Positions 1 through 64,000 of a DNA stretch of 64,000 nucleotides are shown in pieces; position 1 is the stretch's first letter, and each line of letters starts with the position of its first letter. Origin of the DNA: Ereboglobus sp. (GTDB lineage: Bacteria > Verrucomicrobiota > Verrucomicrobiia > Opitutales > Opitutaceae). The position numbers were made by a program, and so were the translations under genes. Where the stretch lies: NCBI GenBank assembly GCA_029974595.1, contig JARKRC010000027.1, positions 1 to 64,000 of the forward strand. The letters are read 5' to 3'. A model generated the notes under the pieces. That model ran no database searches, was not told where the DNA came from, and saw only the letters and a list, made by a program, of their open reading frames with translations.

Positions 1-30
1 CTCCGCGCATCGCCCGATGTGCGCAGTGCA

Positions 31-232
31 ATCACTCCGACTCCCAAGTCGGAGTGCGGATTGAAACCAAGACAGAGATGCTGCCGCGGGCTGAGCAGAT
101 GACATCACTCCGACTCCCAAGTCGATCACTCCGACTCCCAAGTCGGAGTGCGGATTGAAACATCTATCGCGTGCTGCGTGATAAGACGATGCCCAATCAC
201 TCCGACTCCCAAGTCGGAGTGCGGATTGAAAC
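31..232 (+). CRISPR. Trailer end of a CRISPR array, three full repeats plus one truncated repeat
   Basis: Three identical 37-nt repeats lie at 31-67, 125-161 and 196-232. Each contains a 9-bp inverted repeat (ACTCCGACT / AGTCGGAGT around CCCA) and ends in ATTGAAAC, the 3' end common to several type I and type III repeat families. Complete spacers are 68-103 (36 nt) and 162-195 (34 nt); 1-30 is part of another. A fourth copy, 104-124, holds only the first 21 nt of the repeat and abuts the full repeat at 125. With ATTGAAAC read as the crRNA 5' handle, the array is transcribed on the plus strand, so the leader and any cas genes would lie left of the window; none is inside it. No repeat follows 232, so that copy is probably the terminal one. 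Confidence 0.93.
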
Positions 233-356
233 GCAGTATATTCCTACATGGCATTGGCCGACCAGTGGCGAAAAATGCACCATCGCAAAAGAATTGTCTG
301 CGTGGCATTGTCAGGAAGCGGCAGTCCTCGGATTCCGCTTTGTCCGCCCGGCGGGG

Positions 357-1796
357 TTATTCCAGTTCCACTTTTACCACCACCGGGAGGCCGGCGGCGT
401 CGGGGGACGGGGCTTCGATTTTCAGGCAGGCGGCGGTTTTTTCGATTTTCAGCGCGATGGCCTGCGCTTTCAGCGCACAGGCTTTTTTCGCGTTGCCGGG
501 AATGTCCAAAACGAACGCGCCGCCTTTCGGATAGGCAAACATGTGCAGATACAAAATCTTCTCCTTTTCCTTTTGCGTGATGCGACCCCACGCGGGCACT
601 TTTTCAAATGGCGAGGCGGTCGTGCCGTAAATGGACTCGCCATTGACGTCCATCCATCTGCCGACGGCTTCGAAGCGTTCGAGCGTTTCCGGCGGGATGC
701 CGCCATCGGGCAAGGGGCCGAGGTTCAGCAGATAGTTGCCGCCTTTGCTCACAATGTCGCAGAGGTTTTGGACGATGGTCTGGGTGCTTTTCCAGTCTTT
801 GTCGTATTTGGACCAGCCCCAGGTGTTGTTGAGCGTCATGCAGGTCTCCCAATCGGCGCCGGGAAGCCCGCCAGCGGGGATGTGCTGCTCGGGTGTGACA
901 AAATCGCCGTAACGCCAGTCCATTTGCGAGGTGGCATTGGCGGTGCCCATGCCGGAGAAGCCGCCTTCGGGACGGCGGTAGAGGCGGTTGTTGGAAATGA
1001 TGGCGGGTTGTTTTTTGCGCACCATGTCCATGAGTTCGATGCTGCGCCAGGCTTCCTCGCCGTCGAAATCCATCGCGCTGTAATCCCACCAAATGATGTC
1101 AATTTTGCCGTAGTTGCCCATGAGTTCGGCGGCCTGCCCGTGGAGGAAATCCTGATACTTGCGGTGGTCGCGGGGCCCGGTTTTTTCGGCAAGTTTCCTG
1201 CCGCCGTCCGGGTAACGCAATTGTTTCGAGAGCCGGAAATCATAATCGGGGTGATGCCAGTCTATGACGGAATGATAAAAGCCGACTTTGAGGCCTTTGG
1301 CGCGGCCGGCTTCGACAAACTCCCTGACGAGGTCGCGGTGGTGCGTCGATCCCATGTCGTAATCGGTGAGTTTCGAGTCGAAGAGCGCGTAGCCCTCGTG
1401 GTGCTTGCTTGTCAGGACGATGTATTTGCAACCGGCGCGCGCGGCAAGGGCGGCCCATTGTTCGGCGGCATCGGAGCGCGGGTGGAATTTCGGAAGGGCT
1501 GCATCGGCGTAGGTTTTGGTGTCGGCCCCGACGCGCTGCTGCAGCCATTCCATGCCGTTGCCTTTGACGCGGCTGCCGTTCCATTCGCCTTCGAGCACCG
1601 AGTAGAGTCCGTAGTGGATGAACATGCCAAAGCGCGCCTCGCGCCACCAGGCCATGCGCGCGTCATGCTGGGCGAGCGTTTCGGTTGACGGCGGCGGGAC
1701 GATCTTTTCAGGCTCTTTTTTTTCCGGGGCGGGAGCGGCGGCGGAGAGCGCCGGCAGGGCAAGGAGCAATGCGGCAAGGGCGAGGGTTGTTTTCAT
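357..1796 (-). CDS. Secreted GH29 alpha-L-fucosidase
   Basis: A 479-residue protein with a signal peptide (about 1-21, ending in an alanine-rich stretch). The GH29 core begins at about residue 45: FGMFIHYGLYS (57-67), TSKHHEG (129-135) and GFYHSVIDWHHPDY are family landmarks. IIWWDYS places a candidate nucleophile at Asp238. GH29 enzymes release alpha-linked L-fucose from glycans with retention; the signal peptide puts this one in the periplasm or outside. The length fits the catalytic domain plus a short C-terminal beta domain. It is last in a minus-strand run pdxJ-acpS-hypothetical-fucosidase and probably has its own promoter, since the biochemical link to those genes is weak. No Shine-Dalgarno sequence precedes the ATG. 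Confidence 0.93.
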   Translation of the reverse strand: MKTTLALAALLLALPALSAAAPAPEKKEPEKIVPPPSTETLAQHDARMAWWREARFGMFIHYGLYSVLEGEWNGSRVKGNGMEWLQQRVGADTKTYADAALPKFHPRSDAAEQWAALAARAGCKYIVLTSKHHEGYALFDSKLTDYDMGSTHHRDLVREFVEAGRAKGLKVGFYHSVIDWHHPDYDFRLSKQLRYPDGGRKLAEKTGPRDHRKYQDFLHGQAAELMGNYGKIDIIWWDYSAMDFDGEEAWRSIELMDMVRKKQPAIISNNRLYRRPEGGFSGMGTANATSQMDWRYGDFVTPEQHIPAGGLPGADWETCMTLNNTWGWSKYDKDWKSTQTIVQNLCDIVSKGGNYLLNLGPLPDGGIPPETLERFEAVGRWMDVNGESIYGTTASPFEKVPAWGRITQKEKEKILYLHMFAYPKGGAFVLDIPGNAKKACALKAQAIALKIEKTAACLKIEAPSPDAAGLPVVVKVELE

Positions 1797-1853
1797 TTTT
1801 TTGCGTGCTGTGTTGAGGGGAAACGGAGCGGGCGGGGAACGGCGGGCCGGAAA

Positions 1854-2384
1854 TCATCGTCCAAACCATGTATTGCGCTCCTGCTCTTTGCGCCGCTGGG
1901 TTGTGGCTTCGTTTTCGGTGAAGAGCACGGGAACGTCGGAATACGCGGGCGCGCGCACAAGCGGGCGCGTGATTTTTTCGATCGGGCGATAATAATACTC
2001 CCAATCGCCTTCGCTGCCATAACGCAGCACTTCGACGGGCACGGAGTATTTTTTATCGGCGGGACTCCAAAAGACGACTTGCGCGGTGTTGTATTCCCAT
2101 TGCGCGTTAACCGCCCACTTCCGGAAAACCGCGTCCATGGAAAAGAGGTTTATCTGTTCGTCGTCGGGCTTGGGCGCGGGTGTGTCCGTGTTTTGCGCGG
2201 GCGCGGCTGGCGTTGCCGGGGCGGATTCCGGCAGTGCCGGGGGCGGAGTATCTTTTTTCGCCGGGCGCAGATAATCGCTGACCGTGTAGAAGGTGAGCGC
2301 GCCGAGGGTGAAGCCGACCATGATCCACGAGGGGATTTTCGAGGCTTTTTCCCGCGGGGAGCGGAGGTCGTCTTCAGGAGTCAT
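1854..2384 (-). CDS. Hypothetical single-pass membrane-anchored protein
   Basis: A 176-residue protein that I do not recognise. A short charged N-terminus precedes one hydrophobic segment (about 19-40). A proline/alanine-rich spacer (about 43-73) follows, then a soluble domain of about 100 residues rich in aromatic residues (WEYYY, YSVPVEVLRYGSEGDW). The layout suggests an N-in anchor with a periplasmic domain. It lies downstream of acpS on the same strand, about 130 bp away, with a hairpin-forming repeat between them. The codon use looks like that of its neighbours. Function is unknown; the spacing from acpS makes tight co-translation unlikely. Confidence 0.7.
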   Translation of the reverse strand: MTPEDDLRSPREKASKIPSWIMVGFTLGALTFYTVSDYLRPAKKDTPPPALPESAPATPAAPAQNTDTPAPKPDDEQINLFSMDAVFRKWAVNAQWEYNTAQVVFWSPADKKYSVPVEVLRYGSEGDWEYYYRPIEKITRPLVRAPAYSDVPVLFTENEATTQRRKEQERNTWFGR

Positions 2385-2385
2385 G

Positions 2386-2413
2386 GCGGGAATGCGGAGT
2401 GCGGAATGAGAAA
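2386..2413. repeat. Short low-complexity intergenic phrase (GGAATGCGGAGTGCGGAAT type)
   Basis: Just upstream of the start of the minus-strand hypothetical gene, the plus strand reads as near-tandem units GGAATGCGG / AGTGCGG / AATGAG. It has no coding role. It sits beside the hairpin element at 2431-2510, so this short intergenic region is made largely of repeat-like sequence. Confidence 0.45.
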
Positions 2414-2430
2414 GGCTAAATCGGTTTTAG

Positions 2431-2510
2431 TCGCGGATGGACACAGATGAACGCAGGTGGGCCGGAACCGTGAGAGGATTGTATCTGTGTTTATCTGTGT
2501 TCATCTGCGG
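2431..2510 (+). repeat. 28-bp inverted repeat, fully paired as plus-strand RNA
   Basis: Arms 2431-2458 and 2483-2510 are inverted copies with a 24-nt loop. Comparing the left arm with the reverse complement of the right arm gives six differences, all transitions: five G/A and one T/C. In a plus-strand transcript each becomes a G-U pair, so all 28 positions pair; in a minus-strand transcript they become C-A mismatches. The arms contain GATGAACACAGATAA-like wording. Both flanking genes are on the minus strand, so the structure is not an ordinary terminator for either. Confidence 0.75.
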
Positions 2511-2518
2511 TTGTTTGT

Positions 2519-2983
2519 TTATGGCGCGCGAATGAGGACGGCGACGGCCATTGCGACGGTGTCGGTGTGCGATAGCGTGATGAGGACGTGCGTGCCGCCG
2601 ATGCGGGCAAGGAGTTCGCGGGCTTTTTCGTCAAGCTGCACGAGCGGTTCCTGTCGCGAGCCGTGATACACCGAGACGGAGTGCCAGCCGATTTCCGCGC
2701 CGATGCCGGTCGTGAAGGCCTTGGAAACCGCCTCCTTCGCGGCAAAGCGGGCGGCGAGATGTTTATACGGATCGCCCATGCCCATGCAGTAGGAGATTTC
2801 ACCGGGCGTATAAACGCGTTCGAGAAAGCGACCGCCCTGGCGCTCATGCACGGCGCGCACACGGTCGATATCAATCACGTCGGCACCGAGACCAATGAGC
2901 ACGCCGCCGGCCGGCATGTCGGGAAAAGGGACATGCGCGCCGGGCTGCGGGCGTTCACGAAGGGCGTTGATGTCGGAGTCCAT
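2519..2983 (-). CDS. acpS: Holo-[acyl-carrier-protein] synthase
   Basis: Transfers 4'-phosphopantetheine from coenzyme A to a serine of apo-ACP, switching on fatty-acid synthesis in the cytoplasm. Diagnostic motifs are GLGADVIDIDRV near the N-terminus (the Asp binds Mg2+), AARFAAKEAVSKAF (the Glu/Lys signature) and the LSHTD segment near the end. The protein is 154 residues with about 20 extra N-terminal residues compared with the usual ~125; a second Met (start at 2917, before GGVLIGLG) would give a more typical length. It follows pdxJ on the same strand, the same gene pair as in E. coli, which supports both calls. Confidence 0.95.
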   Translation of the reverse strand: MDSDINALRERPQPGAHVPFPDMPAGGVLIGLGADVIDIDRVRAVHERQGGRFLERVYTPGEISYCMGMGDPYKHLAARFAAKEAVSKAFTTGIGAEIGWHSVSVYHGSRQEPLVQLDEKARELLARIGGTHVLITLSHTDTVAMAVAVLIRAP

Positions 2984-2984
2984 G

Positions 2985-3096
2985 AAAAAGTAGGAAGTAG
3001 AAATTAGGAATTAAGAAGTGGCGCTGTCGCGGCGTCGATACATTGGGAAGGGAGTTTGTTTCATTTCTAACTTCTACTTCCTACTTCTTACTTTTT
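2985..3096. repeat. Imperfect inverted repeat filling the pdxJ-acpS gap
   Basis: The plus strand at about 2985-3019 (AAAAAGTAGGAAGTAG then AAATTAGGAATTAAG) is an imperfect reverse complement of about 3062-3096 (CTTCTACTTCCTACTTCTTAC). The arms share 15 of the first 16 positions and then diverge mainly by A/G changes. The gap carries no gene. The arms have an irregular 6-8 nt periodicity (GAAGTAG, GAATTAAG). Role unknown; it could act as an mRNA hairpin between pdxJ and acpS. Confidence 0.6.
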
Positions 3097-3850
3097 ATCG
3101 CCTCCAGCGGTTCATGCGGGTTTTCATTTCGCGCACGGCTTCGTCGATGCCGGTGAAGAGGGCGCGGCTGATGATGCTGTGGCCGATGTTGAGCTCGTGC
3201 AGGTGCGGGAGGTCGCGGACTTGCTCGATGTTGACGTAGTTGATGCCGTGACCGGCGTTGACGCCGAGGCCGCAGTCGTGGGCGAGCGTCGCGCCGTGCG
3301 CGAGGCGCTTGTATTCGGCGACGCGGGCGTCGTCGTCGAAATAGGCGTTGGCGTAGGCTCCCGTGTGCAGTTCGACGAAGGGCGCGGCGAGCTTGGCGCC
3401 GAGTTCGATCTGCGCGGGCTCGGGGTCGATGAAGAGGCTGGTTTTGATGCCGGCGGCATTCATGGCGTCGATGGTGGCTTTGACACGGTCGCGGTTGCCG
3501 GTGATGTCGAGACCGCCCTCGGTGGTGACCTCCTCGCGGCTTTCGGGGACGAGGCAGACGTATTCGGGTTTCAGTTGCAGGGCGAAGGCGGTCATGGCGG
3601 GCGTGCAGGCCATTTCGAGGTTGAGGCGCGTGGCGATGGTTTCGCGGAGACGCCAGACATCGCGCTCCTGGATGTGGCGGCGGTCTTCGCGGAGGTGCAC
3701 GGTGATGCCGTCGGCCCCGGCGCGTTCGGCGAGGACGGCGAGGGTGACCGGATCGGGTTCGATGGCGCGTCCGACGGTCGAGGCAGCCTGCTTGTAGCGG
3801 GCCTGGCGGATCGTGGCGCAGTGGTCGATGTTGACACCAAGGAGGATCAT
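3095..3850 (-). CDS. pdxJ: Pyridoxine 5'-phosphate synthase
   Basis: Condenses 1-deoxy-D-xylulose 5-phosphate with 3-amino-2-oxopropyl phosphate, the last ring-forming step of DXP-dependent vitamin B6 synthesis. The 251-residue TIM barrel matches the family: GVNIDHCATIRQARY at the N-terminus, DGITVHLREDRRHI, LVPESREEVTTEGGLDI, ELHTGAYANAY, GHGINYVNI and ELNIGHSIISRALF. The start is set at the Met before ILLGVNIDH; the frame stays open upstream, but the added residues look unlike any PdxJ. It is followed by acpS. Its promoter lies in the 104-bp gap shared with the divergent VC0807-type gene. Confidence 0.97.
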   Translation of the reverse strand: MILLGVNIDHCATIRQARYKQAASTVGRAIEPDPVTLAVLAERAGADGITVHLREDRRHIQERDVWRLRETIATRLNLEMACTPAMTAFALQLKPEYVCLVPESREEVTTEGGLDITGNRDRVKATIDAMNAAGIKTSLFIDPEPAQIELGAKLAAPFVELHTGAYANAYFDDDARVAEYKRLAHGATLAHDCGLGVNAGHGINYVNIEQVRDLPHLHELNIGHSIISRALFTGIDEAVREMKTRMNRWRR

Positions 3851-3954
3851 GCGGCGAGCGTGGCAGTTTCGCGCGCGGCAGGAAACCATGAAAAGCGCAC
3901 GCGATGGTAAATTTTCCTTTCTGCGGGGCGGCGTTTGCGCAAGGACTATGGTGC

Positions 3955-4737
3955 ATGTCCACACCCGATGAAAGCCAGGCAAACATTACGGCGTCCGTGT
4001 CTCCCGCGGTCGAGGCGGCGCCTGCCAAACCCGTGCCGAAGAAGGAAAACATGCTGCTCAACCTCGTGTGCAACATCGCGCTGCCGACGATCATCCTGAT
4101 GAAGTTCAGCTCCGAGAAATGGCTCGGCCCGGTCTGGGGGCTGCTCGTCGCACTGGCATTTCCGATCTGCTACGGCGCGTGGGACATGGCTGCGCGCAAG
4201 CACACGAATGTGATTTCGATCATCGGGTTTTTCGGCGTGCTGCTGAGCGGCGGGCTCGGGTTGCTGAAGCTCGGCGGATTCTGGTTTGCGATGAAGGAGG
4301 CGCTCGTGCCCTCGATCATCGGCGTGGCGGTGTTGGTTTCGGCGCGGACAAAAAAACCGCTCGTGCGAGCCATTGTTTACAACGACACGATCATCGACAC
4401 GCCGCGTGTCGATGCCGCGCTCGACGCGCGCGGCACGCGGGGGGCTTTCGAAAAACTGCTCGCGGGCGCGAACAAATGGCTCGCGCTGACGTTTTTTGTG
4501 AGTGCGGTGCTGAACTTTTTTCTGGCGCGTTACTTGATAACCGCCGAACCGCGCACGGAGCTGTTCAACGAGCAACTCGGCAAAATGCACCTGTGGAGCT
4601 GGCCGGTGATCGTGCTGCCGAGCATGGTCATGCTGATGGCGGTTCTGTGGAAACTGCTCGGCGGCCTGCAAAAACTCACTGGCCTCGATCAGGATTCGAT
4701 CTTCCGGAGCAGCGCAAACGAATCGAAAAAGAAATAA
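3955..4737 (+). CDS. VC0807-type multipass membrane protein
   Basis: A protein of about 260 residues starting MSTPDESQ, with a polar N-terminus and then about six hydrophobic segments. LLNLVCNIALPTIILMKFSS, the LALAFPICYGAWDM segment and the glycine-rich VLLSGGLGLLKLGG are the hallmarks of the VC0807 family, whose function is not established. The ATG at 3955 is preferred over an upstream ATG at 3904 because the extra 17 residues look like non-coding read-through and AAGGA lies about 10 nt before 3955. It diverges from pdxJ. Its last 62 bp overlap the 3' end of the rhomboid gene on the other strand. Confidence 0.8.
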   Translation: MSTPDESQANITASVSPAVEAAPAKPVPKKENMLLNLVCNIALPTIILMKFSSEKWLGPVWGLLVALAFPICYGAWDMAARKHTNVISIIGFFGVLLSGGLGLLKLGGFWFAMKEALVPSIIGVAVLVSARTKKPLVRAIVYNDTIIDTPRVDAALDARGTRGAFEKLLAGANKWLALTFFVSAVLNFFLARYLITAEPRTELFNEQLGKMHLWSWPVIVLPSMVMLMAVLWKLLGGLQKLTGLDQDSIFRSSANESKKK

Positions 4738-6277
4738 TCAACCCGATCAGAAAGCCCGTAAGCAGGCCACCGATGTGAGCGAAATTATCGATGCCGGGCA
4801 TTAGAAAACCCAGCAACAGATTCAGGCCGAGGAAGATCAAAAGCGTCGCAAGCATGGATTTTCCGAGCTCCGCCGCGAATGTCTTGGTGAGGGCAAAGGC
4901 AAGCAATACACCGTAGATCCCAAAAATCGCGCCTGATGCGCCAACGCTGACTGTATCGGCGCTCCACCAGATGCTCATACAGCTTGCAACAATGCCGCAC
5001 GTCATGTAAGAAAATATAAAACGCGTGCTGCCAATCAGGAACTCCAACATTATTGCCGCAATAACAAGGGTGAACATATTCACAAGAACATGCACCAGCC
5101 CGCCATGCAGAAACATGCTCGTCAATAAACGCCACCACTCGCCTTGCATCACGAGGAGCCTGGAGTTGGCTCCCCATGCGATCAGGTCGGGCGCCTGAAA
5201 CGATAAAAATCCGAGCCCGCAGAAAACCATCGCCATATACACAAGGATATTTGTGTAGAATATAATGGGCGTGAAAAACAAACCGCGCCGGGGTATCATG
5301 ATGACACGAACCTCGCGCCACACGGATTCCCGCTTGAAGCGGGCCTTGTCGAGCAAAGCGCGACGAGGCGACCTGTGAATCCTGACCGGCAGAAGCATGA
5401 CAAGCCACACTGTGGAGCCTATGGCGAACAATATCAGGCTCCAGACAAATTCATCACGGCCCCGCTGTTCGAAAGGCGTGCCCACAGGCAATAATATCGT
5501 CGCATTTTTGCCATTGTATTTCGGGCTCGTTTTCAGCGCTTCCCGCAAGCCTCGTGAAGCGGCTGTGTGGCCCGCGCGTTCGAGATACGCGAAGCCGGAA
5601 AGCTCCTTTGTGCTGAAATCCAGCCGGCTCTTTTGGATGAACTCCTGAAAAAGCCGCTCTTTTTCAGCCTCTGAAAGACTGTTGTGTATTTGCTTGGAAT
5701 ACTCGATGCCAAGCCAAGCGGGACAGGACTTCTGAGCCATATCCCCGCTTCCCGCCCAGATGGGGAGCGCGAGATACAAATACATATTAAGATTCTCATT
5801 GATCCGTCCGCTGGTGTCGAATGCCACATGAGTGCCCGCATTTTGCTTATCTATATAAATGTCACGGAAGATATAAAACCTTGTATTTTTTTGCCCGGCA
5901 ATTTCGTATACGTTATTCAGGCAGGTCATCTCTCCGGCGGCCTTGTGCATGGATATTTGCGCCAGTATCGTTGGAATCGCAATTGCGACACCAGCCGCAA
6001 ATTTATAAAAAAACATGCTGTTCTCCGACAAGCGCAACAACGTCAGCCGCGGACCAAGCCACATCCAAGCGCAAGCCACCGCCAGAAAAAATGGGAGGAA
6101 AAACTCAAGGACCTCCTGTTGAACCGGCGCTATGTCGAGTTTTATGAAAAGCATCCAGTTGAGGGATGTATACAGGAGCATGAATCCTGCGGCCAGAATC
6201 AAAAATGGCGCAAAAACGTGGCACAGCTTTGCAATAAAGCTGCGCAATCCGGCACGCATGCGTTTTTTCAGTTTCAT
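4676..6277 (-). CDS. Rhomboid-family intramembrane serine protease with an N-terminal membrane domain
   Basis: 533 residues. The C-terminal part (about 355-525) is a rhomboid protease: HGGLVHVLVNM, the GASGAIFG motif with candidate nucleophile Ser448, and HIGG with His501 completing the dyad. Rhomboids cleave substrates within or next to transmembrane segments. The N-terminal 340 residues hold several transmembrane helices and a polar region I do not recognise. The start is fixed by a 4-bp ATGA overlap with the upstream TRIC gene, which predicts translational coupling. The gene is AT-richer than its neighbours around 5700-6250. Its end overlaps the convergent VC0807-type gene. The substrate is unknown. 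Confidence 0.88.
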   Translation of the reverse strand: MKLKKRMRAGLRSFIAKLCHVFAPFLILAAGFMLLYTSLNWMLFIKLDIAPVQQEVLEFFLPFFLAVACAWMWLGPRLTLLRLSENSMFFYKFAAGVAIAIPTILAQISMHKAAGEMTCLNNVYEIAGQKNTRFYIFRDIYIDKQNAGTHVAFDTSGRINENLNMYLYLALPIWAGSGDMAQKSCPAWLGIEYSKQIHNSLSEAEKERLFQEFIQKSRLDFSTKELSGFAYLERAGHTAASRGLREALKTSPKYNGKNATILLPVGTPFEQRGRDEFVWSLILFAIGSTVWLVMLLPVRIHRSPRRALLDKARFKRESVWREVRVIMIPRRGLFFTPIIFYTNILVYMAMVFCGLGFLSFQAPDLIAWGANSRLLVMQGEWWRLLTSMFLHGGLVHVLVNMFTLVIAAIMLEFLIGSTRFIFSYMTCGIVASCMSIWWSADTVSVGASGAIFGIYGVLLAFALTKTFAAELGKSMLATLLIFLGLNLLLGFLMPGIDNFAHIGGLLTGFLIGLIISFSIRLRCSGRSNPDRGQ

Positions 6278-6957
6278 TTTTCGTTGCGAAACACCCCCCT
6301 GACGCGCCGCCATCGCGCGCGGTTTACGCCGCTGTGGTGGGCGCGGATTTTCGGGAGCGACCAGTTGAAACGCACGGCGACCACGCGCAGGGCCACGATG
6401 AACACGATGCATGCGACGGCCTGCCAATGCCATGTCAGCCGGTCCGCGGCCAGCGTGCGCAGCAGAAAATAAAATGCCCCGCCCGCAATCGAGACCGACG
6501 CGTAGAGCTCTTTTTGGAAAAGCATCGGACGCTCGCCCGAGAGCACGTCGCGAATCACGCCGCCGCCCGCGCCGGTGATCGTGCCGAGCAGCACGCACAC
6601 GAGCGGAGAAAAGCCGTGGTCGATGCCCTTTTGCATGCCGACGAGCGTGAAGACGCCAAGCCCCGCGCCGTCAAAGACGATGTTCCACCAGCCGAGCTTG
6701 TTGATGTATCCGAGAAACAAGGACGACACCACGATACCTGCGAAAATGGCGATGATCGTGGTGTTGTCCGACATCCACGCCACCGGCCCCGCGCCGATCA
6801 TCATGTCGCGAAGCGTCCCGCCGCCGATGGCCGTCGCGAAGCCGAGCACCGCGATGCCGAACAGATCGTAGTCCTTGCTGATCGCGACGGACACGCCCGA
6901 CACCGCAAACATGAAGGTGCCGATGATATTGAGAACGATGAAAAACGGATGATCCAT
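6274..6957 (-). CDS. TRIC (trimeric intracellular cation channel) / UPF0126 family membrane protein
   Basis: 227 residues starting MDHPFFIVLNIIG. It shows the duplicated structure typical of prokaryotic TRIC channels: two copies of a glycine-rich kinked-helix motif ending in RD, AIGGGTLRDMMIG and GAGGGVIRDVLSGE, each about a third of the way into an inverted three-helix repeat. Family members conduct monovalent cations, and in bacteria their physiological role is open. The last bases overlap the start of the rhomboid gene (ATGA), so the two are probably one transcript. The upstream flank is a 515-bp AT-rich region shared with a divergent LacI gene. Confidence 0.92.
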   Translation of the reverse strand: MDHPFFIVLNIIGTFMFAVSGVSVAISKDYDLFGIAVLGFATAIGGGTLRDMMIGAGPVAWMSDNTTIIAIFAGIVVSSLFLGYINKLGWWNIVFDGAGLGVFTLVGMQKGIDHGFSPLVCVLLGTITGAGGGVIRDVLSGERPMLFQKELYASVSIAGGAFYFLLRTLAADRLTWHWQAVACIVFIVALRVVAVRFNWSLPKIRAHHSGVNRARWRRVRGVFRNEK

Positions 6958-7194
6958 GCGACAAGAAAAGCGGAAACGCTGTCCCCTGCCCCGCACTTGC
7001 GCAAGCGCGCTCAATGGCTCTTGCGCGACATCTTATCACAGAAGGCGATGTGGCTGAGGGCTAACATTATCGCAGTCCAGAAGCGTGAATCTCGTAAACA
7101 AAGAAGCGTTCTGGCGGATGCGATCAGAACAAGGATGAAGGAGGAAATTCGGAACTGCGTAAAAAATGCAGAGAAGATCGATCACGATGATAAA

Positions 7195-7206
7195 ACAAAC
7201 GTTTGT
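7195..7206. promoter_or_regulatory. Candidate LacI-family operator, ACAAACGTTTGT
   Basis: A perfect 12-bp palindrome centred on CG, the geometry of LacI/GalR-family operators. It lies 267 bp upstream of the LacI gene. A second palindrome, TTTGCGCAAA at 7403-7412, with the same central-CG layout, sits just after the predicted promoter, so the two could form an autoregulatory pair. Confidence 0.5.
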
Positions 7207-7250
7207 GCTTTTTAGGATAGTTGTTTTACTTTAATAATAAGACACTTATA

Positions 7251-7297
7251 AATCATTTTCTGCATTTAAGCATTCGGCTTCCTTGAAAATGATTTTC
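7251..7297. promoter_or_regulatory. Inverted repeat AATCATTTTC / GAAAATGATT with a nested palindrome
   Basis: AATCATTTTC (7251-7260) and GAAAATGATT (7285-7294) are perfect 10-bp inverted copies separated by 24 nt. The right copy extends into GAAAATGATTTTC (7285-7297), itself palindromic. This could be a regulator binding site or an mRNA hairpin; the sequence does not decide which. Confidence 0.4.
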
Positions 7298-7372
7298 GTG
7301 CCATGGCATAGAGCTGGATCGATTTGAGTTAGTCGTTTCTTATTACATTGATTCTTAATAGATTATTTTTCG

Positions 7373-7412
7373 TTGACACATGCGATGCCGAATACTCTAA
7401 CGTTTGCGCAAA
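7373..7412 (+). promoter_or_regulatory. Putative sigma70-type promoter of the LacI gene with a downstream palindrome
   Basis: TTGACA (7373-7378) is a perfect -35 match. TCTAAC (7396-7401) at 17-nt spacing is a moderate -10. TTTGCGCAAA (7403-7412), immediately downstream, is placed to block transcription if bound. Confidence 0.5.
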
Positions 7413-7472
7413 ATCCTTTTGAGCCTCGCAGTCCGCTTTGTTTTTGCGTTTCTCCCAAGCCATTTCCCTAGA

Positions 7473-8516
7473 ATGAAATCCTCCTCCTATAACTCCCTGA
7501 AGCTGATTTCGGAAAAATTCAGCGTTTCGCCGACCACGGTTTCACGGGTGCTCAGCGGGCAGGCGAAAAAATACCGGATCAGCCCGGAAACGGAAAAGGC
7601 GATCAAGGACTTCGCGATCAGGGAAAATTTCACCCCAAATCCCATCGCCAAGGGCCTCCGCCTTAAAAAAACACTCACCATCGGGCTCGTCATCCCCGAC
7701 ATCGCCAATCCTTTTTTCGCCGGCATTGCCAGCCAGGTCGTCAATGTCGCGCGCACCCACGGCTATTCCATTGTGCTTTGCGACAGCGAGGAAAATCCCG
7801 CGCTCGAACAGCAATCGGTCGAGCTTCTTTGGGCGCGCCAGGTCGATGGCATGATTCTTTGCGCCGTCGGCCAGACGGCGGATTACCTCGTCCGCTACGC
7901 CCGCGAAAAACGTCCGCTCGTCCTTGTTGACCGCGTGTTTCCCGACCTCGGCCTGCCCTATGTCAGCGCCGACAACTTCTCCGGGGCGAAAGCCGCCACC
8001 GACTACCTTCTCGACAACGGACACCGCCGCATCGCCTGCCTTCAGGGCATGTGCGGCACCGCCCCGAGCAAGGCCCGCGTCAGTGGCTACACCACCGCGC
8101 TCCACGCCCGCGGCGTCCCCTTCGATCCGCGCCTCGTGGCGGGCGACTCCTTCGGCGAGCAAAGCGGCTACCTCGACACCAAGCTCCTCCTGCGCGCCGC
8201 GCCCGACATCACCGCCATTTTTGCGATGAGCAACCTTCTCGCGCTCGGCGCCCTGCGCGCGCTCCGCGAGGAAAACCGCGCCGTGCCCGACGACATCTCC
8301 GTGGTCGCTTTCGACGACCAGCCTTATCTCGCGCACCTCTCGCCCCCGCTCACCACGGTCGCACAGCCGCACCTCGAAATGGGGGCCGCCGCCGTCAAAC
8401 TGCTTCTGGATCACATGCGCAACCCCGCGAACGCCATGAGTTCGGGACTCCTCCTGCCCACTTCCCTCATTATCAGAAAATCCGTCCGAAAAATCAGTCA
8501 ACCCACCACACAATAA
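7473..8516 (+). CDS. LacI-family transcriptional regulator of the nucleoside/ribose operon
   Basis: 347 residues from MKSSSYNS. The N-terminal helix-turn-helix (LISEKFSVSPTTVSRVLSG) is followed by a canonical hinge (FTPNPIAKGLRLKK) and a periplasmic-binding-protein-like effector domain (IGLVIPDIANPFFAGIA through VVAFDDQPYLAHLSPPLTTV). Family members usually repress until a sugar binds. The upstream Met at 7404 is rejected because it adds 23 residues before the normal HTH start. The gene is 4 bp from the nucleoside hydrolase and leads a four-gene operon, so the effector is likely ribose, a nucleoside or a phosphorylated derivative (inference). Candidate operators lie upstream. Confidence 0.93.
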   Translation: MKSSSYNSLKLISEKFSVSPTTVSRVLSGQAKKYRISPETEKAIKDFAIRENFTPNPIAKGLRLKKTLTIGLVIPDIANPFFAGIASQVVNVARTHGYSIVLCDSEENPALEQQSVELLWARQVDGMILCAVGQTADYLVRYAREKRPLVLVDRVFPDLGLPYVSADNFSGAKAATDYLLDNGHRRIACLQGMCGTAPSKARVSGYTTALHARGVPFDPRLVAGDSFGEQSGYLDTKLLLRAAPDITAIFAMSNLLALGALRALREENRAVPDDISVVAFDDQPYLAHLSPPLTTVAQPHLEMGAAAVKLLLDHMRNPANAMSSGLLLPTSLIIRKSVRKISQPTTQ

Positions 8517-8517
8517 C

Positions 8518-8607
8518 ATCATGCTCACAATACAATCCTACCCCATCGCCAATGCGATGTGTCTTGCAACAATGCTATGCCGGGGCGTCTGGGCTAACAC
8601 CCGGAAG
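8518..8607 (+). repeat. Duplicated 5' end of the downstream sugar permease gene
   Basis: The first 29 codons of the nucleoside hydrolase gene copy the first 29 codons of the permease gene at 9716. The proteins MLTIQSYPIANAMCLATMLC and MLTIQSYPIAVAMCVVTMLC continue to match until NTRK / NTQK (22 of 29 residues identical), and the DNA, including the preceding ATC, is closely similar with mostly third-position changes. Similarity stops abruptly at about 8607. This looks like a partial gene duplication fused in frame to the hydrolase. Confidence 0.9.
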
Positions 8608-9654
8608 CGCTTTTTCCCCCGCCTCGCGTTCCCGGGCAAGCATCTGCGCCCGGTGGCTGTGCGCGTCCTGCTAGCCGCGGCCTGCTGCGTTTTCGCGACG
8701 GCCCCCACGCGCGCGGCGGAACCCGCCTCCGCGTCCCATCCGGTGAAGATCATCTTTGACACTGACATGGGCAACGACGTGGACGACATCTTCGCCCTCG
8801 CCATCCTCCACGACGCCCAGGACAAGGGTCTTTGCGAATTGCTCGCCGTCACCCTCACCACCCCCGACCCACTCTCCGCGCCCTACACCCGGTTTCTCAA
8901 CCGCCTCTGCGGGCGCCCCGACATCCCCGTCGGCGTCAATCCCGCCTCGCCCAAGGTTTGGAACGAGAAAAAACGCTTCCTCAAATTCATCGAAACCATG
9001 CCTGGCGCCAGGCTCGCCGCCTCCCATCCACCCGCGCTCCAAGTCCTCCGCCGCGCCCTCGCCGCCGCACCCGACGCCTCTGTTGTCATCATCCAAGTCG
9101 GCTCCTTCACCAATCTCGCCGACCTCCTCCGCAGCGGTCCCGACGAATTTTCCCCGCTCGACGGCCGCGCCCTTGTCGCCAAAAAAGTCCGCTGGCTCTC
9201 CCTCATGGCCGGCGACTTCGGCAACCCCGAACACCCCGAGTTCAACGTGAAAATCGACGCCCCCTCCGCTCTCGTCGTCGCCGAACAATGGCCCACGCCC
9301 CGCGTCTGGAGCGGCTACGAGGTCGGCATCGCCGTCCGCCTCCCCGCCGAAGTAATCTCCGACAAACTGCCGTCTGGCAACATCGCCCGCGAAAGCTACC
9401 AGCGTTACCAACCCGTCCCGCACGAACGCCCCTGCTGGGATCTGACCAGCGCCTTCTTCGCCGTCCACCCGCAAACCCCGCTACTCACGCCGGGCCGCGC
9501 GGGCCGTGTCACCGTCGGCGAAAAAGGCCGGACCACATTCGCCGCCGACCCCGCCGGCCCCGACAGCCTGCTCTTTGTCAGCCCCGAGCAAGCCGCCGCC
9601 CTCCGCGCGGAATTCGCCAGAATAACCGTCGATAAATTCGCCCCCGCCAAATAA
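8521..9654 (+). CDS. Exported inosine/uridine-preferring nucleoside hydrolase with a transporter-derived N-terminal leader
   Basis: Hydrolyses the N-glycosidic bond of ribonucleosides to give base plus ribose. The metal-binding signature is clear: IIFDTDMGNDVDDIFALAI, with acidic residues at 80, 82, 86, 88 and 89. The hydrolase domain runs from about 74 to the end. Residues 1-29 are a copy of the N-terminus of the adjacent permease. A normal-looking signal peptide (VRVLLAAACCVFATAPTRAAEP) begins only at about residue 45, where in-frame GTG codons at 8653 and 8659 could be the ancestral start. Whether the ATG at 8521 is used is therefore uncertain. Downstream permease and ribokinase would import and phosphorylate the ribose. 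Confidence 0.9.
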   Translation: MLTIQSYPIANAMCLATMLCRGVWANTRKRFFPRLAFPGKHLRPVAVRVLLAAACCVFATAPTRAAEPASASHPVKIIFDTDMGNDVDDIFALAILHDAQDKGLCELLAVTLTTPDPLSAPYTRFLNRLCGRPDIPVGVNPASPKVWNEKKRFLKFIETMPGARLAASHPPALQVLRRALAAAPDASVVIIQVGSFTNLADLLRSGPDEFSPLDGRALVAKKVRWLSLMAGDFGNPEHPEFNVKIDAPSALVVAEQWPTPRVWSGYEVGIAVRLPAEVISDKLPSGNIARESYQRYQPVPHERPCWDLTSAFFAVHPQTPLLTPGRAGRVTVGEKGRTTFAADPAGPDSLLFVSPEQAAALRAEFARITVDKFAPAK

Positions 9655-9715
9655 GCCGCCGTCCCTCTCCCTTCCCTCCACCGACCGCAACCCACAACTC
9701 CGTCCGCAAAAAATC

Positions 9716-10741
9716 ATGCTCACCATACAATCCTATCCCATCGCCGTCGCGATGTGCGTCGTCACCATGCTCTGCTGGGGCTCCTGGGGCAACACCCAGA
9801 AACTCGCCAGCCGCGAATGGAAATACCAAAACTTCTACTGGGACTACGGCTTGGGCATTTTACTCAGCGCGCTCGTCATCGCCTTCACCCTCGGCAGCAT
9901 GGGCGGCTCGGGACGCGGCTTCCTCGCCGACATCTCGCAAGCCGGCGCCACCCCGCTCGGCCTGGCTTTCCTCGGCGGCGTGCTCTTCAACCTCTCAAAC
10001 ATCCTGCTCGTCATCGCAATCGACATCGCGGGCCTCGCGGTGGCCTTCCCCATCGGCGTGGGGCTTGCGCTTGCCGTCGGCACACTGCAAACCGCCTTTT
10101 TCCGCCCCGATGAGGTCGGCAAATCCTCGCTGCTCTACATCGGCGTGGCTCTGGTCGTGGTCGCCATCCTGATCAATGCCGCCGCCTACAAAAAACTCAT
10201 GGCGGCAAAAAACGGCGGCGGCAAAGGCGGCGGCTCCGCGCTGGGCATCATCATCTCCGTCATTGCCGGCCTGCTCATGGGCGGCGGCTTCTTCGGACTT
10301 GTATCCAAAGGCATGATACAAAACTTCGCCGCACCCGAGCCCGGCCTGATGACACCCTACACCGCGCTCGTGGTGTTTGCGGCGGGCCTTTTTGTTTCCA
10401 ACTTCCTCTGGAACACCATCGCCTCGCTCAAGCCCGTGCGCGGCGAACGAGTCAACCCGCTCGATTATTTCACCAAAGGCAGCCTGAAACTCCATGCGGT
10501 CGGCATTCTCGGCGGCACGATATGGAACATCGGCATGGCCTTCAGCCTCATCGCCGCCTCCGCCGCCGGAGCCGCGCTTTCCTATGCGCTCGGCCAGTGC
10601 GCCACGATGGTCGCCGCCGTCTGGGGCGTGTTCATCTGGAAGGAGTTCAAGGGCGCGCCCAAGGGCACCAACACCCTGCTCGTCGCCATGTTTGGCTCCT
10701 TCTTCATCGGCATCGGCTTCCTCGTCGCATCCAAACTCTGA
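9716..10741 (+). CDS. GRP/RhaT-like (DMT superfamily) sugar permease, probably ribose
   Basis: 341 residues with about ten hydrophobic segments. The opening MLCWGSWGNTQK, WDYGLGIL and the internal GGVLFNLSNILLVIAIDIAG match the glucose/ribose porter branch of the drug/metabolite transporter superfamily. It probably imports ribose by cation symport. It lies between nucleoside hydrolase and ribokinase (12 bp before the latter), which is the basis for the ribose call; the sequence alone does not fix the substrate. Its first 29 codons are duplicated at the front of the nucleoside hydrolase gene. Confidence 0.88.
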   Translation: MLTIQSYPIAVAMCVVTMLCWGSWGNTQKLASREWKYQNFYWDYGLGILLSALVIAFTLGSMGGSGRGFLADISQAGATPLGLAFLGGVLFNLSNILLVIAIDIAGLAVAFPIGVGLALAVGTLQTAFFRPDEVGKSSLLYIGVALVVVAILINAAAYKKLMAAKNGGGKGGGSALGIIISVIAGLLMGGGFFGLVSKGMIQNFAAPEPGLMTPYTALVVFAAGLFVSNFLWNTIASLKPVRGERVNPLDYFTKGSLKLHAVGILGGTIWNIGMAFSLIAASAAGAALSYALGQCATMVAAVWGVFIWKEFKGAPKGTNTLLVAMFGSFFIGIGFLVASKL

Positions 10742-10753
10742 TCCCTCCGCCAA

Positions 10754-11677
10754 ATGACAAAACCACGCATCCTCGTCGTCGGCAGTTCCAACACCGACAT
10801 GATCATAAAACTGGGCCGCATCCCGCGCCCCGGTGAAACGCTCCTCGGCGGACAATTCGTGACCGCCGCCGGCGGCAAGGGCGCAAACCAAGCCGTCGCC
10901 GCCGCGCGCTCCGGCGGCGATGTCACCTTCGTCGCCCGCGTGGGCCGCGACATGTTTGGCGACCAGGCCGTCGCCGGCTTCAAAGCCGACAAAATCAATA
11001 CCCGCCACATCCAGCGCGACACAAAAACCCCCTCCGGTGTCGCGCTCATCTTCGTGGCCGAGTCCGGCGAAAACAGCATCGCCGTCGCCTCCGGCTCCAA
11101 CGCAAAACTGCTCCCCAAGGACATTCAGAACGCCGAGGCCGCCTTCAAAAACGCGCGCATGCTCGTCATGCAGCTCGAAACGCCCCTCCCCACGATCGCC
11201 GCCGCCGCGCGCCTGGCGAAAAAACACAAAATCCCCGTCAGATTGAACCCCGCGCCCGCCGCCCCGCTCGCGCCCTCGCTCCTGAAGCTCGTCTCGATCA
11301 TCACGCCCAACGAAACCGAGGCCGAGCTCCTCACTGGCATCAAAGTCACCGACGACGAAACCGCCGAAAAAGCCGCCCGCGCCCTCCTCTCCCAAGGCGT
11401 GCAAAACGTGATCATCACCCTCGGCTCGAAAGGCGCGTATCTGTGCAACAACGAGACCGCCCGGCTCATCCCCGGCTTCAAGGTGAAGGCCGTGGACACC
11501 ACCGCCGCCGGGGACACGTTCAACGGCGCGCTTGCCGTCGCGCTCAGCGAAAACCAGCCGCTCGCTGATGCCGTCCGCTTCGCCAACGCCGCCGCCGCCA
11601 TCTCCGTCACCCGCCTCGGCGCGCAACCCTCCGCGCCCACGCGCAAGGAAATCGAGACTTTTATCAAACGGCGATGA
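10754..11677 (+). CDS. rbsK: Ribokinase
   Basis: A PfkB-family kinase of 307 residues that phosphorylates D-ribose at O5 with ATP. Signature 1 is GGKGANQAVAAARSGG near residue 40. Signature 2 is DTTAAGDTFNGALAVAL, where the Asp of AGDT is the catalytic base. NTDMIIKLGRIPRPGET and NPAPAAPL are further ribokinase-type motifs. It is the last gene of the LacI-hydrolase-permease-kinase operon. Ribose 5-phosphate would enter the pentose phosphate pathway, for which rpe and rpiB are also in the window. Confidence 0.96.
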   Translation: MTKPRILVVGSSNTDMIIKLGRIPRPGETLLGGQFVTAAGGKGANQAVAAARSGGDVTFVARVGRDMFGDQAVAGFKADKINTRHIQRDTKTPSGVALIFVAESGENSIAVASGSNAKLLPKDIQNAEAAFKNARMLVMQLETPLPTIAAAARLAKKHKIPVRLNPAPAAPLAPSLLKLVSIITPNETEAELLTGIKVTDDETAEKAARALLSQGVQNVIITLGSKGAYLCNNETARLIPGFKVKAVDTTAAGDTFNGALAVALSENQPLADAVRFANAAAAISVTRLGAQPSAPTRKEIETFIKRR

Positions 11678-11680
11678 ATT

Positions 11681-11699
11681 GCATCTTAGTTTAAGATGC
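11681..11699. terminator. Hairpin at the convergent junction after rbsK
   Basis: GCATCTTA / TAAGATGC form a perfect 8-bp stem with a GTT loop. The hairpin begins 3 bp after the rbsK stop codon and covers the stop codon of the convergent membrane-protein gene. Neither side has a good T-run, so termination is plausible but weak. Confidence 0.45.
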
Positions 11700-12051
11700 G
11701 GAATCCACCCAGCACTGTCGCCGTTATCAGAAAGACAATCAATGTAGTGTGGTCTTGCCGATCGCTTAAAAAATAGAAACCAAACAGGCCGGACGACAGG
11801 AATACAATCAGATGCATTATCTCTCGGATAACCTTGAAACGACCATCAAAAATATATTTCATAGCTATTGATACAAATATTATAAAAACAATTCCACAAT
11901 ATGAGAAAATAAACAAGAAAGGAAGCGTTGGTGAACTGAATGGTGCGTGCTGCTCGTTAAATAATTTTGATACGAAGGGCATGACAGCATAGGCAATAAC
12001 TATTGTGGCCAATAGATTTAGTCCCAACTTGATTGCTTGTTTTCTGCTCAT
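11686..12051 (-). CDS. Small AT-rich multipass membrane protein of unknown function
   Basis: 121 residues starting MSRKQAIKLGLN. Four hydrophobic stretches (LGLNLLATIVIAYAVMPFV, PTLPFLFIFSYCGIVFIIF, IMHLIVFLSSGLFGFYFL, TTLIVFLITATVLGGF) indicate a four-helix membrane protein. I recognise no family. Its base composition is visibly lower in GC, and its codon choice (many ATA, ATT and TTT) differs from both neighbours, which suggests recent acquisition. It is alone on the minus strand between two plus-strand sugar loci. An upstream Met at 12108 is in frame but adds polar residues unlike the rest. Confidence 0.7.
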   Translation of the reverse strand: MSRKQAIKLGLNLLATIVIAYAVMPFVSKLFNEQHAPFSSPTLPFLFIFSYCGIVFIIFVSIAMKYIFDGRFKVIREIMHLIVFLSSGLFGFYFLSDRQDHTTLIVFLITATVLGGFRILN

Positions 12052-12291
12052 GTGGAAATGCTCTTGATTGTTGTTTTTGGCCGCCACCCGCCATCTATGG
12101 CGATCCATCCAAAGCCAAATCTTGTTTTTCGCAGAGGACGTGCCTGCGTTTGAAACCGGATGAAGGAGTTATCGGGGCGGACAGCATCTTGGCAGAAAGG
12201 TGAACGGATTCGCCTGATTTTGAAAGCCTTAACTTGCGTGGATTCTAAAGCTCGCAGGCGGCGGCAGAAGCTGTCAGCTTGTTGATGCATT

Positions 12292-14328
12292 ATGAAACCC
12301 AAACATTTGCTCGTCCCGATCGCACTCATGGCAGGATTCTGTTTTGCGGACGTTCGCGGCGATGAGAACAATCATTATCCCAACAACCGCGCGCCGCTCG
12401 CGCAGAAGGCTTTTGTCGAGCTGCCGCTCGGAAGCATCAAGGCCAAGGGCTGGCTTCTGGAAATGCTCAAGCGGCAAAAGACCGGCGCCACCGGACAGAT
12501 GGACGCACTCTATCCACAGGTCATGGGCCCGCGCAACGGCTGGCTCGGCGGAGACGGCGACCAATGGGAGCGCGGTCCCTACTGGATAGACGGCCTGCTG
12601 CCACTCGCTTATCTATTGGATGATGAAGCGCTGAAGCAAAAGGCACGCCCGTGGGTCGAATGGGCACTGCGCAGCCAGCGCGAGGACGGCTTTTTCGGGC
12701 CCGCCACGGATTACGGACCCGAGCCCGGCTTGCAGCGGAAAAACGCCGGGGATTGGTGGCCCCGCATGGTTGTGCTGAAAATCATGCAACAATATCATTC
12801 CGCAACCGGCGACCCGCGCATCGTGGGTTTCATGACACGCTATTTTCAATATCAGCTCAAAACCCTGCCCGAAAAGCCGCTCGGAAAATGGACGCATTGG
12901 GCCCGGTTCCGCGCATGTGACAATCTTCAGGCTGTATATTGGTTGTATAATATAACCGGCGATGCGTTCCTGCTGGAACTGGCCGGCATCCTGCACAAAC
13001 AGGGGCACGACTTCACTGGCATGTTTCTCAAGGGCGCGGATCTTGCCCGCCCCGGCAGCATTCACTGCGTCAATCTCGCACAGGGCATAAAGGAGCCCGT
13101 TGTATATTACCAGCAGCATCCCGACAAAAAATATATAGAGGCCGCAAAAAAAGGCCTCGCCGACATCCGCCGGCACAACGGGCAGGCGCAGGGCATGTAT
13201 GGCGGCGACGAGGCGCTCCACGGCGCAAATCCCACGCAGGGTTCGGAGCTGTGCTCGGCGGTCGAGCTGATGTATTCGCTGGAAACGATGCTCGGCATAA
13301 CCGGCGACACCGCGCTTGCCGATCATCTGGAGCGCATCGCCTTCAATGCGCTGCCGACACAGGTCTCGGATGATTTCATGCACAAGCAATATTTCCAGCA
13401 AGCCAACCAGGTGATGGTCACGCGCCACATCCGGAACTTCAATGTCAACCACGACGGAACCGGCATTGTATACGGCCTGCTCAGCGGCTATCCGTGCTGC
13501 AGCTCGAACATGCACCAAGGCTGGCCCAAGTTCACGCAAAACCTCTGGCACGCCGCGCCGGACAACGGGCTGGCCGCGCTTGTATATTCGCCGTCCGAGG
13601 TCACCGCGAAAGTCGGCGACGGACGCCGCGTGAAAATCACCGAGGACACGCATTATCCGATGGACGACAGAATCACGTTCACGCTGCGGATCGAGGATGA
13701 CGCGCGCGCGGAAATCACCTTCCCCCTTCATCTGCGCATCCCCGGCTGGTGCAAAAAAGCGGGCATCACCATAAACGGAAAACCGGAACGCGCCGCCGGA
13801 GCCGGGGAGATTGCCGTGATCCATCGAACATGGAAAAGCGGCGACATTGTGGAACTGCGTTTGCCGATGGAGGTGACGACGAGCACATGGCATGAAAACT
13901 CCGTGGCCGTGGAACGCGGCCCCCTCGTGTATGCGTTGCGCATGAGGGAGCAATGGACGGAAAAGGCGTTTCCCCCCGAGGATGCGAGCCGCTTTGGCGA
14001 CACATACCACGAGGTGACCTCGCCCGACGCATGGAACTACGGCCTCGTGCATTTCGACGCGAAAGACGCAGCAAGGCATTTCGAGGTCGCGATTGATGCG
14101 GAAAAACAAAGGTCGGATTATTTTTGGAATCTCGAAAACGCTCCCGTGCAAATCAAGGCGAAGGCGCGCCGGATTCCGCACTGGCATTTGTATAACGAAA
14201 TGACCGGCCCGATTCCCCATTCGAGCAAAAGCTCCGGCTCCCCCGAAAAACAGCCCGACGAGGAAATCATCCTGATTCCCTACGGCTGCACCACATTGAG
14301 GATATCGCAATTCCCCGTGGTCAGATAG
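12292..14328 (+). CDS. GH127/DUF1680-like beta-L-arabinofuranosidase
   Basis: 678 residues with a signal peptide (about 1-22). An N-terminal (alpha/alpha)6 barrel (GGDGDQWERGPYWIDGLLPLAYLL, WPRMVVLKIMQQYHSATGDPR) leads into beta-sandwich domains. ELCSAVELMYSLE (around 318-328) supplies conserved glutamates and YPCCSSNMHQGWPKF the Cys-Cys pair (around 401-402) that with another Cys and a Glu binds zinc in characterised GH127 enzymes, where one Cys is the nucleophile. These enzymes remove beta-L-arabinofuranose from plant glycans, though other specificities occur in the family. Not part of an obvious operon. Confidence 0.88.
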   Translation: MKPKHLLVPIALMAGFCFADVRGDENNHYPNNRAPLAQKAFVELPLGSIKAKGWLLEMLKRQKTGATGQMDALYPQVMGPRNGWLGGDGDQWERGPYWIDGLLPLAYLLDDEALKQKARPWVEWALRSQREDGFFGPATDYGPEPGLQRKNAGDWWPRMVVLKIMQQYHSATGDPRIVGFMTRYFQYQLKTLPEKPLGKWTHWARFRACDNLQAVYWLYNITGDAFLLELAGILHKQGHDFTGMFLKGADLARPGSIHCVNLAQGIKEPVVYYQQHPDKKYIEAAKKGLADIRRHNGQAQGMYGGDEALHGANPTQGSELCSAVELMYSLETMLGITGDTALADHLERIAFNALPTQVSDDFMHKQYFQQANQVMVTRHIRNFNVNHDGTGIVYGLLSGYPCCSSNMHQGWPKFTQNLWHAAPDNGLAALVYSPSEVTAKVGDGRRVKITEDTHYPMDDRITFTLRIEDDARAEITFPLHLRIPGWCKKAGITINGKPERAAGAGEIAVIHRTWKSGDIVELRLPMEVTTSTWHENSVAVERGPLVYALRMREQWTEKAFPPEDASRFGDTYHEVTSPDAWNYGLVHFDAKDAARHFEVAIDAEKQRSDYFWNLENAPVQIKAKARRIPHWHLYNEMTGPIPHSSKSSGSPEKQPDEEIILIPYGCTTLRISQFPVVR

Positions 14329-14361
14329 CCGCAGCCGGAATGGCCGGGCCCGGCTGCGGCT
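14327..14361 (+). terminator. GC-rich hairpin after the GH127 gene
   Basis: AGCCGCAGCCGG (14327-14338) and CCGGCTGCGGCT (14350-14361) form a perfect 12-bp stem that starts inside the stop codon. It is followed by GCCGGGTTTCC, so the T-run is short. It probably terminates the GH127 transcript. Confidence 0.6.
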
Positions 14362-14547
14362 GCCGGGTTTCCTCATGGTGTTTTTCGGAAAACCGGCGAA
14401 GCGGGATTGACGGAAAATCCGAAAGATTTCTACATGACGACGGCCAGAGGGAAATCCGGCGGCTATTCGTTAATGCGCCATGAATACTCGCCGCCTTCAG
14501 CAACTTTTCTTTGCCAGAAGCGCCTAATCTCATCTCCATAAAACATC

Positions 14548-15891
<1,344 letters not shown>

Positions 15892-15895
15892 AAAA

Positions 15896-15907
15896 GTGAA
15901 GGGTGAA
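15896..15907. repeat. Short intergenic phrase GTGAAGGGTGAA, copy 1
   Basis: The 12-mer GTGAAGGGTGAA directly follows the gltA stop codon and recurs exactly at 30853-30864, also in a gap between genes. Its surroundings (AGGGTGAAAAAGTGAAGGGTGAAG) show loose internal repetition. Role unknown. Confidence 0.4.
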
Positions 15908-15943
15908 GATTGAGCACGCGAAGGGCGTGCCACCCGTCAAAGG

Positions 15944-16081
15944 ACGCGTGCGACAAGGAGCGGCGGCGTCCCGCCGCCGGACACGACGAAGTCGTGCACG
16001 GTTTGGGGAATTTATAAATCAATTTTGGCGAGGCTTCGCCTCGTCCGGCGGCGGGACGCCGCCGCTCCTTGTCGCACGCGT
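15944..16081. repeat. 138-bp composite palindrome with perfect 39-bp arms and two inner hairpins
   Basis: 15944-15982 and 16043-16081 are exact 39-bp inverted copies. Inside are two smaller hairpins, CACGAC-GAA-GTCGTG (15982-15996) and CGAGGC-TTC-GCCTCG (16029-16043), giving a cloverleaf-like layout with an AT-rich centre (16001-16026). It lies between convergent gltA and the tyrosine autokinase gene, where a MITE, a REP-type element or a bidirectional terminator would all be at home. No open reading frame is evident within it. Confidence 0.9.
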
Positions 16082-16101
16082 TCTTCCTGACGCGCCTCCT
16101 G

Positions 16102-18252
16102 TTATTTCTTCTCTGGAAATGCGATTTTCTCGTCGGCAGGCTCACCCGCGCGGTCGCGTTTTTTCGCGCCGTAATACGCGTAGTTTTTGCTGTAATAGGA
16201 ATAATCCGCGCCTGCGTTTTTCGGGACGCGGTTGAGCACGACGCCCAAGATTTCCTTGTCGAGGCCGGTGATCGTCTGCTGCGCGCGGAGCACCATGCTG
16301 AGCGGATTGCGGCGATACTGGATGAGCAGGAGGACATTGTCCATCAGGCTCGTGATCACGGCGGCGTCGCTCACACCGATGATCGGCGGGGCGTCGAAGA
16401 CGATGCGGTCATACTGACCGCGCAGGTCGGCGAGGATTTCCTTGAGGCGGTCGGCGTAAAAGAGGCTGAGCGTGAAGCCGCTGACAGAGCCGCTGGGAAT
16501 AAAGTCGAGGCCGGGCGCGATGTTGCGGCTGCGGCACTGGTCGAGCGTGACCTTGCTTTGCAGGAGATCGGCGAGGCCGGGAGTCTTGGCAACGTTGAGG
16601 AGATGATGCTGCGTTGGGCGGCGGAGATCGGCGTCAATGAGGAGCACGCGCTCGCCGGCGGCGCCCATTGCGCGGGCGAGACGGAGAAGCGTGGTCGATT
16701 TGCCTTCGCCCGGGCCGGCGGAGAGCATGACGAGCGTGTGGGCGCCGGTTTTGGGTTTGTTGCGAAGGGCGAGCGTGATGTTCGTCTGGAGCACGCGGAA
16801 GGGCTCGTCCTCGGAGGGGTCGAGCGGTTCCTCGGCGGGCTTGCGCGCGGAGAGCGACGCGGGAATGACTCCGAGCACGGGGCGCTGGAGGCGGCGCTCG
16901 GTGTCGGCCACGCTGCGGAAGCTGGCGTCGAACATGTCGATGAGGAGCGCGGCGCCGATGCCGAGCACCGCGCCGAAGAGAAGCGCGAAGCTGATGTTGA
17001 CGGGCCAGCTCGGGCGCGCGGGCTCGATCTTGGCCTCCGCCTTGCTGAGCACCTCGACGGGGCGCTTGGGCTGGTTGTAGTCGATTTCGCGCTGGCGGAG
17101 CGTGAGCTTGAAGGTGGTGTAGAGGCGCGTGGCTTCGTCGAGTTTTTGCACGGCTTCCTCGAAGGGGCGCATGCGCTTGGCGGCGTTTTCGATTTGGGCA
17201 GCGCGGGCTTCGTCGAGTTGTTTTTTGAGCCCGGTGACGCGGGCCTCGGCTTCGCCGGCCTTGCTTTTGAGCGTGTATTCGTAGCCGGTGAGCTGGGCGA
17301 TGAGCTGGTTTTTGATTTTCGCGAGATTGTCGCGGGCGACGATCATCTCGGGATGCGCCTCGCCGAGTCGGGCGGAGAGCTTGGTGACGTTTTGCTCGGC
17401 CTCGAGGTAGGTTTGCTGGAGGCGCTGGATGCCGGGGTCCTCGATGAGCTGGGCGTTGACGAGGGTGAGGCGTTTTTCGGGCGGTATGTCGCGGAAACTT
17501 TCGTAGCGGGTTTTGAGGCTGTTGGCATCGACATTGAGAGCGACGAGCGTGCTTTGCATCTGGCGGAGGCGCTCGACTTCCATGTCGTTGTTGCGGGGAT
17601 TGGTGAGGTCGATGCCGGATATGCTGAGCTCGGCGCGGAGTTTTTCGACGGCGTCGCGCTGGGCGGTGACGACCTTGGCCTGCGCGTCGAGCTGGCTGTG
17701 CAGCTCGGCGAGATCGGCTTTTTGCGCGGCGGTGGCGAGGTTGATGCGATCCTCGGTGTAGATGGCGACGATTTCGTTGGCGATGGCGGCGGCAAGCGCG
17801 GGGTCGCGGGCGTCGGCTGTGATTTCAAGGATCGAGGAGGTCTTGGGCGACTCCACGGAGATGAGGTTTTTCTTCGTGAGATAATCGTAGGTGAAATCCA
17901 CCGGGAATGGAGTGGAAATGCCGAGCGAGGCGGCGATTTTTTCGTTGAGCCGGAGGCGCTCGATGACGGGGTGGATGATCTTGGGCGACTTGATCGTGCG
18001 CAGCTGGTCCTGCACGAAATAGGGGTCGTAGTAGTCGCTGGTCTGCGCCTGGAAAACGGCATTGGTGTTGCCGATTTTGAGCACGCGGATGGACGCGGTG
18101 GAGCGATACCACTTGGGCAGAAACGCCGTGACCGCGACGGTCGTGACGACGACAAGCGCGAGGATGAGCAAGATGAGCGCCTTGCGCAAATTGAGTGTTT
18201 GCAGAAACGCGGGAAGCGGCGCGTTGTCCTTGACTGGATCTGAGTTGGCCAT
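16102..18252 (-). CDS. Wzc-type polysaccharide co-polymerase / tyrosine autokinase
   Basis: 716 residues. An N-terminal transmembrane segment (about 25-45) opens a Wzz chain-length domain with long coiled coil (about 200-400), ending at a second transmembrane helix near residue 425 (VNISFALLFGAVLGIGAALLI). A cytoplasmic BY-kinase domain follows: Walker A SAGPGEGKST (about 505-515), Walker A' LLIDADLRRP (about 535) and Walker B IVFDAPP. The C-terminus has a tyrosine cluster (YSYYSKNYAYYG), the usual autophosphorylation site. Such proteins control length and export of capsule or exopolysaccharide, but no polysaccharide synthesis genes are adjacent. Confidence 0.93.
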   Translation of the reverse strand: MANSDPVKDNAPLPAFLQTLNLRKALILLILALVVVTTVAVTAFLPKWYRSTASIRVLKIGNTNAVFQAQTSDYYDPYFVQDQLRTIKSPKIIHPVIERLRLNEKIAASLGISTPFPVDFTYDYLTKKNLISVESPKTSSILEITADARDPALAAAIANEIVAIYTEDRINLATAAQKADLAELHSQLDAQAKVVTAQRDAVEKLRAELSISGIDLTNPRNNDMEVERLRQMQSTLVALNVDANSLKTRYESFRDIPPEKRLTLVNAQLIEDPGIQRLQQTYLEAEQNVTKLSARLGEAHPEMIVARDNLAKIKNQLIAQLTGYEYTLKSKAGEAEARVTGLKKQLDEARAAQIENAAKRMRPFEEAVQKLDEATRLYTTFKLTLRQREIDYNQPKRPVEVLSKAEAKIEPARPSWPVNISFALLFGAVLGIGAALLIDMFDASFRSVADTERRLQRPVLGVIPASLSARKPAEEPLDPSEDEPFRVLQTNITLALRNKPKTGAHTLVMLSAGPGEGKSTTLLRLARAMGAAGERVLLIDADLRRPTQHHLLNVAKTPGLADLLQSKVTLDQCRSRNIAPGLDFIPSGSVSGFTLSLFYADRLKEILADLRGQYDRIVFDAPPIIGVSDAAVITSLMDNVLLLIQYRRNPLSMVLRAQQTITGLDKEILGVVLNRVPKNAGADYSYYSKNYAYYGAKKRDRAGEPADEKIAFPEKK

Positions 18253-18408
18253 GCGGGCGCTTCATAACCAATGTGCGCGCTGTGGCATCAGCAAGCACTT
18301 TATGCGCGCGCGTGGCGCGGGCATTCCGTCAACCCTGCCATTGACCCCATGCCCGGCCTGCGCTTTGTTCTTACCTTTCTTTTCACACAACCGACACCTT
18401 CACCACTT

Positions 18409-19935
18409 ATGTCAACGCCGTCCGCACCCACCGAAGTCTCCATGGAAACCATCGTCGCGCTCTGCAAGCGCCGCGGTTTCATCTTCCAGTCGTCCGAAAT
18501 CTACGGCGGTCTCAACGGCTTCTTCGACTACGGCCCGCTCGGCTCCGAGATGAAGAAAAACATCCGCGACTGCTGGTGGAACGACATGGTGCGCCGCCGC
18601 GACGACATCGTCGGCATCGAGTCCTCGATCATCATGCACCCGAAAGTCTGGCATGCCTCGGGCCACGTCGCCGGCTTCACCGACCCGCTCGTCGATTGCA
18701 AAGTCTCGAAGCAACGCTACCGCGCCGACCAGCTCTTCTTCGCCCCCGTCGTCATTGACGGCAAGACCGCCGGCTACGTCTCCGCGCTCGAAAGCGAAAG
18801 CACCGCCACCGAGCTGCAGGCCGCCGCCGAAAACTTCAAACGCAAAAAAGCCATCCAAGGCGCGCTCGCGCCCGTGGAGCCCCGCGACCTCACCGAGGCC
18901 CAGCCCGACGAAATCCCCCAAATCCCCTCCCCCGCCACCGGCGAACCCGGCAGCCTCACCCCGCCGCGCGCGTTCAACATGATGTTCGAGACCTACGTCG
19001 GCGCGCTCCGCGACGCCTCCGCCGTCGCCTACCTCCGCCCCGAAACCGCGCAGGGCATGTTCGTCGATTTCAAAAACGTCGTGGACACCGGCCGCGTGAA
19101 ACTGCCCTTCGGCATTGCGCAGGTCGGCAAATCCTTCCGCAACGAAATCACGCCGCGCAATTTCATCTTCCGCTCGCGCGAGTTCGAGCAGATGGAAATG
19201 GAATATTTCATCCACGAGGACGCCGACTGGTCGAAATGCCACAAGGACTGGATCGAATGGTGCCGCCAGTGGCTCATCTCCATCGGCCTCCCCGAATCGC
19301 ACCTCTCGCTCTACGACCACCCGAAGGCCAAGCTCTCGTTCTACTCGAAGGGCACGACCGACATCATGTTCAAGTATCCCTTCGGCGTGCAGGAGCTCTG
19401 GGGCATCGCCGCGCGCGGCAACTACGACCTCACGCAACACGCCGAGGCAAGCGGCAAGCCGCAGGAAATCTTCGACGAAGCCACAAAGAAAAAATTCGTC
19501 CCGCACGTGATCGAGCCCGCCGTCGGCACCGACCGCATTTTCCTCGCCGCCCTCTGCGCCGCCTATGTTGAGGAGCAGGTGACCGACGAAAAAGGCAACA
19601 CCGAGACGCGCATCGTGCTCCGCCTCTCCCCGCGCATCGCTCCGGTGAAAGTCGCCGTGCTCCCCCTCCTCAAAAACAAGGAAGCCCTCGTGGGCCGCGC
19701 GCAGGAACTCTACAAAAAAATCAAACGCAAATACACCGCCTTCTACGACGAGTCCGGCGCGATTGGCCGCCGCTACCGCCGCCAGGACGAAATCGGCACG
19801 CCCTGGTGCGTGACGATCGATTTCGACACCATCGAAAAAGACGGCACCTTCACCCTCCGCGACCGCGACACGATGCAGCAAAAACGCATCACCGAGGACG
19901 ACCTCTTCAAGCTCCTCGACGAGCAGGTTTACTGA
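18409..19935 (+). CDS. glyS: Glycyl-tRNA synthetase (single-chain class II type)
   Basis: Charges tRNA-Gly with glycine. 508 residues from [10 protein letters not shown]; the longer frame from 18271 is rejected because its first 46 residues are not synthetase-like. It is the single-subunit type rather than the alpha2beta2 form: [32 protein letters not shown], motif 2 [24 protein letters not shown], and motif 3 [16 protein letters not shown]. The C-terminal anticodon-binding domain contains [15 protein letters not shown]. It diverges from the tyrosine autokinase gene; tRNA-Pro lies 63 bp downstream on the opposite strand. Confidence 0.96.
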
Positions 19936-19998
19936 GAGGCCGGAAAACGCTTCCAATAAATACCGATTTTTCATCCAAGTTCTTCCCTTGGATTGAAA

Positions 19999-20075
<77 letters not shown>

Positions 20076-20205
20076 TGGCAGCCGCACACACGAACGCGCC
20101 CCGTCTGCCCTGTCAACGTTCTTGCATATCTGTGAATAACTAATCCAATCTCTTCTTGCTACGACAAACCATTCGCTCTAACGATACGTCCGCAATCTTT
20201 AATCC

Positions 20206-20757
20206 ATGGACACCATTTCTTCGCGTGAATCAAATACCAACTACCTGCCTTTGGCCGGGGTTATCGCCGGGGTCGCCGCACTCCTGCTCGCAATTTTTGC
20301 CTTCGTCAAAATCAGTTCGCTGAAAAACGAAGTCGCAGAGCTGAAAGACCTCTCAAACCGCGTCAGCGGCATCGAAACACAAGTTTCCCAGACGGCCAAC
20401 GCCGTCCAGGTTGCGAACAACGCAGCCCAAGTCGCAAACGAAACGAGGAACAGCCTCATGAGCGTCGCGCGCGACACCAACAATTCCTTCAAACAAGTCA
20501 GCGACCAGCTCGGCGAACTCCGCACCCGCCTCGACAAGGCGCCGGCCCGCCCCGCCCCCGCGCAAGGCAGCAAGACCGCCCAGCCCGCCGTCGCCGCCGG
20601 TCCCGGCGAATACATCGTCAAGGCAGGCGACACCTCGGGCACCAAGATCGCCGCCGCCAACGGCGTTTCCCTCGCCGACCTGATGGCCGCCAATCCCGAT
20701 GTCGACTGGCGCCGCCTCAAGATCGGCCAGAAGCTGAATCTTCCCGCGAAGAAATAA
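20206..20757 (+). CDS. Membrane-anchored LysM-domain protein
   Basis: 183 residues. A hydrophobic anchor (about 15-36, LAGVIAGVAALLLAIFAFV) is followed by a coiled-coil region (about 37-115) and a proline/alanine linker. A C-terminal LysM domain (about 134-181) starts at EYIVKAGDTSGTKIAAANGVS and ends at IGQKLNLP. LysM binds the N-acetylglucosamine part of peptidoglycan, so the protein probably spans from the inner membrane to the cell wall. It is a single gene followed by a strong terminator. Confidence 0.85.
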   Translation: MDTISSRESNTNYLPLAGVIAGVAALLLAIFAFVKISSLKNEVAELKDLSNRVSGIETQVSQTANAVQVANNAAQVANETRNSLMSVARDTNNSFKQVSDQLGELRTRLDKAPARPAPAQGSKTAQPAVAAGPGEYIVKAGDTSGTKIAAANGVSLADLMAANPDVDWRRLKIGQKLNLPAKK

Positions 20758-20772
20758 TTTCCCGGCCTTTGC

Positions 20773-20807
20773 AAACCTCCCGAGCCAGCAGCCGGGAGGT
20801 TTTTTTT
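20773..20807 (+). terminator. Rho-independent terminator after the LysM gene
   Basis: ACCTCCCG (20775-20782) and CGGGAGGT (20793-20800) form an 8-bp stem, extendable with two A-T pairs, followed by a run of eight T (20800-20807). This is the clearest intrinsic terminator in the window. It also rules out the ATG at 20769 as the start of the next gene. Confidence 0.92.
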
Positions 20808-20837
20808 ACCCAAAACCCAACCACTCAATCCCGCCCC

Positions 20838-21428
20838 ATGCCCGCGCGCAGACAAAAGACACCCAAAAAAACCGCCGGGCCCGCACGCTGGAAAAAAGGC
20901 GGAAGCGAGTCGGTCGCCCGCACGCGCATCTTCGACGTGCTCACCGCGCGCTACACGCATCCAAGGCGCAAAACCTCGCGTGATTTCTACGTCATCGACG
21001 CGCCCGATTGGGTCAATGTCGTCGCGCTTACGACCGACCACAGGCTCGTGCTCGTGCGCCAGTTTCGCTTTGGCATAAACGATTTTTCGATCGAGATCCC
21101 CGGCGGCGTGATCGACCCCGGCGAAAAGGATCCCGTGGCCGCCGGCCTGCGCGAACTGCGCGAGGAAACCGGCTACGAGGGCCTCCGCGCGCGCCTTCTC
21201 GGCAGCATCCGCCCGAACCCCGCGATCCTCAGCAATCGCTGCCACCTCGTGCTTGTCGAGGAGTGCGAGAAAACCAGCGCGCTTGAGTGGGATGATGACG
21301 AGGAAATCGAAATCCTCCTCGCGCCCGTCGATCACGTTTACGAGTGGGCGCGCAACGGGAAAATCTCGCATGCCCTCGTGCTCGACGCGCTCCTCCTCTT
21401 CGCGCCCCATTGGGAAAAATTAAAATAG
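20838..21428 (+). CDS. NUDIX hydrolase, ADP-ribose pyrophosphatase type
   Basis: 196 residues from MPARRQKT. The NUDIX box GGVIDPGEKDPVAAGLRELREETGYEG fits the GX5EX7REUXEEXGU pattern; its glutamates bind Mg2+. The preceding VLVRQFRFGINDFSIEIPGG is characteristic of the ADP-ribose/ADP-sugar branch, which splits ADP-ribose to AMP and ribose 5-phosphate. The start is placed after the terminator at 20773-20807. Exact substrate is not decided by sequence. Confidence 0.9.
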   Translation: MPARRQKTPKKTAGPARWKKGGSESVARTRIFDVLTARYTHPRRKTSRDFYVIDAPDWVNVVALTTDHRLVLVRQFRFGINDFSIEIPGGVIDPGEKDPVAAGLRELREETGYEGLRARLLGSIRPNPAILSNRCHLVLVEECEKTSALEWDDDEEIEILLAPVDHVYEWARNGKISHALVLDALLLFAPHWEKLK

Positions 21429-21584
21429 CGAGGGCACGGATCGGGTGACTTGGGCTGGAAGCCCGCGCCACGCAACCCGGCTGCCGGCAGATCGAATCCA
21501 CAGATATTTTTGCCCTTTCTGCGTGATTGCCTCGCATCTCCCGGCGCGCATGATGCAGCGCTTTAATTTTCAACAACTCCCTCC

Positions 21585-23903
21585 ATGCCGCATCCAGCTC
21601 CCCAGCCGTTTGAACCCTACATCCCCGACAACACGAAACTCCCCGAGTTCACCTTGCGCGCAGTCGCCACCGGCGCGGTTCTGGGCATGGTCTTTGGCGC
21701 GTCGTCACTTTATCTCGTCCTGAAAGTCGGCCTTACGGTGAGCGCCTCGATTCCGGTGGCGGTCATCTCGCTCGCGATTTTTCGCGCCTTGTCGAAAGTC
21801 GGCGTGCGCGATTCCAGCATCCTGGAAAACAACATCACGCAAACCGCCGGCTCGGCGGGCGAGTCGATCGCGTTCGGCGTGGGTGTCACCATGCCGGCGA
21901 TTTTTATCCTCGGCTTCGACCTCGAGCTGACGCGCGTGATGCTCGTGGCCGTGCTGGGCAGCCTGCTCGGCATCCTCATGATGATTCCGCTGCGCCGCAC
22001 GCATATCGTCGAGGATCACGGCATCCTGAAATATCCGGAGGGCACCGCGTGCGCCGCCGTGCTCAAGGCCGGGGCGAACGCCGCGGACCGCGCGGCCGCG
22101 TCGCCGTCCGCGAAGGCCGAAATGCAAGCCGCGGAATCCGCGGGGCTGGGGAAATCACTCGGCGCGAAACAGATCTTCATCGGGTTCGGTATCGGCCTGG
22201 TTTACAAGACGCTTTATTCCGCGTTCAGGTGCTGGACGGAGGTGCCGCAGAAAATTTTTGGAAAGCCGCTCGCCGGCTCATCGGTTGCGCTCGAAGGCTC
22301 GCCGGAGCTTTTGGGCGTCGGTTATGTGATCGGCCCGCGCATCGCGGGCATCATGTGCGCGGGTGGCGCGCTTTCGTACCTGGTGCTCATTCCGCTGATC
22401 AAGTTTTTCGGGGACGGCGCGGCGATTCCGCTTCCTCCCGGGGAAATACCGATCAGCCAGGTGCCGCTTGAGGAAGTGCCCAACATGATTCGCGGCGCGT
22501 ATGTGCTTTACATCGGCGCTGGCGCGGTGGCGGCGGGCGGCGTCATCAGCATGATCCAGGCGGCGCCGGCCATCTGGCGCGGCATCAAGGCGAGCCTCAA
22601 GGACATGCGCCCGTCGCAAAAAAACAGCGCCGCCGCCGGGGGCGGCAAATTGCCGCGCACGATGCGCAACATTCCGATGAAGTATGTGCTCATCGGCATC
22701 GTGGTGCTCATGACCATCATCACCTTTGCGCCATCGCTTCACATGAACATTCTCGGCGCGCTGCTCATCGTGATTTTTGGATTTTTGTTTGTGACGGTGT
22801 CGTCGCGGCTGACGGGTGAGATCGGCTCCACATCGAATCCCACGTCGGGCATGACCGTGGCGACGCTGCTGTTCACCTGCCTGGTGTTTCTTCTGGTGGG
22901 ATGGACGGGCGGCACCTACTACGTGACCGCGCTTTCGGTCGGCGCGATCGTGTGCATCGCCGCAGCCAACGGCGGCACGACATCGCAGGATTTGAAAACG
23001 GGGTTTCTCGTCGGAGCGACGCCGCGTTACCAGCAATACGCCATTCTGGCCGGGGCGCTTTGCTCGGCGCTCGTTCTTGGATTGATTCTCCAGAAATTGA
23101 ATGATCGGGGCACGGTGTATGTGCCGGTCAAGGATGTCGCCCCGGCCGGTTTGCATGTCGATGTATCGACGCTTTCCCGCCAGGAAAAATTGAAGGGGCC
23201 GCAAGCGCGCGACGACTCGGCCGCCTACTACACCTGGCACAAGACTGGCAATGCCGGGGGCCGCGAAGGAAAATATCTCGTCAATGCGCAAGGCGACGCC
23301 GTCTGGTATGTCGATCCGGCCATCAACGGCATCTTCAAAAAGCGGCCCGACGGCAGCGACGTAAGCAGCAGCAAGTTCGACGCGCCGAAGGCCACGCTCA
23401 TGTCGTATATCATCAAGGGCATCCTCGACCAGCGGCTGCCGTGGGCGCTGGTGCTGATCGGCGTGATGATCTCGGTGACGCTGCAATTGTCGTTTGTGCC
23501 CGCGCTGGCATTTGCGGTGGGCGTGTATCTGCCGCTGTCGTCAACGACGCCGATTCTCGTCGGCGGAATCATTCGCTGGCTGATCGACCGGCGCACGCGC
23601 AAAAAGTCCGAATACGCGAAGCTCACCGAGGAACAGTTCAATGCCGAGGCCGACAAGAGCCCGGGCGTGTTGCTCTCATCGGGTTACATCGCGGGCGGGG
23701 CGATTGCGGGCATAGGCATTGCGATCCTGCTGGGCGGCTTTGACGAGTTGAGCAACGCCATCGAAAAATTCTCCGCCGCGCACAATCCGCTTTATGCGGG
23801 GCCATACGCTCATGTTCTCTCCCTGATCCCGTTTGCGATCCTCGCGGTGTTTCTCTACGGAGTGGCGCGCGAGTGGTTCCTCGCGCCGAGAAAAAAATCG
23901 TAG
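21585..23903 (+). CDS. OPT-family oligopeptide transporter
   Basis: 772 residues with about 14-16 transmembrane segments, the size of the OPT superfamily. [37 protein letters not shown] at the N-terminus, [13 protein letters not shown] and [16 protein letters not shown] are family landmarks. OPT proteins import oligopeptides, or metal chelates in the YSL branch, with protons. Residues about 510-600 form a large polar loop unlike the rest. It is convergent with the following minus-strand gene, with 13 bp between them. Confidence 0.93.
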
Positions 23904-23916
23904 GAAATCGCGCCCC

Positions 23917-24903
23917 TTACCGCTGCTGTCCCAGCGCGCGCAGGTGATATTGGACTTTTTCTATTTCATCAAAAAGCCCCAGCTCCGCGGCGGCGCGCAT
24001 CCGCAGGCGCAACACCAGTTCCGATTCCGCCCAATCCGGGGGCAGCCTCGACAGCGCGAGCCAGCCGTCGCCGATGCGGGCCGGTTTGCTCCAGAGCGCA
24101 TTGACCGCCTCCATGACGAGTTCGGCGGGCGCGAGCGGGAGGGACGCATCCGTGGCATCCGGCGAAACGAGAAACTGCATCCCGCCGATCTGCGTGTCGC
24201 TGCCGGCCTCGCGGACGATCACGTTGTAAATGCGATCAGCCAGCAGCACGCGCTCCTGCGTGGTTTCGAGCTGGTCGATGCGCAGCGGCGGAAGCATGTT
24301 TACCGCGATGCGCGGCGGGGCGCTCCGATCGTCCGGATCGACAACGGCCACGTCATATCGCACGCCCGGGCGCGGCGCCCAGGTGATCGTCGGATTGACA
24401 AAACGCGTGACGCCAAACGGCGATGTCACCAGCACGCGACCCGTGCCCTCCCTTGGCCCCGAATAAGGCGCTCCGATGAGCGCTTCGCGCGGCGACGCCA
24501 GAAAATCCACTTCGTTCGCGCCCGGCTGCGCCGGCGTCTCCGGGCGGATCGACTCCGGCCCCTTGACCGTCCTGGTGAATCCATTTTTTGGATACACGAT
24601 CGTCACGCTGTTGCCCGCCGGCACGCTGATCGCGGCCCCGGCGGGGACGGCGAGCGTCGTTGCGAGCGGCGCGATTTTGCCGTTGACGCGGACGCCCGAC
24701 ACGTCGCCCGCAGGCACGAGATACGCCGCGGGCGGAACCGGCCCGGCTTTCTTTTTCCAGGCGCGAAGCCCGATCGAAATGACGGCGCCCGCGAGAATAG
24801 CGGCCACCACGAAACCCGCCGCTGCAAACCGCAGGATGCGGCGTTTGCGGCGTTCGTCAGGGGTGAGTCGGAGAAGTTCATCCATGGCGTATGCAGGTGA
24901 CAT
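23917..24903 (-). CDS. Hypothetical membrane-anchored protein with a FecR-like segment
   Basis: 328 residues, or 322 if the second Met (24885, MDELLRLTPDERRKRR) is the start; neither has a clear ribosome-binding site. One transmembrane helix (about 25-47) follows a basic cytoplasmic stretch. The periplasmic part begins with a region of beta-like repeats (VNGKIAPLATTLAVPAGAAISVPAGNSVTIVYPKNG) that resembles a FecR-type domain, then an unrecognised C-terminal half. The divergent dCMP deaminase gene starts about 80-95 bp away. Function unknown. Confidence 0.72.
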   Translation of the reverse strand: MSPAYAMDELLRLTPDERRKRRILRFAAAGFVVAAILAGAVISIGLRAWKKKAGPVPPAAYLVPAGDVSGVRVNGKIAPLATTLAVPAGAAISVPAGNSVTIVYPKNGFTRTVKGPESIRPETPAQPGANEVDFLASPREALIGAPYSGPREGTGRVLVTSPFGVTRFVNPTITWAPRPGVRYDVAVVDPDDRSAPPRIAVNMLPPLRIDQLETTQERVLLADRIYNVIVREAGSDTQIGGMQFLVSPDATDASLPLAPAELVMEAVNALWSKPARIGDGWLALSRLPPDWAESELVLRLRMRAAAELGLFDEIEKVQYHLRALGQQR

Positions 24904-24979
24904 TTAGGAGAAACAAAGTGTCTTGTGGAAGCAAAAGGTGCCTCGCTTTTTCGCGCGCGTTTTCCAAGCTCTTCCGTTC

Positions 24980-25462
24980 ATGAGTTGCGACCCAAAGGAT
25001 TCTTCACTTGTGGACATTGTTGCCAGCGCCGCCACCTCCGCCACGCAGCGCCCTTCGTGGGACGAGTATTTCATGGCGACGGCGCTGCTGATCTCGACGC
25101 GTTCCCCGTGCGAACGCCTGCATGTGGGCTGTGTGATCGTAAGCGGCGGTTCGCGCAAAAACCGCATCGTGGCCGCCGGCTACAACGGCTACCTCCCCGG
25201 CGTCCCGCATATCTCGCGCGTTCGCGACGGGCACGAGCAGGCCACCGTGCATGCCGAGCAAAACGCCATCGCCGACGCCGCGCGCCGTGGCAGCTCCGTG
25301 GAAGGCTGCGTGGCTTATGTGACCCACTATCCCTGCATCAACTGCGCGAAAATCCTCGCCGCCGCCGGGATTGCGGAGATGCGGTATCGCGACGATTACA
25401 ACAACGATCCGATCGTCGCCCCGATGCTCGCCGACGCCGGCGTGCAAATCATAAAACTGTAA
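24980..25462 (+). CDS. Deoxycytidylate (dCMP) deaminase
   Basis: 160 residues starting MSCDPKDSS. It is a zinc deaminase: the HAEQNAI motif gives the zinc-binding His and the catalytic Glu, and THYPCINCAK gives the PCxxC ligands. SWDEYFMATALLISTRSPCERLHVGCVIV is typical of the dCMP deaminase (ComEB) branch, which makes dUMP for thymidylate synthesis. A second in-frame start at 24923 is possible. It is convergent with the helicase gene, 12 bp away. Confidence 0.92.
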   Translation: MSCDPKDSSLVDIVASAATSATQRPSWDEYFMATALLISTRSPCERLHVGCVIVSGGSRKNRIVAAGYNGYLPGVPHISRVRDGHEQATVHAEQNAIADAARRGSSVEGCVAYVTHYPCINCAKILAAAGIAEMRYRDDYNNDPIVAPMLADAGVQIIKL

Positions 25463-25474
25463 CCGCCGCGCGCC

Positions 25475-26818
25475 TTACCGGCCGCCGCGCCGCCAGTGCT
25501 GGCCGGGCTTGCCCTTGGGATGATGGCCGGGATGCGCGCCGCCGTGAGGACGTCCGCCTGCGGAGCGCGACTGGTTCTGGCCCCGCGAGCCTTTTGCGAG
25601 GCCGCCGTTGCCGCCGCCGCGCTGGTGTTGTCCGCCGCCCTTGCGACGCGGGTTTTGCATCGGGCGCGAGGTGTCGATGTGCGGGGGCGCGCCGTTTGCA
25701 TAGGGAAAACCGTCGAGCGCGAGGCGTTCGATGCGCGCGCCGATGAAACGCTCGATGTCGCGCACGTCGCCGGATTCCTCGGGCGTAACGAGCATGAGGG
25801 CGTCGCCCTCGGCGGCTGCGCGTCCGGTGCGGCCAATGCGGTGCACGTAGTCGTCGGGTTTTTCGGGAACGTCGAAATTGATGACGTGCGAAACACCGGA
25901 GACATCGATGCCGCGCGCGGCGATGTCGGTCGCGACAAGCACGTCGTAGCGCCCGCTTTTGAAACCCGCGAGGGCTTCGGTGCGCTGGTTTTGGGAGCGG
26001 TTGGAGTGGAGCGTCGCGGCGGGATGCCCGGCGGCTTTCAGCCTGCGGGCGATGCGGTCGGCGCCATGCTTGGTGCGCGAGAAAATGATGACGCTTTTGA
26101 AGTCGGTGCGGTTGAGCAGCGCGAGGAGGAGCTCGAATTTCTGCTCGTGCAGGACGGGGCAGAGTTTGTGTGTGACGGTTTCGGTGACGGAACGGGCGCG
26201 GCCGATTTCGATGCGCTCGGGATCGCGGAGCGCGAAACGCGCGACGGCCTCGATCTCCGGCGGCACGGTGGCGGAAAAGAAGAGCGTCTGGCGCCGCGGC
26301 GGGCATTGCGAGACGATGCGGCGCACGTCGTTGATGAAACCCATGTCGAGCATGCGGTCCACTTCGTCGAGCACGAGCACCTCGATGCCTGCAAGGGAGA
26401 GTGCTTTTTCCTGGAGGAAATCGAGAAGGCGCCCGGTGGTGGCGATGAGGATGTCGGTGCCGTTGCGGAGCGCGGCGCGCTGGCTGCCGTAACCGACTCC
26501 GCCGTGGATGACGGCGGCGCGGAGGTCGGTGAAACGTCCGAGTTCGCGAAAGGAGGTCTCGACTTGCGCGGCGAGTTCGCGCGTGGGTTCGAGCACGAGC
26601 ACGCGCGGCGGGCCCTTGCGATGAGCGCCGAGGCGGGCGAGGATGGGCATGGCGAACGCGGCGGTTTTGCCGGTGCCGGTTTGCGCGGAGCCGATGAGAT
26701 CGCGTCCGCCGAGGACGGCGGGAATGGCGCGCAGCTGGATGGGCGTGGGCTGTGCATAGCCCATCGCCTGCGAGGCGCGCACGAGAGTGTCGGGCAATCC
26801 GAGTTGTTTGAATGGCAT
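25475..26818 (-). CDS. RhlE-type DEAD-box RNA helicase with a DEVD motif
   Basis: 447 residues from MPFKQLGLPDTL. All core motifs are present: Q-motif region PTPIQLRAIPAVLGG, motif I SAQTGTGKTAAF, Ia PTRELAAQ, motif II as DEVD rather than DEAD, motif III FSAT, IV VIIFSRTK, V ATDIAARGID and VI HRIGRTGRAA. The C-terminal tail (about 375-447) is basic and rich in Gly, Arg and His, suited to non-specific RNA binding. These helicases remodel RNA during ribosome assembly or decay. The region upstream to 27052 is a divergent promoter gap shared with the PocR/AraC gene. Confidence 0.94.
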   Translation of the reverse strand: MPFKQLGLPDTLVRASQAMGYAQPTPIQLRAIPAVLGGRDLIGSAQTGTGKTAAFAMPILARLGAHRKGPPRVLVLEPTRELAAQVETSFRELGRFTDLRAAVIHGGVGYGSQRAALRNGTDILIATTGRLLDFLQEKALSLAGIEVLVLDEVDRMLDMGFINDVRRIVSQCPPRRQTLFFSATVPPEIEAVARFALRDPERIEIGRARSVTETVTHKLCPVLHEQKFELLLALLNRTDFKSVIIFSRTKHGADRIARRLKAAGHPAATLHSNRSQNQRTEALAGFKSGRYDVLVATDIAARGIDVSGVSHVINFDVPEKPDDYVHRIGRTGRAAAEGDALMLVTPEESGDVRDIERFIGARIERLALDGFPYANGAPPHIDTSRPMQNPRRKGGGQHQRGGGNGGLAKGSRGQNQSRSAGGRPHGGAHPGHHPKGKPGQHWRRGGR

Positions 26819-27052
26819 GGTGTTGCCGTTGATAACGCGCAGCGCGGGCGGCGGTTGGCGAGGGAAAATGCGGAACGCCGCCGCCCGCAACTTTCTCTAA
26901 CAGGGGCGAGAAGCGGGACAAATACCTTGCGTGGCACGGGATACGATAGCGCATATTTTGCTTTCCAGTTAAGTTTCCATGGCACTTTATGCGCAGTGGT
27001 CGTCGATTGTCTGCGCAAACACCGCAAACACACACGCCAAAATCTCTTTTCC

Positions 27053-27967
27053 ATGGAAACTCTCGATAATCCTGCCAGACGCAGCCGCATCCTTGTATCG
27101 CAATTCAAGCAGTCGCAGATCTACAGGGATTACGAGCAGGCGTTTCGCGAGGCGACGGGGCTGCCGCTGAGCCTGCGGGCGGTCGAGGCGTTCGATTTGC
27201 AGCACGCGGACGATCCGAGGCAAAATGCGTTTTGCGCGCTCGTGGCGAAGCCGGGCCAGTCGTGCGCGCTGTGCCTGCAACTGCAGCGCGAGATCGAGCA
27301 GATGGCACAGCGCGAGCCGGCGACGCTGAAGTGCTTCGCGGGCTTGTGCGATTCGGCGGTGCCGATTCGCGTGGGCGAAAACCTGGTGGCGTTTTTGCAG
27401 ACCGGGCAGGTGTTTTTCCAAAAACCGACCGCGGCGCAGTTCGACAAGCTCGCGCGGCAGATCACGAAATGGGGCGCGGAGGTCGACCTGAAATCGCTCG
27501 AGGAGGCGTATTTCCAGAGCCGCGTCATCACGAGGAAACAATACGAATCGATTTTGCGGCTGCTCACGGTTTTTGCGCAGCACCTCGCCGCGATCAGCAA
27601 CCAGCTCATGGTGCAGGAGGAGCATGCCGAGTCGCCCGTGATCGCCAAGGCGCGCAGCTTCATCCACGAGCACCAGGACGACGACCTCACGCTCGCGCAG
27701 GTGGCGCAATCGGTGAACACGAGCGCGTTTTATTTCTGCAAGATGTTCAAGAAAGCCACCGGCATGACATTCACCGACTACCTCGCCCGCGTGCGCGTGG
27801 AGAAAGTGAAAAACCTCCTGCTCAACCCGCACAAACGCGTGAGCGAGGCGGCATTCGAGGCGGGCTTCCAGTCGCTGTCGCAGTTCAACCGCGTGTTTCG
27901 CAAGCTCGAAGGCTGCTCGCCGACGACGTATCGCGATCAACTGCAAACGGTGATCTCGACACGCTGA
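27053..27967 (+). CDS. PocR-domain AraC-family transcriptional regulator
   Basis: 304 residues. The N-terminal sensory part (about 20-170) is a PocR-type domain: cysteines at 61, 71, 74, 94 and 99 lie in FCALVAKPGQSCALC and LKCFAGLCDSAVPI, followed by LVAFLQTGQVF. The C-terminal AraC DNA-binding domain (about 200-300) has both helix-turn-helices (LTLAQVAQSVNTSAFYFCKM; VSEAAFEAGFQSLSQFNRVF). PocR itself activates propanediol and cobalamin genes, but none is near. The upstream open frame is antisense to the helicase and is rejected as part of the protein. The target and ligand are unknown. Confidence 0.9.
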   Translation: METLDNPARRSRILVSQFKQSQIYRDYEQAFREATGLPLSLRAVEAFDLQHADDPRQNAFCALVAKPGQSCALCLQLQREIEQMAQREPATLKCFAGLCDSAVPIRVGENLVAFLQTGQVFFQKPTAAQFDKLARQITKWGAEVDLKSLEEAYFQSRVITRKQYESILRLLTVFAQHLAAISNQLMVQEEHAESPVIAKARSFIHEHQDDDLTLAQVAQSVNTSAFYFCKMFKKATGMTFTDYLARVRVEKVKNLLLNPHKRVSEAAFEAGFQSLSQFNRVFRKLEGCSPTTYRDQLQTVISTR

Positions 27968-28052
27968 CCGCCCGGTCGCCCCGCGTCGTCAAAAATGCGC
28001 CGCTCCCTATTTTCTCTTCGCCAAACGGGAATGAAGCGCGAATAACACCCGC

Positions 28053-28307
28053 ATGTTTCTTGCTGTTTCGATATCCGTGCTGGTGCTCGCGGCCTTTTCG
28101 GCGGCGATCTTGATCACTGCGCATAACGCCCGCAAACGCCAGGCCGCGTCCGTTTCGGTCGATCTCGGCGGACGCCTTCCGGCCCAGCGCCGCCGTCCCT
28201 GCGGCCGCCACGGCGATGGCAACTGCGAGGATTGCGACAACAAGCACCATCATCACGACCATCACGACGACGCCTGCGAGGGACATTGCCACGGGCGCGA
28301 CAACTGA
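28053..28307 (+). CDS. Small membrane-anchored His/Cys-rich protein
   Basis: 84 residues. A hydrophobic N-terminal segment (about 2-23) is followed by a basic linker and a tail densely packed with potential metal ligands: CGRHGDGNCEDCDNKHHHHD then HHDDACEGHCHG. It resembles in layout, not clearly in sequence, small Cys-rich membrane proteins linked to metal transport. No transporter gene is adjacent; rpe follows 54 bp downstream on the same strand. The opposite strand is also open here, but this frame has the better membrane-plus-tail logic. I cannot name a family. Confidence 0.55.
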   Translation: MFLAVSISVLVLAAFSAAILITAHNARKRQAASVSVDLGGRLPAQRRRPCGRHGDGNCEDCDNKHHHHDHHDDACEGHCHGRDN

Positions 28308-28361
28308 TTTTTTCCGCCCCCCCCCGCCACCCTTTCATTCCTCAATCAGCACCCTGCATTC

Positions 28362-29027
28362 ATGTTCGCGCCCATCCTCGCCCCCTCCATCCTCGCTGCA
28401 GATCACGCCAACCTCGCCGCCGGAACCGCCGCCGTCGAAAACCTCGCGCGCCCGCAGGAACTGGCATGGGTGCACCTCGACATCATGGACGGGCATTTTG
28501 TGCCCAACCTGTCCTTCGGCCCGCAAACCGTCGCCGCGCTCCGTCCGAACTCGCGCCTCTTTTTCGACACGCACCTGATGCTCGACGAGCCGCATCGCTA
28601 CATCGAGGCCTTTGCCAAGGCCGGCGCGGATCTCATCAGCATCCACATCGAGCCCGATTACGACCATGCCGGCACGCTCGCCCGCATCCGCGAGCTCGGC
28701 TGCAAAAACGGCATCGTCCTCAACCCCGGCACGCCCGCAGCCGCCATCGAGCCGCACCTCGCCCGCGTCGATCTCGTGCTCGCGATGACCGTGCAGCCCG
28801 GCTTCGGCGGCCAAAGCTTCCGCCGCGACGTGCTCCCGAAAATCACGCAGATCGACACGTGGCGGCGCGAACGCTCGCTCGCGTTCCGGCTCGAAGTGGA
28901 CGGCGGCATCGACCTCGACACCGCCGCCGAGTGCCGCGCCGCCGGGGCCGACACCTTTGTCGCCGGCACATCGTTTTTCGCCGCCGCCGACCGCGCCGCC
29001 TTTGCCGCAAAAATCGCCGCGCTTTGA
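28362..29027 (+). CDS. rpe: Ribulose-phosphate 3-epimerase
   Basis: Interconverts ribulose 5-phosphate and xylulose 5-phosphate in the pentose phosphate pathway. 221 residues, a TIM barrel with the usual landmarks: ILAPSILAADHANL, HLDIMDGHFVPNLSFGP (metal-binding His/Asp), FDTHLMLDEPHRYI, VLAMTVQPGFGGQSF, EVDGGIDLDTAAECRAAGAD and VAGTSFF. It is followed 33 bp later by a TPR-protein gene on the same strand. Confidence 0.97.
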   Translation: MFAPILAPSILAADHANLAAGTAAVENLARPQELAWVHLDIMDGHFVPNLSFGPQTVAALRPNSRLFFDTHLMLDEPHRYIEAFAKAGADLISIHIEPDYDHAGTLARIRELGCKNGIVLNPGTPAAAIEPHLARVDLVLAMTVQPGFGGQSFRRDVLPKITQIDTWRRERSLAFRLEVDGGIDLDTAAECRAAGADTFVAGTSFFAAADRAAFAAKIAAL

Positions 29028-29060
29028 AACCTTTGCGCCCCGGAACGCTCTTAACTACTC

Positions 29061-29999
29061 ATGAAATTCCTGCCGATCATCGCCGCGTTGCTCCTTCCCC
29101 TTCTTGCCGCCGCCCAAGGCGAATCGGCATTGCGCCAGCAACATGAAAAGGAATTGGAAGCCGCGCAAAAAGCGTCCGCAGCCCTCGCCTCCGGCGCCGA
29201 TCTCCCCGAATACGCCGCCGCGCTGAAAAACGAGGCCATCGCGCTCAACCTGCTCGGACGTTCCGACGAAGCCCTCGCCCGGCTGCAACAGGCCGCGAAG
29301 GCCGCGCCGGACGATTCCGACATAAAAATGCAGACCGCCGTCGTTCTCGATTATCTCGGCAGGCACGACGAGGCCGGCGCAATTTACGACGGGCTTTTTG
29401 AAAAAATCCAGGACTGGCGCGCCGAGCGCATCAAGGCGCGGAAAGCCGGCGACAAGACAAAGATGTCCGCGCAGCAGCAGGAGATTCTCGAAGTGTCGCT
29501 CGCCATCACCGCAAACGCCGCCGTCAACAACGCCCTCCGCGGCAAACCAGAGCAAGCGCTCCTGCAGTTTACGAGCATCTACGAATCGCGCAGCACGCTT
29601 GTCGATGCCGACCAATACACGGATCAGGCCGCCGGCTGGCGCATCTGGCTGACAGCGGGGATGCGCGGTGGCGACGGTATGCGCGCCGACGTCGCGACCG
29701 AGATGCTCGCCAAGACGCTCCGCGTTTCCACGCCGCCCGCCGACGCGCTCCTTAAACTCTGGCTCGGCAAGGGAGTCTGGGCGGACATCACCGCCGCAAT
29801 CGACGGCATGAGCGTTTCTGCCGCCGAAAAGGAAGCCATCCGCACGCGGATGCACCTGCTGGCCGCCGCCTATTTCCGCCACATCAAACGCGACACCGAG
29901 ACCGCGCTCACGCTGCTCGACGCCGAAAACGCCCGCCCCTTCAACGGCTGCGTCGAGCGCCTGTTCATCCGCAGGGAAATCGCCGAGCTGCGGAAATAA
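29061..29999 (+). CDS. Exported TPR-like protein
   Basis: 312 residues with a signal peptide (about 1-18, cleaved after LLAAAQ). Two helical repeats fit the tetratricopeptide pattern (ALKNEAIALNLLGRSDEALARLQQAAKAAPDD; IKMQTAVVLDYLGRHDEAGAIYDGLF). The remainder is also predicted helical and continues in looser repeats. TPR proteins scaffold other proteins, here in the periplasm. It is close behind rpe and may be co-transcribed, though no functional link is visible. Confidence 0.78.
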   Translation: MKFLPIIAALLLPLLAAAQGESALRQQHEKELEAAQKASAALASGADLPEYAAALKNEAIALNLLGRSDEALARLQQAAKAAPDDSDIKMQTAVVLDYLGRHDEAGAIYDGLFEKIQDWRAERIKARKAGDKTKMSAQQQEILEVSLAITANAAVNNALRGKPEQALLQFTSIYESRSTLVDADQYTDQAAGWRIWLTAGMRGGDGMRADVATEMLAKTLRVSTPPADALLKLWLGKGVWADITAAIDGMSVSAAEKEAIRTRMHLLAAAYFRHIKRDTETALTLLDAENARPFNGCVERLFIRREIAELRK

Positions 30000-30077
30000 C
30001 AACCGTCGGCGCCGTTGACCAAGGCTTGCTCAGGCGGGTGTTTTTGGAAACGGCGGCCAGATTTGTGCAGTTCTGGG

Positions 30078-30135
30078 ATTCGGACAGAATGAACAAGATG
30101 GAAAATAAGATGCCCCGTTAATTCCTGTCCAAAAT
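30078..30135. repeat. Imperfect inverted repeat with GGACAGAAT wording
   Basis: ATTCGGACAGAATGAAC (30078-30094) and GTTAATTCCTGTCCAAAAT (30117-30135) are imperfect inverted copies that can pair with two bulges. The interior is AAGATGGAAAATAAGATG. It lies in a non-coding gap and is similar in style to the hairpin elements at 2431-2510 and 2985-3096. Confidence 0.5.
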
Positions 30136-30375
30136 CAAATCCTCTCAAGTTGTGATATTGGCCCGGGTTGCTAAACTCGAAAACAATGAGTCGGGGTTTC
30201 GTGGAAAGTTCGGATGATGAAAACTCCTATGCGAAATCGCCGGGAATGGATTCCCGTTTAAAAACGTCGAGTTCGGCCATGAAGAAGCAGGTGGTTAAGA
30301 GAGGTTGGGCTGGTTGCGGCGGAAAGGATGAGTGCGTTGGAAAATGCAGGGACGGAGGAATGGTGCAAGAAAAAT

Positions 30376-30426
30376 AACACATTATTATGTGTTTCTTAAC
30401 ATGTGTATATTTTTCAGTTCTATACT
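30376..30426 (+). promoter_or_regulatory. Palindrome and -10 box upstream of the XRE gene
   Basis: AACACAT-TATT-ATGTGTT (30376-30393) is a perfect inverted repeat, and a related half site AACATGTGT lies at 30398-30406. TATACT (30421-30426) is a strong -10 box; no good -35 is seen at 17-18 nt. Transcription would start near 30433, only about 9 nt before the ATG, so the message would be nearly leaderless. The palindromes are well placed for autorepression. Confidence 0.5.
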
Positions 30427-30441
30427 TGGTAACGTCTATGA

Positions 30442-30735
30442 ATGCCGCTTGAGCTTTCAGATGCGTTTCGTCGGGTGCTGCGCTCCTATCGCAAGCAGAA
30501 AGATTGGAGCCAGATGAAGCTGGCGATGGAGGCCGGGATGCACTTGAACGCCCTTGGCAGCCTGGAGCGCGGCCTGTATTCTCCGAGTCTGCAGACGGTG
30601 TTTCAACTTTGCAGGGCGCTCGCAATTCCAGTATCGGAGTTCTTGGATGAGCTCGAAAAGCTGATGACCCTGGATGAAAAGGCATCCCCGCCTGCCCGCC
30701 GGAGTCGCAAGTCCCCGGCTCCTTCTTCCTGGTAA
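30442..30735 (+). CDS. XRE-family helix-turn-helix regulator
   Basis: 97 residues. A Cro/C1-type DNA-binding domain spans about 7-70: LRSYRKQKDWSQMKLAMEAGMHLNALGSLERGLYSPSLQTVFQLCRALAIPVSEF. The C-terminus is a short basic tail rich in Pro, Ser and Arg. No partner toxin or phage gene is adjacent. The start codon has no Shine-Dalgarno sequence, in line with a near-leaderless transcript. The AT-rich flank contrasts with the neighbours and may signal acquisition. Confidence 0.85.
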   Translation: MPLELSDAFRRVLRSYRKQKDWSQMKLAMEAGMHLNALGSLERGLYSPSLQTVFQLCRALAIPVSEFLDELEKLMTLDEKASPPARRSRKSPAPSSW

Positions 30736-30852
30736 CGCCATTCGCGGCGCGGGGTGCAGCGGCTTGGTTCGCGCCCCGACATCCGCGTGCCGATGTGCGA
30801 AAAATCAGAGGGGAGGTTCGCAACAAGGCGGGGAATTTATGTGAGGTGCAGA

Positions 30853-30864
30853 GTGAAGGGTGAA
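30853..30864. repeat. Short intergenic phrase GTGAAGGGTGAA, copy 2
   Basis: Exact second copy of the 12-mer found at 15896-15907. Both copies sit in gaps between genes and are followed within about 40 bp by a GGCACGCC or GCACGCGAAGGGCGTGC-like palindrome, so the shared unit may be longer and diverged. Confidence 0.35.
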
Positions 30865-30905
30865 AAAGGAAGAGCGAATTTCCGAGGCACGCCTGTGCCA
30901 CATGC

Positions 30906-30938
30906 AAAACAGGGCAAACGCGGTTTGCGTTTGCCCTG
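30906..30938 (-). terminator. Terminator of metY
   Basis: CAGGGCAAACGC (30910-30921) and GCGTTTGCCCTG (30927-30938) form a perfect 12-bp stem with a 5-nt loop. On the minus strand it lies 27 bp beyond the metY stop codon and is followed by TTTT. Confidence 0.82.
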
Positions 30939-30964
30939 CCTGTGATGCTTTTCGCGAAAGCCGC

Positions 30965-32269
30965 TCAGACTTTTGCGAGCGCTTGTTCGAGGTCGGCCTG
31001 GATATCGACGAAATCCTCGATGCCGATCGACAGGCGGATGAAATCCTGCGTCACACCGGAGGCCTTGAGCTCGGCTTCGTTGAGCTGGCTGTGCGTCGTG
31101 CTGGCGGGATGAATCGCGAGCGAGCGGGCGTCGCCGATGTTCGCGAGATGCGAGAACATTTGCAGCGACTCGATGAAGCGCTTGCCCGCGTCGAAGCCGC
31201 CTTTGACGCCAAATCCGAGAAGACCGCCGAAGCCGCCTTTCAAATACTTTCTGGCATTGGCGTGATGCGGGCTGTCCGGAAGACCGGGATAATTGGTCCA
31301 GGCGATTTTCGGATGCGATGACAGGAATTCGGCTGCCTTGAGCGTGTTTTCGCAAATGCGGGCCATGCGCAGGTGCAGCGTTTCGAGGCCGACGAGCGTC
31401 ATGAAGGCGTTGAAGGGCGAGATGCAGCCGCCGGTGTCGCGCAGGAGCTGGAGGCGCATTTTCATGATGTAGGCGATGTTTGCGCCGCCGGCAGGCGGAA
31501 AGGCCTTGAAGGCGTCCCAGTGCACGAGGCCGTGGTAGCTGGGATCGGGTTGCGTGAGGCCGGGGAATTTCGCGGCGTGTTTGCCCCAGTCGAAATTGCC
31601 GCCGTCAACGACGATGCCGCCGATGGAGTTGCCGTGGCCACCCATGTATTTCGTGGAGGAATGCACGACGACGTTGACGCCCCATTCGAAGGGGCGGTTC
31701 AGGACCGGCGAGAGGCAGGTGTTGTCCACGATGAAGGGCACGCCGGCTTCGCGGGCAATGGCGGCGATTTTTTCGAAATCAACGACGTTGAGCGCGGGAT
31801 TGCCGAGGCCCTCGGCGTAGAAGGCCTTCGTGTTCGGGCGCACGGCGCGGCGAAAACCCTCGGCGTCGAGCGCATCCACGAAGCTCACGTCGATGCCGAT
31901 TTTTTTGAAGGTGTAATGGAAGAGCGAGTAGGTGCCGCCGTAGAGTTGCGCGACGGAGACGATGTGGTCGCCCGCGCCGGCGATGTTGAGGATGGCGGAG
32001 GTGATGGCGGCTTGGCCCGAGGCAAACGCGAGCGCGCCGCTGCCGCCTTCGAGCGCGGCGACGCGCTGCTCGAACACGTCGGTCGTCGGGTTCATGATGC
32101 GCGTGTAGATGTTGCCGAGCTCCTTGAGTCCGAAAAGATTCGCGGCGTGGTCGGTATCGCGGAAAGCGTAGCTGCTGGTCTGGTAGATCGGCACGGCGCA
32201 AGAGCCCGTGGTCGGATCGGCCTTTTGGCCGGCGTGAAGTGCTTTGGTGCCAAGTCCTGTGAGTTTCAT
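30965..32269 (-). CDS. metY: O-acetylhomoserine sulfhydrylase
   Basis: A PLP enzyme of 434 residues that makes homocysteine from O-acetylhomoserine and sulfide in direct-sulfhydrylation methionine synthesis. Motifs are [16 protein letters not shown] near the N-terminus, [46 protein letters not shown] and the PLP lysine in [12 protein letters not shown]. Long C-terminal insertions ([15 protein letters not shown]) favour MetY over MetB or MetC. The start is the Met before [13 protein letters not shown]; the frame is open 30 codons further up without homology. A terminator follows. No riboswitch was seen in the 114-bp upstream gap. Confidence 0.94.
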
Positions 32270-32383
32270 GATAAGTAGAAAAGTAAAAATGTTGCCGCGC
32301 GGGGTGGAGATGGCAAGCGGGCGCGGGGTCTGAAAAAGTGGAGGGGCGGTTTTATACAAAAATATAACTATGAACGACGCGGC

Positions 32384-32767
32384 TCAATCCCGGCGGTGTT
32401 TTTGCCTGGCGAGTTCGAGCAGGTCGGCAAATGCGGCGTGATTTTTGAAACACTGCAGATCGGGGTCCTGCGACATCCAGGCGGCGTCATCGTAGCCGAG
32501 GCTGATTGCGAGCGCGAGCATCCGGAGCGCGTCGTCGAACGTGTGTGTCAGCGCGAGGCTGCAGGCGAGGTTGTAGTGCGCGGTGGCGTCGCCGGGACGC
32601 ATGCGCACGAGTTTGCGATCCATTTTGAGGCCGTCGGCGATGCGTCCGGCTTTTGTGTACATGCCGCCGAGGATTTCGATCACCGAGTCGTATTGCGGCT
32701 CGCGGCGGAGCACGGATTCGAAAAAGGAAATCTCGAAGGTGTAATCCTTGTCCTCTTTGCGTGACAT
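32384..32767 (-). CDS. Small TPR-like protein
   Basis: 127 residues from MSRKEDKDYTFEISFFESVL. Helical repeats fit the TPR pattern: VLRREPQYDSVIEILGGMYTKAG, MRPGDATAHYNLACSLALTHTFDDALRMLALAISLGYDD, then a terminal repeat DPDLQCFKNHAAFADLLELA. No signal peptide, so cytoplasmic. The frame is open far upstream, but the extra residues overlap the Fur-family gene in another frame and are rejected. It follows that gene by 50 bp and may share its transcript. Confidence 0.82.
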   Translation of the reverse strand: MSRKEDKDYTFEISFFESVLRREPQYDSVIEILGGMYTKAGRIADGLKMDRKLVRMRPGDATAHYNLACSLALTHTFDDALRMLALAISLGYDDAAWMSQDPDLQCFKNHAAFADLLELARQKHRRD

Positions 32768-32817
32768 GGGCGGGCGGTTCCCTGCGGGGCGCAAACGACG
32801 GCGCGCGGGCGGCGCGG

Positions 32818-33288
32818 TCAGCGTTTGGCGGGCCGGTTTTTGCAGGCGCCGGTCTTGCGGAACGAATCGCATTGCGCGTTCACCTGAAGACGCTGCGAGC
32901 ACGGGGTGAGTCCGAGTTTCGAGGAAATGGTGGCGCCGTACCATTCCATGAAGGGCGCGTTGACTTCGAAGATGCGGTCGCAATCCACGCAGATCACCTG
33001 CGCGACCTGCGTGTTGTTGTCGGTGTTGGGCAGGTAGTATTTCAGGTTTTTGCCGATGTCCACTTCGCGCACCAAGGCGCTTTCGATCATGATCGGGAGC
33101 GCGCGGTAAACCGTGGCGCGTGACACGGAGTCGTCGATTTCGCGGGCGTAGTCGAGCAGCTCCTCGGCGGTGAAATGTTCGGTACGCGCAAAAGCGGCCT
33201 CGAAAATGGCGAGACGCTGATTGGTCACCCGATGACCTTTCTTCGAGAGGTATGCTTTGAATTTTTCGCGTGCGGCGTCGTTGCTCAC
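32818..33288 (-). CDS. Fur-family regulator lacking the histidine-rich metal site
   Basis: 156 residues. The N-terminal winged-helix domain is clear (KGHRVTNQRLAIFEAAFARTEHFTAEELLDYAR, VSRATVYRALPIM). The dimerisation domain keeps a CVDC pair (ICVDCDRIFEV) and later cysteines spaced C-x7-C, so a structural zinc site is possible. The HHHH-type sequence that normally precedes CxxC is replaced by NTDNNTQVAQ, and the usual YGHC is NAQC, so the regulatory metal site of Fur, Zur and PerR appears to be missing. It may sense something else or act constitutively (inference). It follows the autotransporter gene by 110 bp. Confidence 0.88.
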   Translation of the reverse strand: MSNDAAREKFKAYLSKKGHRVTNQRLAIFEAAFARTEHFTAEELLDYAREIDDSVSRATVYRALPIMIESALVREVDIGKNLKYYLPNTDNNTQVAQVICVDCDRIFEVNAPFMEWYGATISSKLGLTPCSQRLQVNAQCDSFRKTGACKNRPAKR

Positions 33289-33398
33289 GGCATGACTGTC
33301 AAACCCGCCGCGCCTCGTGTCAAGGCGTTGCGAATGGGGGAATGCGCTGGATTTGAGATTTTCTCAGAAGTCGCAGATCGGTCGCACGCCGGCGGTTC

Positions 33399-36300
33399 TC
33401 ACCAGCGCAATCCGAGGGCGAGGTTCATGGTGTAATCCTGAAGGGGGCCGGTGAAGGCGGCGGAAAGGTTGGCAGACGCTTCGAGATGGTCGTTGAAGCG
33501 AATGGCGGCTCCGAGGCCGGCGGCAAGGGCGCCGCCGGAGAGATCGTCGGTCACAGTGTGCCGGTCGCGCAGGCGGGTGCGCCCAGCGTCGTGGTAGCGA
33601 AGGACGGTGACGTCGCCGGAGCCCTTGATTTCGTAGTCGTAGGCGAGGCGCAGCGAGGGGCGGAAGGGCCATTTGCGAAAGAGGAGCGCATGGCGGGAGA
33701 ATTGCACGTCGGCCCCGGCGCGAATGGATGTGATATCGTCGATGTCATACACGCGGTGTGCGGAGTCGGTGACGCGTTTTTCGATGCTCGTGATGTGGGC
33801 GGAGAGACGCTCGCGGAGGTCAACGAACCAGCCGGATTTGGTCTGGATTGTGTAGCCGAGGATGAAGGCTCCGCCGAGGCCGGTGCCGCCGATGCGGAGT
33901 TCGTCCACGTCCTTGACTTGAACGGCATGGCGGGTTTGCGCGCCGCGGAGGATGGCCTCGGCGTGGAAGGCCGAATTGGGCTGCCAGGCGAAGGAGGTCG
34001 CGATGGAGTAGGTCTTGGTGTTTGTTTCGGCATCGGTGAGGCGGAGTTGGGTTTCGGTGAAATCGGTGTAGATGCCGTAGCTGAGGGATGATTGTGTTCT
34101 GGCCGAACGCGCCTTGGCGGGCGTGAGGTTTACTCCGGCGGCGAGGGTTCTGGTGATGCCCTTGGCGTCGTTGTAGAGGGGTGCGGTAACAGTGTCGTCG
34201 CGATAGGAGGCGGAGACAAACCAGTCGCTGCCCGGACGGCGGTGTCCGTCATTGAGGAGGCGGAGATTGTCGAGCCGGTTCTGCAGGGTGTTCAGGGAGG
34301 ATTGCGCGGCGATTTGAAGGGCGGCGTTGATGCCTGCGACGGCGGGGATGACGGGGACGAGGCGTTTTTGGGCAAGGTTGAGGTTTTGCCCGTCGGGAAC
34401 GATTTGCCAGCCGTAGATGGCGTCGGCGAGGCCGTTGGTGATATTGTAGGTGAAGCCGGATGTATTTTCGGCGGAGGTGATCAACGCGATGGAGGAAGGA
34501 GCCGGGCCGTGAATGGGGGAGCTGCCGTCATCGGTGGTTTCGGCGAGGGTGAGGTTGATCGTGCCGCTGCCTGCGAGCGTGCCGGCGAGGTCGAGCCGGT
34601 CGGAGGCGAGGATGACGCCGAGGTTGGAATTGACCGTGGCGCTAAACAACAGAGCGCCGTCAAGCGTGAGCGAGTGCGCGGTTTGGCTGGTGCCGCGGAG
34701 GTCGAGCGCGGCACCGGGCGCGATGGCGAGCGGGCTGGCTGAGTTGAATTGGTTGTTGGCGGTGGTTTTAAGGGCGCCGCTGGCGACGCGAATGGGACCC
34801 GTGTGTCCGAACGCGGAAGCGAGGGCCAAGGTGGCGGGGCCGCGTTTTTCGAAAACTCCGCCGCCGGCAAAGGCGGGGGTGTAGGTGGCGGTGGTGACAA
34901 CCTCGAGGGCGAGGGTGGCGTCTGCGGCGACGGTGACCGAGCGGGCGCCGAGAACGGCGGGAGTGGCTTGGAGCACGCCGGCATCAAGCGCGTAGGCGAG
35001 CGTGGCGGAGCTGGTGGTGCTGGTGATGACGAGCGTGCCGGGGCCGAGTTTGGTCAGCGTTTTGCCAGCGCCGGTGATGGGGGAGTTGATGGTGGCGGTG
35101 CCGGTGTCGATGGAGATGGCTCCGTTTTCGACGAGCGTTATAGGGCGGCTGGTGGAGAAGGCGTCGGCGGTAATTTCGAGGGTGGCGCCGGTGCCGGTGA
35201 AACGGAGTTCGCGGTTGTAGGCGGTGTTGCCGAGACGGTCGTTGGCGGCGACGCGGAGCGTGCCGGACTGGAGGAGGGTGATGCCCGCGTAGGTGTTGGC
35301 GGTCGTGAGGGTGGCGACGCCGCCTGCGGCGTCGATGACGACGTAAAGGCCCTGGCTGGCCGAGGTGTCGCCGCCGATTGCGAGGAAGGTGTCTCCGGTG
35401 CGAAGGGTGATTTTGTCGTTGGAGCCTATGATCGCGCCGGCGCTGCCGGTGAGGGTGAGGTTTTGCCAGTCGTTGGTGCCGGCGTTGGCACCGGTGCCGG
35501 TGAATCCGGCGGCGGCAGAGAGGTCGAGGATGCCGCCGTCGAGTTGGAAGGTGTGGGTGACGCCCGGCGCGGCGGCGGCAGGGATGTCGCGAAGGACGAC
35601 GAGGCCGTCGTAAATCGTGGTGCTGGCGTGACCGAGGGGGGCGGTGCCGGAGAGGATGAGCGCGCCGGCGCCGAGTTTATTGAGTGTGCCGGCGCCGCTG
35701 GTGGAGCCGGTCAGGGTGAGGCTGACGGCCTGCGGGATGTCGAGCGCGGAGGGGGCGGAAAGGGTGATGTTGTTGGTGAGAGTTACGCTGGCGGCGGGGC
35801 GGAGGGTGCCGCCGTTGAGGAGCAGGCCGGCTGCCGATGGCCCGGCGCCGGTGCCGAGTTGCTGCGCGGTGGAAAAGGCGGTGACGCCGGCGTTGAGGGT
35901 GATGCCGCCGAGGAAGGTATTGGCGGCGTTGTTGAGGATGAGGGTGCCGTGGCCGGTTTTGGTGAGGGCTCCGGTGGGATTGGTGATGAGTGTGCCGTAT
36001 TGCGAACTGGCATCGGCGGTGAGGGCGGCGCCGGCGAGGGTGAGGGTTCCGGTGTTGTCGACGACGAGGTCGGTGACGGTGACGGGGGCCTCGATGGTTA
36101 TGGTTTGGGCAGCGGTGGTGGCGATTCGGATGGTGTCGCCGTTTTGGAATTTAAACTTGTTGCCAGTGTCGCCGTTGTAGCCGGTGAAGTTCGCGAGCCC
36201 GATGTTCCAAATCGAGGTGCCGCTGGCGCCGGTCCATTGCATGTAACGGGAGGCGTCGGTGTCGTAGATGAAGAGGAGTGAGGTGCCGCTGGCGGCGAGT

Positions 36301-39300
36301 TCGGCGCGGATGCGGAGGGTGCTGTCAAATGGGGTGCCGTTGATTTCGAGGTTGTGGATGTTGGCGAGAGCCGGGGCGTTGGCTAGGGTGTAGGTGCCGG
36401 TGCTGATGGCACCGAAGGCGAGCGAGATGATGTTGGCGTTGTTGTCGGTGACGAGGGCCGCGGGGTTGGCGAGGAAGAGGGTGTCGGCGCCGGCGGTGGT
36501 GATGGCGAAGGCGAGCCGGGTGGCGCCGGTGAGAGTGAGGGTGGAAGAGGCGGCGAAAGAGAGCGTGCCGGGCGCAGGAGCGTTGATGCCGGCGCCGACT
36601 TGGAGGGTGGCGTTGGTGAGTGTCAGGTTGCCAAGGAACAGGCCGGCGCCGCCGACGGTGGCGTTCGAGGAGGTAGCGGTAACGGAGGCGGAGAGCGTGG
36701 CGGAATTCGCGAGGAGGAAGGCTCCTTGGCCAACGTTGACTACGCCTGTGAAGGCGGCGGCGTCACCGGCGATGGTGAGCGTGCCGGCGCCGAGTTTGTC
36801 GAGAGTAGTGGCGCCGAGCAGGGTGCCGGTGTGGGTGAGGTTGACGGCGGCGCCGGTGTCGAGGGCGGAGGTGGCGGAGATGGTGATGGTGTTGGCGAGG
36901 GTGGCGGTTGCTTGGGGACGGAGGGTGCCGCCGGCGAGGAGAAGAGGGCTTGCGGACGGCCCCATGTTCGAGCCGAGTTGTTGCGCGGTGGAGAATGCGA
37001 GGACGCCGGCGTTGAGATCGATGCCGTCGGCAAAGTTGTTGGCGGTGTTTTGAAGGGTGAGAGTGCCGGTGCCGAGCTTGGTGAGTTTGCCCGTCGCGAC
37101 GGCGGTGGTTGGGACAGCACTGGAGGTATCGAGGGCGACGATGCCGGTCACGCCATCGACAGATGCGGCGGTGGCGCTGGTGGCAAGGGTGGAGCCGGCG
37201 AAGGTGAGGGCGCCCGAGCCGTTGACTTCGATGTCGCCGGCGGTGATGCCGGCAGCGGCGATGGTGAGCGTGCCGGTGGCGTTGGCGAAACGGACGGAGT
37301 CGCCGTTGTTGAAACGAGTTTCACCGGTGTTGGATGTGGAGGCGTCGGTCCAGTTGGCGGCGGAGTCGTCCCAGATGGTATTGCCGGTGCCGGCGTAGGT
37401 GACGCGGAGGTTGCGGTAGGAGGCGTTGACGGAGATGTCGGTCGCGGAGAAGACGAAGGCGAGTGAGTGGCGTCCGGTGAGCGAGCCGCCGTCGACGGTG
37501 TAGGCGATGTTGGCGGCGGTCGCACCGATTGAGGACGCGGAGATGATTTTGTAGGTGCCGTTGCCAAGATGCGCGATGTCGAGCGCAGTGGTGCCGGTGA
37601 TGGTGAAAGCGCCGGTGGCGTGGAGCAGGGCATCGGCTCCCGCGTTGGCGAGGTCGAAGGTGAGCGAGGCGTTGTTGGCGAGGGAAAGGTCGCCGGCGAT
37701 TTCAGCGCCGCCAAGGCCGATGGAGAGGGTTTGATTGGCGGCGCGGGCAAGGTTGCCGGTGTAGCGGGCGGTGTTGGAGATGGAGACGAGAGGGACGCTG
37801 GCGAGATCGCCGGAGAGATTGCCGGAGTTGATGGTGACGGAGGGGACGCCGAAGAATGTGCCGGTGATGTTGATCGTGCTGCTGCTGTTTTCGTAAATGA
37901 AGCCGCCGGGGCCAAAGAGGGTGCCGGAGAGGGTGGAGTCGGCGGTGGTGGAGAACGCGGCGGTTTGGTTGAGGACGATATTGTTCGCGATGTTTTGGCC
38001 GAGCACGACGATGCTGGCGCCGGTGCCAGTGACGTTGAGAGTGCCGGTGCCGATGGCGGAATCGGAGCCGAGGCGGAGGGCGCCGGCTTCGAGTTGGATG
38101 CCGCCGGTGTAGGTGTTGTTGCCGGAGATTCCGAGAATGCCCTCGCCGGTTTTGACGATGGTGGCGTTGCCGGCGATGTTGCCGGTGATGTGAATCCATT
38201 GGTCGTCCGCGCCGATGCGGTTGGCGACGATGTTGATGGCGTCGCCAGCGGCGGAGCCGATGATGATGGAGCCGGTGTCGTTTATTATTTGGCCGGAGCC
38301 GATGATGGAGGTGTTGTTGGCGAGGGTGATGCTGCCGGTGTTTATGAGATGCTGGGTGTCACCGAAAGCGCCATCGCTTCCGATTTGGAGGGTGCCGCCG
38401 GTCTGAATGGAAACGGCGCGGTTGAGGTCGCCGTCCGCAGCGGAGTCAATTGCGCCCTGACCGCCAAAAACGGCTCCGGAGGCGACGGTGATGTTTCCGC
38501 CGAGCGTCGCAGAATTGGCGAGGAGGAAACGTCCGGCGGCGACATTGATGGCGCCGCGCTGCGAGGAGGAATCGCCGTCGGCGAGGATGAGGGTGCCGTC
38601 GCCGGTTTTGTTGATGACGGTGTTGGTGAAAGTGCCGGTCGAGAGGGTGTCGTGGTCAGCGGAGACGCCGCCGATCTGGACGGTGGCGGAGGATGCGATG
38701 TTGAAGTTGGCAGTGCCGCCTGAGGCGAGATAGAGGAAGCCGCCGGAGGCACCGCTGGTCCCGGCGAGATTGCCGGAGTGGGTGGCGGAAACGGTGGCAT
38801 TGTAGTCGAGGAGGCCGCCGTCGCGGATGTTAATGGCGCCGCCGAGGCCGGTGCGGGCGGTGTTGGAGGTGAAGAGGGCATCGTTGAGCGTGACGCGGGG
38901 GGCGGTGCGGGTCATGAGGGCGCCACCAGCGTTGGCGGAGTTGCCGGTGAAGCGGGCGTTGTTGAAGGTGATGTCGGTGTTGTTGCCGATGAAAACGGCG
39001 CCGCCTTCCGAGCCGACGTAGTTTTCGGAGAAGAGCACGTCGGAGAGCGTGTAGGTTTTGAGGACGGTGTTGTTGTTGATGAGGATGGTGGCGTGGCCAG
39101 CGGCGTAGTTGCCGGAGAAGGTGGCGGAGGTGATGGTGGCGATGGCGTCGGTGGCGAGGCTGATGGCGGAGCCGTGCCGGGCATTGGTGGGGCCGACGGA
39201 GTTGGAGACGAAGACGGCGCCGGTGATGGAAAGGGTGCCGGCGCTGGCGAGGTAGATGGCGCCGCCGCCGCCGCCTGTGGAGGAGTTGGCGTAGAAGGCG

Positions 39301-40334
39301 GTTTGGTTAAGGATGAGGTGGCCGCCGGATTGGTAGATGGCACCGCCGCCGCCGGTGGTGGCGGTGTTGCCGCGGGAGGCGTCGGAGGCGTTGCCGAAGG
39401 TGGCGCTGGTGATGATGGTGGTGTCGGTGGAAAAGGTTTGGAGCGCGCCGCCGCTGATGGAGGTGTTTTGCTCGAAGACGGCCCCGGTGATGGTGGCGCG
39501 ACCTGCGGCGGTGATGTGAATGGCGCCGCCGCCTTGGTTGGCGGTGGCGGTGGTGGTTTTGTTGCCGAAGAAGGCGACATCAGTCATGGCAACGGTGCCG
39601 GCGGCATAGACGACGAGCGCGCCGCCGCGATTGGCGGCGGTGTTTCCGCGAGAGGGGTCGCCTTGGACGCCGAAGGTGGCCGAGGTGAGCGTCTGGAGCG
39701 CCGTGCTGTTGTAGAGGATGGCTCCCCCGAGCGTTGTGGCCGTGTTGCCGTGGAAGACCCCGCCGATGACGGTGGAACTGGCGCCGGTTTCGACGGCGAA
39801 GGCGCCGCCGCTGGTAGCGGCATTGTAATAAAACTCGCCGTTGGCGAGGTCGATGACGGCCCCGGCGCCGCTGGCATAGAGCGCGCCGCCGTAGTTGTTG
39901 TTGAAGTTGCCGAGGGCGGGATTGTCGTGGTCGCCAAAGCGGACGTTTTGCAGGTCGAGGGTGCCGGAGGCGCGGATGCTCATGGCCGCGCCGCGTCCGC
40001 CGGTCGTGGTGTTGGAGATGAAGACGGTGGTGCCGCCGCCGGTGGTGCGGAAGACGGCGCCCGCGGTGGCAAGGTGGACGGCGCTGTTGGTGCCGGTGGC
40101 GAGGTGGTCGAAGGTATAAAGGACGCCGTCGGCGATATCGAGAACGGTGGTGTCGGTGACCGTGAGGCGCGCGGGGGCGTTGGTGGTCGTGGTGATGGTG
40201 GTGGTGCTTTGCGCGGGAGCGCCGACGGCGCAAAGCAAGGTTGCGCCGAGCGCGACGAGTTTAAGTTTTGAGGCTAAATGGGAAAGTGCGCGAGGGCCGG
40301 TGCTGGCACGGCTAAAGAGGGAGGTGGTTTTCAT
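33399..40334 (-). CDS. Giant autotransporter with polymorphic and PATR-type repeats
   Basis: 2311 residues starting MKTTSLFSRAS, with a signal peptide ending near AVGAPAQS. The first ~500 residues are glycine- and asparagine-rich repeats of the polymorphic outer-membrane type (GGALYASGAGAVIDLANGEF, GGAIHITAAGRATITGAVF). The middle (about 550-2000) is a beta-helix of autotransporter-associated strand repeats (KTGDGTLILADGDSS, KLGTGTLTLQNTANNF, KTGHGTLILNNAANTF). The last ~280 residues form an outer-membrane beta-barrel ending in LGLRW. It is probably an adhesin or glycan-binding surface protein. It lies 56 bp downstream of a TonB-dependent receptor on the same strand. Threonine and alanine are abundant, as in secreted passengers. 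Confidence 0.92.
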   Translation of the reverse strand: MKTTSLFSRASTGPRALSHLASKLKLVALGATLLCAVGAPAQSTTTITTTTNAPARLTVTDTTVLDIADGVLYTFDHLATGTNSAVHLATAGAVFRTTGGGTTVFISNTTTGGRGAAMSIRASGTLDLQNVRFGDHDNPALGNFNNNYGGALYASGAGAVIDLANGEFYYNAATSGGAFAVETGASSTVIGGVFHGNTATTLGGAILYNSTALQTLTSATFGVQGDPSRGNTAANRGGALVVYAAGTVAMTDVAFFGNKTTTATANQGGGAIHITAAGRATITGAVFEQNTSISGGALQTFSTDTTIITSATFGNASDASRGNTATTGGGGAIYQSGGHLILNQTAFYANSSTGGGGGAIYLASAGTLSITGAVFVSNSVGPTNARHGSAISLATDAIATITSATFSGNYAAGHATILINNNTVLKTYTLSDVLFSENYVGSEGGAVFIGNNTDITFNNARFTGNSANAGGALMTRTAPRVTLNDALFTSNTARTGLGGAINIRDGGLLDYNATVSATHSGNLAGTSGASGGFLYLASGGTANFNIASSATVQIGGVSADHDTLSTGTFTNTVINKTGDGTLILADGDSSSQRGAINVAAGRFLLANSATLGGNITVASGAVFGGQGAIDSAADGDLNRAVSIQTGGTLQIGSDGAFGDTQHLINTGSITLANNTSIIGSGQIINDTGSIIIGSAAGDAINIVANRIGADDQWIHITGNIAGNATIVKTGEGILGISGNNTYTGGIQLEAGALRLGSDSAIGTGTLNVTGTGASIVVLGQNIANNIVLNQTAAFSTTADSTLSGTLFGPGGFIYENSSSTINITGTFFGVPSVTINSGNLSGDLASVPLVSISNTARYTGNLARAANQTLSIGLGGAEIAGDLSLANNASLTFDLANAGADALLHATGAFTITGTTALDIAHLGNGTYKIISASSIGATAANIAYTVDGGSLTGRHSLAFVFSATDISVNASYRNLRVTYAGTGNTIWDDSAANWTDASTSNTGETRFNNGDSVRFANATGTLTIAAAGITAGDIEVNGSGALTFAGSTLATSATAASVDGVTGIVALDTSSAVPTTAVATGKLTKLGTGTLTLQNTANNFADGIDLNAGVLAFSTAQQLGSNMGPSASPLLLAGGTLRPQATATLANTITISATSALDTGAAVNLTHTGTLLGATTLDKLGAGTLTIAGDAAAFTGVVNVGQGAFLLANSATLSASVTATSSNATVGGAGLFLGNLTLTNATLQVGAGINAPAPGTLSFAASSTLTLTGATRLAFAITTAGADTLFLANPAALVTDNNANIISLAFGAISTGTYTLANAPALANIHNLEINGTPFDSTLRIRAELAASGTSLLFIYDTDASRYMQWTGASGTSIWNIGLANFTGYNGDTGNKFKFQNGDTIRIATTAAQTITIEAPVTVTDLVVDNTGTLTLAGAALTADASSQYGTLITNPTGALTKTGHGTLILNNAANTFLGGITLNAGVTAFSTAQQLGTGAGPSAAGLLLNGGTLRPAASVTLTNNITLSAPSALDIPQAVSLTLTGSTSGAGTLNKLGAGALILSGTAPLGHASTTIYDGLVVLRDIPAAAAPGVTHTFQLDGGILDLSAAAGFTGTGANAGTNDWQNLTLTGSAGAIIGSNDKITLRTGDTFLAIGGDTSASQGLYVVIDAAGGVATLTTANTYAGITLLQSGTLRVAANDRLGNTAYNRELRFTGTGATLEITADAFSTSRPITLVENGAISIDTGTATINSPITGAGKTLTKLGPGTLVITSTTSSATLAYALDAGVLQATPAVLGARSVTVAADATLALEVVTTATYTPAFAGGGVFEKRGPATLALASAFGHTGPIRVASGALKTTANNQFNSASPLAIAPGAALDLRGTSQTAHSLTLDGALLFSATVNSNLGVILASDRLDLAGTLAGSGTINLTLAETTDDGSSPIHGPAPSSIALITSAENTSGFTYNITNGLADAIYGWQIVPDGQNLNLAQKRLVPVIPAVAGINAALQIAAQSSLNTLQNRLDNLRLLNDGHRRPGSDWFVSASYRDDTVTAPLYNDAKGITRTLAAGVNLTPAKARSARTQSSLSYGIYTDFTETQLRLTDAETNTKTYSIATSFAWQPNSAFHAEAILRGAQTRHAVQVKDVDELRIGGTGLGGAFILGYTIQTKSGWFVDLRERLSAHITSIEKRVTDSAHRVYDIDDITSIRAGADVQFSRHALLFRKWPFRPSLRLAYDYEIKGSGDVTVLRYHDAGRTRLRDRHTVTDDLSGGALAAGLGAAIRFNDHLEASANLSAAFTGPLQDYTMNLALGLRW
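35650..37060 (-). repeat. Internal duplication in the autotransporter, period 1119 bp (373 residues)
   Basis: The segments around 35,650-35,940 and 36,770-37,060 encode closely similar text: LNAGVLAFSTAQQLG and LNAGVTAFSTAQQLG, then GGTLRPQATATLANTITIS and GGTLRPAASVTLTNNITLS, then LDKLGAGTLTIAG and LNKLGAGALILSG. Matching bases (GAGTTG at 36975 and GAGTTG at 35856) are 1119 bp apart, exactly 373 codons. Confidence 0.8.
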
Positions 40335-40390
40335 GGGCGGAGACGCGTTTGGAACGTTTGAGTTTTTTGCGGATGCGGGGCGATGGCGGA

Positions 40391-43300
40391 TTACCATTCG
40401 CCTTTCACGGAGAGGCTGATGACGGAGCCGGTGCGCATGTAGCGGCTCATAACGAGGGGGCCGGGAGCGATGTCCTTGAGTTCAACGTAGGGGTCGTCGA
40501 AGAGGTTGCGGATGCTGAAGGAGACGGTGTAGTGGCGGTTGATGCGGTAGTCGCCGCTGAGGTCGGTGCGGGAGCGGTGGCGGTTGAGGCTCAGGCCGGT
40601 GGTGGAGAAAGGGTAGGTGTCGTTCCAGTTCCAGTTGATGTTGAGGCTGACGCCGCGGTGGGCGTAGGAGAGGCCGGCGTTGACGGTGTGGGGGACGAGG
40701 CCGGAGACGTGGCGCTCGTCGGCGGCGGGCTGGAGGATTTCGGCGTAGGTGCGGGTCCAACTGGCGCGGAGGGTGATGGGGCGGAGGGCGGGGGCGATGA
40801 AGCCGAGGTTGCGGCGCCAGGCGAGTTCCATGCTGCGGATGGTGACGCCGGCGGCGCTGTTGAAGCGGGAGCTGACCATGTAGCCGGGGTATTCGTTTGC
40901 GAGGGCGGGGTCGGCGTAGTCGGCGACGGAGATCAGGTTGCTCTGGATTTTGTTTTGGACGTTGTTCTGGTATAGGGCGATGGAGATGGCGCCGGCGCCC
41001 TTGGGATACCAGGCGAGGCGGGCGGCGAGGTTGCGGGCTTTCTCGGGCTGGAGGCGCTTGTTGGCGATGTTGATGAGGCTGTTGGTCGTGTCCACGAGGG
41101 TGACGCCGATGAGGTCGCCGTAGTTGGGGCGGCGGATGGTGGTGCTGAAGCCGAGCTGGAGGTTCAGGTTGGAGAGGATGTTGTATTTGAGGGAGGCGCT
41201 GGGGAAGAGGCGGGCGTAGTCGCTGTCCTTGCGTATCCAGGGGCGGGAGAGGAATTGGTAGTCGATGCCGGGGATGGTGATGGCGCGTCCGCTGGCGTTG
41301 ACGATGGCGCCGGTAGGTGTACCGCCCTGCCGGTAGGGGAGCTGCTCGGCGGCGGGGAGGCTGGTGACGTAGTCGATGACCTGCTGGGAGGTGTAGGAGT
41401 CGGCCTCGCGGATTTGGTTGGTGGTGTTTTCGTAGCGGAGGCCTGCGCGGGCGGAGATGCGCTTGTTCAGAAAAGTGGTGGTGGCCATGAGGTAGCCGGC
41501 GTCGATGCGTTCGAGGAAGTTGCGGTGGTAGAGGACGCGGGCCTGGTAGTATTGGTCGGCGGTGGTGACTTTGGAGAAGAGTTTGTCGGAGGGGTCGAGG
41601 TCGGCGTCGGCGCGGTAGGCGTCGGCGATGGCGGAGGTGTCGGGCGTCCAGACGGTGCCGCCGCCGGTGGTGGCGAGGGAGGCGCCGGAGCGGCCGAAGT
41701 CGAAGTCGTAGGGGCTTTTGAAGCCGGCGTGAGAGGCGTTGGCGGTGTAGGCCCATTGGCTAAGGTAAACGTTTTCGTCGAAGGTGCGTTTTTCCTCGCG
41801 GCTTTTGAGGCCGGTTTTCCAGTGGATGGGCCAGAGCCAGCGGGTCATGAGGGAGACGTTGGCCTGGGCGTTGAGTACTTTGGCGGTGGTTTTGCGGCCG
41901 TCCTCCATGTAGATGACGCGGTCGCCGGTGTAGGAGGCGCCGTCGGCGAGGTCGGGGCCGCCGAGTTGGGTGATGGTGTAGTCGGCGGCGGCGGTGCCGG
42001 GGGAGCGGGTGACGCGATAGGCGACGCCGGTGGCCCTGCCGCGAACGATGTAGGCGGCGCCTTTTTTGCCGTAGGAGTCGCCAGCGGATTTGCTGTCGGC
42101 GTAGCCGACGCGGGCGTCGATGGCGAGGTTGCGGGTTTTGTATTCGAGGCGGACCTCGGGGGAGACGTAGCGGCCGGACTGGACGACGTTGCGGGATTCG
42201 GAGGAGACGTAGCTGTTGGAGCCGCCGGCGACCTCGAAGGCCTGCATGGGGTTGTCGCCAGCGACGATGGCGAGGGAGTTGGCGGGGCGGTCGGCGTAGT
42301 TGGCACCGACGGAGGTGGCGAGGACGAGGTTGCGTTGGCGGTGCCAGAGGTCGGAGACGCTGTAGTTGAGGGAGGCGCCGAGGGAGAGGGCGGGGGTGAC
42401 GCGCCAGTCGGCGCGGATGGTGGAGGCGAAGCGGTGGTTCACGCGGGGGGTCTGGCGAAAGGTGATGGCGGCGGGGACCTGGGGACGCGGGTCGTTGGTG
42501 TTGGGGGAGAAGTTGATGTCGATGACGGTGTCGTTGGTGACGGAGTAGATGTTGCTTTCGCTGAGGTCCACGAGGAGGCCGAACTTGCCGCGCCTGGCGA
42601 CGGAGAAGCTGGCGAGGAATCCGGGGCGGATTTTGAGCGAGCGGCGGTCGTCGTCAGGGCCGAGGGTTTTGTCGAAGTTGAGGGCGGAGGAGTGAGCGTT
42701 GAGGACGATGCGGGTGGCGAAGTGGACGCCGCGGCGGTCGAAGGCGGACTTGCTGCGGAGGTTGATGGTGCCAGCGGGGGCGTTGGCGTCCACGTCGGCG
42801 CTGATGGTGCGGGAGATTTCGATGGACTCCATGCTGTTGAGCGAAATGAGCTCGAAGGTGGCGGAGCGGGTGGAGTTGGCCATGTTGGCGACGGTGGTGG
42901 AGACGCCGTCCACGGTGACGTTGGTGTATTCGGAGGGGAGGCCGCCGATGCTGGCGCTGGTGGCCTCGCCAGCGGTGGAGTTGACGATGATGCCGGGCAT
43001 GTTGCGGAGGAACTCGCCGATGTTGCCCTCCGGGTCGCTGCCGAAAAGGTCGGACGAGACAGAGGTGCCGATGTCCAGCGAGGCGCGCTCGCGCATGATG
43101 ACCTTGGCCTGGCCTTCGCGTTCGGAGGTGACGGTGAACTTTTCCAACTGGACAACATCATCGGTCGTGGCGGCGGTGGTCGGGCCGGTGGGAAGGGGCA
43201 GCTCGAAGTTCAGCGTGGCGGTGGCGCCGGCGGTGATGGTGACGGTGCGCGCGACATCGGGCAGGCCGGCGTAGCTGAGCACGATCGTGGCCTCGCCGAC

Positions 43301-43564
43301 GGGGAGGCCGAACATTTCGTAGAATCCGCCGGCTGCGGTGAAGACGGTCTCGCCGGTGGCCGCGTTGCGGATTTGCGCGTCGCGCACATACTCGTCCGCT
43401 GCGGGATTGAAAACGCGTCCGGTGATCGAGCCGGGCTTGGCGGCGGTTTGGGCGTGCAGCGCCGAGAGCGTGGCGCAGACGAGAATCAGGGCGAGCGCGG
43501 GGAGGATTGCCAGCGGGAGTCGGGGGAGCCGACGCGGGAACGAGGGGCGGGCGTGGGAATTCAT
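40391..43564 (-). CDS. TonB-dependent outer-membrane receptor
   Basis: 1057 residues with a signal peptide (about 1-38, ending ALHAQ). A carboxypeptidase-regulatory-like domain (GSITGRVFNPAADEYV to about 118) precedes a TonB-box-like VVQLEKFTVTSE, then the plug (DIGTSVSSDLFGSDPEGNIGEFLRNMPGI) and a long 22-strand-type barrel ending SLSVKGEW. Such receptors import large substrates with energy from TonB. No SusD-like lipoprotein is adjacent, unlike in Bacteroidota. Its promoter gap with the divergent LacI gene holds TTTTCA-G-TGAAAA. Given the enzymes to the right, an oligosaccharide substrate is likely (inference). Confidence 0.94.
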   Translation of the reverse strand: MNSHARPSFPRRLPRLPLAILPALALILVCATLSALHAQTAAKPGSITGRVFNPAADEYVRDAQIRNAATGETVFTAAGGFYEMFGLPVGEATIVLSYAGLPDVARTVTITAGATATLNFELPLPTGPTTAATTDDVVQLEKFTVTSEREGQAKVIMRERASLDIGTSVSSDLFGSDPEGNIGEFLRNMPGIIVNSTAGEATSASIGGLPSEYTNVTVDGVSTTVANMANSTRSATFELISLNSMESIEISRTISADVDANAPAGTINLRSKSAFDRRGVHFATRIVLNAHSSALNFDKTLGPDDDRRSLKIRPGFLASFSVARRGKFGLLVDLSESNIYSVTNDTVIDINFSPNTNDPRPQVPAAITFRQTPRVNHRFASTIRADWRVTPALSLGASLNYSVSDLWHRQRNLVLATSVGANYADRPANSLAIVAGDNPMQAFEVAGGSNSYVSSESRNVVQSGRYVSPEVRLEYKTRNLAIDARVGYADSKSAGDSYGKKGAAYIVRGRATGVAYRVTRSPGTAAADYTITQLGGPDLADGASYTGDRVIYMEDGRKTTAKVLNAQANVSLMTRWLWPIHWKTGLKSREEKRTFDENVYLSQWAYTANASHAGFKSPYDFDFGRSGASLATTGGGTVWTPDTSAIADAYRADADLDPSDKLFSKVTTADQYYQARVLYHRNFLERIDAGYLMATTTFLNKRISARAGLRYENTTNQIREADSYTSQQVIDYVTSLPAAEQLPYRQGGTPTGAIVNASGRAITIPGIDYQFLSRPWIRKDSDYARLFPSASLKYNILSNLNLQLGFSTTIRRPNYGDLIGVTLVDTTNSLINIANKRLQPEKARNLAARLAWYPKGAGAISIALYQNNVQNKIQSNLISVADYADPALANEYPGYMVSSRFNSAAGVTIRSMELAWRRNLGFIAPALRPITLRASWTRTYAEILQPAADERHVSGLVPHTVNAGLSYAHRGVSLNINWNWNDTYPFSTTGLSLNRHRSRTDLSGDYRINRHYTVSFSIRNLFDDPYVELKDIAPGPLVMSRYMRTGSVISLSVKGEW

Positions 43565-43594
43565 GCTCGCATTCTAGCAGAAACTGTTACAGTG

Positions 43595-43607
43595 TTTTCA
43601 GTGAAAA
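43595..43607. promoter_or_regulatory. Candidate operator TTTTCAGTGAAAA between receptor and LacI genes
   Basis: A perfect 13-bp palindrome in the 103-bp divergent gap, 31 bp before the receptor start codon. It shares the TTTTC/GAAAA core with the palindrome at 44726-44744 that precedes the rightward operon. The gap is strongly AT-rich and also contains CCTGAAAAATTTTTAG. Confidence 0.5.
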
Positions 43608-43667
43608 TTGATTATTTTTTTTGAAACCCTGAAAAATTTTTAGAAAACGGCCTTTTGTTTTCATACC

Positions 43668-44681
43668 ATGAAAAAACCACCCATGATAAAAATACAGGAG
43701 CTTGCGCACCTCGCCGGCGTCTCAACCGCGACCATTTCGCGGGTCTTCAACCACCACCCCAACATCCGCCCCGACCTGCGCAAACGCGTGTTTGCCGCGG
43801 CGCGCGAGCATGGCTACCAGCCCCGGCTTTCGCTGAAGCAAAAGAACGTGATCGTCATCACGCCCTATAACGCCGTGTGGCCGGTGCAGAGCTGCGTGGA
43901 CATGATTTTGATGGCGCTCATGCAGGAGATGCCGCAGCGCGATTTCCGCCTGGAGGTGCTGCCTTTCAACAATCGCGACCGCATCGAAGACATCCAGTTC
44001 TGCGCGGCCATTGCCATCGGCGCCGAGCCCGCGGATTTCAAGGATTGGGCGGAGCGCTTTCCGGTTCCGCTGGTCATTCTCGATCGCGACGGGAAACCCA
44101 ATCCTCCGCACCTGTTCTATGTCCGCTCGGACGAGGCCCAAGGCATGAAGCTCGCCATTTCGCATCTCCACGAGCGCGGCTGTCGCAAAATCGGCTGCAT
44201 CATCCATGGCGACCCGGGCACGGCCAATGCCGACTTGCGGCACGCGGCGATCGTGCGCGCGTTGAACGCGCTAAAGCTCCCCTGCGACGATTCGCTGGTT
44301 CTGTTTTCGGGCACCGGTTCCGAAAAATACGTGGAGTTGATCGGGACCCTTTTGCGTCGGGGCGTGGACGCCCTGTTCTGCCCCGGTGGGAACGCCGGGG
44401 TCATAGCGTTTCACGCCTTTTCGCTCTACGGACGCCGCGTGCCGGAGGACATCTCGCTCATCGCATCGGAGCAGACTTCCTTCTCCCGTTACACGGTTCC
44501 TCCGCTGACGACCATTTCTCCCGATTATCATGCGATGGCGGTCGCCACGGCCGATGTCATCGAGGCGTGTCTGGATGGTGGCGAGGCGGCGGCGCGCACG
44601 GTTTTGCCGTATAGTTTGATCAAGCGCGAAAGCGTCGTCCCGGCGCAAACGACATACGTCGCGCCGGCGAAAAAAAGATAG
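43668..44681 (+). CDS. LacI-family regulator, probable controller of the saccharide locus
   Basis: 337 residues. The helix-turn-helix is at the N-terminus (IQELAHLAGVSTATISRVFNHHPNIRPDLRKRV), followed by a periplasmic-binding-type effector domain ending VPPLTTISPDYHAMAVATADVI. The hinge reads YQPRLSLKQKN instead of the canonical PNxxARxL motif, so its hinge helix may contact DNA differently. It is divergent from the TonB-dependent receptor and precedes the oxidoreductase operon, and palindromes with a TTTTC/GAAAA core occur in both flanking gaps. The effector is unknown. Confidence 0.92.
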   Translation: MKKPPMIKIQELAHLAGVSTATISRVFNHHPNIRPDLRKRVFAAAREHGYQPRLSLKQKNVIVITPYNAVWPVQSCVDMILMALMQEMPQRDFRLEVLPFNNRDRIEDIQFCAAIAIGAEPADFKDWAERFPVPLVILDRDGKPNPPHLFYVRSDEAQGMKLAISHLHERGCRKIGCIIHGDPGTANADLRHAAIVRALNALKLPCDDSLVLFSGTGSEKYVELIGTLLRRGVDALFCPGGNAGVIAFHAFSLYGRRVPEDISLIASEQTSFSRYTVPPLTTISPDYHAMAVATADVIEACLDGGEAAARTVLPYSLIKRESVVPAQTTYVAPAKKR

Positions 44682-44725
44682 CTCGTCATTCTGCGCCGGC
44701 GGGAGGGCAGGGGTGCCGCGCTTTC

Positions 44726-44744
44726 TTGATTTTCTGAAAATCAA
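44726..44744. promoter_or_regulatory. Candidate operator, 19-bp perfect palindrome
   Basis: TTGATTTTC-T-GAAAATCAA is a perfect palindrome with 9-bp arms, located 140 bp before the first gene of the oxidoreductase operon. Its core TTTTC-N-GAAAA resembles the site at 43595-43607. Confidence 0.55.
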
Positions 44745-44749
44745 ACAGG

Positions 44750-44773
44750 GTTTTTGGAATATTTTCCAAAAAC
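44750..44773. promoter_or_regulatory. Second palindrome GTTTTTGGAA-TATT-TTCCAAAAAC
   Basis: Perfect 10-bp arms around TATT, 6 bp after the previous palindrome. On RNA it would form a hairpin followed by TC and an A-rich tract. It may be a terminator for the LacI gene or a second regulator site; the AT-rich stem favours a protein site. Confidence 0.45.
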
Positions 44774-44884
44774 TCAAAAAACAAATTTCATTTTCAATGC
44801 CCCCGCTGAAAATGTTTCTGCTACCATGACTGGCATTGGAACACGCGCAACCGGCGCAAACGTCTTCCATCCCCAGAAAACAAG

Positions 44885-45922
44885 ATGCCACATATCATGA
44901 AGCGAAAGACCATCCAGTTTGTTTCCGCAGGAAAGGCGGAGTTGACCGATGAGCCGCTGCGCAATGTCGCCGATGACGAGGCGCTCGTGGAAAACGAAAT
45001 TTCCGCGATCAGCGCGGGCACGGAGCGCGCCAACCTGATGGATCTGCCCAATCTCGGCGGCCCCGGCACGGCTCCCGGACAATTTCCAAAGCGGCTCGGC
45101 TACAGTGGCGTGGGCCGCGTCGTCGAGATCGGGAAAAATATTCGCGGCGTGAGGGCCGGCGATCGTGTGCTCACGCATTGGGGGAGCTGCCATTCAAATT
45201 ACAATTACATTGGCGAAAACAATCTCGTGAAAATCGGCAATGACGCCCTGCCGTCCGAGCACGCGGTGTTTGGCGTGATCGCGGGGTTTTCGCTCGGCGG
45301 ATTGCGCAAGACGCGGTTTGAAATCGGCGAAAGCGCGGCGGTCGTCGGCCTCGGAATCCTTGGCATGTTTGGTGTCGCGCTCTGCCGCATCGCGGGTGCC
45401 GCGCCGGTCATCGCGGCGGATTTGAGCGAAGCGCGCCGCACGCTCGCGCTGTCGCTCGGCGCGCATCATGCGTTCAACCCTGCGGACGGCGATTATATCG
45501 AAAAAGTCCGCGAGGCGTCGCGTGGCGGTGTAAACGCCGTCATCGAAGTTTCGGGGCAGGCCCTCGCGCTGAAACAGGCGCTTGGATTCACGGCGAGATT
45601 CGGGCGCATCGCATTGCTCGGCTGCACACGGGTGTCGGATGCGGCGATTGATTTTTATCAGGAAGTGCACCGCCCGGGCGTGGAAATCATCGGCGCTCAC
45701 ACCGAGGCGCGTCCCAAACAGGAGTCGCGTCCGCACGCCTGGACATGGCGCGACGACGCGCGCGCGGTTTTTGATTTCATGGCCGACGGGCGGATCGATA
45801 TGGGCAAAATTCTCTCGGCTGTTTATTCGCCCGCAGGGGCTCCCTCTGTTTATTCCGAGCTCGCGCAAGCCCCGCAGGATTTCCCGGTCGGCGCAGTCTT
45901 TGACTGGAGGAAGCTCAAATGA
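44885..45922 (+). CDS. Medium-chain dehydrogenase/reductase-like oxidoreductase
   Basis: 345 residues. A GroES-like N-terminal domain (ALVENEISAISAGTERANLM, LGYSGVGRVVEIG) and a Rossmann domain (AAVVGLGILGMFGVALCRIAGA) make it an MDR protein. The zinc-enzyme GHE motif is replaced by GYSGVG, so it is probably not a classical zinc alcohol dehydrogenase. The ISAGTER wording is typical of MDR proteins found beside or fused to Gfo/Idh/MocA enzymes. It overlaps the next gene by 4 bp (ATGA), with GGAGG before the second start. It presumably oxidises or reduces a sugar or sugar acid. Confidence 0.85.
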   Translation: MPHIMKRKTIQFVSAGKAELTDEPLRNVADDEALVENEISAISAGTERANLMDLPNLGGPGTAPGQFPKRLGYSGVGRVVEIGKNIRGVRAGDRVLTHWGSCHSNYNYIGENNLVKIGNDALPSEHAVFGVIAGFSLGGLRKTRFEIGESAAVVGLGILGMFGVALCRIAGAAPVIAADLSEARRTLALSLGAHHAFNPADGDYIEKVREASRGGVNAVIEVSGQALALKQALGFTARFGRIALLGCTRVSDAAIDFYQEVHRPGVEIIGAHTEARPKQESRPHAWTWRDDARAVFDFMADGRIDMGKILSAVYSPAGAPSVYSELAQAPQDFPVGAVFDWRKLK

Positions 45923-46971
45923 GGCCGGTTAGAATCGCCCAGCTCGGCGTGAGCCACGAACACGCCGCCGGCAAGATGCGCTCGCTGCGCCTGCGTCCGG
46001 ATGCCTTTGAAGTCGTCGGCGTGGTGGACGACCGCGCCACGACAAAAGCCGCGAATTACATCCACTGGGACAAGGAGGAGTCCGCCTACGAAGGTCTTCC
46101 GCGCCTGACCGAGGAGGCGATGTTCGCAATTCCCGGTTTGGAAGCCGTGGCGGTGGAGGTTCCCAACCTCGAATTGGTTTCGGCGGCGCAACGCTGCCTC
46201 GCGCACAGGCTCCCCATCCACGTGGACAAGCCCGGTGGCGATGCGCTGGCTCCTTTCGTGCAACTGCGCCGCGATTATGAGGCGCAACGCCTGCCTTTCC
46301 AGATGGGCTACATGTTTCGCGGCAATCCCGCAATGCGCTGGATTCTCGATGCCGCCCGACGCGGCTGGCTCGGCGAAATTTTTGAGGTTCAGGCAAGCAT
46401 GAGCCACAACTACGGCAATGAATCCTACGACGATTACATCGGCAATTTCCACGGCGGCCTCATGTTCAACCTCGGCTGCCATCTGGTGGATTTTGTCGTC
46501 TCGCTGCTCGGACGTCCCTCGGACGTTTTCCCGTTCTTGAAAACCGCGCCGGGCGACAGGCCGGGTATTCACAACAACTGCGTCGCGATCCTGGACTATC
46601 CGGCTGCCACGGTCACGCTCCGCGCTTGCAGCCGCGAGGTGGGCGGGCTTGAGCGTCGCCGCCTGAAAATCTGCGGCACCAAGGGCTCCGTCGAGCTCTG
46701 TCCGCTGGAGCGCTACGATGGGACTCCGCTGCAAATGAGCCTTGTCCTGCGCGAAGGCAACGAGGAGCGCGAGGCCGGCGCGCACACGCTCGATTTCGGG
46801 TCCGTCCGCGATCGCTACGAGGACCAGTTGCTCGAATTCGCGCGCAGCATCCGCGGCGAAACCGCCGCCTCTGCTTCCGCCGACCTTCTCCTTGACAGCC
46901 GCCACGACTGCCTCGTGCAGGAAGTCATCCTCGCCGCCTCGGGCTGCGCGCACTGGACGAACGCGAAATAG
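45919..46971 (+). CDS. Gfo/Idh/MocA-family oxidoreductase (first copy)
   Basis: 350 residues. An NAD(P)-binding N-terminus (RIAQLGVSHEHAAGKMRSLRL) is followed by PIHVDKPGG, equivalent to the family EKP motif, and a C-terminal alpha/beta domain (FHGGLMFNLGCHLVDFVVSLLG). The GCHLVD motif supplies the His/Asp pair seen at family active sites. The first glycine motif reads GVSHEHAAGK rather than GxGxxG, so cofactor binding may be unusual. It is translationally coupled to the upstream MDR gene and followed 12 bp later by a second family member. Confidence 0.88.
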   Translation: MRPVRIAQLGVSHEHAAGKMRSLRLRPDAFEVVGVVDDRATTKAANYIHWDKEESAYEGLPRLTEEAMFAIPGLEAVAVEVPNLELVSAAQRCLAHRLPIHVDKPGGDALAPFVQLRRDYEAQRLPFQMGYMFRGNPAMRWILDAARRGWLGEIFEVQASMSHNYGNESYDDYIGNFHGGLMFNLGCHLVDFVVSLLGRPSDVFPFLKTAPGDRPGIHNNCVAILDYPAATVTLRACSREVGGLERRRLKICGTKGSVELCPLERYDGTPLQMSLVLREGNEEREAGAHTLDFGSVRDRYEDQLLEFARSIRGETAASASADLLLDSRHDCLVQEVILAASGCAHWTNAK

Positions 46972-46983
46972 GATTTGCCAGCC

Positions 46984-48072
46984 ATGAATACAGCCACGCC
47001 CCCCATCAAGTTTGGTGTTTGCGGCCTCGGACGCATCGGCGCCCAGCACTGTCAGTTTTTCTCTGAGGATCGCGAACGGTATCAGCCTGTCGCCTTTTGT
47101 GATGTGGATGCGGATCGCGCGCGCGAAACCGCTGCGAAGTATCACGGGCGGCCTTATGTGGATTTCGCGGAGTTCCTTGCCGATCCGGACATGGAGCTGG
47201 CGATTATCGCGACGCGTTCGCTCGACCACGCCCGCCACGCCGAGCAGGCGCTGGCCGCCGGGAAAATCGTTCTTCTGGAAAAACCCATCGGGGTCACGGA
47301 AAAGGATTACGACATCCTGCAAAGGCTCGACCGCGAATATGCGGGAAAACTGTATTGCGGCCAAAACCACCGTTTTGAACCGGCGTTCCAAAACGCCCTC
47401 GCCATCATCCGCGAGGGAGTCCTGGGCAGGGTTTATTCGATCAAGCTCACCAAGCATCACATCTTCATGCGCCGCTCGGACTGGCAGTCGCGCCTCGATT
47501 GCGGCGGCGGGCAGCTCAGTGTTTGGGGCCCGCACCTGCTCGACCAAGCGCTGCAGTTGCTCGACGGCTCGCCGGTCCGCGATGTGTGGAGCTGTTTGCG
47601 GCGCGTGCTTGCGGCGGGCGACGCCGACGACCACGCGCGCATCCTGCTCAAGGCGGAAAGCGGCGCCGTCGCCGAAATCGAAATCAGCAATTCCGTCGCA
47701 CTGCCGTCGCCTTACTGCGTGATTTACGGCGAGAGGGGCGCGTTGATGTATGGGCAGGACCAGAAGGAAATCCGTCTCCGCCATCTCGCGCCGGGATTTC
47801 AATGGGGCGAAGCCACCGCCAGCACGGGCACGCCGCCGGCCGCCGAGGTTTGGCACGAGGGCGCCGACAAGCTCCCTTGGATCGAGGAAACGCGCCCCGT
47901 CACGCCCGATGTGAACATGTGGGATTATGTGGAAATCGAACTCGCCCGGCATCTCTTCGATGCCATTCGCAAAGGCATTCCTTTCCCCGTGAAAAACCCG
48001 GACGCGCTGGAAGTCGTCCGCCTCACCGAAATCGTCAAAAAACAAAACGCCCAGTTCAACTGGGTTGAGTGA
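46984..48072 (+). CDS. Gfo/Idh/MocA-family oxidoreductase (second copy)
   Basis: 362 residues from MNTATPPIKFGV; an in-frame TTG at 46975 is less likely because TAGGA precedes the ATG at suitable distance. FGVCGLGRIGAQHCQFF is a canonical GxGxxG fingerprint, LLEKPIGVT the EKP motif and WGPHLLDQALQLLDG the active-site H-x3-D pattern. It resembles inositol or scyllo-inosose type dehydrogenases in layout. Two different family members in tandem could carry out paired oxidation and reduction of one sugar (inference). Confidence 0.9.
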   Translation: MNTATPPIKFGVCGLGRIGAQHCQFFSEDRERYQPVAFCDVDADRARETAAKYHGRPYVDFAEFLADPDMELAIIATRSLDHARHAEQALAAGKIVLLEKPIGVTEKDYDILQRLDREYAGKLYCGQNHRFEPAFQNALAIIREGVLGRVYSIKLTKHHIFMRRSDWQSRLDCGGGQLSVWGPHLLDQALQLLDGSPVRDVWSCLRRVLAAGDADDHARILLKAESGAVAEIEISNSVALPSPYCVIYGERGALMYGQDQKEIRLRHLAPGFQWGEATASTGTPPAAEVWHEGADKLPWIEETRPVTPDVNMWDYVEIELARHLFDAIRKGIPFPVKNPDALEVVRLTEIVKKQNAQFNWVE

Positions 48073-48084
48073 AAACCATTTCCG

Positions 48085-49068
48085 ATGAAAGCCATCGTTA
48101 TCAAAGACCATAAACTATTTCAGGAAACAGTGCCTGACCCGGTTCTCAAAGCCGGCGAGGTGCTCGTCAAAGTGCGTGCCGCCGCGGTGAACCGCGCCGA
48201 CTTGATGCAGGTGGAGGGCAACTATCCGCCGCCTCCCGGAGAACCGGATTGGCCGGGCCTTGAGATCGCCGGTGAAATCGCGGAAATCCCCGCCGGCACG
48301 CCCGGCGGCTGGAAGGTTGGCGACAAAGTCTGCGCGCTCCTCGGCGGCGGCGGCTATGCGGAGTTCGCGGCGGTGCCTCACTCGATGCTCATGCCCGTCC
48401 CGCGCGGGCTTTCCCTGGCGGAGGCCTCGGCACTGCCCGAGGCATTCGCGACGGCCTACCTGAACCTCTTCATCGAGGGCGACTCGAAGCCCGGCCAGAA
48501 CTTCCTCATGCACGCCGGCGCGAGCGGCCTCGCGAGCGTCATCATTCCGATGGCACGCGCCTTCGGCCTGCGCGTCATCACAACCGTCACCGATGCCGAA
48601 AAGGCGAAAATGATCGGGCACCTCAAGGCCGACGTGGTTGTTGACACCTCCCGCGAGGACATCGTGGACGTGCTCAAGCGCGAGGCGGAGGCCGGGCGTC
48701 CGCTCAATCTTGCCATTGACTGCCTTGGCAGCGAGAAGGTCGGCGAGTGCTTCCCGCACGTTGCCTACGCCTGCCGCTGGATCATGATCGCGACGCTGGC
48801 GGGCGACATCAGCCCCGTGAACCTGCGGACGATGTTCATGAAAAACATCCGCCTGATCGGCAGCACGCTTCGAAGCAAAACGCCCGCGGTGAAGGCGCAG
48901 ATCCTTGCGAATCTCGTGAAGGACGTGTGGCCGAAAATCGAGTCCGGCGAAGTGCGCCCGACGATTTACAAGATCATGCCGATCGCGGAAGCGAACGCCG
49001 CCCATGCGCTGCTCCGCGAAAACAAAAGCGCGGGCAAGGTCGTCCTGACCATGGATGAGCCAATATGA
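48085..49068 (+). CDS. NAD(P)H quinone oxidoreductase-type MDR protein
   Basis: 327 residues, zinc-free MDR of the PIG3/zeta-crystallin group. AAAVNRADLMQVEGNYPPPPG and GLEIAGEI near the N-terminus are typical, with the nucleotide-binding AGASGLASVIIPMARAFG where the usual AAAGGVG stands. RTMFMKNIRLIGSTLRSK follows. It reduces quinones or alpha,beta-unsaturated carbonyls with NADPH. It starts 12 bp after the second Gfo/Idh/MocA gene, so it is probably the fourth gene of the operon. Confidence 0.9.
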   Translation: MKAIVIKDHKLFQETVPDPVLKAGEVLVKVRAAAVNRADLMQVEGNYPPPPGEPDWPGLEIAGEIAEIPAGTPGGWKVGDKVCALLGGGGYAEFAAVPHSMLMPVPRGLSLAEASALPEAFATAYLNLFIEGDSKPGQNFLMHAGASGLASVIIPMARAFGLRVITTVTDAEKAKMIGHLKADVVVDTSREDIVDVLKREAEAGRPLNLAIDCLGSEKVGECFPHVAYACRWIMIATLAGDISPVNLRTMFMKNIRLIGSTLRSKTPAVKAQILANLVKDVWPKIESGEVRPTIYKIMPIAEANAAHALLRENKSAGKVVLTMDEPI

Positions 49069-49183
49069 CCTACCGCCGCAGCCGCCGCGAAAGCACGAAC
49101 GCCGGAACACAAGCCTTCGTGTTCTCGGGGCTTAAAACCGGCGCCTGCTTTTTTCTGTTCCGAAAACAACCCTCAAAATCTCT

Positions 49184-52100
49184 ATGAAAATGTCCTTCAA
49201 ATTCTCCATGCGCGCCGGATTTTCATTCCCGCCTCCCGCTCTTCTCGCCTTCCTCGCGCTCGTCGTCGTCGGCGTGTTTGACGCCGCGCAAGCCGCCGCC
49301 GCTGCCTCCTCCTCCCCGCTCATCGTCAAAGCCACCAAAAATCCAAGCGGCACCTTCGGCCTCGCCGTTCTCAACGTCTCCGCCGACGCCGCCCTCTTCC
49401 AGCCCGGCCCGATGCGCGTGTCGCTCTGGAACGGCGCCCCCGCGAAGGGCCTCGGCATCACCTCACGCGGCTACGCGCAACTGCGCGAAATTTCCCCAGG
49501 CGAATGGCTCGGCACCGGCGTCATCCGCGGAAGCGATGTCGAGCGCATCGGCGCCGCCGCTCCGCACAACGCCGTCTCCTTCGCCTTCACCGACCGTTGG
49601 TCCGTCCGGGGCAACGTCCTCCGCCTCCGCCGCGAGGTGCGCGTGAGCGGCGACGCCCCCGGCGGCTTCATGAGCGTCATCGCCTTCCGCATCCCCGGCG
49701 CGCGCCCGTGGCCCGAAATGGAGTGGTTCGTCCCCGGCACGATTTACGGCAACTTCGACCACCTACGCGACAATTCCTTCGGCGCCGCCAATTATTACAA
49801 AGAAGGCGACTACACCGTCTGGATTCGCGAGGACCGCCTGCCCGCGCCCATGCTGGCAACCCGCCTCCCCAACGGTGCCAGCGTCGCCGTCCTCGACTCC
49901 GCCCCCGACAGCGCCACCAACGCCGCCGACGGCCTCACTCTCACCATGAAGCCGCTCGCCAGCGAGGACTTCCGCTTTGGCTCCATCATCGCCGAGGAGC
50001 GCCCCCACGCCTCCGGCATCGGCTACGCCTTCCCCGGCTCCGAGGGCACGCTCACCTACGGCCCGAAAGGCGACCTCCACAAGGTCTCCGCGCCCCTGCT
50101 CTGGCGCTACCGCTTCAGCCCGCTGCACGACGGCTTCATCCACCGCTACGAGGTCTCCTTCCGTCTCGACCGCGCCGCGGACACCAACGCCCTCGTCGCC
50201 GACCACTGGCGCTGGGCCTGGGAAACGCTCAAACCGCAAGTCAACCCGCAGCCCGTCGAAACCCTTCGCGGCTGCATGGCCGACGTGCTTCTGGAAAACG
50301 TCGTCGAGCATGACGGCGTCACCGGCATCCGCCAAGTCATCGCCTCCGAGGCCAACCCCAAGCCGGCGTCCGCCGTCACAAAATCCGTCCTCGGTTTCAC
50401 CGGCTACGCCCTCGGCTCCGCCGAAATGATGCTCGCCGAGGCCGACCGCGACCCCGCCTCCCCGCGATCCCAAGCGATGCAGCAAGCTGCCGAAAAAATC
50501 ATCACCACCTTCCTCCGCCTGCCCGTCGCCCCGCCCGTCGCCGAGGGCTTCGTGCTGGGCGGCGAAAACAACGGCGCCCTCGCCGCCGACCAAAACCCCA
50601 TGGCCAGGCCTCTCACCGAAAAATCCCCCATCTACCTCCGCAGTTTCTGTGACGACATGAAATCCCTCATGCGCGCCTACGAACGCCAGAAAAAAGCCGG
50701 GCGCGACCACCCCGAATGGCTCGCATGGACCCGCAAATTCGGCGACTGGCTTCTCACTCAACAACAACCTGCCGGCGGTTTCCCGCGCTCCTGGCGCGCC
50801 CTCACCGGCGAACTCTTCGACAGCTCCCCATCCGGCACCTTTAACGCCGTCCCTTTCTTCGCGCAGTTGCATAAAATTACCCGGCACCAGCCCTACCTCG
50901 ACGCCGCCCTTCGCGCCGGCGAATTTGCCTGGAACAGCGGCCACGCCCGCGCCCGCTTCACCGGGGGCACCATTGACAACCCCGACGTGATCGACAAGGA
51001 GGCCGCCACGATTTCCCTCGAAGGCTACCTCGCGCTCCACGCCGCCACCCGCGACAACAAATGGCTCGACCGCGCGCGCGTCGCCGCCGACATCGCCGAA
51101 ACGTGGATGCGCATCTGGAACATCCCCATGCCTTCCGACGCCACGCAGGAGCAAATCCACTGGCCCATCGGGCAGTCCACCGTTGGCATGCAACTCGTCG
51201 CCACCGGTCACACCGGCGACGACACCTACATGGCCTGGGACGTCGAAAGCTACGCCCGCCTCTCCCGCGAAACCGGCAACCCGCACTACATGGACGTCGC
51301 CCGCATCCTCCTGCACAACACCAAGGCGATGGTGGGCCGTCCCGGCGACAATCGCGGCACGCGCGGCCCCGGCTGGCAGCAGGAGCACTGCTGGCTCGAT
51401 CTCCCGCGCGGGAAGGGCCGCCATCGCGCCTGGCTCCCCTGGCTCCCTGTCAGCCACCTGCGCGGCATCAACGACCTGATTGATTACGATGCCGCCTTAT
51501 ACAAACAACTCTCCACCGCCACCGCCGCCGAAACCGCCGCCGCTGCCGAGCGTATTGCCGCCGCGGCGCGCCAGCCAGTTCGCAAGCCGACGGTTTCCCC
51601 TTCCCCTGCCGCCGAAGGCGCCGCCACCTCGCGCCGCCCAAGCGTTTCCGAGTGGAAATACGACCGCGGCCCCGACCCGAAAACAACCGGCTCCCTGCGC
51701 GTTGACGGCGAAAAAATCATCCTCACCGGTGATTTTTCCAAAGGCGGCAAACGCTTCGTCGCCGCCTCCTGCCCAATCAAGTTTCCCGGCGCGACGCTCG
51801 CGACGTTCAAGGTCAGGACCGACCAGAAGAAACTCTATGTGCGCCTCGTTGACGCGACCGGCCAGCGGCACCAGCAGGAGCACACCATCCCGCGCGGTGA
51901 GGTCGGCGAGGTCACCGTGCCCTTCCTCGCCAGCCTCGGCAAGGCGTCGTGGGGCGGCGCGGAGGACGACCGCCTGCACCTGCCCCTGCGCTCAATCGAA
52001 ATTCTTGTTGCCGCCGCCGTCTCCGGTGCCACCGGAACCGCCGAAGTCTCCGACATGGTTTTCATCGGAAAAAACGCAGCGTCGGGCGCGTTCACCAACC

Positions 52101-54226
52101 CTATCGCCGTCGGCGCGGACCCGTTCATCACGCGGCACGGTGGCGCGTATTACTGGTGCCAGTCGGAAAACGATCTCGGCGTCGCCATCTGCAAGTCCGA
52201 CTCGCCCGCCTCACTCGGCGAGCGCCGCGTCGTCTGGCGCGCCCCTGGGACCGGCCCGCACTCGCGGCAAATATGGGCGCCCGAACTCCATTTCCTCGAC
52301 GGACGCTGGTATATCTACGCCGCCGCCTCCGACGGCGACAACGCCAGCCATCGCATGATCGTCCTCGAATCCGAGACCGACGATCCGCTCGGCGCCTACA
52401 CGTTCAAGGCCGAGCTTTACACCGGCGACGACATCGCGAAAAAAACCAACAATCGCTGGGCCATAGACGGCACCGTCCTCACGCATCGCAACAATCGCTA
52501 TTTCATCTGGTCGGGCTGGGAGGCCAGTTCTGGCGACGGCAGCCAATGGCTCTACGCCGCGCCCATGAGCAACCCGTGGACGATTTCCGGCAACCGCGTC
52601 CGTCTCTGCCGCAACGCCGCCCATCTCTGGGAGCGCGTCGGTGAAACCGGCGACGGCCTTGGCCTCAACGAAGGCCCGCAAGTCCTTCAGCACGGCGGCC
52701 GAACCTTCCTCATCTATTCCGCCAGCGGCTCCTGGCAACCCAGCTATAAACTCGGCCTCCTCGAACTCATCGGCGACGATCCCCTCAAACCCGGCGCGTG
52801 GCGGAAGCACCCGCAACCCGTTTTTTCCCCCACTGACAAAACCTTCGGTGTCGGCCACGGCTCGTTCACAACATCGCCTGACGGCACGCAATTCTGGCAT
52901 GTCTATCACGCCAAACGCGAACGCGCCAACGGGTGGGCGCGCGCCATCTTCGCGCAACCGTTCACGTGGACCGCGGACGGCTTCCCCGATTTCGGCGCGC
53001 CTGTCGCGCCCGGACAGCCGGTTGCCATGCCCTCCCAAAACACCGCCGCGGCGCGCGAGCCTGTCCGCAAGCCGACGGTGTCCCCCGCCTCCGCCGCCCC
53101 GCTTGCGCTCGTCTGGGACGCCGTCCCCTTCCAATCCTGCTTCGTCAACCACGGCGGCTACGGTCGCGTCAAGCGCCTCTCCAACGGCGAACTCGCCTTC
53201 ATCTACTCCACCGGCCCGGTCAAGGACACCGCCGTTTATATCCGCAAAAAGAAATCCGCCGCCGACCCCGACTGGGGCAAACCCGTCCGCGTCGCCACGC
53301 CCCCGAAACCCGCCTCGCCCGCCGAAAACCCCGACTACCGCTACGTCAACTCCGAGATGACCGAGCTTGCCGACGGACGCCTCTTCTACACGTGGAACGC
53401 CCGCCCCGTCATCCGCGACGGCCACCTCCCCTACAAAATCATGGGCGCGTTTTCCTCCGACGGCGGCGCGACGTGGAGCGAGGGCCGCGACCTCTACCTC
53501 GCCGGCGACACCTTTCGCACCGGCTGCTGGGAGCCGTTCCCCATCGAAATCCCCGCCGGCGGCCCGTTCTCCAGCGGCGAGTTGCAAGTCTGGTTTTCCG
53601 ACGAGTCCACCACACCCGACGGCGACCAAAACATCACCGTCCTCCGCTCCCGCGACAACGGCGTCACCTGGCTCAAACCCGCCGTCGCCTGCTACCGCAA
53701 AGGCTGGCGCGACGGAATGCCCATCCCCGTCCTCCTCCAAAATAACAAGGGCCTCGTCTTCTCCATCGAGGACAACCGCGGCCTGCACCACCGCTTCAAC
53801 CCCGCCATCATCCGCCCGCTTTTCGACGGCGAGTGGCGCGGCGTCGTTGATGCCGACAGCCCGCGCCGCTGGAGCGCCCTCGCCGCCCCGCCGACACCTC
53901 CCGACGCCTACCTCGGCGCCCCCTACCTCATCCAACTTGACACCGGCGAAACCGTCCTCTCCTGCCAGTCCACGGAAAACCGCAAACGCGACTCCAAAAA
54001 ACACCACCTCTACGCCAGCCTCCGCGTCTATGTCGGCGATTCCGACGCCCGCAACTTCGCCAACCCCACGACGCCCTTTCCCGACCTCCCGCCCGACGCG
54101 AACGCGCTGTGGAACTCCATTTGCCAGATTGACCACGACACCCTCGTCGCCGTCGCCGACATCAAGGGCCTCCCGAAAAACAACGGTCTCTACATCGCCA
54201 CTGCCAAAATCCGCCGCGCGCCGTGA
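49184..54226 (+). CDS. 1680-residue multimodular secreted glycan-degrading protein
   Basis: A signal peptide (about 1-38) is followed by four parts. Residues 40-795 are a beta-sandwich plus (alpha/alpha)-barrel-like module (ARPWPEMEWFVPGTIYGN, SFCDDMKSLMRAYERQ, FGDWLLTQQQPAGGFPRSW, HWPIGQSTVGMQLVATGHTGDD) that I cannot assign to a numbered family. Linker 1 is QPVRKPTVSP (797-806). About 815-965 is a carbohydrate-binding-like sandwich. About 968-1260 is GH43 with Asp979 (base), Asp1095 (in WAIDG) and Glu1163 (in NEGP). Linker 2 is EPVRKPTVSP (1292-1301). About 1305-1680 is a sialidase-like propeller with Asp boxes (SSDGGATW, SRDNGVTW). The first module has a stand-alone paralogue at 58265. The stacked specificities suggest attack on one branched glycan. 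Confidence 0.9.
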   Translation: MKMSFKFSMRAGFSFPPPALLAFLALVVVGVFDAAQAAAAASSSPLIVKATKNPSGTFGLAVLNVSADAALFQPGPMRVSLWNGAPAKGLGITSRGYAQLREISPGEWLGTGVIRGSDVERIGAAAPHNAVSFAFTDRWSVRGNVLRLRREVRVSGDAPGGFMSVIAFRIPGARPWPEMEWFVPGTIYGNFDHLRDNSFGAANYYKEGDYTVWIREDRLPAPMLATRLPNGASVAVLDSAPDSATNAADGLTLTMKPLASEDFRFGSIIAEERPHASGIGYAFPGSEGTLTYGPKGDLHKVSAPLLWRYRFSPLHDGFIHRYEVSFRLDRAADTNALVADHWRWAWETLKPQVNPQPVETLRGCMADVLLENVVEHDGVTGIRQVIASEANPKPASAVTKSVLGFTGYALGSAEMMLAEADRDPASPRSQAMQQAAEKIITTFLRLPVAPPVAEGFVLGGENNGALAADQNPMARPLTEKSPIYLRSFCDDMKSLMRAYERQKKAGRDHPEWLAWTRKFGDWLLTQQQPAGGFPRSWRALTGELFDSSPSGTFNAVPFFAQLHKITRHQPYLDAALRAGEFAWNSGHARARFTGGTIDNPDVIDKEAATISLEGYLALHAATRDNKWLDRARVAADIAETWMRIWNIPMPSDATQEQIHWPIGQSTVGMQLVATGHTGDDTYMAWDVESYARLSRETGNPHYMDVARILLHNTKAMVGRPGDNRGTRGPGWQQEHCWLDLPRGKGRHRAWLPWLPVSHLRGINDLIDYDAALYKQLSTATAAETAAAAERIAAAARQPVRKPTVSPSPAAEGAATSRRPSVSEWKYDRGPDPKTTGSLRVDGEKIILTGDFSKGGKRFVAASCPIKFPGATLATFKVRTDQKKLYVRLVDATGQRHQQEHTIPRGEVGEVTVPFLASLGKASWGGAEDDRLHLPLRSIEILVAAAVSGATGTAEVSDMVFIGKNAASGAFTNPIAVGADPFITRHGGAYYWCQSENDLGVAICKSDSPASLGERRVVWRAPGTGPHSRQIWAPELHFLDGRWYIYAAASDGDNASHRMIVLESETDDPLGAYTFKAELYTGDDIAKKTNNRWAIDGTVLTHRNNRYFIWSGWEASSGDGSQWLYAAPMSNPWTISGNRVRLCRNAAHLWERVGETGDGLGLNEGPQVLQHGGRTFLIYSASGSWQPSYKLGLLELIGDDPLKPGAWRKHPQPVFSPTDKTFGVGHGSFTTSPDGTQFWHVYHAKRERANGWARAIFAQPFTWTADGFPDFGAPVAPGQPVAMPSQNTAAAREPVRKPTVSPASAAPLALVWDAVPFQSCFVNHGGYGRVKRLSNGELAFIYSTGPVKDTAVYIRKKKSAADPDWGKPVRVATPPKPASPAENPDYRYVNSEMTELADGRLFYTWNARPVIRDGHLPYKIMGAFSSDGGATWSEGRDLYLAGDTFRTGCWEPFPIEIPAGGPFSSGELQVWFSDESTTPDGDQNITVLRSRDNGVTWLKPAVACYRKGWRDGMPIPVLLQNNKGLVFSIEDNRGLHHRFNPAIIRPLFDGEWRGVVDADSPRRWSALAAPPTPPDAYLGAPYLIQLDTGETVLSCQSTENRKRDSKKHHLYASLRVYVGDSDARNFANPTTPFPDLPPDANALWNSICQIDHDTLVAVADIKGLPKNNGLYIATAKIRRAP

Positions 54227-54360
54227 GCAAAACGTTTTTCCTTAATTCTACTTTGTTAAAATGAAGGCATGCCCGCGATTGTCAGCGCCATTTGCCACTC
54301 GTTGAATGAGGAATATCCCAGTTAACAAGTTTGTTCCTTTTGGATTGGACGCATACCATC

Positions 54361-54420
54361 ACAGAGAAATCACAAAGCAATCCGCTCTTTGATTTTCCTG
54401 CGTTCTTTGCGGTTAAATAA
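54361..54420. repeat. Intergenic phrase with TGCGTTCTTTGCGGTTAAAT wording
   Basis: In the 218-bp gap before the MFS gene, the plus strand reads CACAAAG..CTTTG then TGCGTTCTTTGCGGTTAAAT. AAATCACAAAG and CTTTGATTT can form a small imperfect hairpin. The sentence-like CTTTGCGGTTAAA motif is one I associate with recurrent intergenic repeats in diverse bacteria, from memory only. The rest of the gap shows nothing clear. Confidence 0.4.
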
Positions 54421-54444
54421 AAAACATCTCCTTCGTTCCCTTCT

Positions 54445-55737
54445 GTGAAAAATAACTCCCAAAAACAATCCGTGAAATCCGCACTTAAAAAAATTCCCTA
54501 CGCATGGGAGCTTATCGTCTGGCTCTGGCTTGCCTACTTCATGAATCAGGCCGACCGCCAGCTTTACAGCGTCGTCCAAAAACAGGTGCAGGAGGCGCTC
54601 GGACTGACTGACATTCAGGCTGGTTTGGTGAACACGATTCTGATCGCCGCGATGGCGGTGATGATGCCCATCGCGGGTTTCCTCGGCGACCGTTTCTCGC
54701 GCCGCCGCATCGTCCTCTGGAGCCTGCTCGGCTGGAGTGTGGCGACAATGCTGACAGGCTTCACCACGGGCCTGGTCTCGCTCATCGTCATCCGCAGTCT
54801 GGCGACCGCCGTGGGCGAGGCGTTTTTTGTTCCCGCCGCCACCGCGCTCATCGGCCAGTATCACGTCAAGACACGCGGACAGGCCCTCGCGATTTATCAG
54901 ACCGCGCAGTATTTTGGCGCGGTGTCCTGCGGATGGGCGGGCGGCTGGGTCGCGGGGAAATTTGGATGGGAGCACTCCTTCTGGATTTTCGGCGGCGCCG
55001 GCATCGTGCTCGTTGCATTGATGTGGCCCCGTTTGAAGGAGGCGCCCAAGGCGGCCGTCGCGGCTGTTCGCGAACCGATTAGCGCCGTTCTCGGGGCATT
55101 GGTCCGCACGCCGACCGCGCTGGTGCTGACGATCGCGCTGGGCTGCTCGACCTTTGTCAACATGGGCATCCTCTCGTGGATGCCGACCTATTTGCAACTG
55201 GCCCCGTTCAATCTCGCGCCCGCAAGCGCCGGGTTCTTCAGCATGTTTTATTATCAGCTCTTCTCTTTCGCTGGCGTGCTTCTCGGCGGACGCCTTTCGG
55301 ACAGGATTGTCGGAAATCGCCCCTCCTTCCGCATCGAGCTGTCCGGCCTCGCGCTTCTCCTCTGCGTGCCCACGATCTACCTCATGGGCGCGACGCACAG
55401 CCTTTGGCTTGTTTATGCGACGCTCGGGGCATTCGGATTCTTCCGCGGCCTCTACGACTCGAATATCTACGCCTCGCTCTTCGACGTCGTCGCGCCGCGC
55501 CATCACTCCTCGGCCACCGGGTTGATGGCCGGATTCTCCTTCGGCGTCGGTTCGCTTGCGCCGCTTTTCCTGGGCATGATCAAGCAATCCTACGCGCTCC
55601 ACACCGGCATCTCGCTGCTCGCGACCGTTTATATTGTCGGGAGTCTTGCGCTGCTCGTCACCGCGCGCGGCTTTTTCCCGAAGGATTTTGCCCGCAACCA
55701 AGGCCAGATCCTCCCGCCCGGAGGCCGGAAACAATAA
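54445..55737 (+). CDS. MFS transporter
   Basis: 430 residues with 12 hydrophobic segments. FMNQADRQLYSVVQKQVQEALGL in helix 1, the loop 2-3 motif GFLGDRFSRRRIVLW and RSLATAVGEAFFVPAATALI are major-facilitator signatures. The start is a GTG (54445, or 54472 in the same frame); no ATG is available before helix 1. It lies in the saccharide locus between the multimodular enzyme and the GH43 protein and probably imports the released sugar or sugar acid across the inner membrane. A small secreted-protein gene follows 17 bp later. Confidence 0.9.
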   Translation: MKNNSQKQSVKSALKKIPYAWELIVWLWLAYFMNQADRQLYSVVQKQVQEALGLTDIQAGLVNTILIAAMAVMMPIAGFLGDRFSRRRIVLWSLLGWSVATMLTGFTTGLVSLIVIRSLATAVGEAFFVPAATALIGQYHVKTRGQALAIYQTAQYFGAVSCGWAGGWVAGKFGWEHSFWIFGGAGIVLVALMWPRLKEAPKAAVAAVREPISAVLGALVRTPTALVLTIALGCSTFVNMGILSWMPTYLQLAPFNLAPASAGFFSMFYYQLFSFAGVLLGGRLSDRIVGNRPSFRIELSGLALLLCVPTIYLMGATHSLWLVYATLGAFGFFRGLYDSNIYASLFDVVAPRHHSSATGLMAGFSFGVGSLAPLFLGMIKQSYALHTGISLLATVYIVGSLALLVTARGFFPKDFARNQGQILPPGGRKQ

Positions 55738-55754
55738 CACAAACCAAAACCACC

Positions 55755-56201
55755 ATGAGAAAACTCATCCTCATCACAATCGTCGCCCTCTTCGCCGCCG
55801 TTCCCGCCACGGCCCAAAGCAACGCGCCCTACACCGAGGGCCCCGTCTGGGACATCATCCTCGTGCGCCTTAAGCACGGCATGCACGACGCCTACTTCAA
55901 AAGCATCTCCAAAACCTTCAAGGCGGTCATGGATGAGGCGAAAAAAGAGGGTGTCATCATGGACTATAAAATCCTCTACGGACAGGCATCGTCGCAGGAC
56001 GACTTCAATGTGATGTCGATGGTGCAGCTCAAAAACTACGCCGCCCTCGACACCTATCGTGAAAAGATCGATCCCATCGCGCGCAGGATCGAAGGCGACG
56101 CCAAGACGCAAACCGCCACCTTCTCCTCCCGTGTCGATATCCGCGAGATACTCGGCTACAAACTCATGCGCGAAATCACGCTGAAGAACAGCGACGAATG
56201 A
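55755..56201 (+). CDS. Small secreted protein of unknown function
   Basis: 148 residues with a clear signal peptide (about 1-21, cleaved after ATAQS). The mature part mixes helices and strands (GPVWDIILVRLKHGMHDAYF, KKEGVIMDYKILYGQASSQDDFNVMSMVQLKNYAALD), a layout compatible with a dimeric alpha/beta-barrel (ferredoxin-like) fold such as NIPSNAP or antibiotic-monooxygenase domains. This is a fold guess only. It is 17 bp after the MFS gene and 22 bp before the GH43 gene, so it belongs to the operon. Confidence 0.82.
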   Translation: MRKLILITIVALFAAVPATAQSNAPYTEGPVWDIILVRLKHGMHDAYFKSISKTFKAVMDEAKKEGVIMDYKILYGQASSQDDFNVMSMVQLKNYAALDTYREKIDPIARRIEGDAKTQTATFSSRVDIREILGYKLMREITLKNSDE

Positions 56202-56223
56202 CAACTCCTCGCGCCCTCCGGTC

Positions 56224-58248
56224 ATGAAAACCGTCCTCCGTCTCGTCCTGATTCCCACGCTGGTTTTCGTGGCCCGGCAAACCGCTTTCGCGTCGGCGCA
56301 GCCGTCGAACATCGCCTTCGTCGGCGGAACGGGCGGGACCGCCGGCGTCGATGCGTTTTCCGCCGCCTTTGCGCAGCTTCCCGACGGCGGCACCATCGTC
56401 TTGCGCGGACCGGTGCGGCTTGGCGAAAACTACGCCGCGCCCGCTCACGCCGCGCGCGTCATGATCACCAGCGTCCACGACGGGAAAGACTACCGTGCCG
56501 AGGGCGCGATGCTCGGCTTCGGCGAGACCTTTGTGCTCGGCGGACCGACGACGTTTGCCAGCATCACGCTTGCGGCCGATTCGAAAACGCCGGGCATTTT
56601 TTGCGAAGGGCATCCTGTCGTTTTCGACAACGGCGTCGAGTGCCGCGCAGCGAAGGATGGCAGGTTTCCGGCCATCACCGGCGCGGCGCGCGACAGTCGG
56701 CGTTCCGGCGCTGAAATCACGGTCGACAGCGGCGAGTGGCACACCCTGTCGGGCGGCGCGTCTGGAGGCAGTAGCGGCAATCTGAGCGTCACCATCAACG
56801 GCGGGCGTTTCAACGGCGTGGTTCTCGCCGCGGGCACGGGCCTCCACAAGGGCGACGCGACCCTGACGCTCAACGGCGGCATGTTTTTCGGAGGCGTCGC
56901 CATCCTCGGCAATTCCCCCAAGGCCGCATTTCGCGGCAGCGCGACCCTGACCATCAACAACGGTGTTTTCTTCAACGCCATCGCCGCCGCGCGCAACGCC
57001 TCGGCGGCATTTTCCGGCGATTACGCGCTCGCGATAAACGGCGGCGACTTCACCAGCGTCACCGATGTCAGCGGCACTCGCGACTTGCGTGGCGATGCGA
57101 CCTCGACGCTCACGGCGTTGCCCGGCCTGCTCGACAAGCGCAACGCCGGCACTCTCACCTTCACCAATCCCCTCATCCCGGGGGCCGATCCGTGGGTGTT
57201 TTTCCACGACGGTTTCTACTACGCCACCGCCACCGGCGGCACCCAGCTCGCCATTCGCAAGGCCGCCAATCTCCCCGACCTGCCGCGCGCCGAGACGGTG
57301 GTCATTTACAAGCCCGCCGCCGGAAAACCGTGGTCGCGCAACCTCTGGTCGCCGAAAATCTATCACTTCTCCGAGTCCGAGGTCGGCGCGGAAAACGCCG
57401 GCTGGTATCTCTATCTCTCCGCCAACGACGGCAGCGGGCGTCCCTCGCAGGGACAGCGGATGTTTGTCCTCCGCTCGCTCTCCGGCACTCCGCTTGGCCC
57501 CTACGGCTCGGCGACCGGCAAACACCAGCCGCATGTCGCGACGCGGGTGTCCGCCGCCGCGAAAGGCAGCACCTTCAACAAAAATTGGTGCGGCGGCGCG
57601 AAAATCCTCAAGCACGGCGGCAAACTCTACGCCATTTGGGTGAGCGAGGTCGGCGACGAGTTTTCCAAAAACACCGGCGACCGCTACCAAACCATCAACA
57701 TCGACCGCCTCATCAACCCTTGGACCATCGAGGGAAAAGGCGTGGTCATTAACCGTCCGACGCTCGCGTGGGAGAAACACGGCGCAGGCCCGGGCAAACG
57801 GGGCATGTATCCCGAGGTCGTCGAGGGTGGCACGCCGGTTCACGCCGCCGATGGCACGCTCTATCTGCTCTACGCCGGCAGCGGCTATTGGACGCCCCAT
57901 TACGCGATCGGCGTGATGAAGCTCACCGGCACCGATCCGATGAATCCGGCGCACTGGCAAAAAGCCACCCGGCCCATCTTCAAGGCATCCGATGAGGTCG
58001 TCGGCACGGGCAACGCCTGCTATGTGCCTTCCCCGTCCGGCAAATCAAACTGGGCCATCTATCACGCCTATGTCGGCACGAAGACGCGCGGCGTTCCCCG
58101 GCAGTTGTTCGCCGAGCCTTACATCGCCGATGACAAGGGAGTGAGCATTGGCGCGGGGCGTCCGCTGCCGCCCGGCACGCCCTTGAAAATCGAGGCCAAT
58201 CCGATACCGCTGCGTCAAAAAATCAGCGGCTTCACGACCGCGCCCTGA
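56224..58248 (+). CDS. Secreted protein with N-terminal beta-helix-like part and a GH43-like domain
   Basis: 674 residues with a signal peptide (about 1-26). Residues 30-300 are short glycine-rich repeats (LSVTINGGRFNGVVLAAG, ATLTLNGGMFFGGVAILG, ATLTINNGVFFNAIAAA) that suggest a right-handed beta-helix. From about 314 a GH43-type propeller starts: NPLIPGADPWVFF gives the base Asp322, and MYPEVVEG gives the likely acid Glu531. Where GH43 enzymes carry the pKa-modulating Asp (AIDG in the neighbour at 49184) this protein has WCGG (455-458), so it may be altered or inactive. It is the penultimate gene of the operon. Confidence 0.88.
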   Translation: MKTVLRLVLIPTLVFVARQTAFASAQPSNIAFVGGTGGTAGVDAFSAAFAQLPDGGTIVLRGPVRLGENYAAPAHAARVMITSVHDGKDYRAEGAMLGFGETFVLGGPTTFASITLAADSKTPGIFCEGHPVVFDNGVECRAAKDGRFPAITGAARDSRRSGAEITVDSGEWHTLSGGASGGSSGNLSVTINGGRFNGVVLAAGTGLHKGDATLTLNGGMFFGGVAILGNSPKAAFRGSATLTINNGVFFNAIAAARNASAAFSGDYALAINGGDFTSVTDVSGTRDLRGDATSTLTALPGLLDKRNAGTLTFTNPLIPGADPWVFFHDGFYYATATGGTQLAIRKAANLPDLPRAETVVIYKPAAGKPWSRNLWSPKIYHFSESEVGAENAGWYLYLSANDGSGRPSQGQRMFVLRSLSGTPLGPYGSATGKHQPHVATRVSAAAKGSTFNKNWCGGAKILKHGGKLYAIWVSEVGDEFSKNTGDRYQTINIDRLINPWTIEGKGVVINRPTLAWEKHGAGPGKRGMYPEVVEGGTPVHAADGTLYLLYAGSGYWTPHYAIGVMKLTGTDPMNPAHWQKATRPIFKASDEVVGTGNACYVPSPSGKSNWAIYHAYVGTKTRGVPRQLFAEPYIADDKGVSIGAGRPLPPGTPLKIEANPIPLRQKISGFTTAP

Positions 58249-58264
58249 CCCATCCGGCTTTTCC

Positions 58265-60610
58265 ATGAAAACAACCACCACGATAAAACCACGATCCGCC
58301 ATGAAACTCCCAGCCGCCATTTTCGCCATTCTTGCTTTCGCGCTCGCGTTGTCCGCGCAGCCCGCCGCCGCAGACGGCGCTTCGTCGGTCAGGCTCGCCG
58401 CCATCAAGAATTCGAACGGCACTTCCGGCATCTCCGCCCTCAATGTCTCCGCCGATGCCGCCCTCTTTCAACCCGAGCCGCTGCGCGTGTCGTTTTGGAA
58501 TGGCGCGTCCAAAAAAGGCCTCTCGCCCTTGCGTGGCGGCTACGCGCAATTGCGCGAAACCGCGCCCGGCGAATGGCTCGGCACCGGCAGGGTGCAGGGC
58601 AGCAAGGCCTCCACCGGCGCCAAGCCGCCGCACAACGCCGTCGAGTTCGACTTCACCGACCGCTGGACCGTCACAGGCGACACCGTCCGCCTCCGCCGCG
58701 AGGTGCGCGTTCACGGCAGCGCCCCCGGCGGCTTTAACAGCGTGATCATGATGCGCGTCGCCGGCGCGCGTCCGTGGCCTGAAATGGAATGGTTCGTCCC
58801 CGGGACGATTTACGGCAACTCCGACCATCTGCGCGACAATTCCTTCGGCGCGGCCAATTATTACAAGCCCGGCAACTACACCCTCTGGATCCGCGAGGAC
58901 CGGTTGCCCGCGCCGCTTCTTGCCACGCGCCTGCCCAACGGCGCCAGCGTCGCCGTGCTCAATTCCGCGCCCGACGGCACGACCAACTCCGCCGACGGAC
59001 TCAGCTTCACGCTCAAGCCGATTGCCAGCGCGGATTTCCGTTTCGGCTCCATCATCGCCGAGGAGCGTCCGAACGCCTCCGGCATCGGCTACGCCTTTCC
59101 CGGCTCCGAGGGCACGCTCACCTATGGCCCCAAGGGACAGGCCCACGCAACCTCCGCCGTCCAGCTCTGGCGCTACCGTTTCAGCCCGCTCAAAGACGGC
59201 TTCGTCCACAACTACGAGGTCACATTCCGTCTCACGACCACGCGCGACACCAACGATCTCATCGCCTCCAACTGGCGCTGGGCCTGGCAGACGCTCAAGC
59301 CGCAAGTCAGCCCGCAGCCCCTTGAAGTCCTTCGTCGCTGCTTAGTGGACGTATTGATGGAAAACTACGTCGAAAAAGACGATCGCGCCGGGCTGCGCTT
59401 TGTCGTCGCGTCCGAGGCCAATCCCAAAAAGCCCTCGACCGACGAGACAAAACTCATCCTCGGATTCCTCGGCTACAACATCGGCGCGGCGGAAATGATG
59501 CTCGTCGAGGCCGACCGCGACCCCGCCTCGCCGCGCGCGAAAACCCTGCGCGAATCCGCCCAAAAAATCATCGCCACCTTCCTGCGCCTTCCCGTCGATC
59601 CGCCCGTCGCCGAGGGCTATATCCTCTCGTCCGGCGACTATGCCGTTTCCGAGCTTGCCGCCACAAAAACGGTCACCGAGGAAAACTCGATTTATCTCCG
59701 CAGCTTTTGCGACGACATGAAATCGCTCATGCGCGTCTATGAACGCGAGCAGCGCGCCGGCAGGCAGCACCCCGAATGGCTGGCTTGGGTTCGAAAGTTC
59801 GGCGACTGGCTTCTCCTGCAGGAGCAACCCGGCGGCGGCTTCCCGCGCTCCTGGCGCGCCCTCACCGGCAAGCTCTTCGACGGCTCGCCGACCGGCACGT
59901 TCAACGCCATTCCTTACTACGCGCAGCTCTACCGGCTGACCAAGCACCAGCCTTACCTGGACGCCGCCCTTCGCGCCGGCGAGTTCGCATGGAAGTCCGG
60001 ACATGACCGCGGACGCTTCACCGGCGGCACCAGCGACAATCCCGACGTGATCGACAAGGAGGCCGCCACCATCGCGCTCGAAGGCTATCTCGCCCTGCAC
60101 GCCATTACTCAGGACAAAAAGTGGCTCGAACGCGCCCGCACCGCCGCCACCGTCGCCGAAACGTGGATGCGCATCTGGAACATCCCCATGCCCTCCGACG
60201 CCACGCAGGACAAAATCCACTGGCCCATCGGCCAATCCACCGTCGGGATGCAGCTCGTCGCCACCGGACACACCGGCGATGACGCCTACATGGCTTGGGA
60301 CGTTGAGAGCTACGCGCGCCTTTCCCGTGAAACCAACGACCCGCACTATATGGATGTCGCCCGCATTCTCCTCCACAACACCAAGGCGATGGTTGGCCGT
60401 CCCAGCGATTTGCGCGGCACGCGCGGTCCCGGCTGGCAGCAGGAACACTGCTGGCTCGATCTCCCGCGCGGAAAAGGCCGCCACCGCGCCTGGCTCCCTT
60501 GGGTGACGGTCAGCCACCTGCGCGGCATCAACGACCTTGTTGATTACGACGCCGCCCTCTACAACCAACTCGCCGGCGAAAGCGCGCCGGAAGTGAAAAA
60601 GCAAAAGTAA
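58265..60610 (+). CDS. Secreted paralogue of the first module of the large enzyme
   Basis: 781 residues (769 if the Met at 58301, MKLPAAIFAILAFALALSAQ, is the start; that one begins the signal peptide directly). It matches residues 40-790 of the protein at 49184 throughout, for example MEWFVPGTIYGN, NASGIGYAFPGSEGTLTYGP, FCDDMKSLMRVYE and HWPIGQSTVGMQLVATGHTG, with close DNA similarity, so the two arose by duplication. It stops where linker 1 begins in the larger protein. Family and substrate are unassigned; an (alpha/alpha)-barrel glycosidase, lyase or epimerase is possible. Confidence 0.88.
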   Translation: MKTTTTIKPRSAMKLPAAIFAILAFALALSAQPAAADGASSVRLAAIKNSNGTSGISALNVSADAALFQPEPLRVSFWNGASKKGLSPLRGGYAQLRETAPGEWLGTGRVQGSKASTGAKPPHNAVEFDFTDRWTVTGDTVRLRREVRVHGSAPGGFNSVIMMRVAGARPWPEMEWFVPGTIYGNSDHLRDNSFGAANYYKPGNYTLWIREDRLPAPLLATRLPNGASVAVLNSAPDGTTNSADGLSFTLKPIASADFRFGSIIAEERPNASGIGYAFPGSEGTLTYGPKGQAHATSAVQLWRYRFSPLKDGFVHNYEVTFRLTTTRDTNDLIASNWRWAWQTLKPQVSPQPLEVLRRCLVDVLMENYVEKDDRAGLRFVVASEANPKKPSTDETKLILGFLGYNIGAAEMMLVEADRDPASPRAKTLRESAQKIIATFLRLPVDPPVAEGYILSSGDYAVSELAATKTVTEENSIYLRSFCDDMKSLMRVYEREQRAGRQHPEWLAWVRKFGDWLLLQEQPGGGFPRSWRALTGKLFDGSPTGTFNAIPYYAQLYRLTKHQPYLDAALRAGEFAWKSGHDRGRFTGGTSDNPDVIDKEAATIALEGYLALHAITQDKKWLERARTAATVAETWMRIWNIPMPSDATQDKIHWPIGQSTVGMQLVATGHTGDDAYMAWDVESYARLSRETNDPHYMDVARILLHNTKAMVGRPSDLRGTRGPGWQQEHCWLDLPRGKGRHRAWLPWVTVSHLRGINDLVDYDAALYNQLAGESAPEVKKQK

Positions 60611-60695
60611 ACCAATCAGCGCATCGTCACCTTCGCCGCCCTGCGCGAACAAGCAGACTTGGCAGTCCGCCGCGCGGCGTTACACATGCCGGGTG

Positions 60696-62933
60696 ATGAT
60701 TGTCGGCGTCCATCCACTCGCAGGCTTTGACAAGCTCCTGCACTACCGCGTGCCGGAGGGCTTGCGCGCACACATGCAGGTGGGGTCGCTCGTGCGCGTG
60801 CCGATCGTCAACCGCATGCACCTCGGCATCGTGGGCGCGATCGGCGCGCCGTCGGATTTTCCGGCGGACAGGCTCAAAAACGTCGTGGAGCTGCTGCATC
60901 CGTTTCCCGCGCTGACGCCGGACCTGCTCTCGCTCGCCCGCTGGATGGCGGCCTATTACGCGTGCGGCCTCGATGCGATCATCGAAACCATGCTGCCCGC
61001 GTCCGTGCGCAACGGCGCGGGTCTCAAGACCGAGCGGCAGCTCTCGCTCGTCCGCCGCCTCGACGTGCCGGAACTCGAAACGCTCAACCGCCGCGCGCCG
61101 CAGCAGGCGAAGCTGTATGCGTTCCTCGCGCAGCAGTTCAAGCCGCAGCGCAAGACGCTCGTGCTTTCGCGGCTGGGCATCACCGCCGCCGTTTCCAACG
61201 CGCTTGTGAAGCGTGGCATCATTCGCGAGGACGAGCGCCGCATCGAGCGCGTCGCCTATGCCGACGACTGGGCCGCCGGCGAAATCGTCGCCGCGCTTCC
61301 GCCCGCGCTCAACACCGAGCAGCGCGCCGCGTCGGACGCAATGGCGGCGGCATTGAAGGAGGGCACCTTTGGCGTCTCGCTCCTGCACGGCATCACCGGC
61401 TCCGGGAAAACGGAAATCTACCTGCACGCCATCCACGACGCGCTGGAGGCCGGCGGCGGCGTGATTTTTCTCGTGCCCGAGGTCGCGCTCACGCCGCAGA
61501 CCGTCGCACGCCTGCGCGGACGGCTCGAGGCGCTCATCCCGCAGCACGGCGCGGTCGTCTGGCACAGCCATCTTTCGGATGGCGAGCGGCTCGACGGCTG
61601 GCTCGCGCTTGCCACGGGTGAAAAACGCATCGTGGTCGGCGCGCGTTCCGCCATTTTTGCGCCCGTGCAAAACCTGCGCCTCATCGTCGTGGACGAGGAG
61701 CACGAACCCGCCTACAAGCAGGACGAGACGCCGCGCTACCACGGGCGCGATGTCGCGGTGATGCGCGCCAAGCTCGCCGGGGCGCACTGTCTGCTCGGCT
61801 CGGCCACGCCCTCGCTCGAATCGTTTCTCAACGCGCAAAACGGACGCTACCGGCTCCTGCAACTCACGCAGCGCATCGACTCGCGCAAACTCCCCGACAT
61901 CGACATCGTGGACATGCGAATCGAGATCATGCGCGCGCGCGGCCTGACCACGCTCTCGCGGCGGCTCGTGGACGCGATGCGCGACCGCCACGAGAAACGC
62001 GAGCAGACCATCCTGTTCATCAACCGGCGCGGCTATTCGTCGAGCATGCTGTGCTCGGAGTGCGGGCACGTCGAATCGTGCGAGCATTGCAGCATCGCCA
62101 TGACGTATCACCGGCACGACGAACGGCTGCGCTGCCACCTATGCGGCGCGGAGCGGCCCGCGCCCGTGCGCTGCCCGAAATGCGGCTCGATAAAAATCCG
62201 CTGGCGCGGGCTCGGCACGCAGCGCGTCGAGGAGGCCGTGAAGCGCGTGCTCCCGCACGCCCGTATCGAACGGATGGATACGGATGCGATGACGAAAAAA
62301 AACCGCTTCCGCGAGGTGCTCGCCCAATTCCGCGCTGGCAAGATCGACGTGCTTGTGGGCACGCAGATGATCGGCAAGGGTCTCGATTTCCCAAATGTCA
62401 CGCTGGTCGGCCTGGTGGATGCGGACATCTCAATGCACGTGCCGGATTTTCGCGCCAACGAGCGCACGTTCCAGCTGCTCGTGCAGGTGGCGGGGCGCGC
62501 CGGGCGCGGCGATCGCGCGGGCGAGGTCGTCGTGCAGACGTTCACGCCGCAAGCCGACGCGATCCAGTTTTCACGCCATGCCGATTACGCGGGGTTTGCG
62601 GCGGGCGAACTGAAGGTCCGGCAGGATTTCCGTTATCCGCCCTACCGGCATTTGATCCAGCATGTGTTTCGCGGGCCGAATCCCGAAAAGCTGCAATTTT
62701 TCGCCGAGCAATGGGCGCGCAAAGTCGAGCAGGCGCTTGGAAATCTGGTCGAGCTGCGCGGCCCCGCGCCGTCGCCGATTGAAAAAATAAAGGACGAATA
62801 CCGCTACCAACTCTGGTATTTCACGGCGCAGGTGACGAAGGTCGTGGCCGAACTCACGAAATTGCGCGCGGAGTTTGCCTGGCCCGACGATATGATCCAG
62901 GTGATCGACGTGGACCCCGTGAGCCTGATGTAG
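60696..62933 (+). CDS. priA: Primosomal protein N', replication restart helicase
   Basis: 745 residues starting MIVGVHPLAGFDKLLHYRVP; a GTG directly before the ATG (60693) is an alternative. Domains are the N-terminal 3'-binding domain and winged helix, helicase lobe 1 with Walker A HGITGSGKTEIYL and DEEH box VVDEEHEPAYKQ, a zinc-binding cluster (LCSECGHVESCEHC, LRCHLCG, VRCPKCGS) and lobe 2 with GTQMIGKGLDFPNVTLVG and VAGRAGRG. It reloads the replisome at stalled forks. It is not part of the saccharide operon. Confidence 0.97.
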   Translation: MIVGVHPLAGFDKLLHYRVPEGLRAHMQVGSLVRVPIVNRMHLGIVGAIGAPSDFPADRLKNVVELLHPFPALTPDLLSLARWMAAYYACGLDAIIETMLPASVRNGAGLKTERQLSLVRRLDVPELETLNRRAPQQAKLYAFLAQQFKPQRKTLVLSRLGITAAVSNALVKRGIIREDERRIERVAYADDWAAGEIVAALPPALNTEQRAASDAMAAALKEGTFGVSLLHGITGSGKTEIYLHAIHDALEAGGGVIFLVPEVALTPQTVARLRGRLEALIPQHGAVVWHSHLSDGERLDGWLALATGEKRIVVGARSAIFAPVQNLRLIVVDEEHEPAYKQDETPRYHGRDVAVMRAKLAGAHCLLGSATPSLESFLNAQNGRYRLLQLTQRIDSRKLPDIDIVDMRIEIMRARGLTTLSRRLVDAMRDRHEKREQTILFINRRGYSSSMLCSECGHVESCEHCSIAMTYHRHDERLRCHLCGAERPAPVRCPKCGSIKIRWRGLGTQRVEEAVKRVLPHARIERMDTDAMTKKNRFREVLAQFRAGKIDVLVGTQMIGKGLDFPNVTLVGLVDADISMHVPDFRANERTFQLLVQVAGRAGRGDRAGEVVVQTFTPQADAIQFSRHADYAGFAAGELKVRQDFRYPPYRHLIQHVFRGPNPEKLQFFAEQWARKVEQALGNLVELRGPAPSPIEKIKDEYRYQLWYFTAQVTKVVAELTKLRAEFAWPDDMIQVIDVDPVSLM

Positions 62934-62951
62934 GCGGAGCCAACGCCGTTT

Positions 62952-63395
62952 TTACTTCGGGTTGTCGATCTTATTGATGCGGGCGATGTGGCGGCCGCCT
63001 TCGAACTCGGTGGCGAGCCACACTTTCACGATGCGCAGCGCCTCGTCCTCGCTGATCGTGCGCTGGCCGATGGAGAGCACGTTGCCGTCGTTGTGCGAGC
63101 GGTTCCAGATGGCGACTTGCTCCGTCCAGCACAGGCCGCAGCGGACGCCTTTCACGCGGTTTGCGACGATGGCCTCGCCGTTGCCCGAGCCGCCAAGCAC
63201 GATGCCGCGCTCGTATTCGCCGCGCGCCACGGCCTCGGCCACCGGGCGGATGAAATCCGGATAATCGCACGATTCCTCGGAATGCGTTCCGAAGTCGCGC
63301 ACGGTGTGGCCGTTGGCGAGGAGCATGGCCTTGATGGCCTCCTTGTATTTGAATCCCGCGTGATCGGAGCCGATGGCGATCTGGAATGTTTTCAT
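62952..63395 (-). CDS. rpiB: Ribose-5-phosphate isomerase B
   Basis: 147 residues starting MKTFQIAIGSDHAGFKYKE. It interconverts ribose 5-phosphate and ribulose 5-phosphate. Landmarks are IGSDHAGF, DYPDFIRPVAEAV, GIVLGGSGNGEAIVANRVKGVRCGLC and HNDGNVLSIGQRTI. The usual Cys of the GSGxG..CGTG segment is Ser here (GGSGNGEAI), a change found in part of the RpiB/LacAB family where another residue serves as base. The frame is open upstream, but the added residues are not RpiB-like. Convergent with priA. Confidence 0.95.
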   Translation of the reverse strand: MKTFQIAIGSDHAGFKYKEAIKAMLLANGHTVRDFGTHSEESCDYPDFIRPVAEAVARGEYERGIVLGGSGNGEAIVANRVKGVRCGLCWTEQVAIWNRSHNDGNVLSIGQRTISEDEALRIVKVWLATEFEGGRHIARINKIDNPK

Positions 63396-63496
63396 GGACG
63401 CGTTTGGCAAATTATTTGAACCTGCTGTTGATTGATCTGTCCTAATCGAGGAGCTTTTCCCGACACAGTAAAACATATTTCCAAAAGGCAACTCTT

Positions 63497-63922
63497 ATGA
63501 AAATCCAAAACAGCCTTGGCGCCGCATTTTTGGGACTCGCGATCATTCTTGTTGCAGGTTGCTCGACGACATCGAGCCGCATTTCGAAAAACCAGCAGCT
63601 TTTTGACACCTATCCAGCCGCCGTGCAGGCCAACATCCGCGCTGGCAAGATCGACATAGGCTATGCGCCCGAAATGGTCATGATGGCGCTCGGCGAACCC
63701 GACCGCCGCTACACACGCACGACGGAGCACGGCGCATCCGAAGTGTGGGCCTACAGGTCAAAAGCCCCCGCGCTCAGCTTCGGCCTCGGCCTCGGTGGAG
63801 GCGGCGGGCACACGGCGGTCGGCACCGGCGTCGGCATCACGACGGGCGGCGATCGCTCGGACGACAGGATGCGGGTCATTTTTGAAGGCGGCAAAGTCAC
63901 CGCCTTGGAACAAGTCAAGTGA
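63497..63922 (+). CDS. Small lipoprotein of the SmpA/OmlA-like type
   Basis: 141 residues. A lipobox (ILVAGC, Cys at about 22) follows a basic, hydrophobic signal sequence, so the protein is lipid-anchored. IRAGKIDIGYAPEMVMMALGEPDRRYTRTTEHGASEVWAYRS fits the small alpha/beta fold of SmpA/BamE-like lipoproteins. A glycine-rich insertion (LGLGGGGGHTAVGTGVGITTGGD) lies near the C-terminus. It diverges from rpiB. The last 78 bp of the window show nothing recognisable. Confidence 0.85.
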   Translation: MKIQNSLGAAFLGLAIILVAGCSTTSSRISKNQQLFDTYPAAVQANIRAGKIDIGYAPEMVMMALGEPDRRYTRTTEHGASEVWAYRSKAPALSFGLGLGGGGGHTAVGTGVGITTGGDRSDDRMRVIFEGGKVTALEQVK

Positions 63923-64000
63923 CCGCATCCGGCCTGTCATTTTATAGCAATACAACCTGTGGCCCGTCCGGAACTTATATAATCCATTACGACCTGCTTT

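Follow-up and report, generated by a model that had tools for sequence, protein, structure and literature searches.

The protein P0001, encoded in the window (the whole 64,000-nucleotide stretch of DNA analysed here), joins four modules in a single open frame, and one of its joints can be read: the M1-linker-CBM-GH43 part and the propeller part exist as two genes in one metagenome-assembled genome (MAG), G392, each close in sequence to the corresponding part of P0001. Linker 2, which lies at this joint, appears from the sequence comparisons below to be a copy of linker 1 placed at a recombination seam. The first module (M1), which we describe as an N-terminal beta-domain followed by a predicted (alpha/alpha) barrel, is a credible new carbohydrate-active family when judged against Pfam and NCBIfam rather than CAZy.

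The window genome (G000; 4.07 Mb, 77 contigs, 96% complete) belongs to the same genus as G080 (Ereboglobus sp. PH5-10), G418 and G440; the habitat of Ereboglobus sp. PH5-10 is the insect gut. An earlier sequence-only reading had described P0001 as a protein of 1680 residues with PVRKPTVSP at 798 and again at 1293, both of which were reproduced exactly from the open reading frame. It had also counted three enzymes; the actual number of modules is four, since the residues from about 820 to 960 form a separate CBM-like domain. The same order of four modules is found in a single frame of a second Opitutaceae genome (L077 of G415), so that P0001 is not an assembly error. Judged by eye, the N-terminus is hydrophobic and signal-like, and P0001 is probably exported. 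The features are collected in Table 1.

Table 1. Features of the four-module fusion and of the sugar genes downstream of it (window positions).
Feature	Position	Strand	Basis
Four-module fusion P0001	49184..54226	+	open frame, 1680 aa
Module 1 (M1), residues 46-790	49319..51553	+	putative N-terminal beta-rich domain and (alpha/alpha) barrel; no Pfam or NCBIfam name
Linker 1 PVRKPTVSP, residues 798-806	51575..51601	+	DNA and protein repeat; related linkers in L077 and L037
CBM-like module, residues ~820-960	51641..52063	+	recurs in other architectures
GH43 module, residues 966-1292	52079..53059	+	PF04616; D979, D1095, E1163 at canonical positions
Linker 2 PVRKPTVSP, residues 1293-1301	53060..53086	+	GH43/propeller seam
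Sialidase-like propeller, residues 1307-1680	53102..54223	+	BNR_2; Asp-boxes at 1424 and 1489
MFS transporter	54445..55737	+	PF07690, 189 bits
Small protein (152 aa scanned)	55743..56201	+	similar proteins beside M1 in L042, L044 and L037 (by eye)
Second GH43 protein P0003	56224..58248	+	PF04616, 66.5 bits; N-terminal part without Pfam match
Stand-alone M1 copy P0002, 781 aa	58265..60610	+	open frame; homology to fused M1

The two halves of the fusion were traced in relatives. In the MAG 'Opitutaceae bacterium isolate Md513_bin46', contig L037 carries in this order the end of an M1, a linker, a CBM-like module, a GH43 module and a stop codon, and then an MFS gene. The window gene matches it at 89.0% over 2225 nt, and the match ends at nt 3864 of the gene. 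On contig C71 of G392 (L079) the propeller is a gene by itself and has a signal-like start of its own; the window gene matches it at 92.6% over 1133 nt, beginning at gene nt 3905. Linker 2 (gene nt 3877-3903) is located inside the 40 nt that separate the two matches. Since L084, 2740 nt of G392 contig C225, is contained letter for letter in L037, L037 belongs to G392. In G415, which is of another genus, all four modules lie in one frame of 1640 aa (L077), but its second joint reads NTAASAAAPLALVWD and linker 2 is absent there; the propeller of G415 is 70.6% identical in protein to that of the window. Within the genus of the window, G080 and G418 have M1 and the propeller at separate places, and the fourth genome, G440 (65% complete), gave GH43 matches only. 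The four-module frame was found in G000 and G415 only, in a sample of 250 Opitutaceae genomes (family-level counts refer to samples of 250 such genomes each, and phylum-level counts to a sample of 387 genomes).

Trees of the single modules were then compared. The window and G415 were split from the rest in the M1 tree (support 100), where the placement of L037 is based on 230 residues. The three fused GH43s were split from the rest in the GH43 tree with support 91, although the grouping of G415 with L037 received a support of only 63 and the P3 outgroup was attached by a long branch. The propeller of the window was grouped with the stand-alone gene of G392 (support 100). This conflict between the modules indicates that the history of the propeller differs from that of the rest of the gene, with the change falling at linker 2.

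Ala/Pro-rich linkers are frequent in secreted enzymes, and the two identical linkers might for that reason be convergent low-complexity sequence, uninformative on the history of the gene. This seems very improbable. The nine identical residues exceed the longest exact repeated peptide found in 1000 residue shuffles of P0001 (7 residues, reached in 4 of the 1000), and at the DNA level the repeat covers 56 nt with 86% identity (core agreement 40/48 nt). A degenerate back-translated pattern of the linker, scanned over the whole window genome with up to two mismatches, found two sites only, both in P0001 (the reversed pattern, used as control, gave 1 match); in the window's own genome, therefore, the linker is not the common low-complexity sequence for which the sequence-only reading had allowed. 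Linker 1 has counterparts in relatives, PVRQPTVSP in L077 and SVRKPALSP in L037, and linker 2 matches linker 1 of both (83% of 54 nt with E 1.5e-10, and 80% of 51 nt with E 6.4e-8, respectively). Because linker 1 is common to the relatives and linker 2 is special to the window genome, we read the pair as one linker and one copy of it. The earlier proposal that the fusion was built by repeated recombination at the linker can thus be kept in part: with the parts present as two genes in one MAG, linker 2 within the 40 nt between the matches, and its likeness to linker 1 of the relatives, linker 2 marks a recombination seam. However, linker 1 is shared with L077 and L037, which speaks for a single copy event rather than for two equal linkers.

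How the propeller came to this joint may be pictured in two ways. A mature propeller of the stand-alone type may have been added to a gene of the form M1-linker-CBM-GH43, or it may have been swapped for the propeller of an older fusion; in either case the linker copy would have been placed at the GH43/propeller joint. With the swap, a four-module fusion would have formed once with the joint seen in G415, its propeller would later have been replaced in the window lineage by the G392 type with the linker copy arriving along, and L037 would then have lost its propeller. The protein identities bear on this point: the window and G415 share 87% in M1, 91% in the CBM-like module and 92% in GH43, and the window and L037 share 88% (over a fragment of M1), 85% and 86%, respectively. 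Together with the M1 tree, in which the L037 fragment falls outside the pair of the window and G415, the CBM and GH43 values indicate that the first part has its closest relative in the G415 protein, itself a four-module fusion, and not in L037. In addition, the joint reads APLALVWD in both the window and G415 as against APLSLLWD in the stand-alone gene of G392, and the end of L037 is, by eye, possibly a remnant of such a joint. On the other hand, the shared joint amounts to 24 nt, too short for a decision, and identity to G392 is uniform from the first codons of the propeller onward (0.92 in the first 30 codons), with no G415-like remnant inside it. On these comparisons a replaced propeller, to which we give slightly less than an even chance, and a first fusion appear roughly equal in probability.

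The gene is also mosaic elsewhere. In blocks of 40 codons, the window and G415 agree at 0.86-0.97 between residues 361 and 1280; the values drop to 0.65-0.91 within the propeller and, in residues 81-360 of M1, to 0.68-0.87, so that the mosaic is not confined to the propeller. In G415 itself (L077:8688-15984), the fused and the stand-alone M1 agree at 0.93-0.97 nucleotide identity in some blocks and at 0.66-0.75 in others, a pattern such as gene conversion would give. The PriA-like gene of the window is 92% identical to those of its genus, compared with 84% for G415 and 70% for G392. The propeller of G392, by contrast, is 92% identical to that of the window, which points to a transfer from one lineage to another or to a MAG of mixed origin (completeness of the G392 MAG 67%, 240 contigs).

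M1 occurs three times in the window genome. The stand-alone copy P0002 is 74% identical to the fused M1, and a third copy on contig C17 is 64% identical. The sequence-only reading had placed such a copy at the end of the same operon; it is indeed a separate gene and the last of the sugar cluster, but a PriA-like gene follows on the same strand, and the operon label is not retained. That reading had also been unable to name a family for M1 and had proposed an HMM check, which bears it out: M1 of the two window proteins reached the cut-off of no Pfam or NCBIfam model. The scores against GH76 (PF03663) were 18.4 bits for the fused and 23.0 bits for the stand-alone M1 (cut-off 25.9), and those against GH127/GH146 (PF07944) were 16.0 and 18.1 bits (cut-off 24.9); the M1 fragment of L037 reached 31.4 bits with PF07944, over only 45 residues. 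In the PDB, both sequence and profile searches pointed to (alpha/alpha) barrels, in each case through short matches only. The structure prediction proposed with the HMM check was informative for the barrel part: the barrel-only AlphaFold model of P0002 (pLDDT 55.9, pTM 0.66), weak and good for fold class only, matched the (alpha/alpha) barrels of GH76, GH88 and AGE epimerases and that of the PL27 lyase 5no8 (Z about 19-24 overall; VIA Z about 19-22 for GH76, GH88, AGE epimerases and other (alpha/alpha) barrels). For full-length M1, modelled from four sequences, it was unusable (pLDDT 42.4), with strands in the N-terminal half.

Relatives of M1 were found in 31 of 250 Opitutaceae genomes (E <=0.001) and in 46 of 387 genomes of the phylum, two candidates being scored per genome in the latter sample. 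Outside the phylum, a relative on a Deinococcus plasmid is 41% identical, and those of Bacteroides, Catenovulum and Segatella plasmids are about 20% identical; one viral_contigs scan with query A1 found no relative. A D-x-E motif is common to the distant relatives in Bacteroidota, Deinococcota and Verrucomicrobiota. Among 36 aligned sequences (P0002 numbering), D597 is conserved in all, E599, E727, Y183 and W746 in 34 each, D591 in 33 and R213 in 30; D597, E599 and E727 are invariant in alignment A6, which holds 34 rows after the removal of the poorly aligned L006 and L026. As the conserved residues are spread across both domains, they suggest an active site shared by the beta-domain and the barrel. 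Tentatively, and with somewhat less than even confidence, we propose that M1 founds a new carbohydrate-active family across Verrucomicrobiota, Bacteroidota, Deinococcota and Alteromonadales, with its active site (D-x-E, a second Glu, Arg and Tyr) between the N-terminal beta-domain and the (alpha/alpha) barrel, and that in Opitutaceae its modules are exchanged at copied linkers rapidly enough for split and fused states of the same sequences to occur side by side in one bacterial family.

The other modules could be named with varying firmness. The CBM-like module of the window matched no Pfam family, and a profile search of the PDB gave no match below E 0.2; in relatives, domains related to it form a tandem pair, sit within an M1 or belong to other fusions. 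The fused GH43 module scores 169.4 bits against PF04616 (cut-off 32.2), and D979, D1095 and E1163, which we take to be the catalytic base Asp, the pKa-modulating Asp and the acid Glu, are kept in all three fused and all five stand-alone GH43s aligned. It is, by these residues and this score, a canonical GH43 module with a complete set of catalytic residues. Its solved relatives are 9nxg, 9nxj, 3akf, 5m8b, 3k1u and 5m8e, the labels among them being GH43, alpha-L-arabinofuranosidase (3akf), beta-xylosidase (5m8b and 3k1u) and alpha-N-arabinofuranosidase (5m8e); with two of them labelled beta-xylosidase, even the activity assigned to the GH43 module is only putative. The propeller passes the BNR_2 model (PF13088) when scanned alone (34.2 bits, cut-off 31.4) and falls below it within the whole protein (28.5 bits). 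GH33 sialidases carry an (F/Y)RIP motif. The propeller has two Asp-boxes, this motif is absent from all six propeller sequences, and the matches to solved sialidases cover parts of the propeller only. We thus class the module, from its motifs, as sialidase-like and not as a sialidase.

The fusion is followed by the MFS transporter, the small protein, P0003 and the stand-alone M1, and then by the PriA-like gene (named by eye). Upstream of it are oxidoreductases; farther away in that direction come a LacI-type regulator, a TonB receptor and a PATR-repeat protein. The last two lie on the opposite strand (33399-43564, the PATR-repeat protein having 2332 aa), and their homologues lie beside a second cluster in the window genome (L042, that is G000:C17, and L005), which contains a P3-type GH43, an M1, a TonB receptor and a PATR-like protein. 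Upstream of the M1 in this cluster, the sequence WRQPANVRKPYV (translated by eye) is reminiscent of the linker. The small protein gave no Pfam hit up to E 10 and no NCBIfam hit up to E 1, and PF07980 (SusD) found no match in the window genome (0/1). P0003 has two of the GH43 catalytic positions and is without the pKa-modulating Asp. In the P3-type GH43s as a group (P0003 and those of L036, L042, L044, L073, L076 and L077; seven distinct sequences), CGG, TVG or VAG stands in place of the IDG/VDG of other GH43s, and the remaining two catalytic positions are conserved.

GH43 genes also accompany M1 in some of its distant relatives. In Bacteroides finegoldii and Segatella hominis they directly adjoin the relative of M1, and none is annotated in the stretches examined around the M1 relatives of Deinococcus and Catenovulum. 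A GH43 lies within 10 kb of the best M1 hit in at least 5 of 26 genomes with distant relatives, compared with 0.51 expected at random positions (P about 0.0001); the 26 are those of 42 such genomes for which the locus was given. General clustering of sugar genes could explain this proximity. The M1 cluster of G099 includes two arabinofuranosidase-domain proteins, an SASA-type esterase and a GH10.

Further arrangements of the same modules were seen in relatives. In G418, a CBM-like domain is inserted within the N-terminal domain of an M1 (L073:18272-19903, continuing in L074:1-1200), with a tandem pair of CBM-like domains nearby (L073:17018-18082), and elsewhere a P3-type GH43 occurs in fusion with a CBM-like domain and a C-terminal region, the latter agarase-like by eye (L073:5442-10211). 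One frame of G438 (L078:1611-4292) appears to have yet another order, with a different GH43 first, the propeller next and an M1 with a large internal deletion last, in a fragmented assembly.

On balance we favour the view, as the somewhat more probable one, that P0001 is a multifunctional enzyme, probably exported, for arabinose-bearing side chains of plant polysaccharides, with four modules, a propeller joined or swapped in with a linker copy at the joint, and M1 as a hydrolase. The GH43 module would remove terminal alpha-L-arabinofuranose, the propeller would remove or recognise another terminal sugar, and the CBM-like module may tether the enzyme to the polymer; the fusion would hold these activities together on one branched side chain. 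The active site of M1 would lie between the beta-domain and the barrel, with its acids among D597, E599 and E727, together with R213 and Y183. Arabinose as the substrate is suggested by the solved arabinofuranosidase relatives, the G099 cluster and the GH43 neighbours, the neighbours being a weak indication since sugar genes cluster generally.

Two other activities were considered for M1. The module might be a polysaccharide lyase or a uronate dehydratase with the uronic acids of arabinogalactan- or xylan-type side chains as its substrate, which we regard as unlikely but worth weighing. The PL27 enzyme 5no8 (BACCELL_00875) is among the fold matches of the barrel (Z 20.2), the B. finegoldii relative of M1 lies directly behind a GH88 gene, the Deinococcus cluster includes a KDPG-type aldolase, and R213, Y183 and N192 would suit a lyase or a dehydratase too. 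Moreover, PMC12269599 identifies a GH154 member and BT_3677 as dehydratases. However, 5no8 is absent from the PDB sequence matches at E <=10 of both P0002 (4 matches) and the B. finegoldii relative (3 matches), no GH88 model was hit among the 14 window proteins scanned, and the three conserved acids suit a hydrolase at least equally. The PDB searches with M1 listed no entry named GH154 by its depositors, among the best 60 of 69 matches in one search. An assignment of M1 to the GH127/GH146 kind, as a divergent beta-L-arabinofuranosidase, seems improbable, more so than a lyase or dehydratase. Several members give weak matches to the Pfam GH127 model, the L037 fragment passes its cut-off over the short stretch mentioned above, and the neighbours are related to arabinose. 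Enzymes of GH127 and GH146 have a conserved Cys at a Zn-bound active site, and the beta-domain of GH127 is C-terminal. In M1, by contrast, the Cys-rich site is absent, the best Cys column holding 11 of 36 sequences, and the beta-domain is N-terminal. A hydrolase remains our preferred assignment for M1.

Multi-enzyme fusions are common, and their seams are usually too old to be read. Here, close relatives of both parts are available as separate genes (89 and 93% nucleotide identity) together with a four-module relative without linker 2, so that fusion or swapping at a copied linker is testable with more genomes. M1, with its named residues, is a well-delimited candidate for a new glycan-active family; Bacteroides finegoldii and a Segatella from a human sample also carry relatives of it.

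Compared with known systems, the GH43 module shares with solved GH43 enzymes the PF04616 match and the three catalytic positions, and differs in sitting inside a four-module protein. The propeller shares BNR_2 and Asp-boxes with the GH33/BNR_2 sialidases, and differs from them in the missing RIP motif and in its partial structure matches. With GH76, GH88 and the AGE epimerases, M1 has in common the predicted barrel fold; GH76 carries a catalytic Asp pair, with which the D-x-E of M1 is not aligned in the alignments obtained, and its Pfam score stays below the cut-off. The PL27 L-rhamnose-alpha-1,4-D-glucuronate lyases have an N-terminal beta-sandwich and then an (alpha/alpha)6 barrel, as described in PMC8377490; M1 resembles them in the barrel of its weak model and may do so in the order of domains, but gives no sequence match to 5no8 at E <=10. 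The uronate dehydratases (former GH154, P29_PDnc) are described as acting ahead of unsaturated uronyl hydrolases (PMC12269599 and PMC8511951), the GH154 member acting before GH88 (PMC12269599). The B. finegoldii relative of M1 is likewise beside a GH88, and no sequence link of these dehydratases to M1 was found. The titles and abstract openings of the papers listed gave no account of this four-module fusion. Multi-module enzymes as such are a known kind; what is new here is the readable seam, its parts still present as separate genes at about 90% identity, together with a barrel family that no Pfam or NCBIfam model covers.
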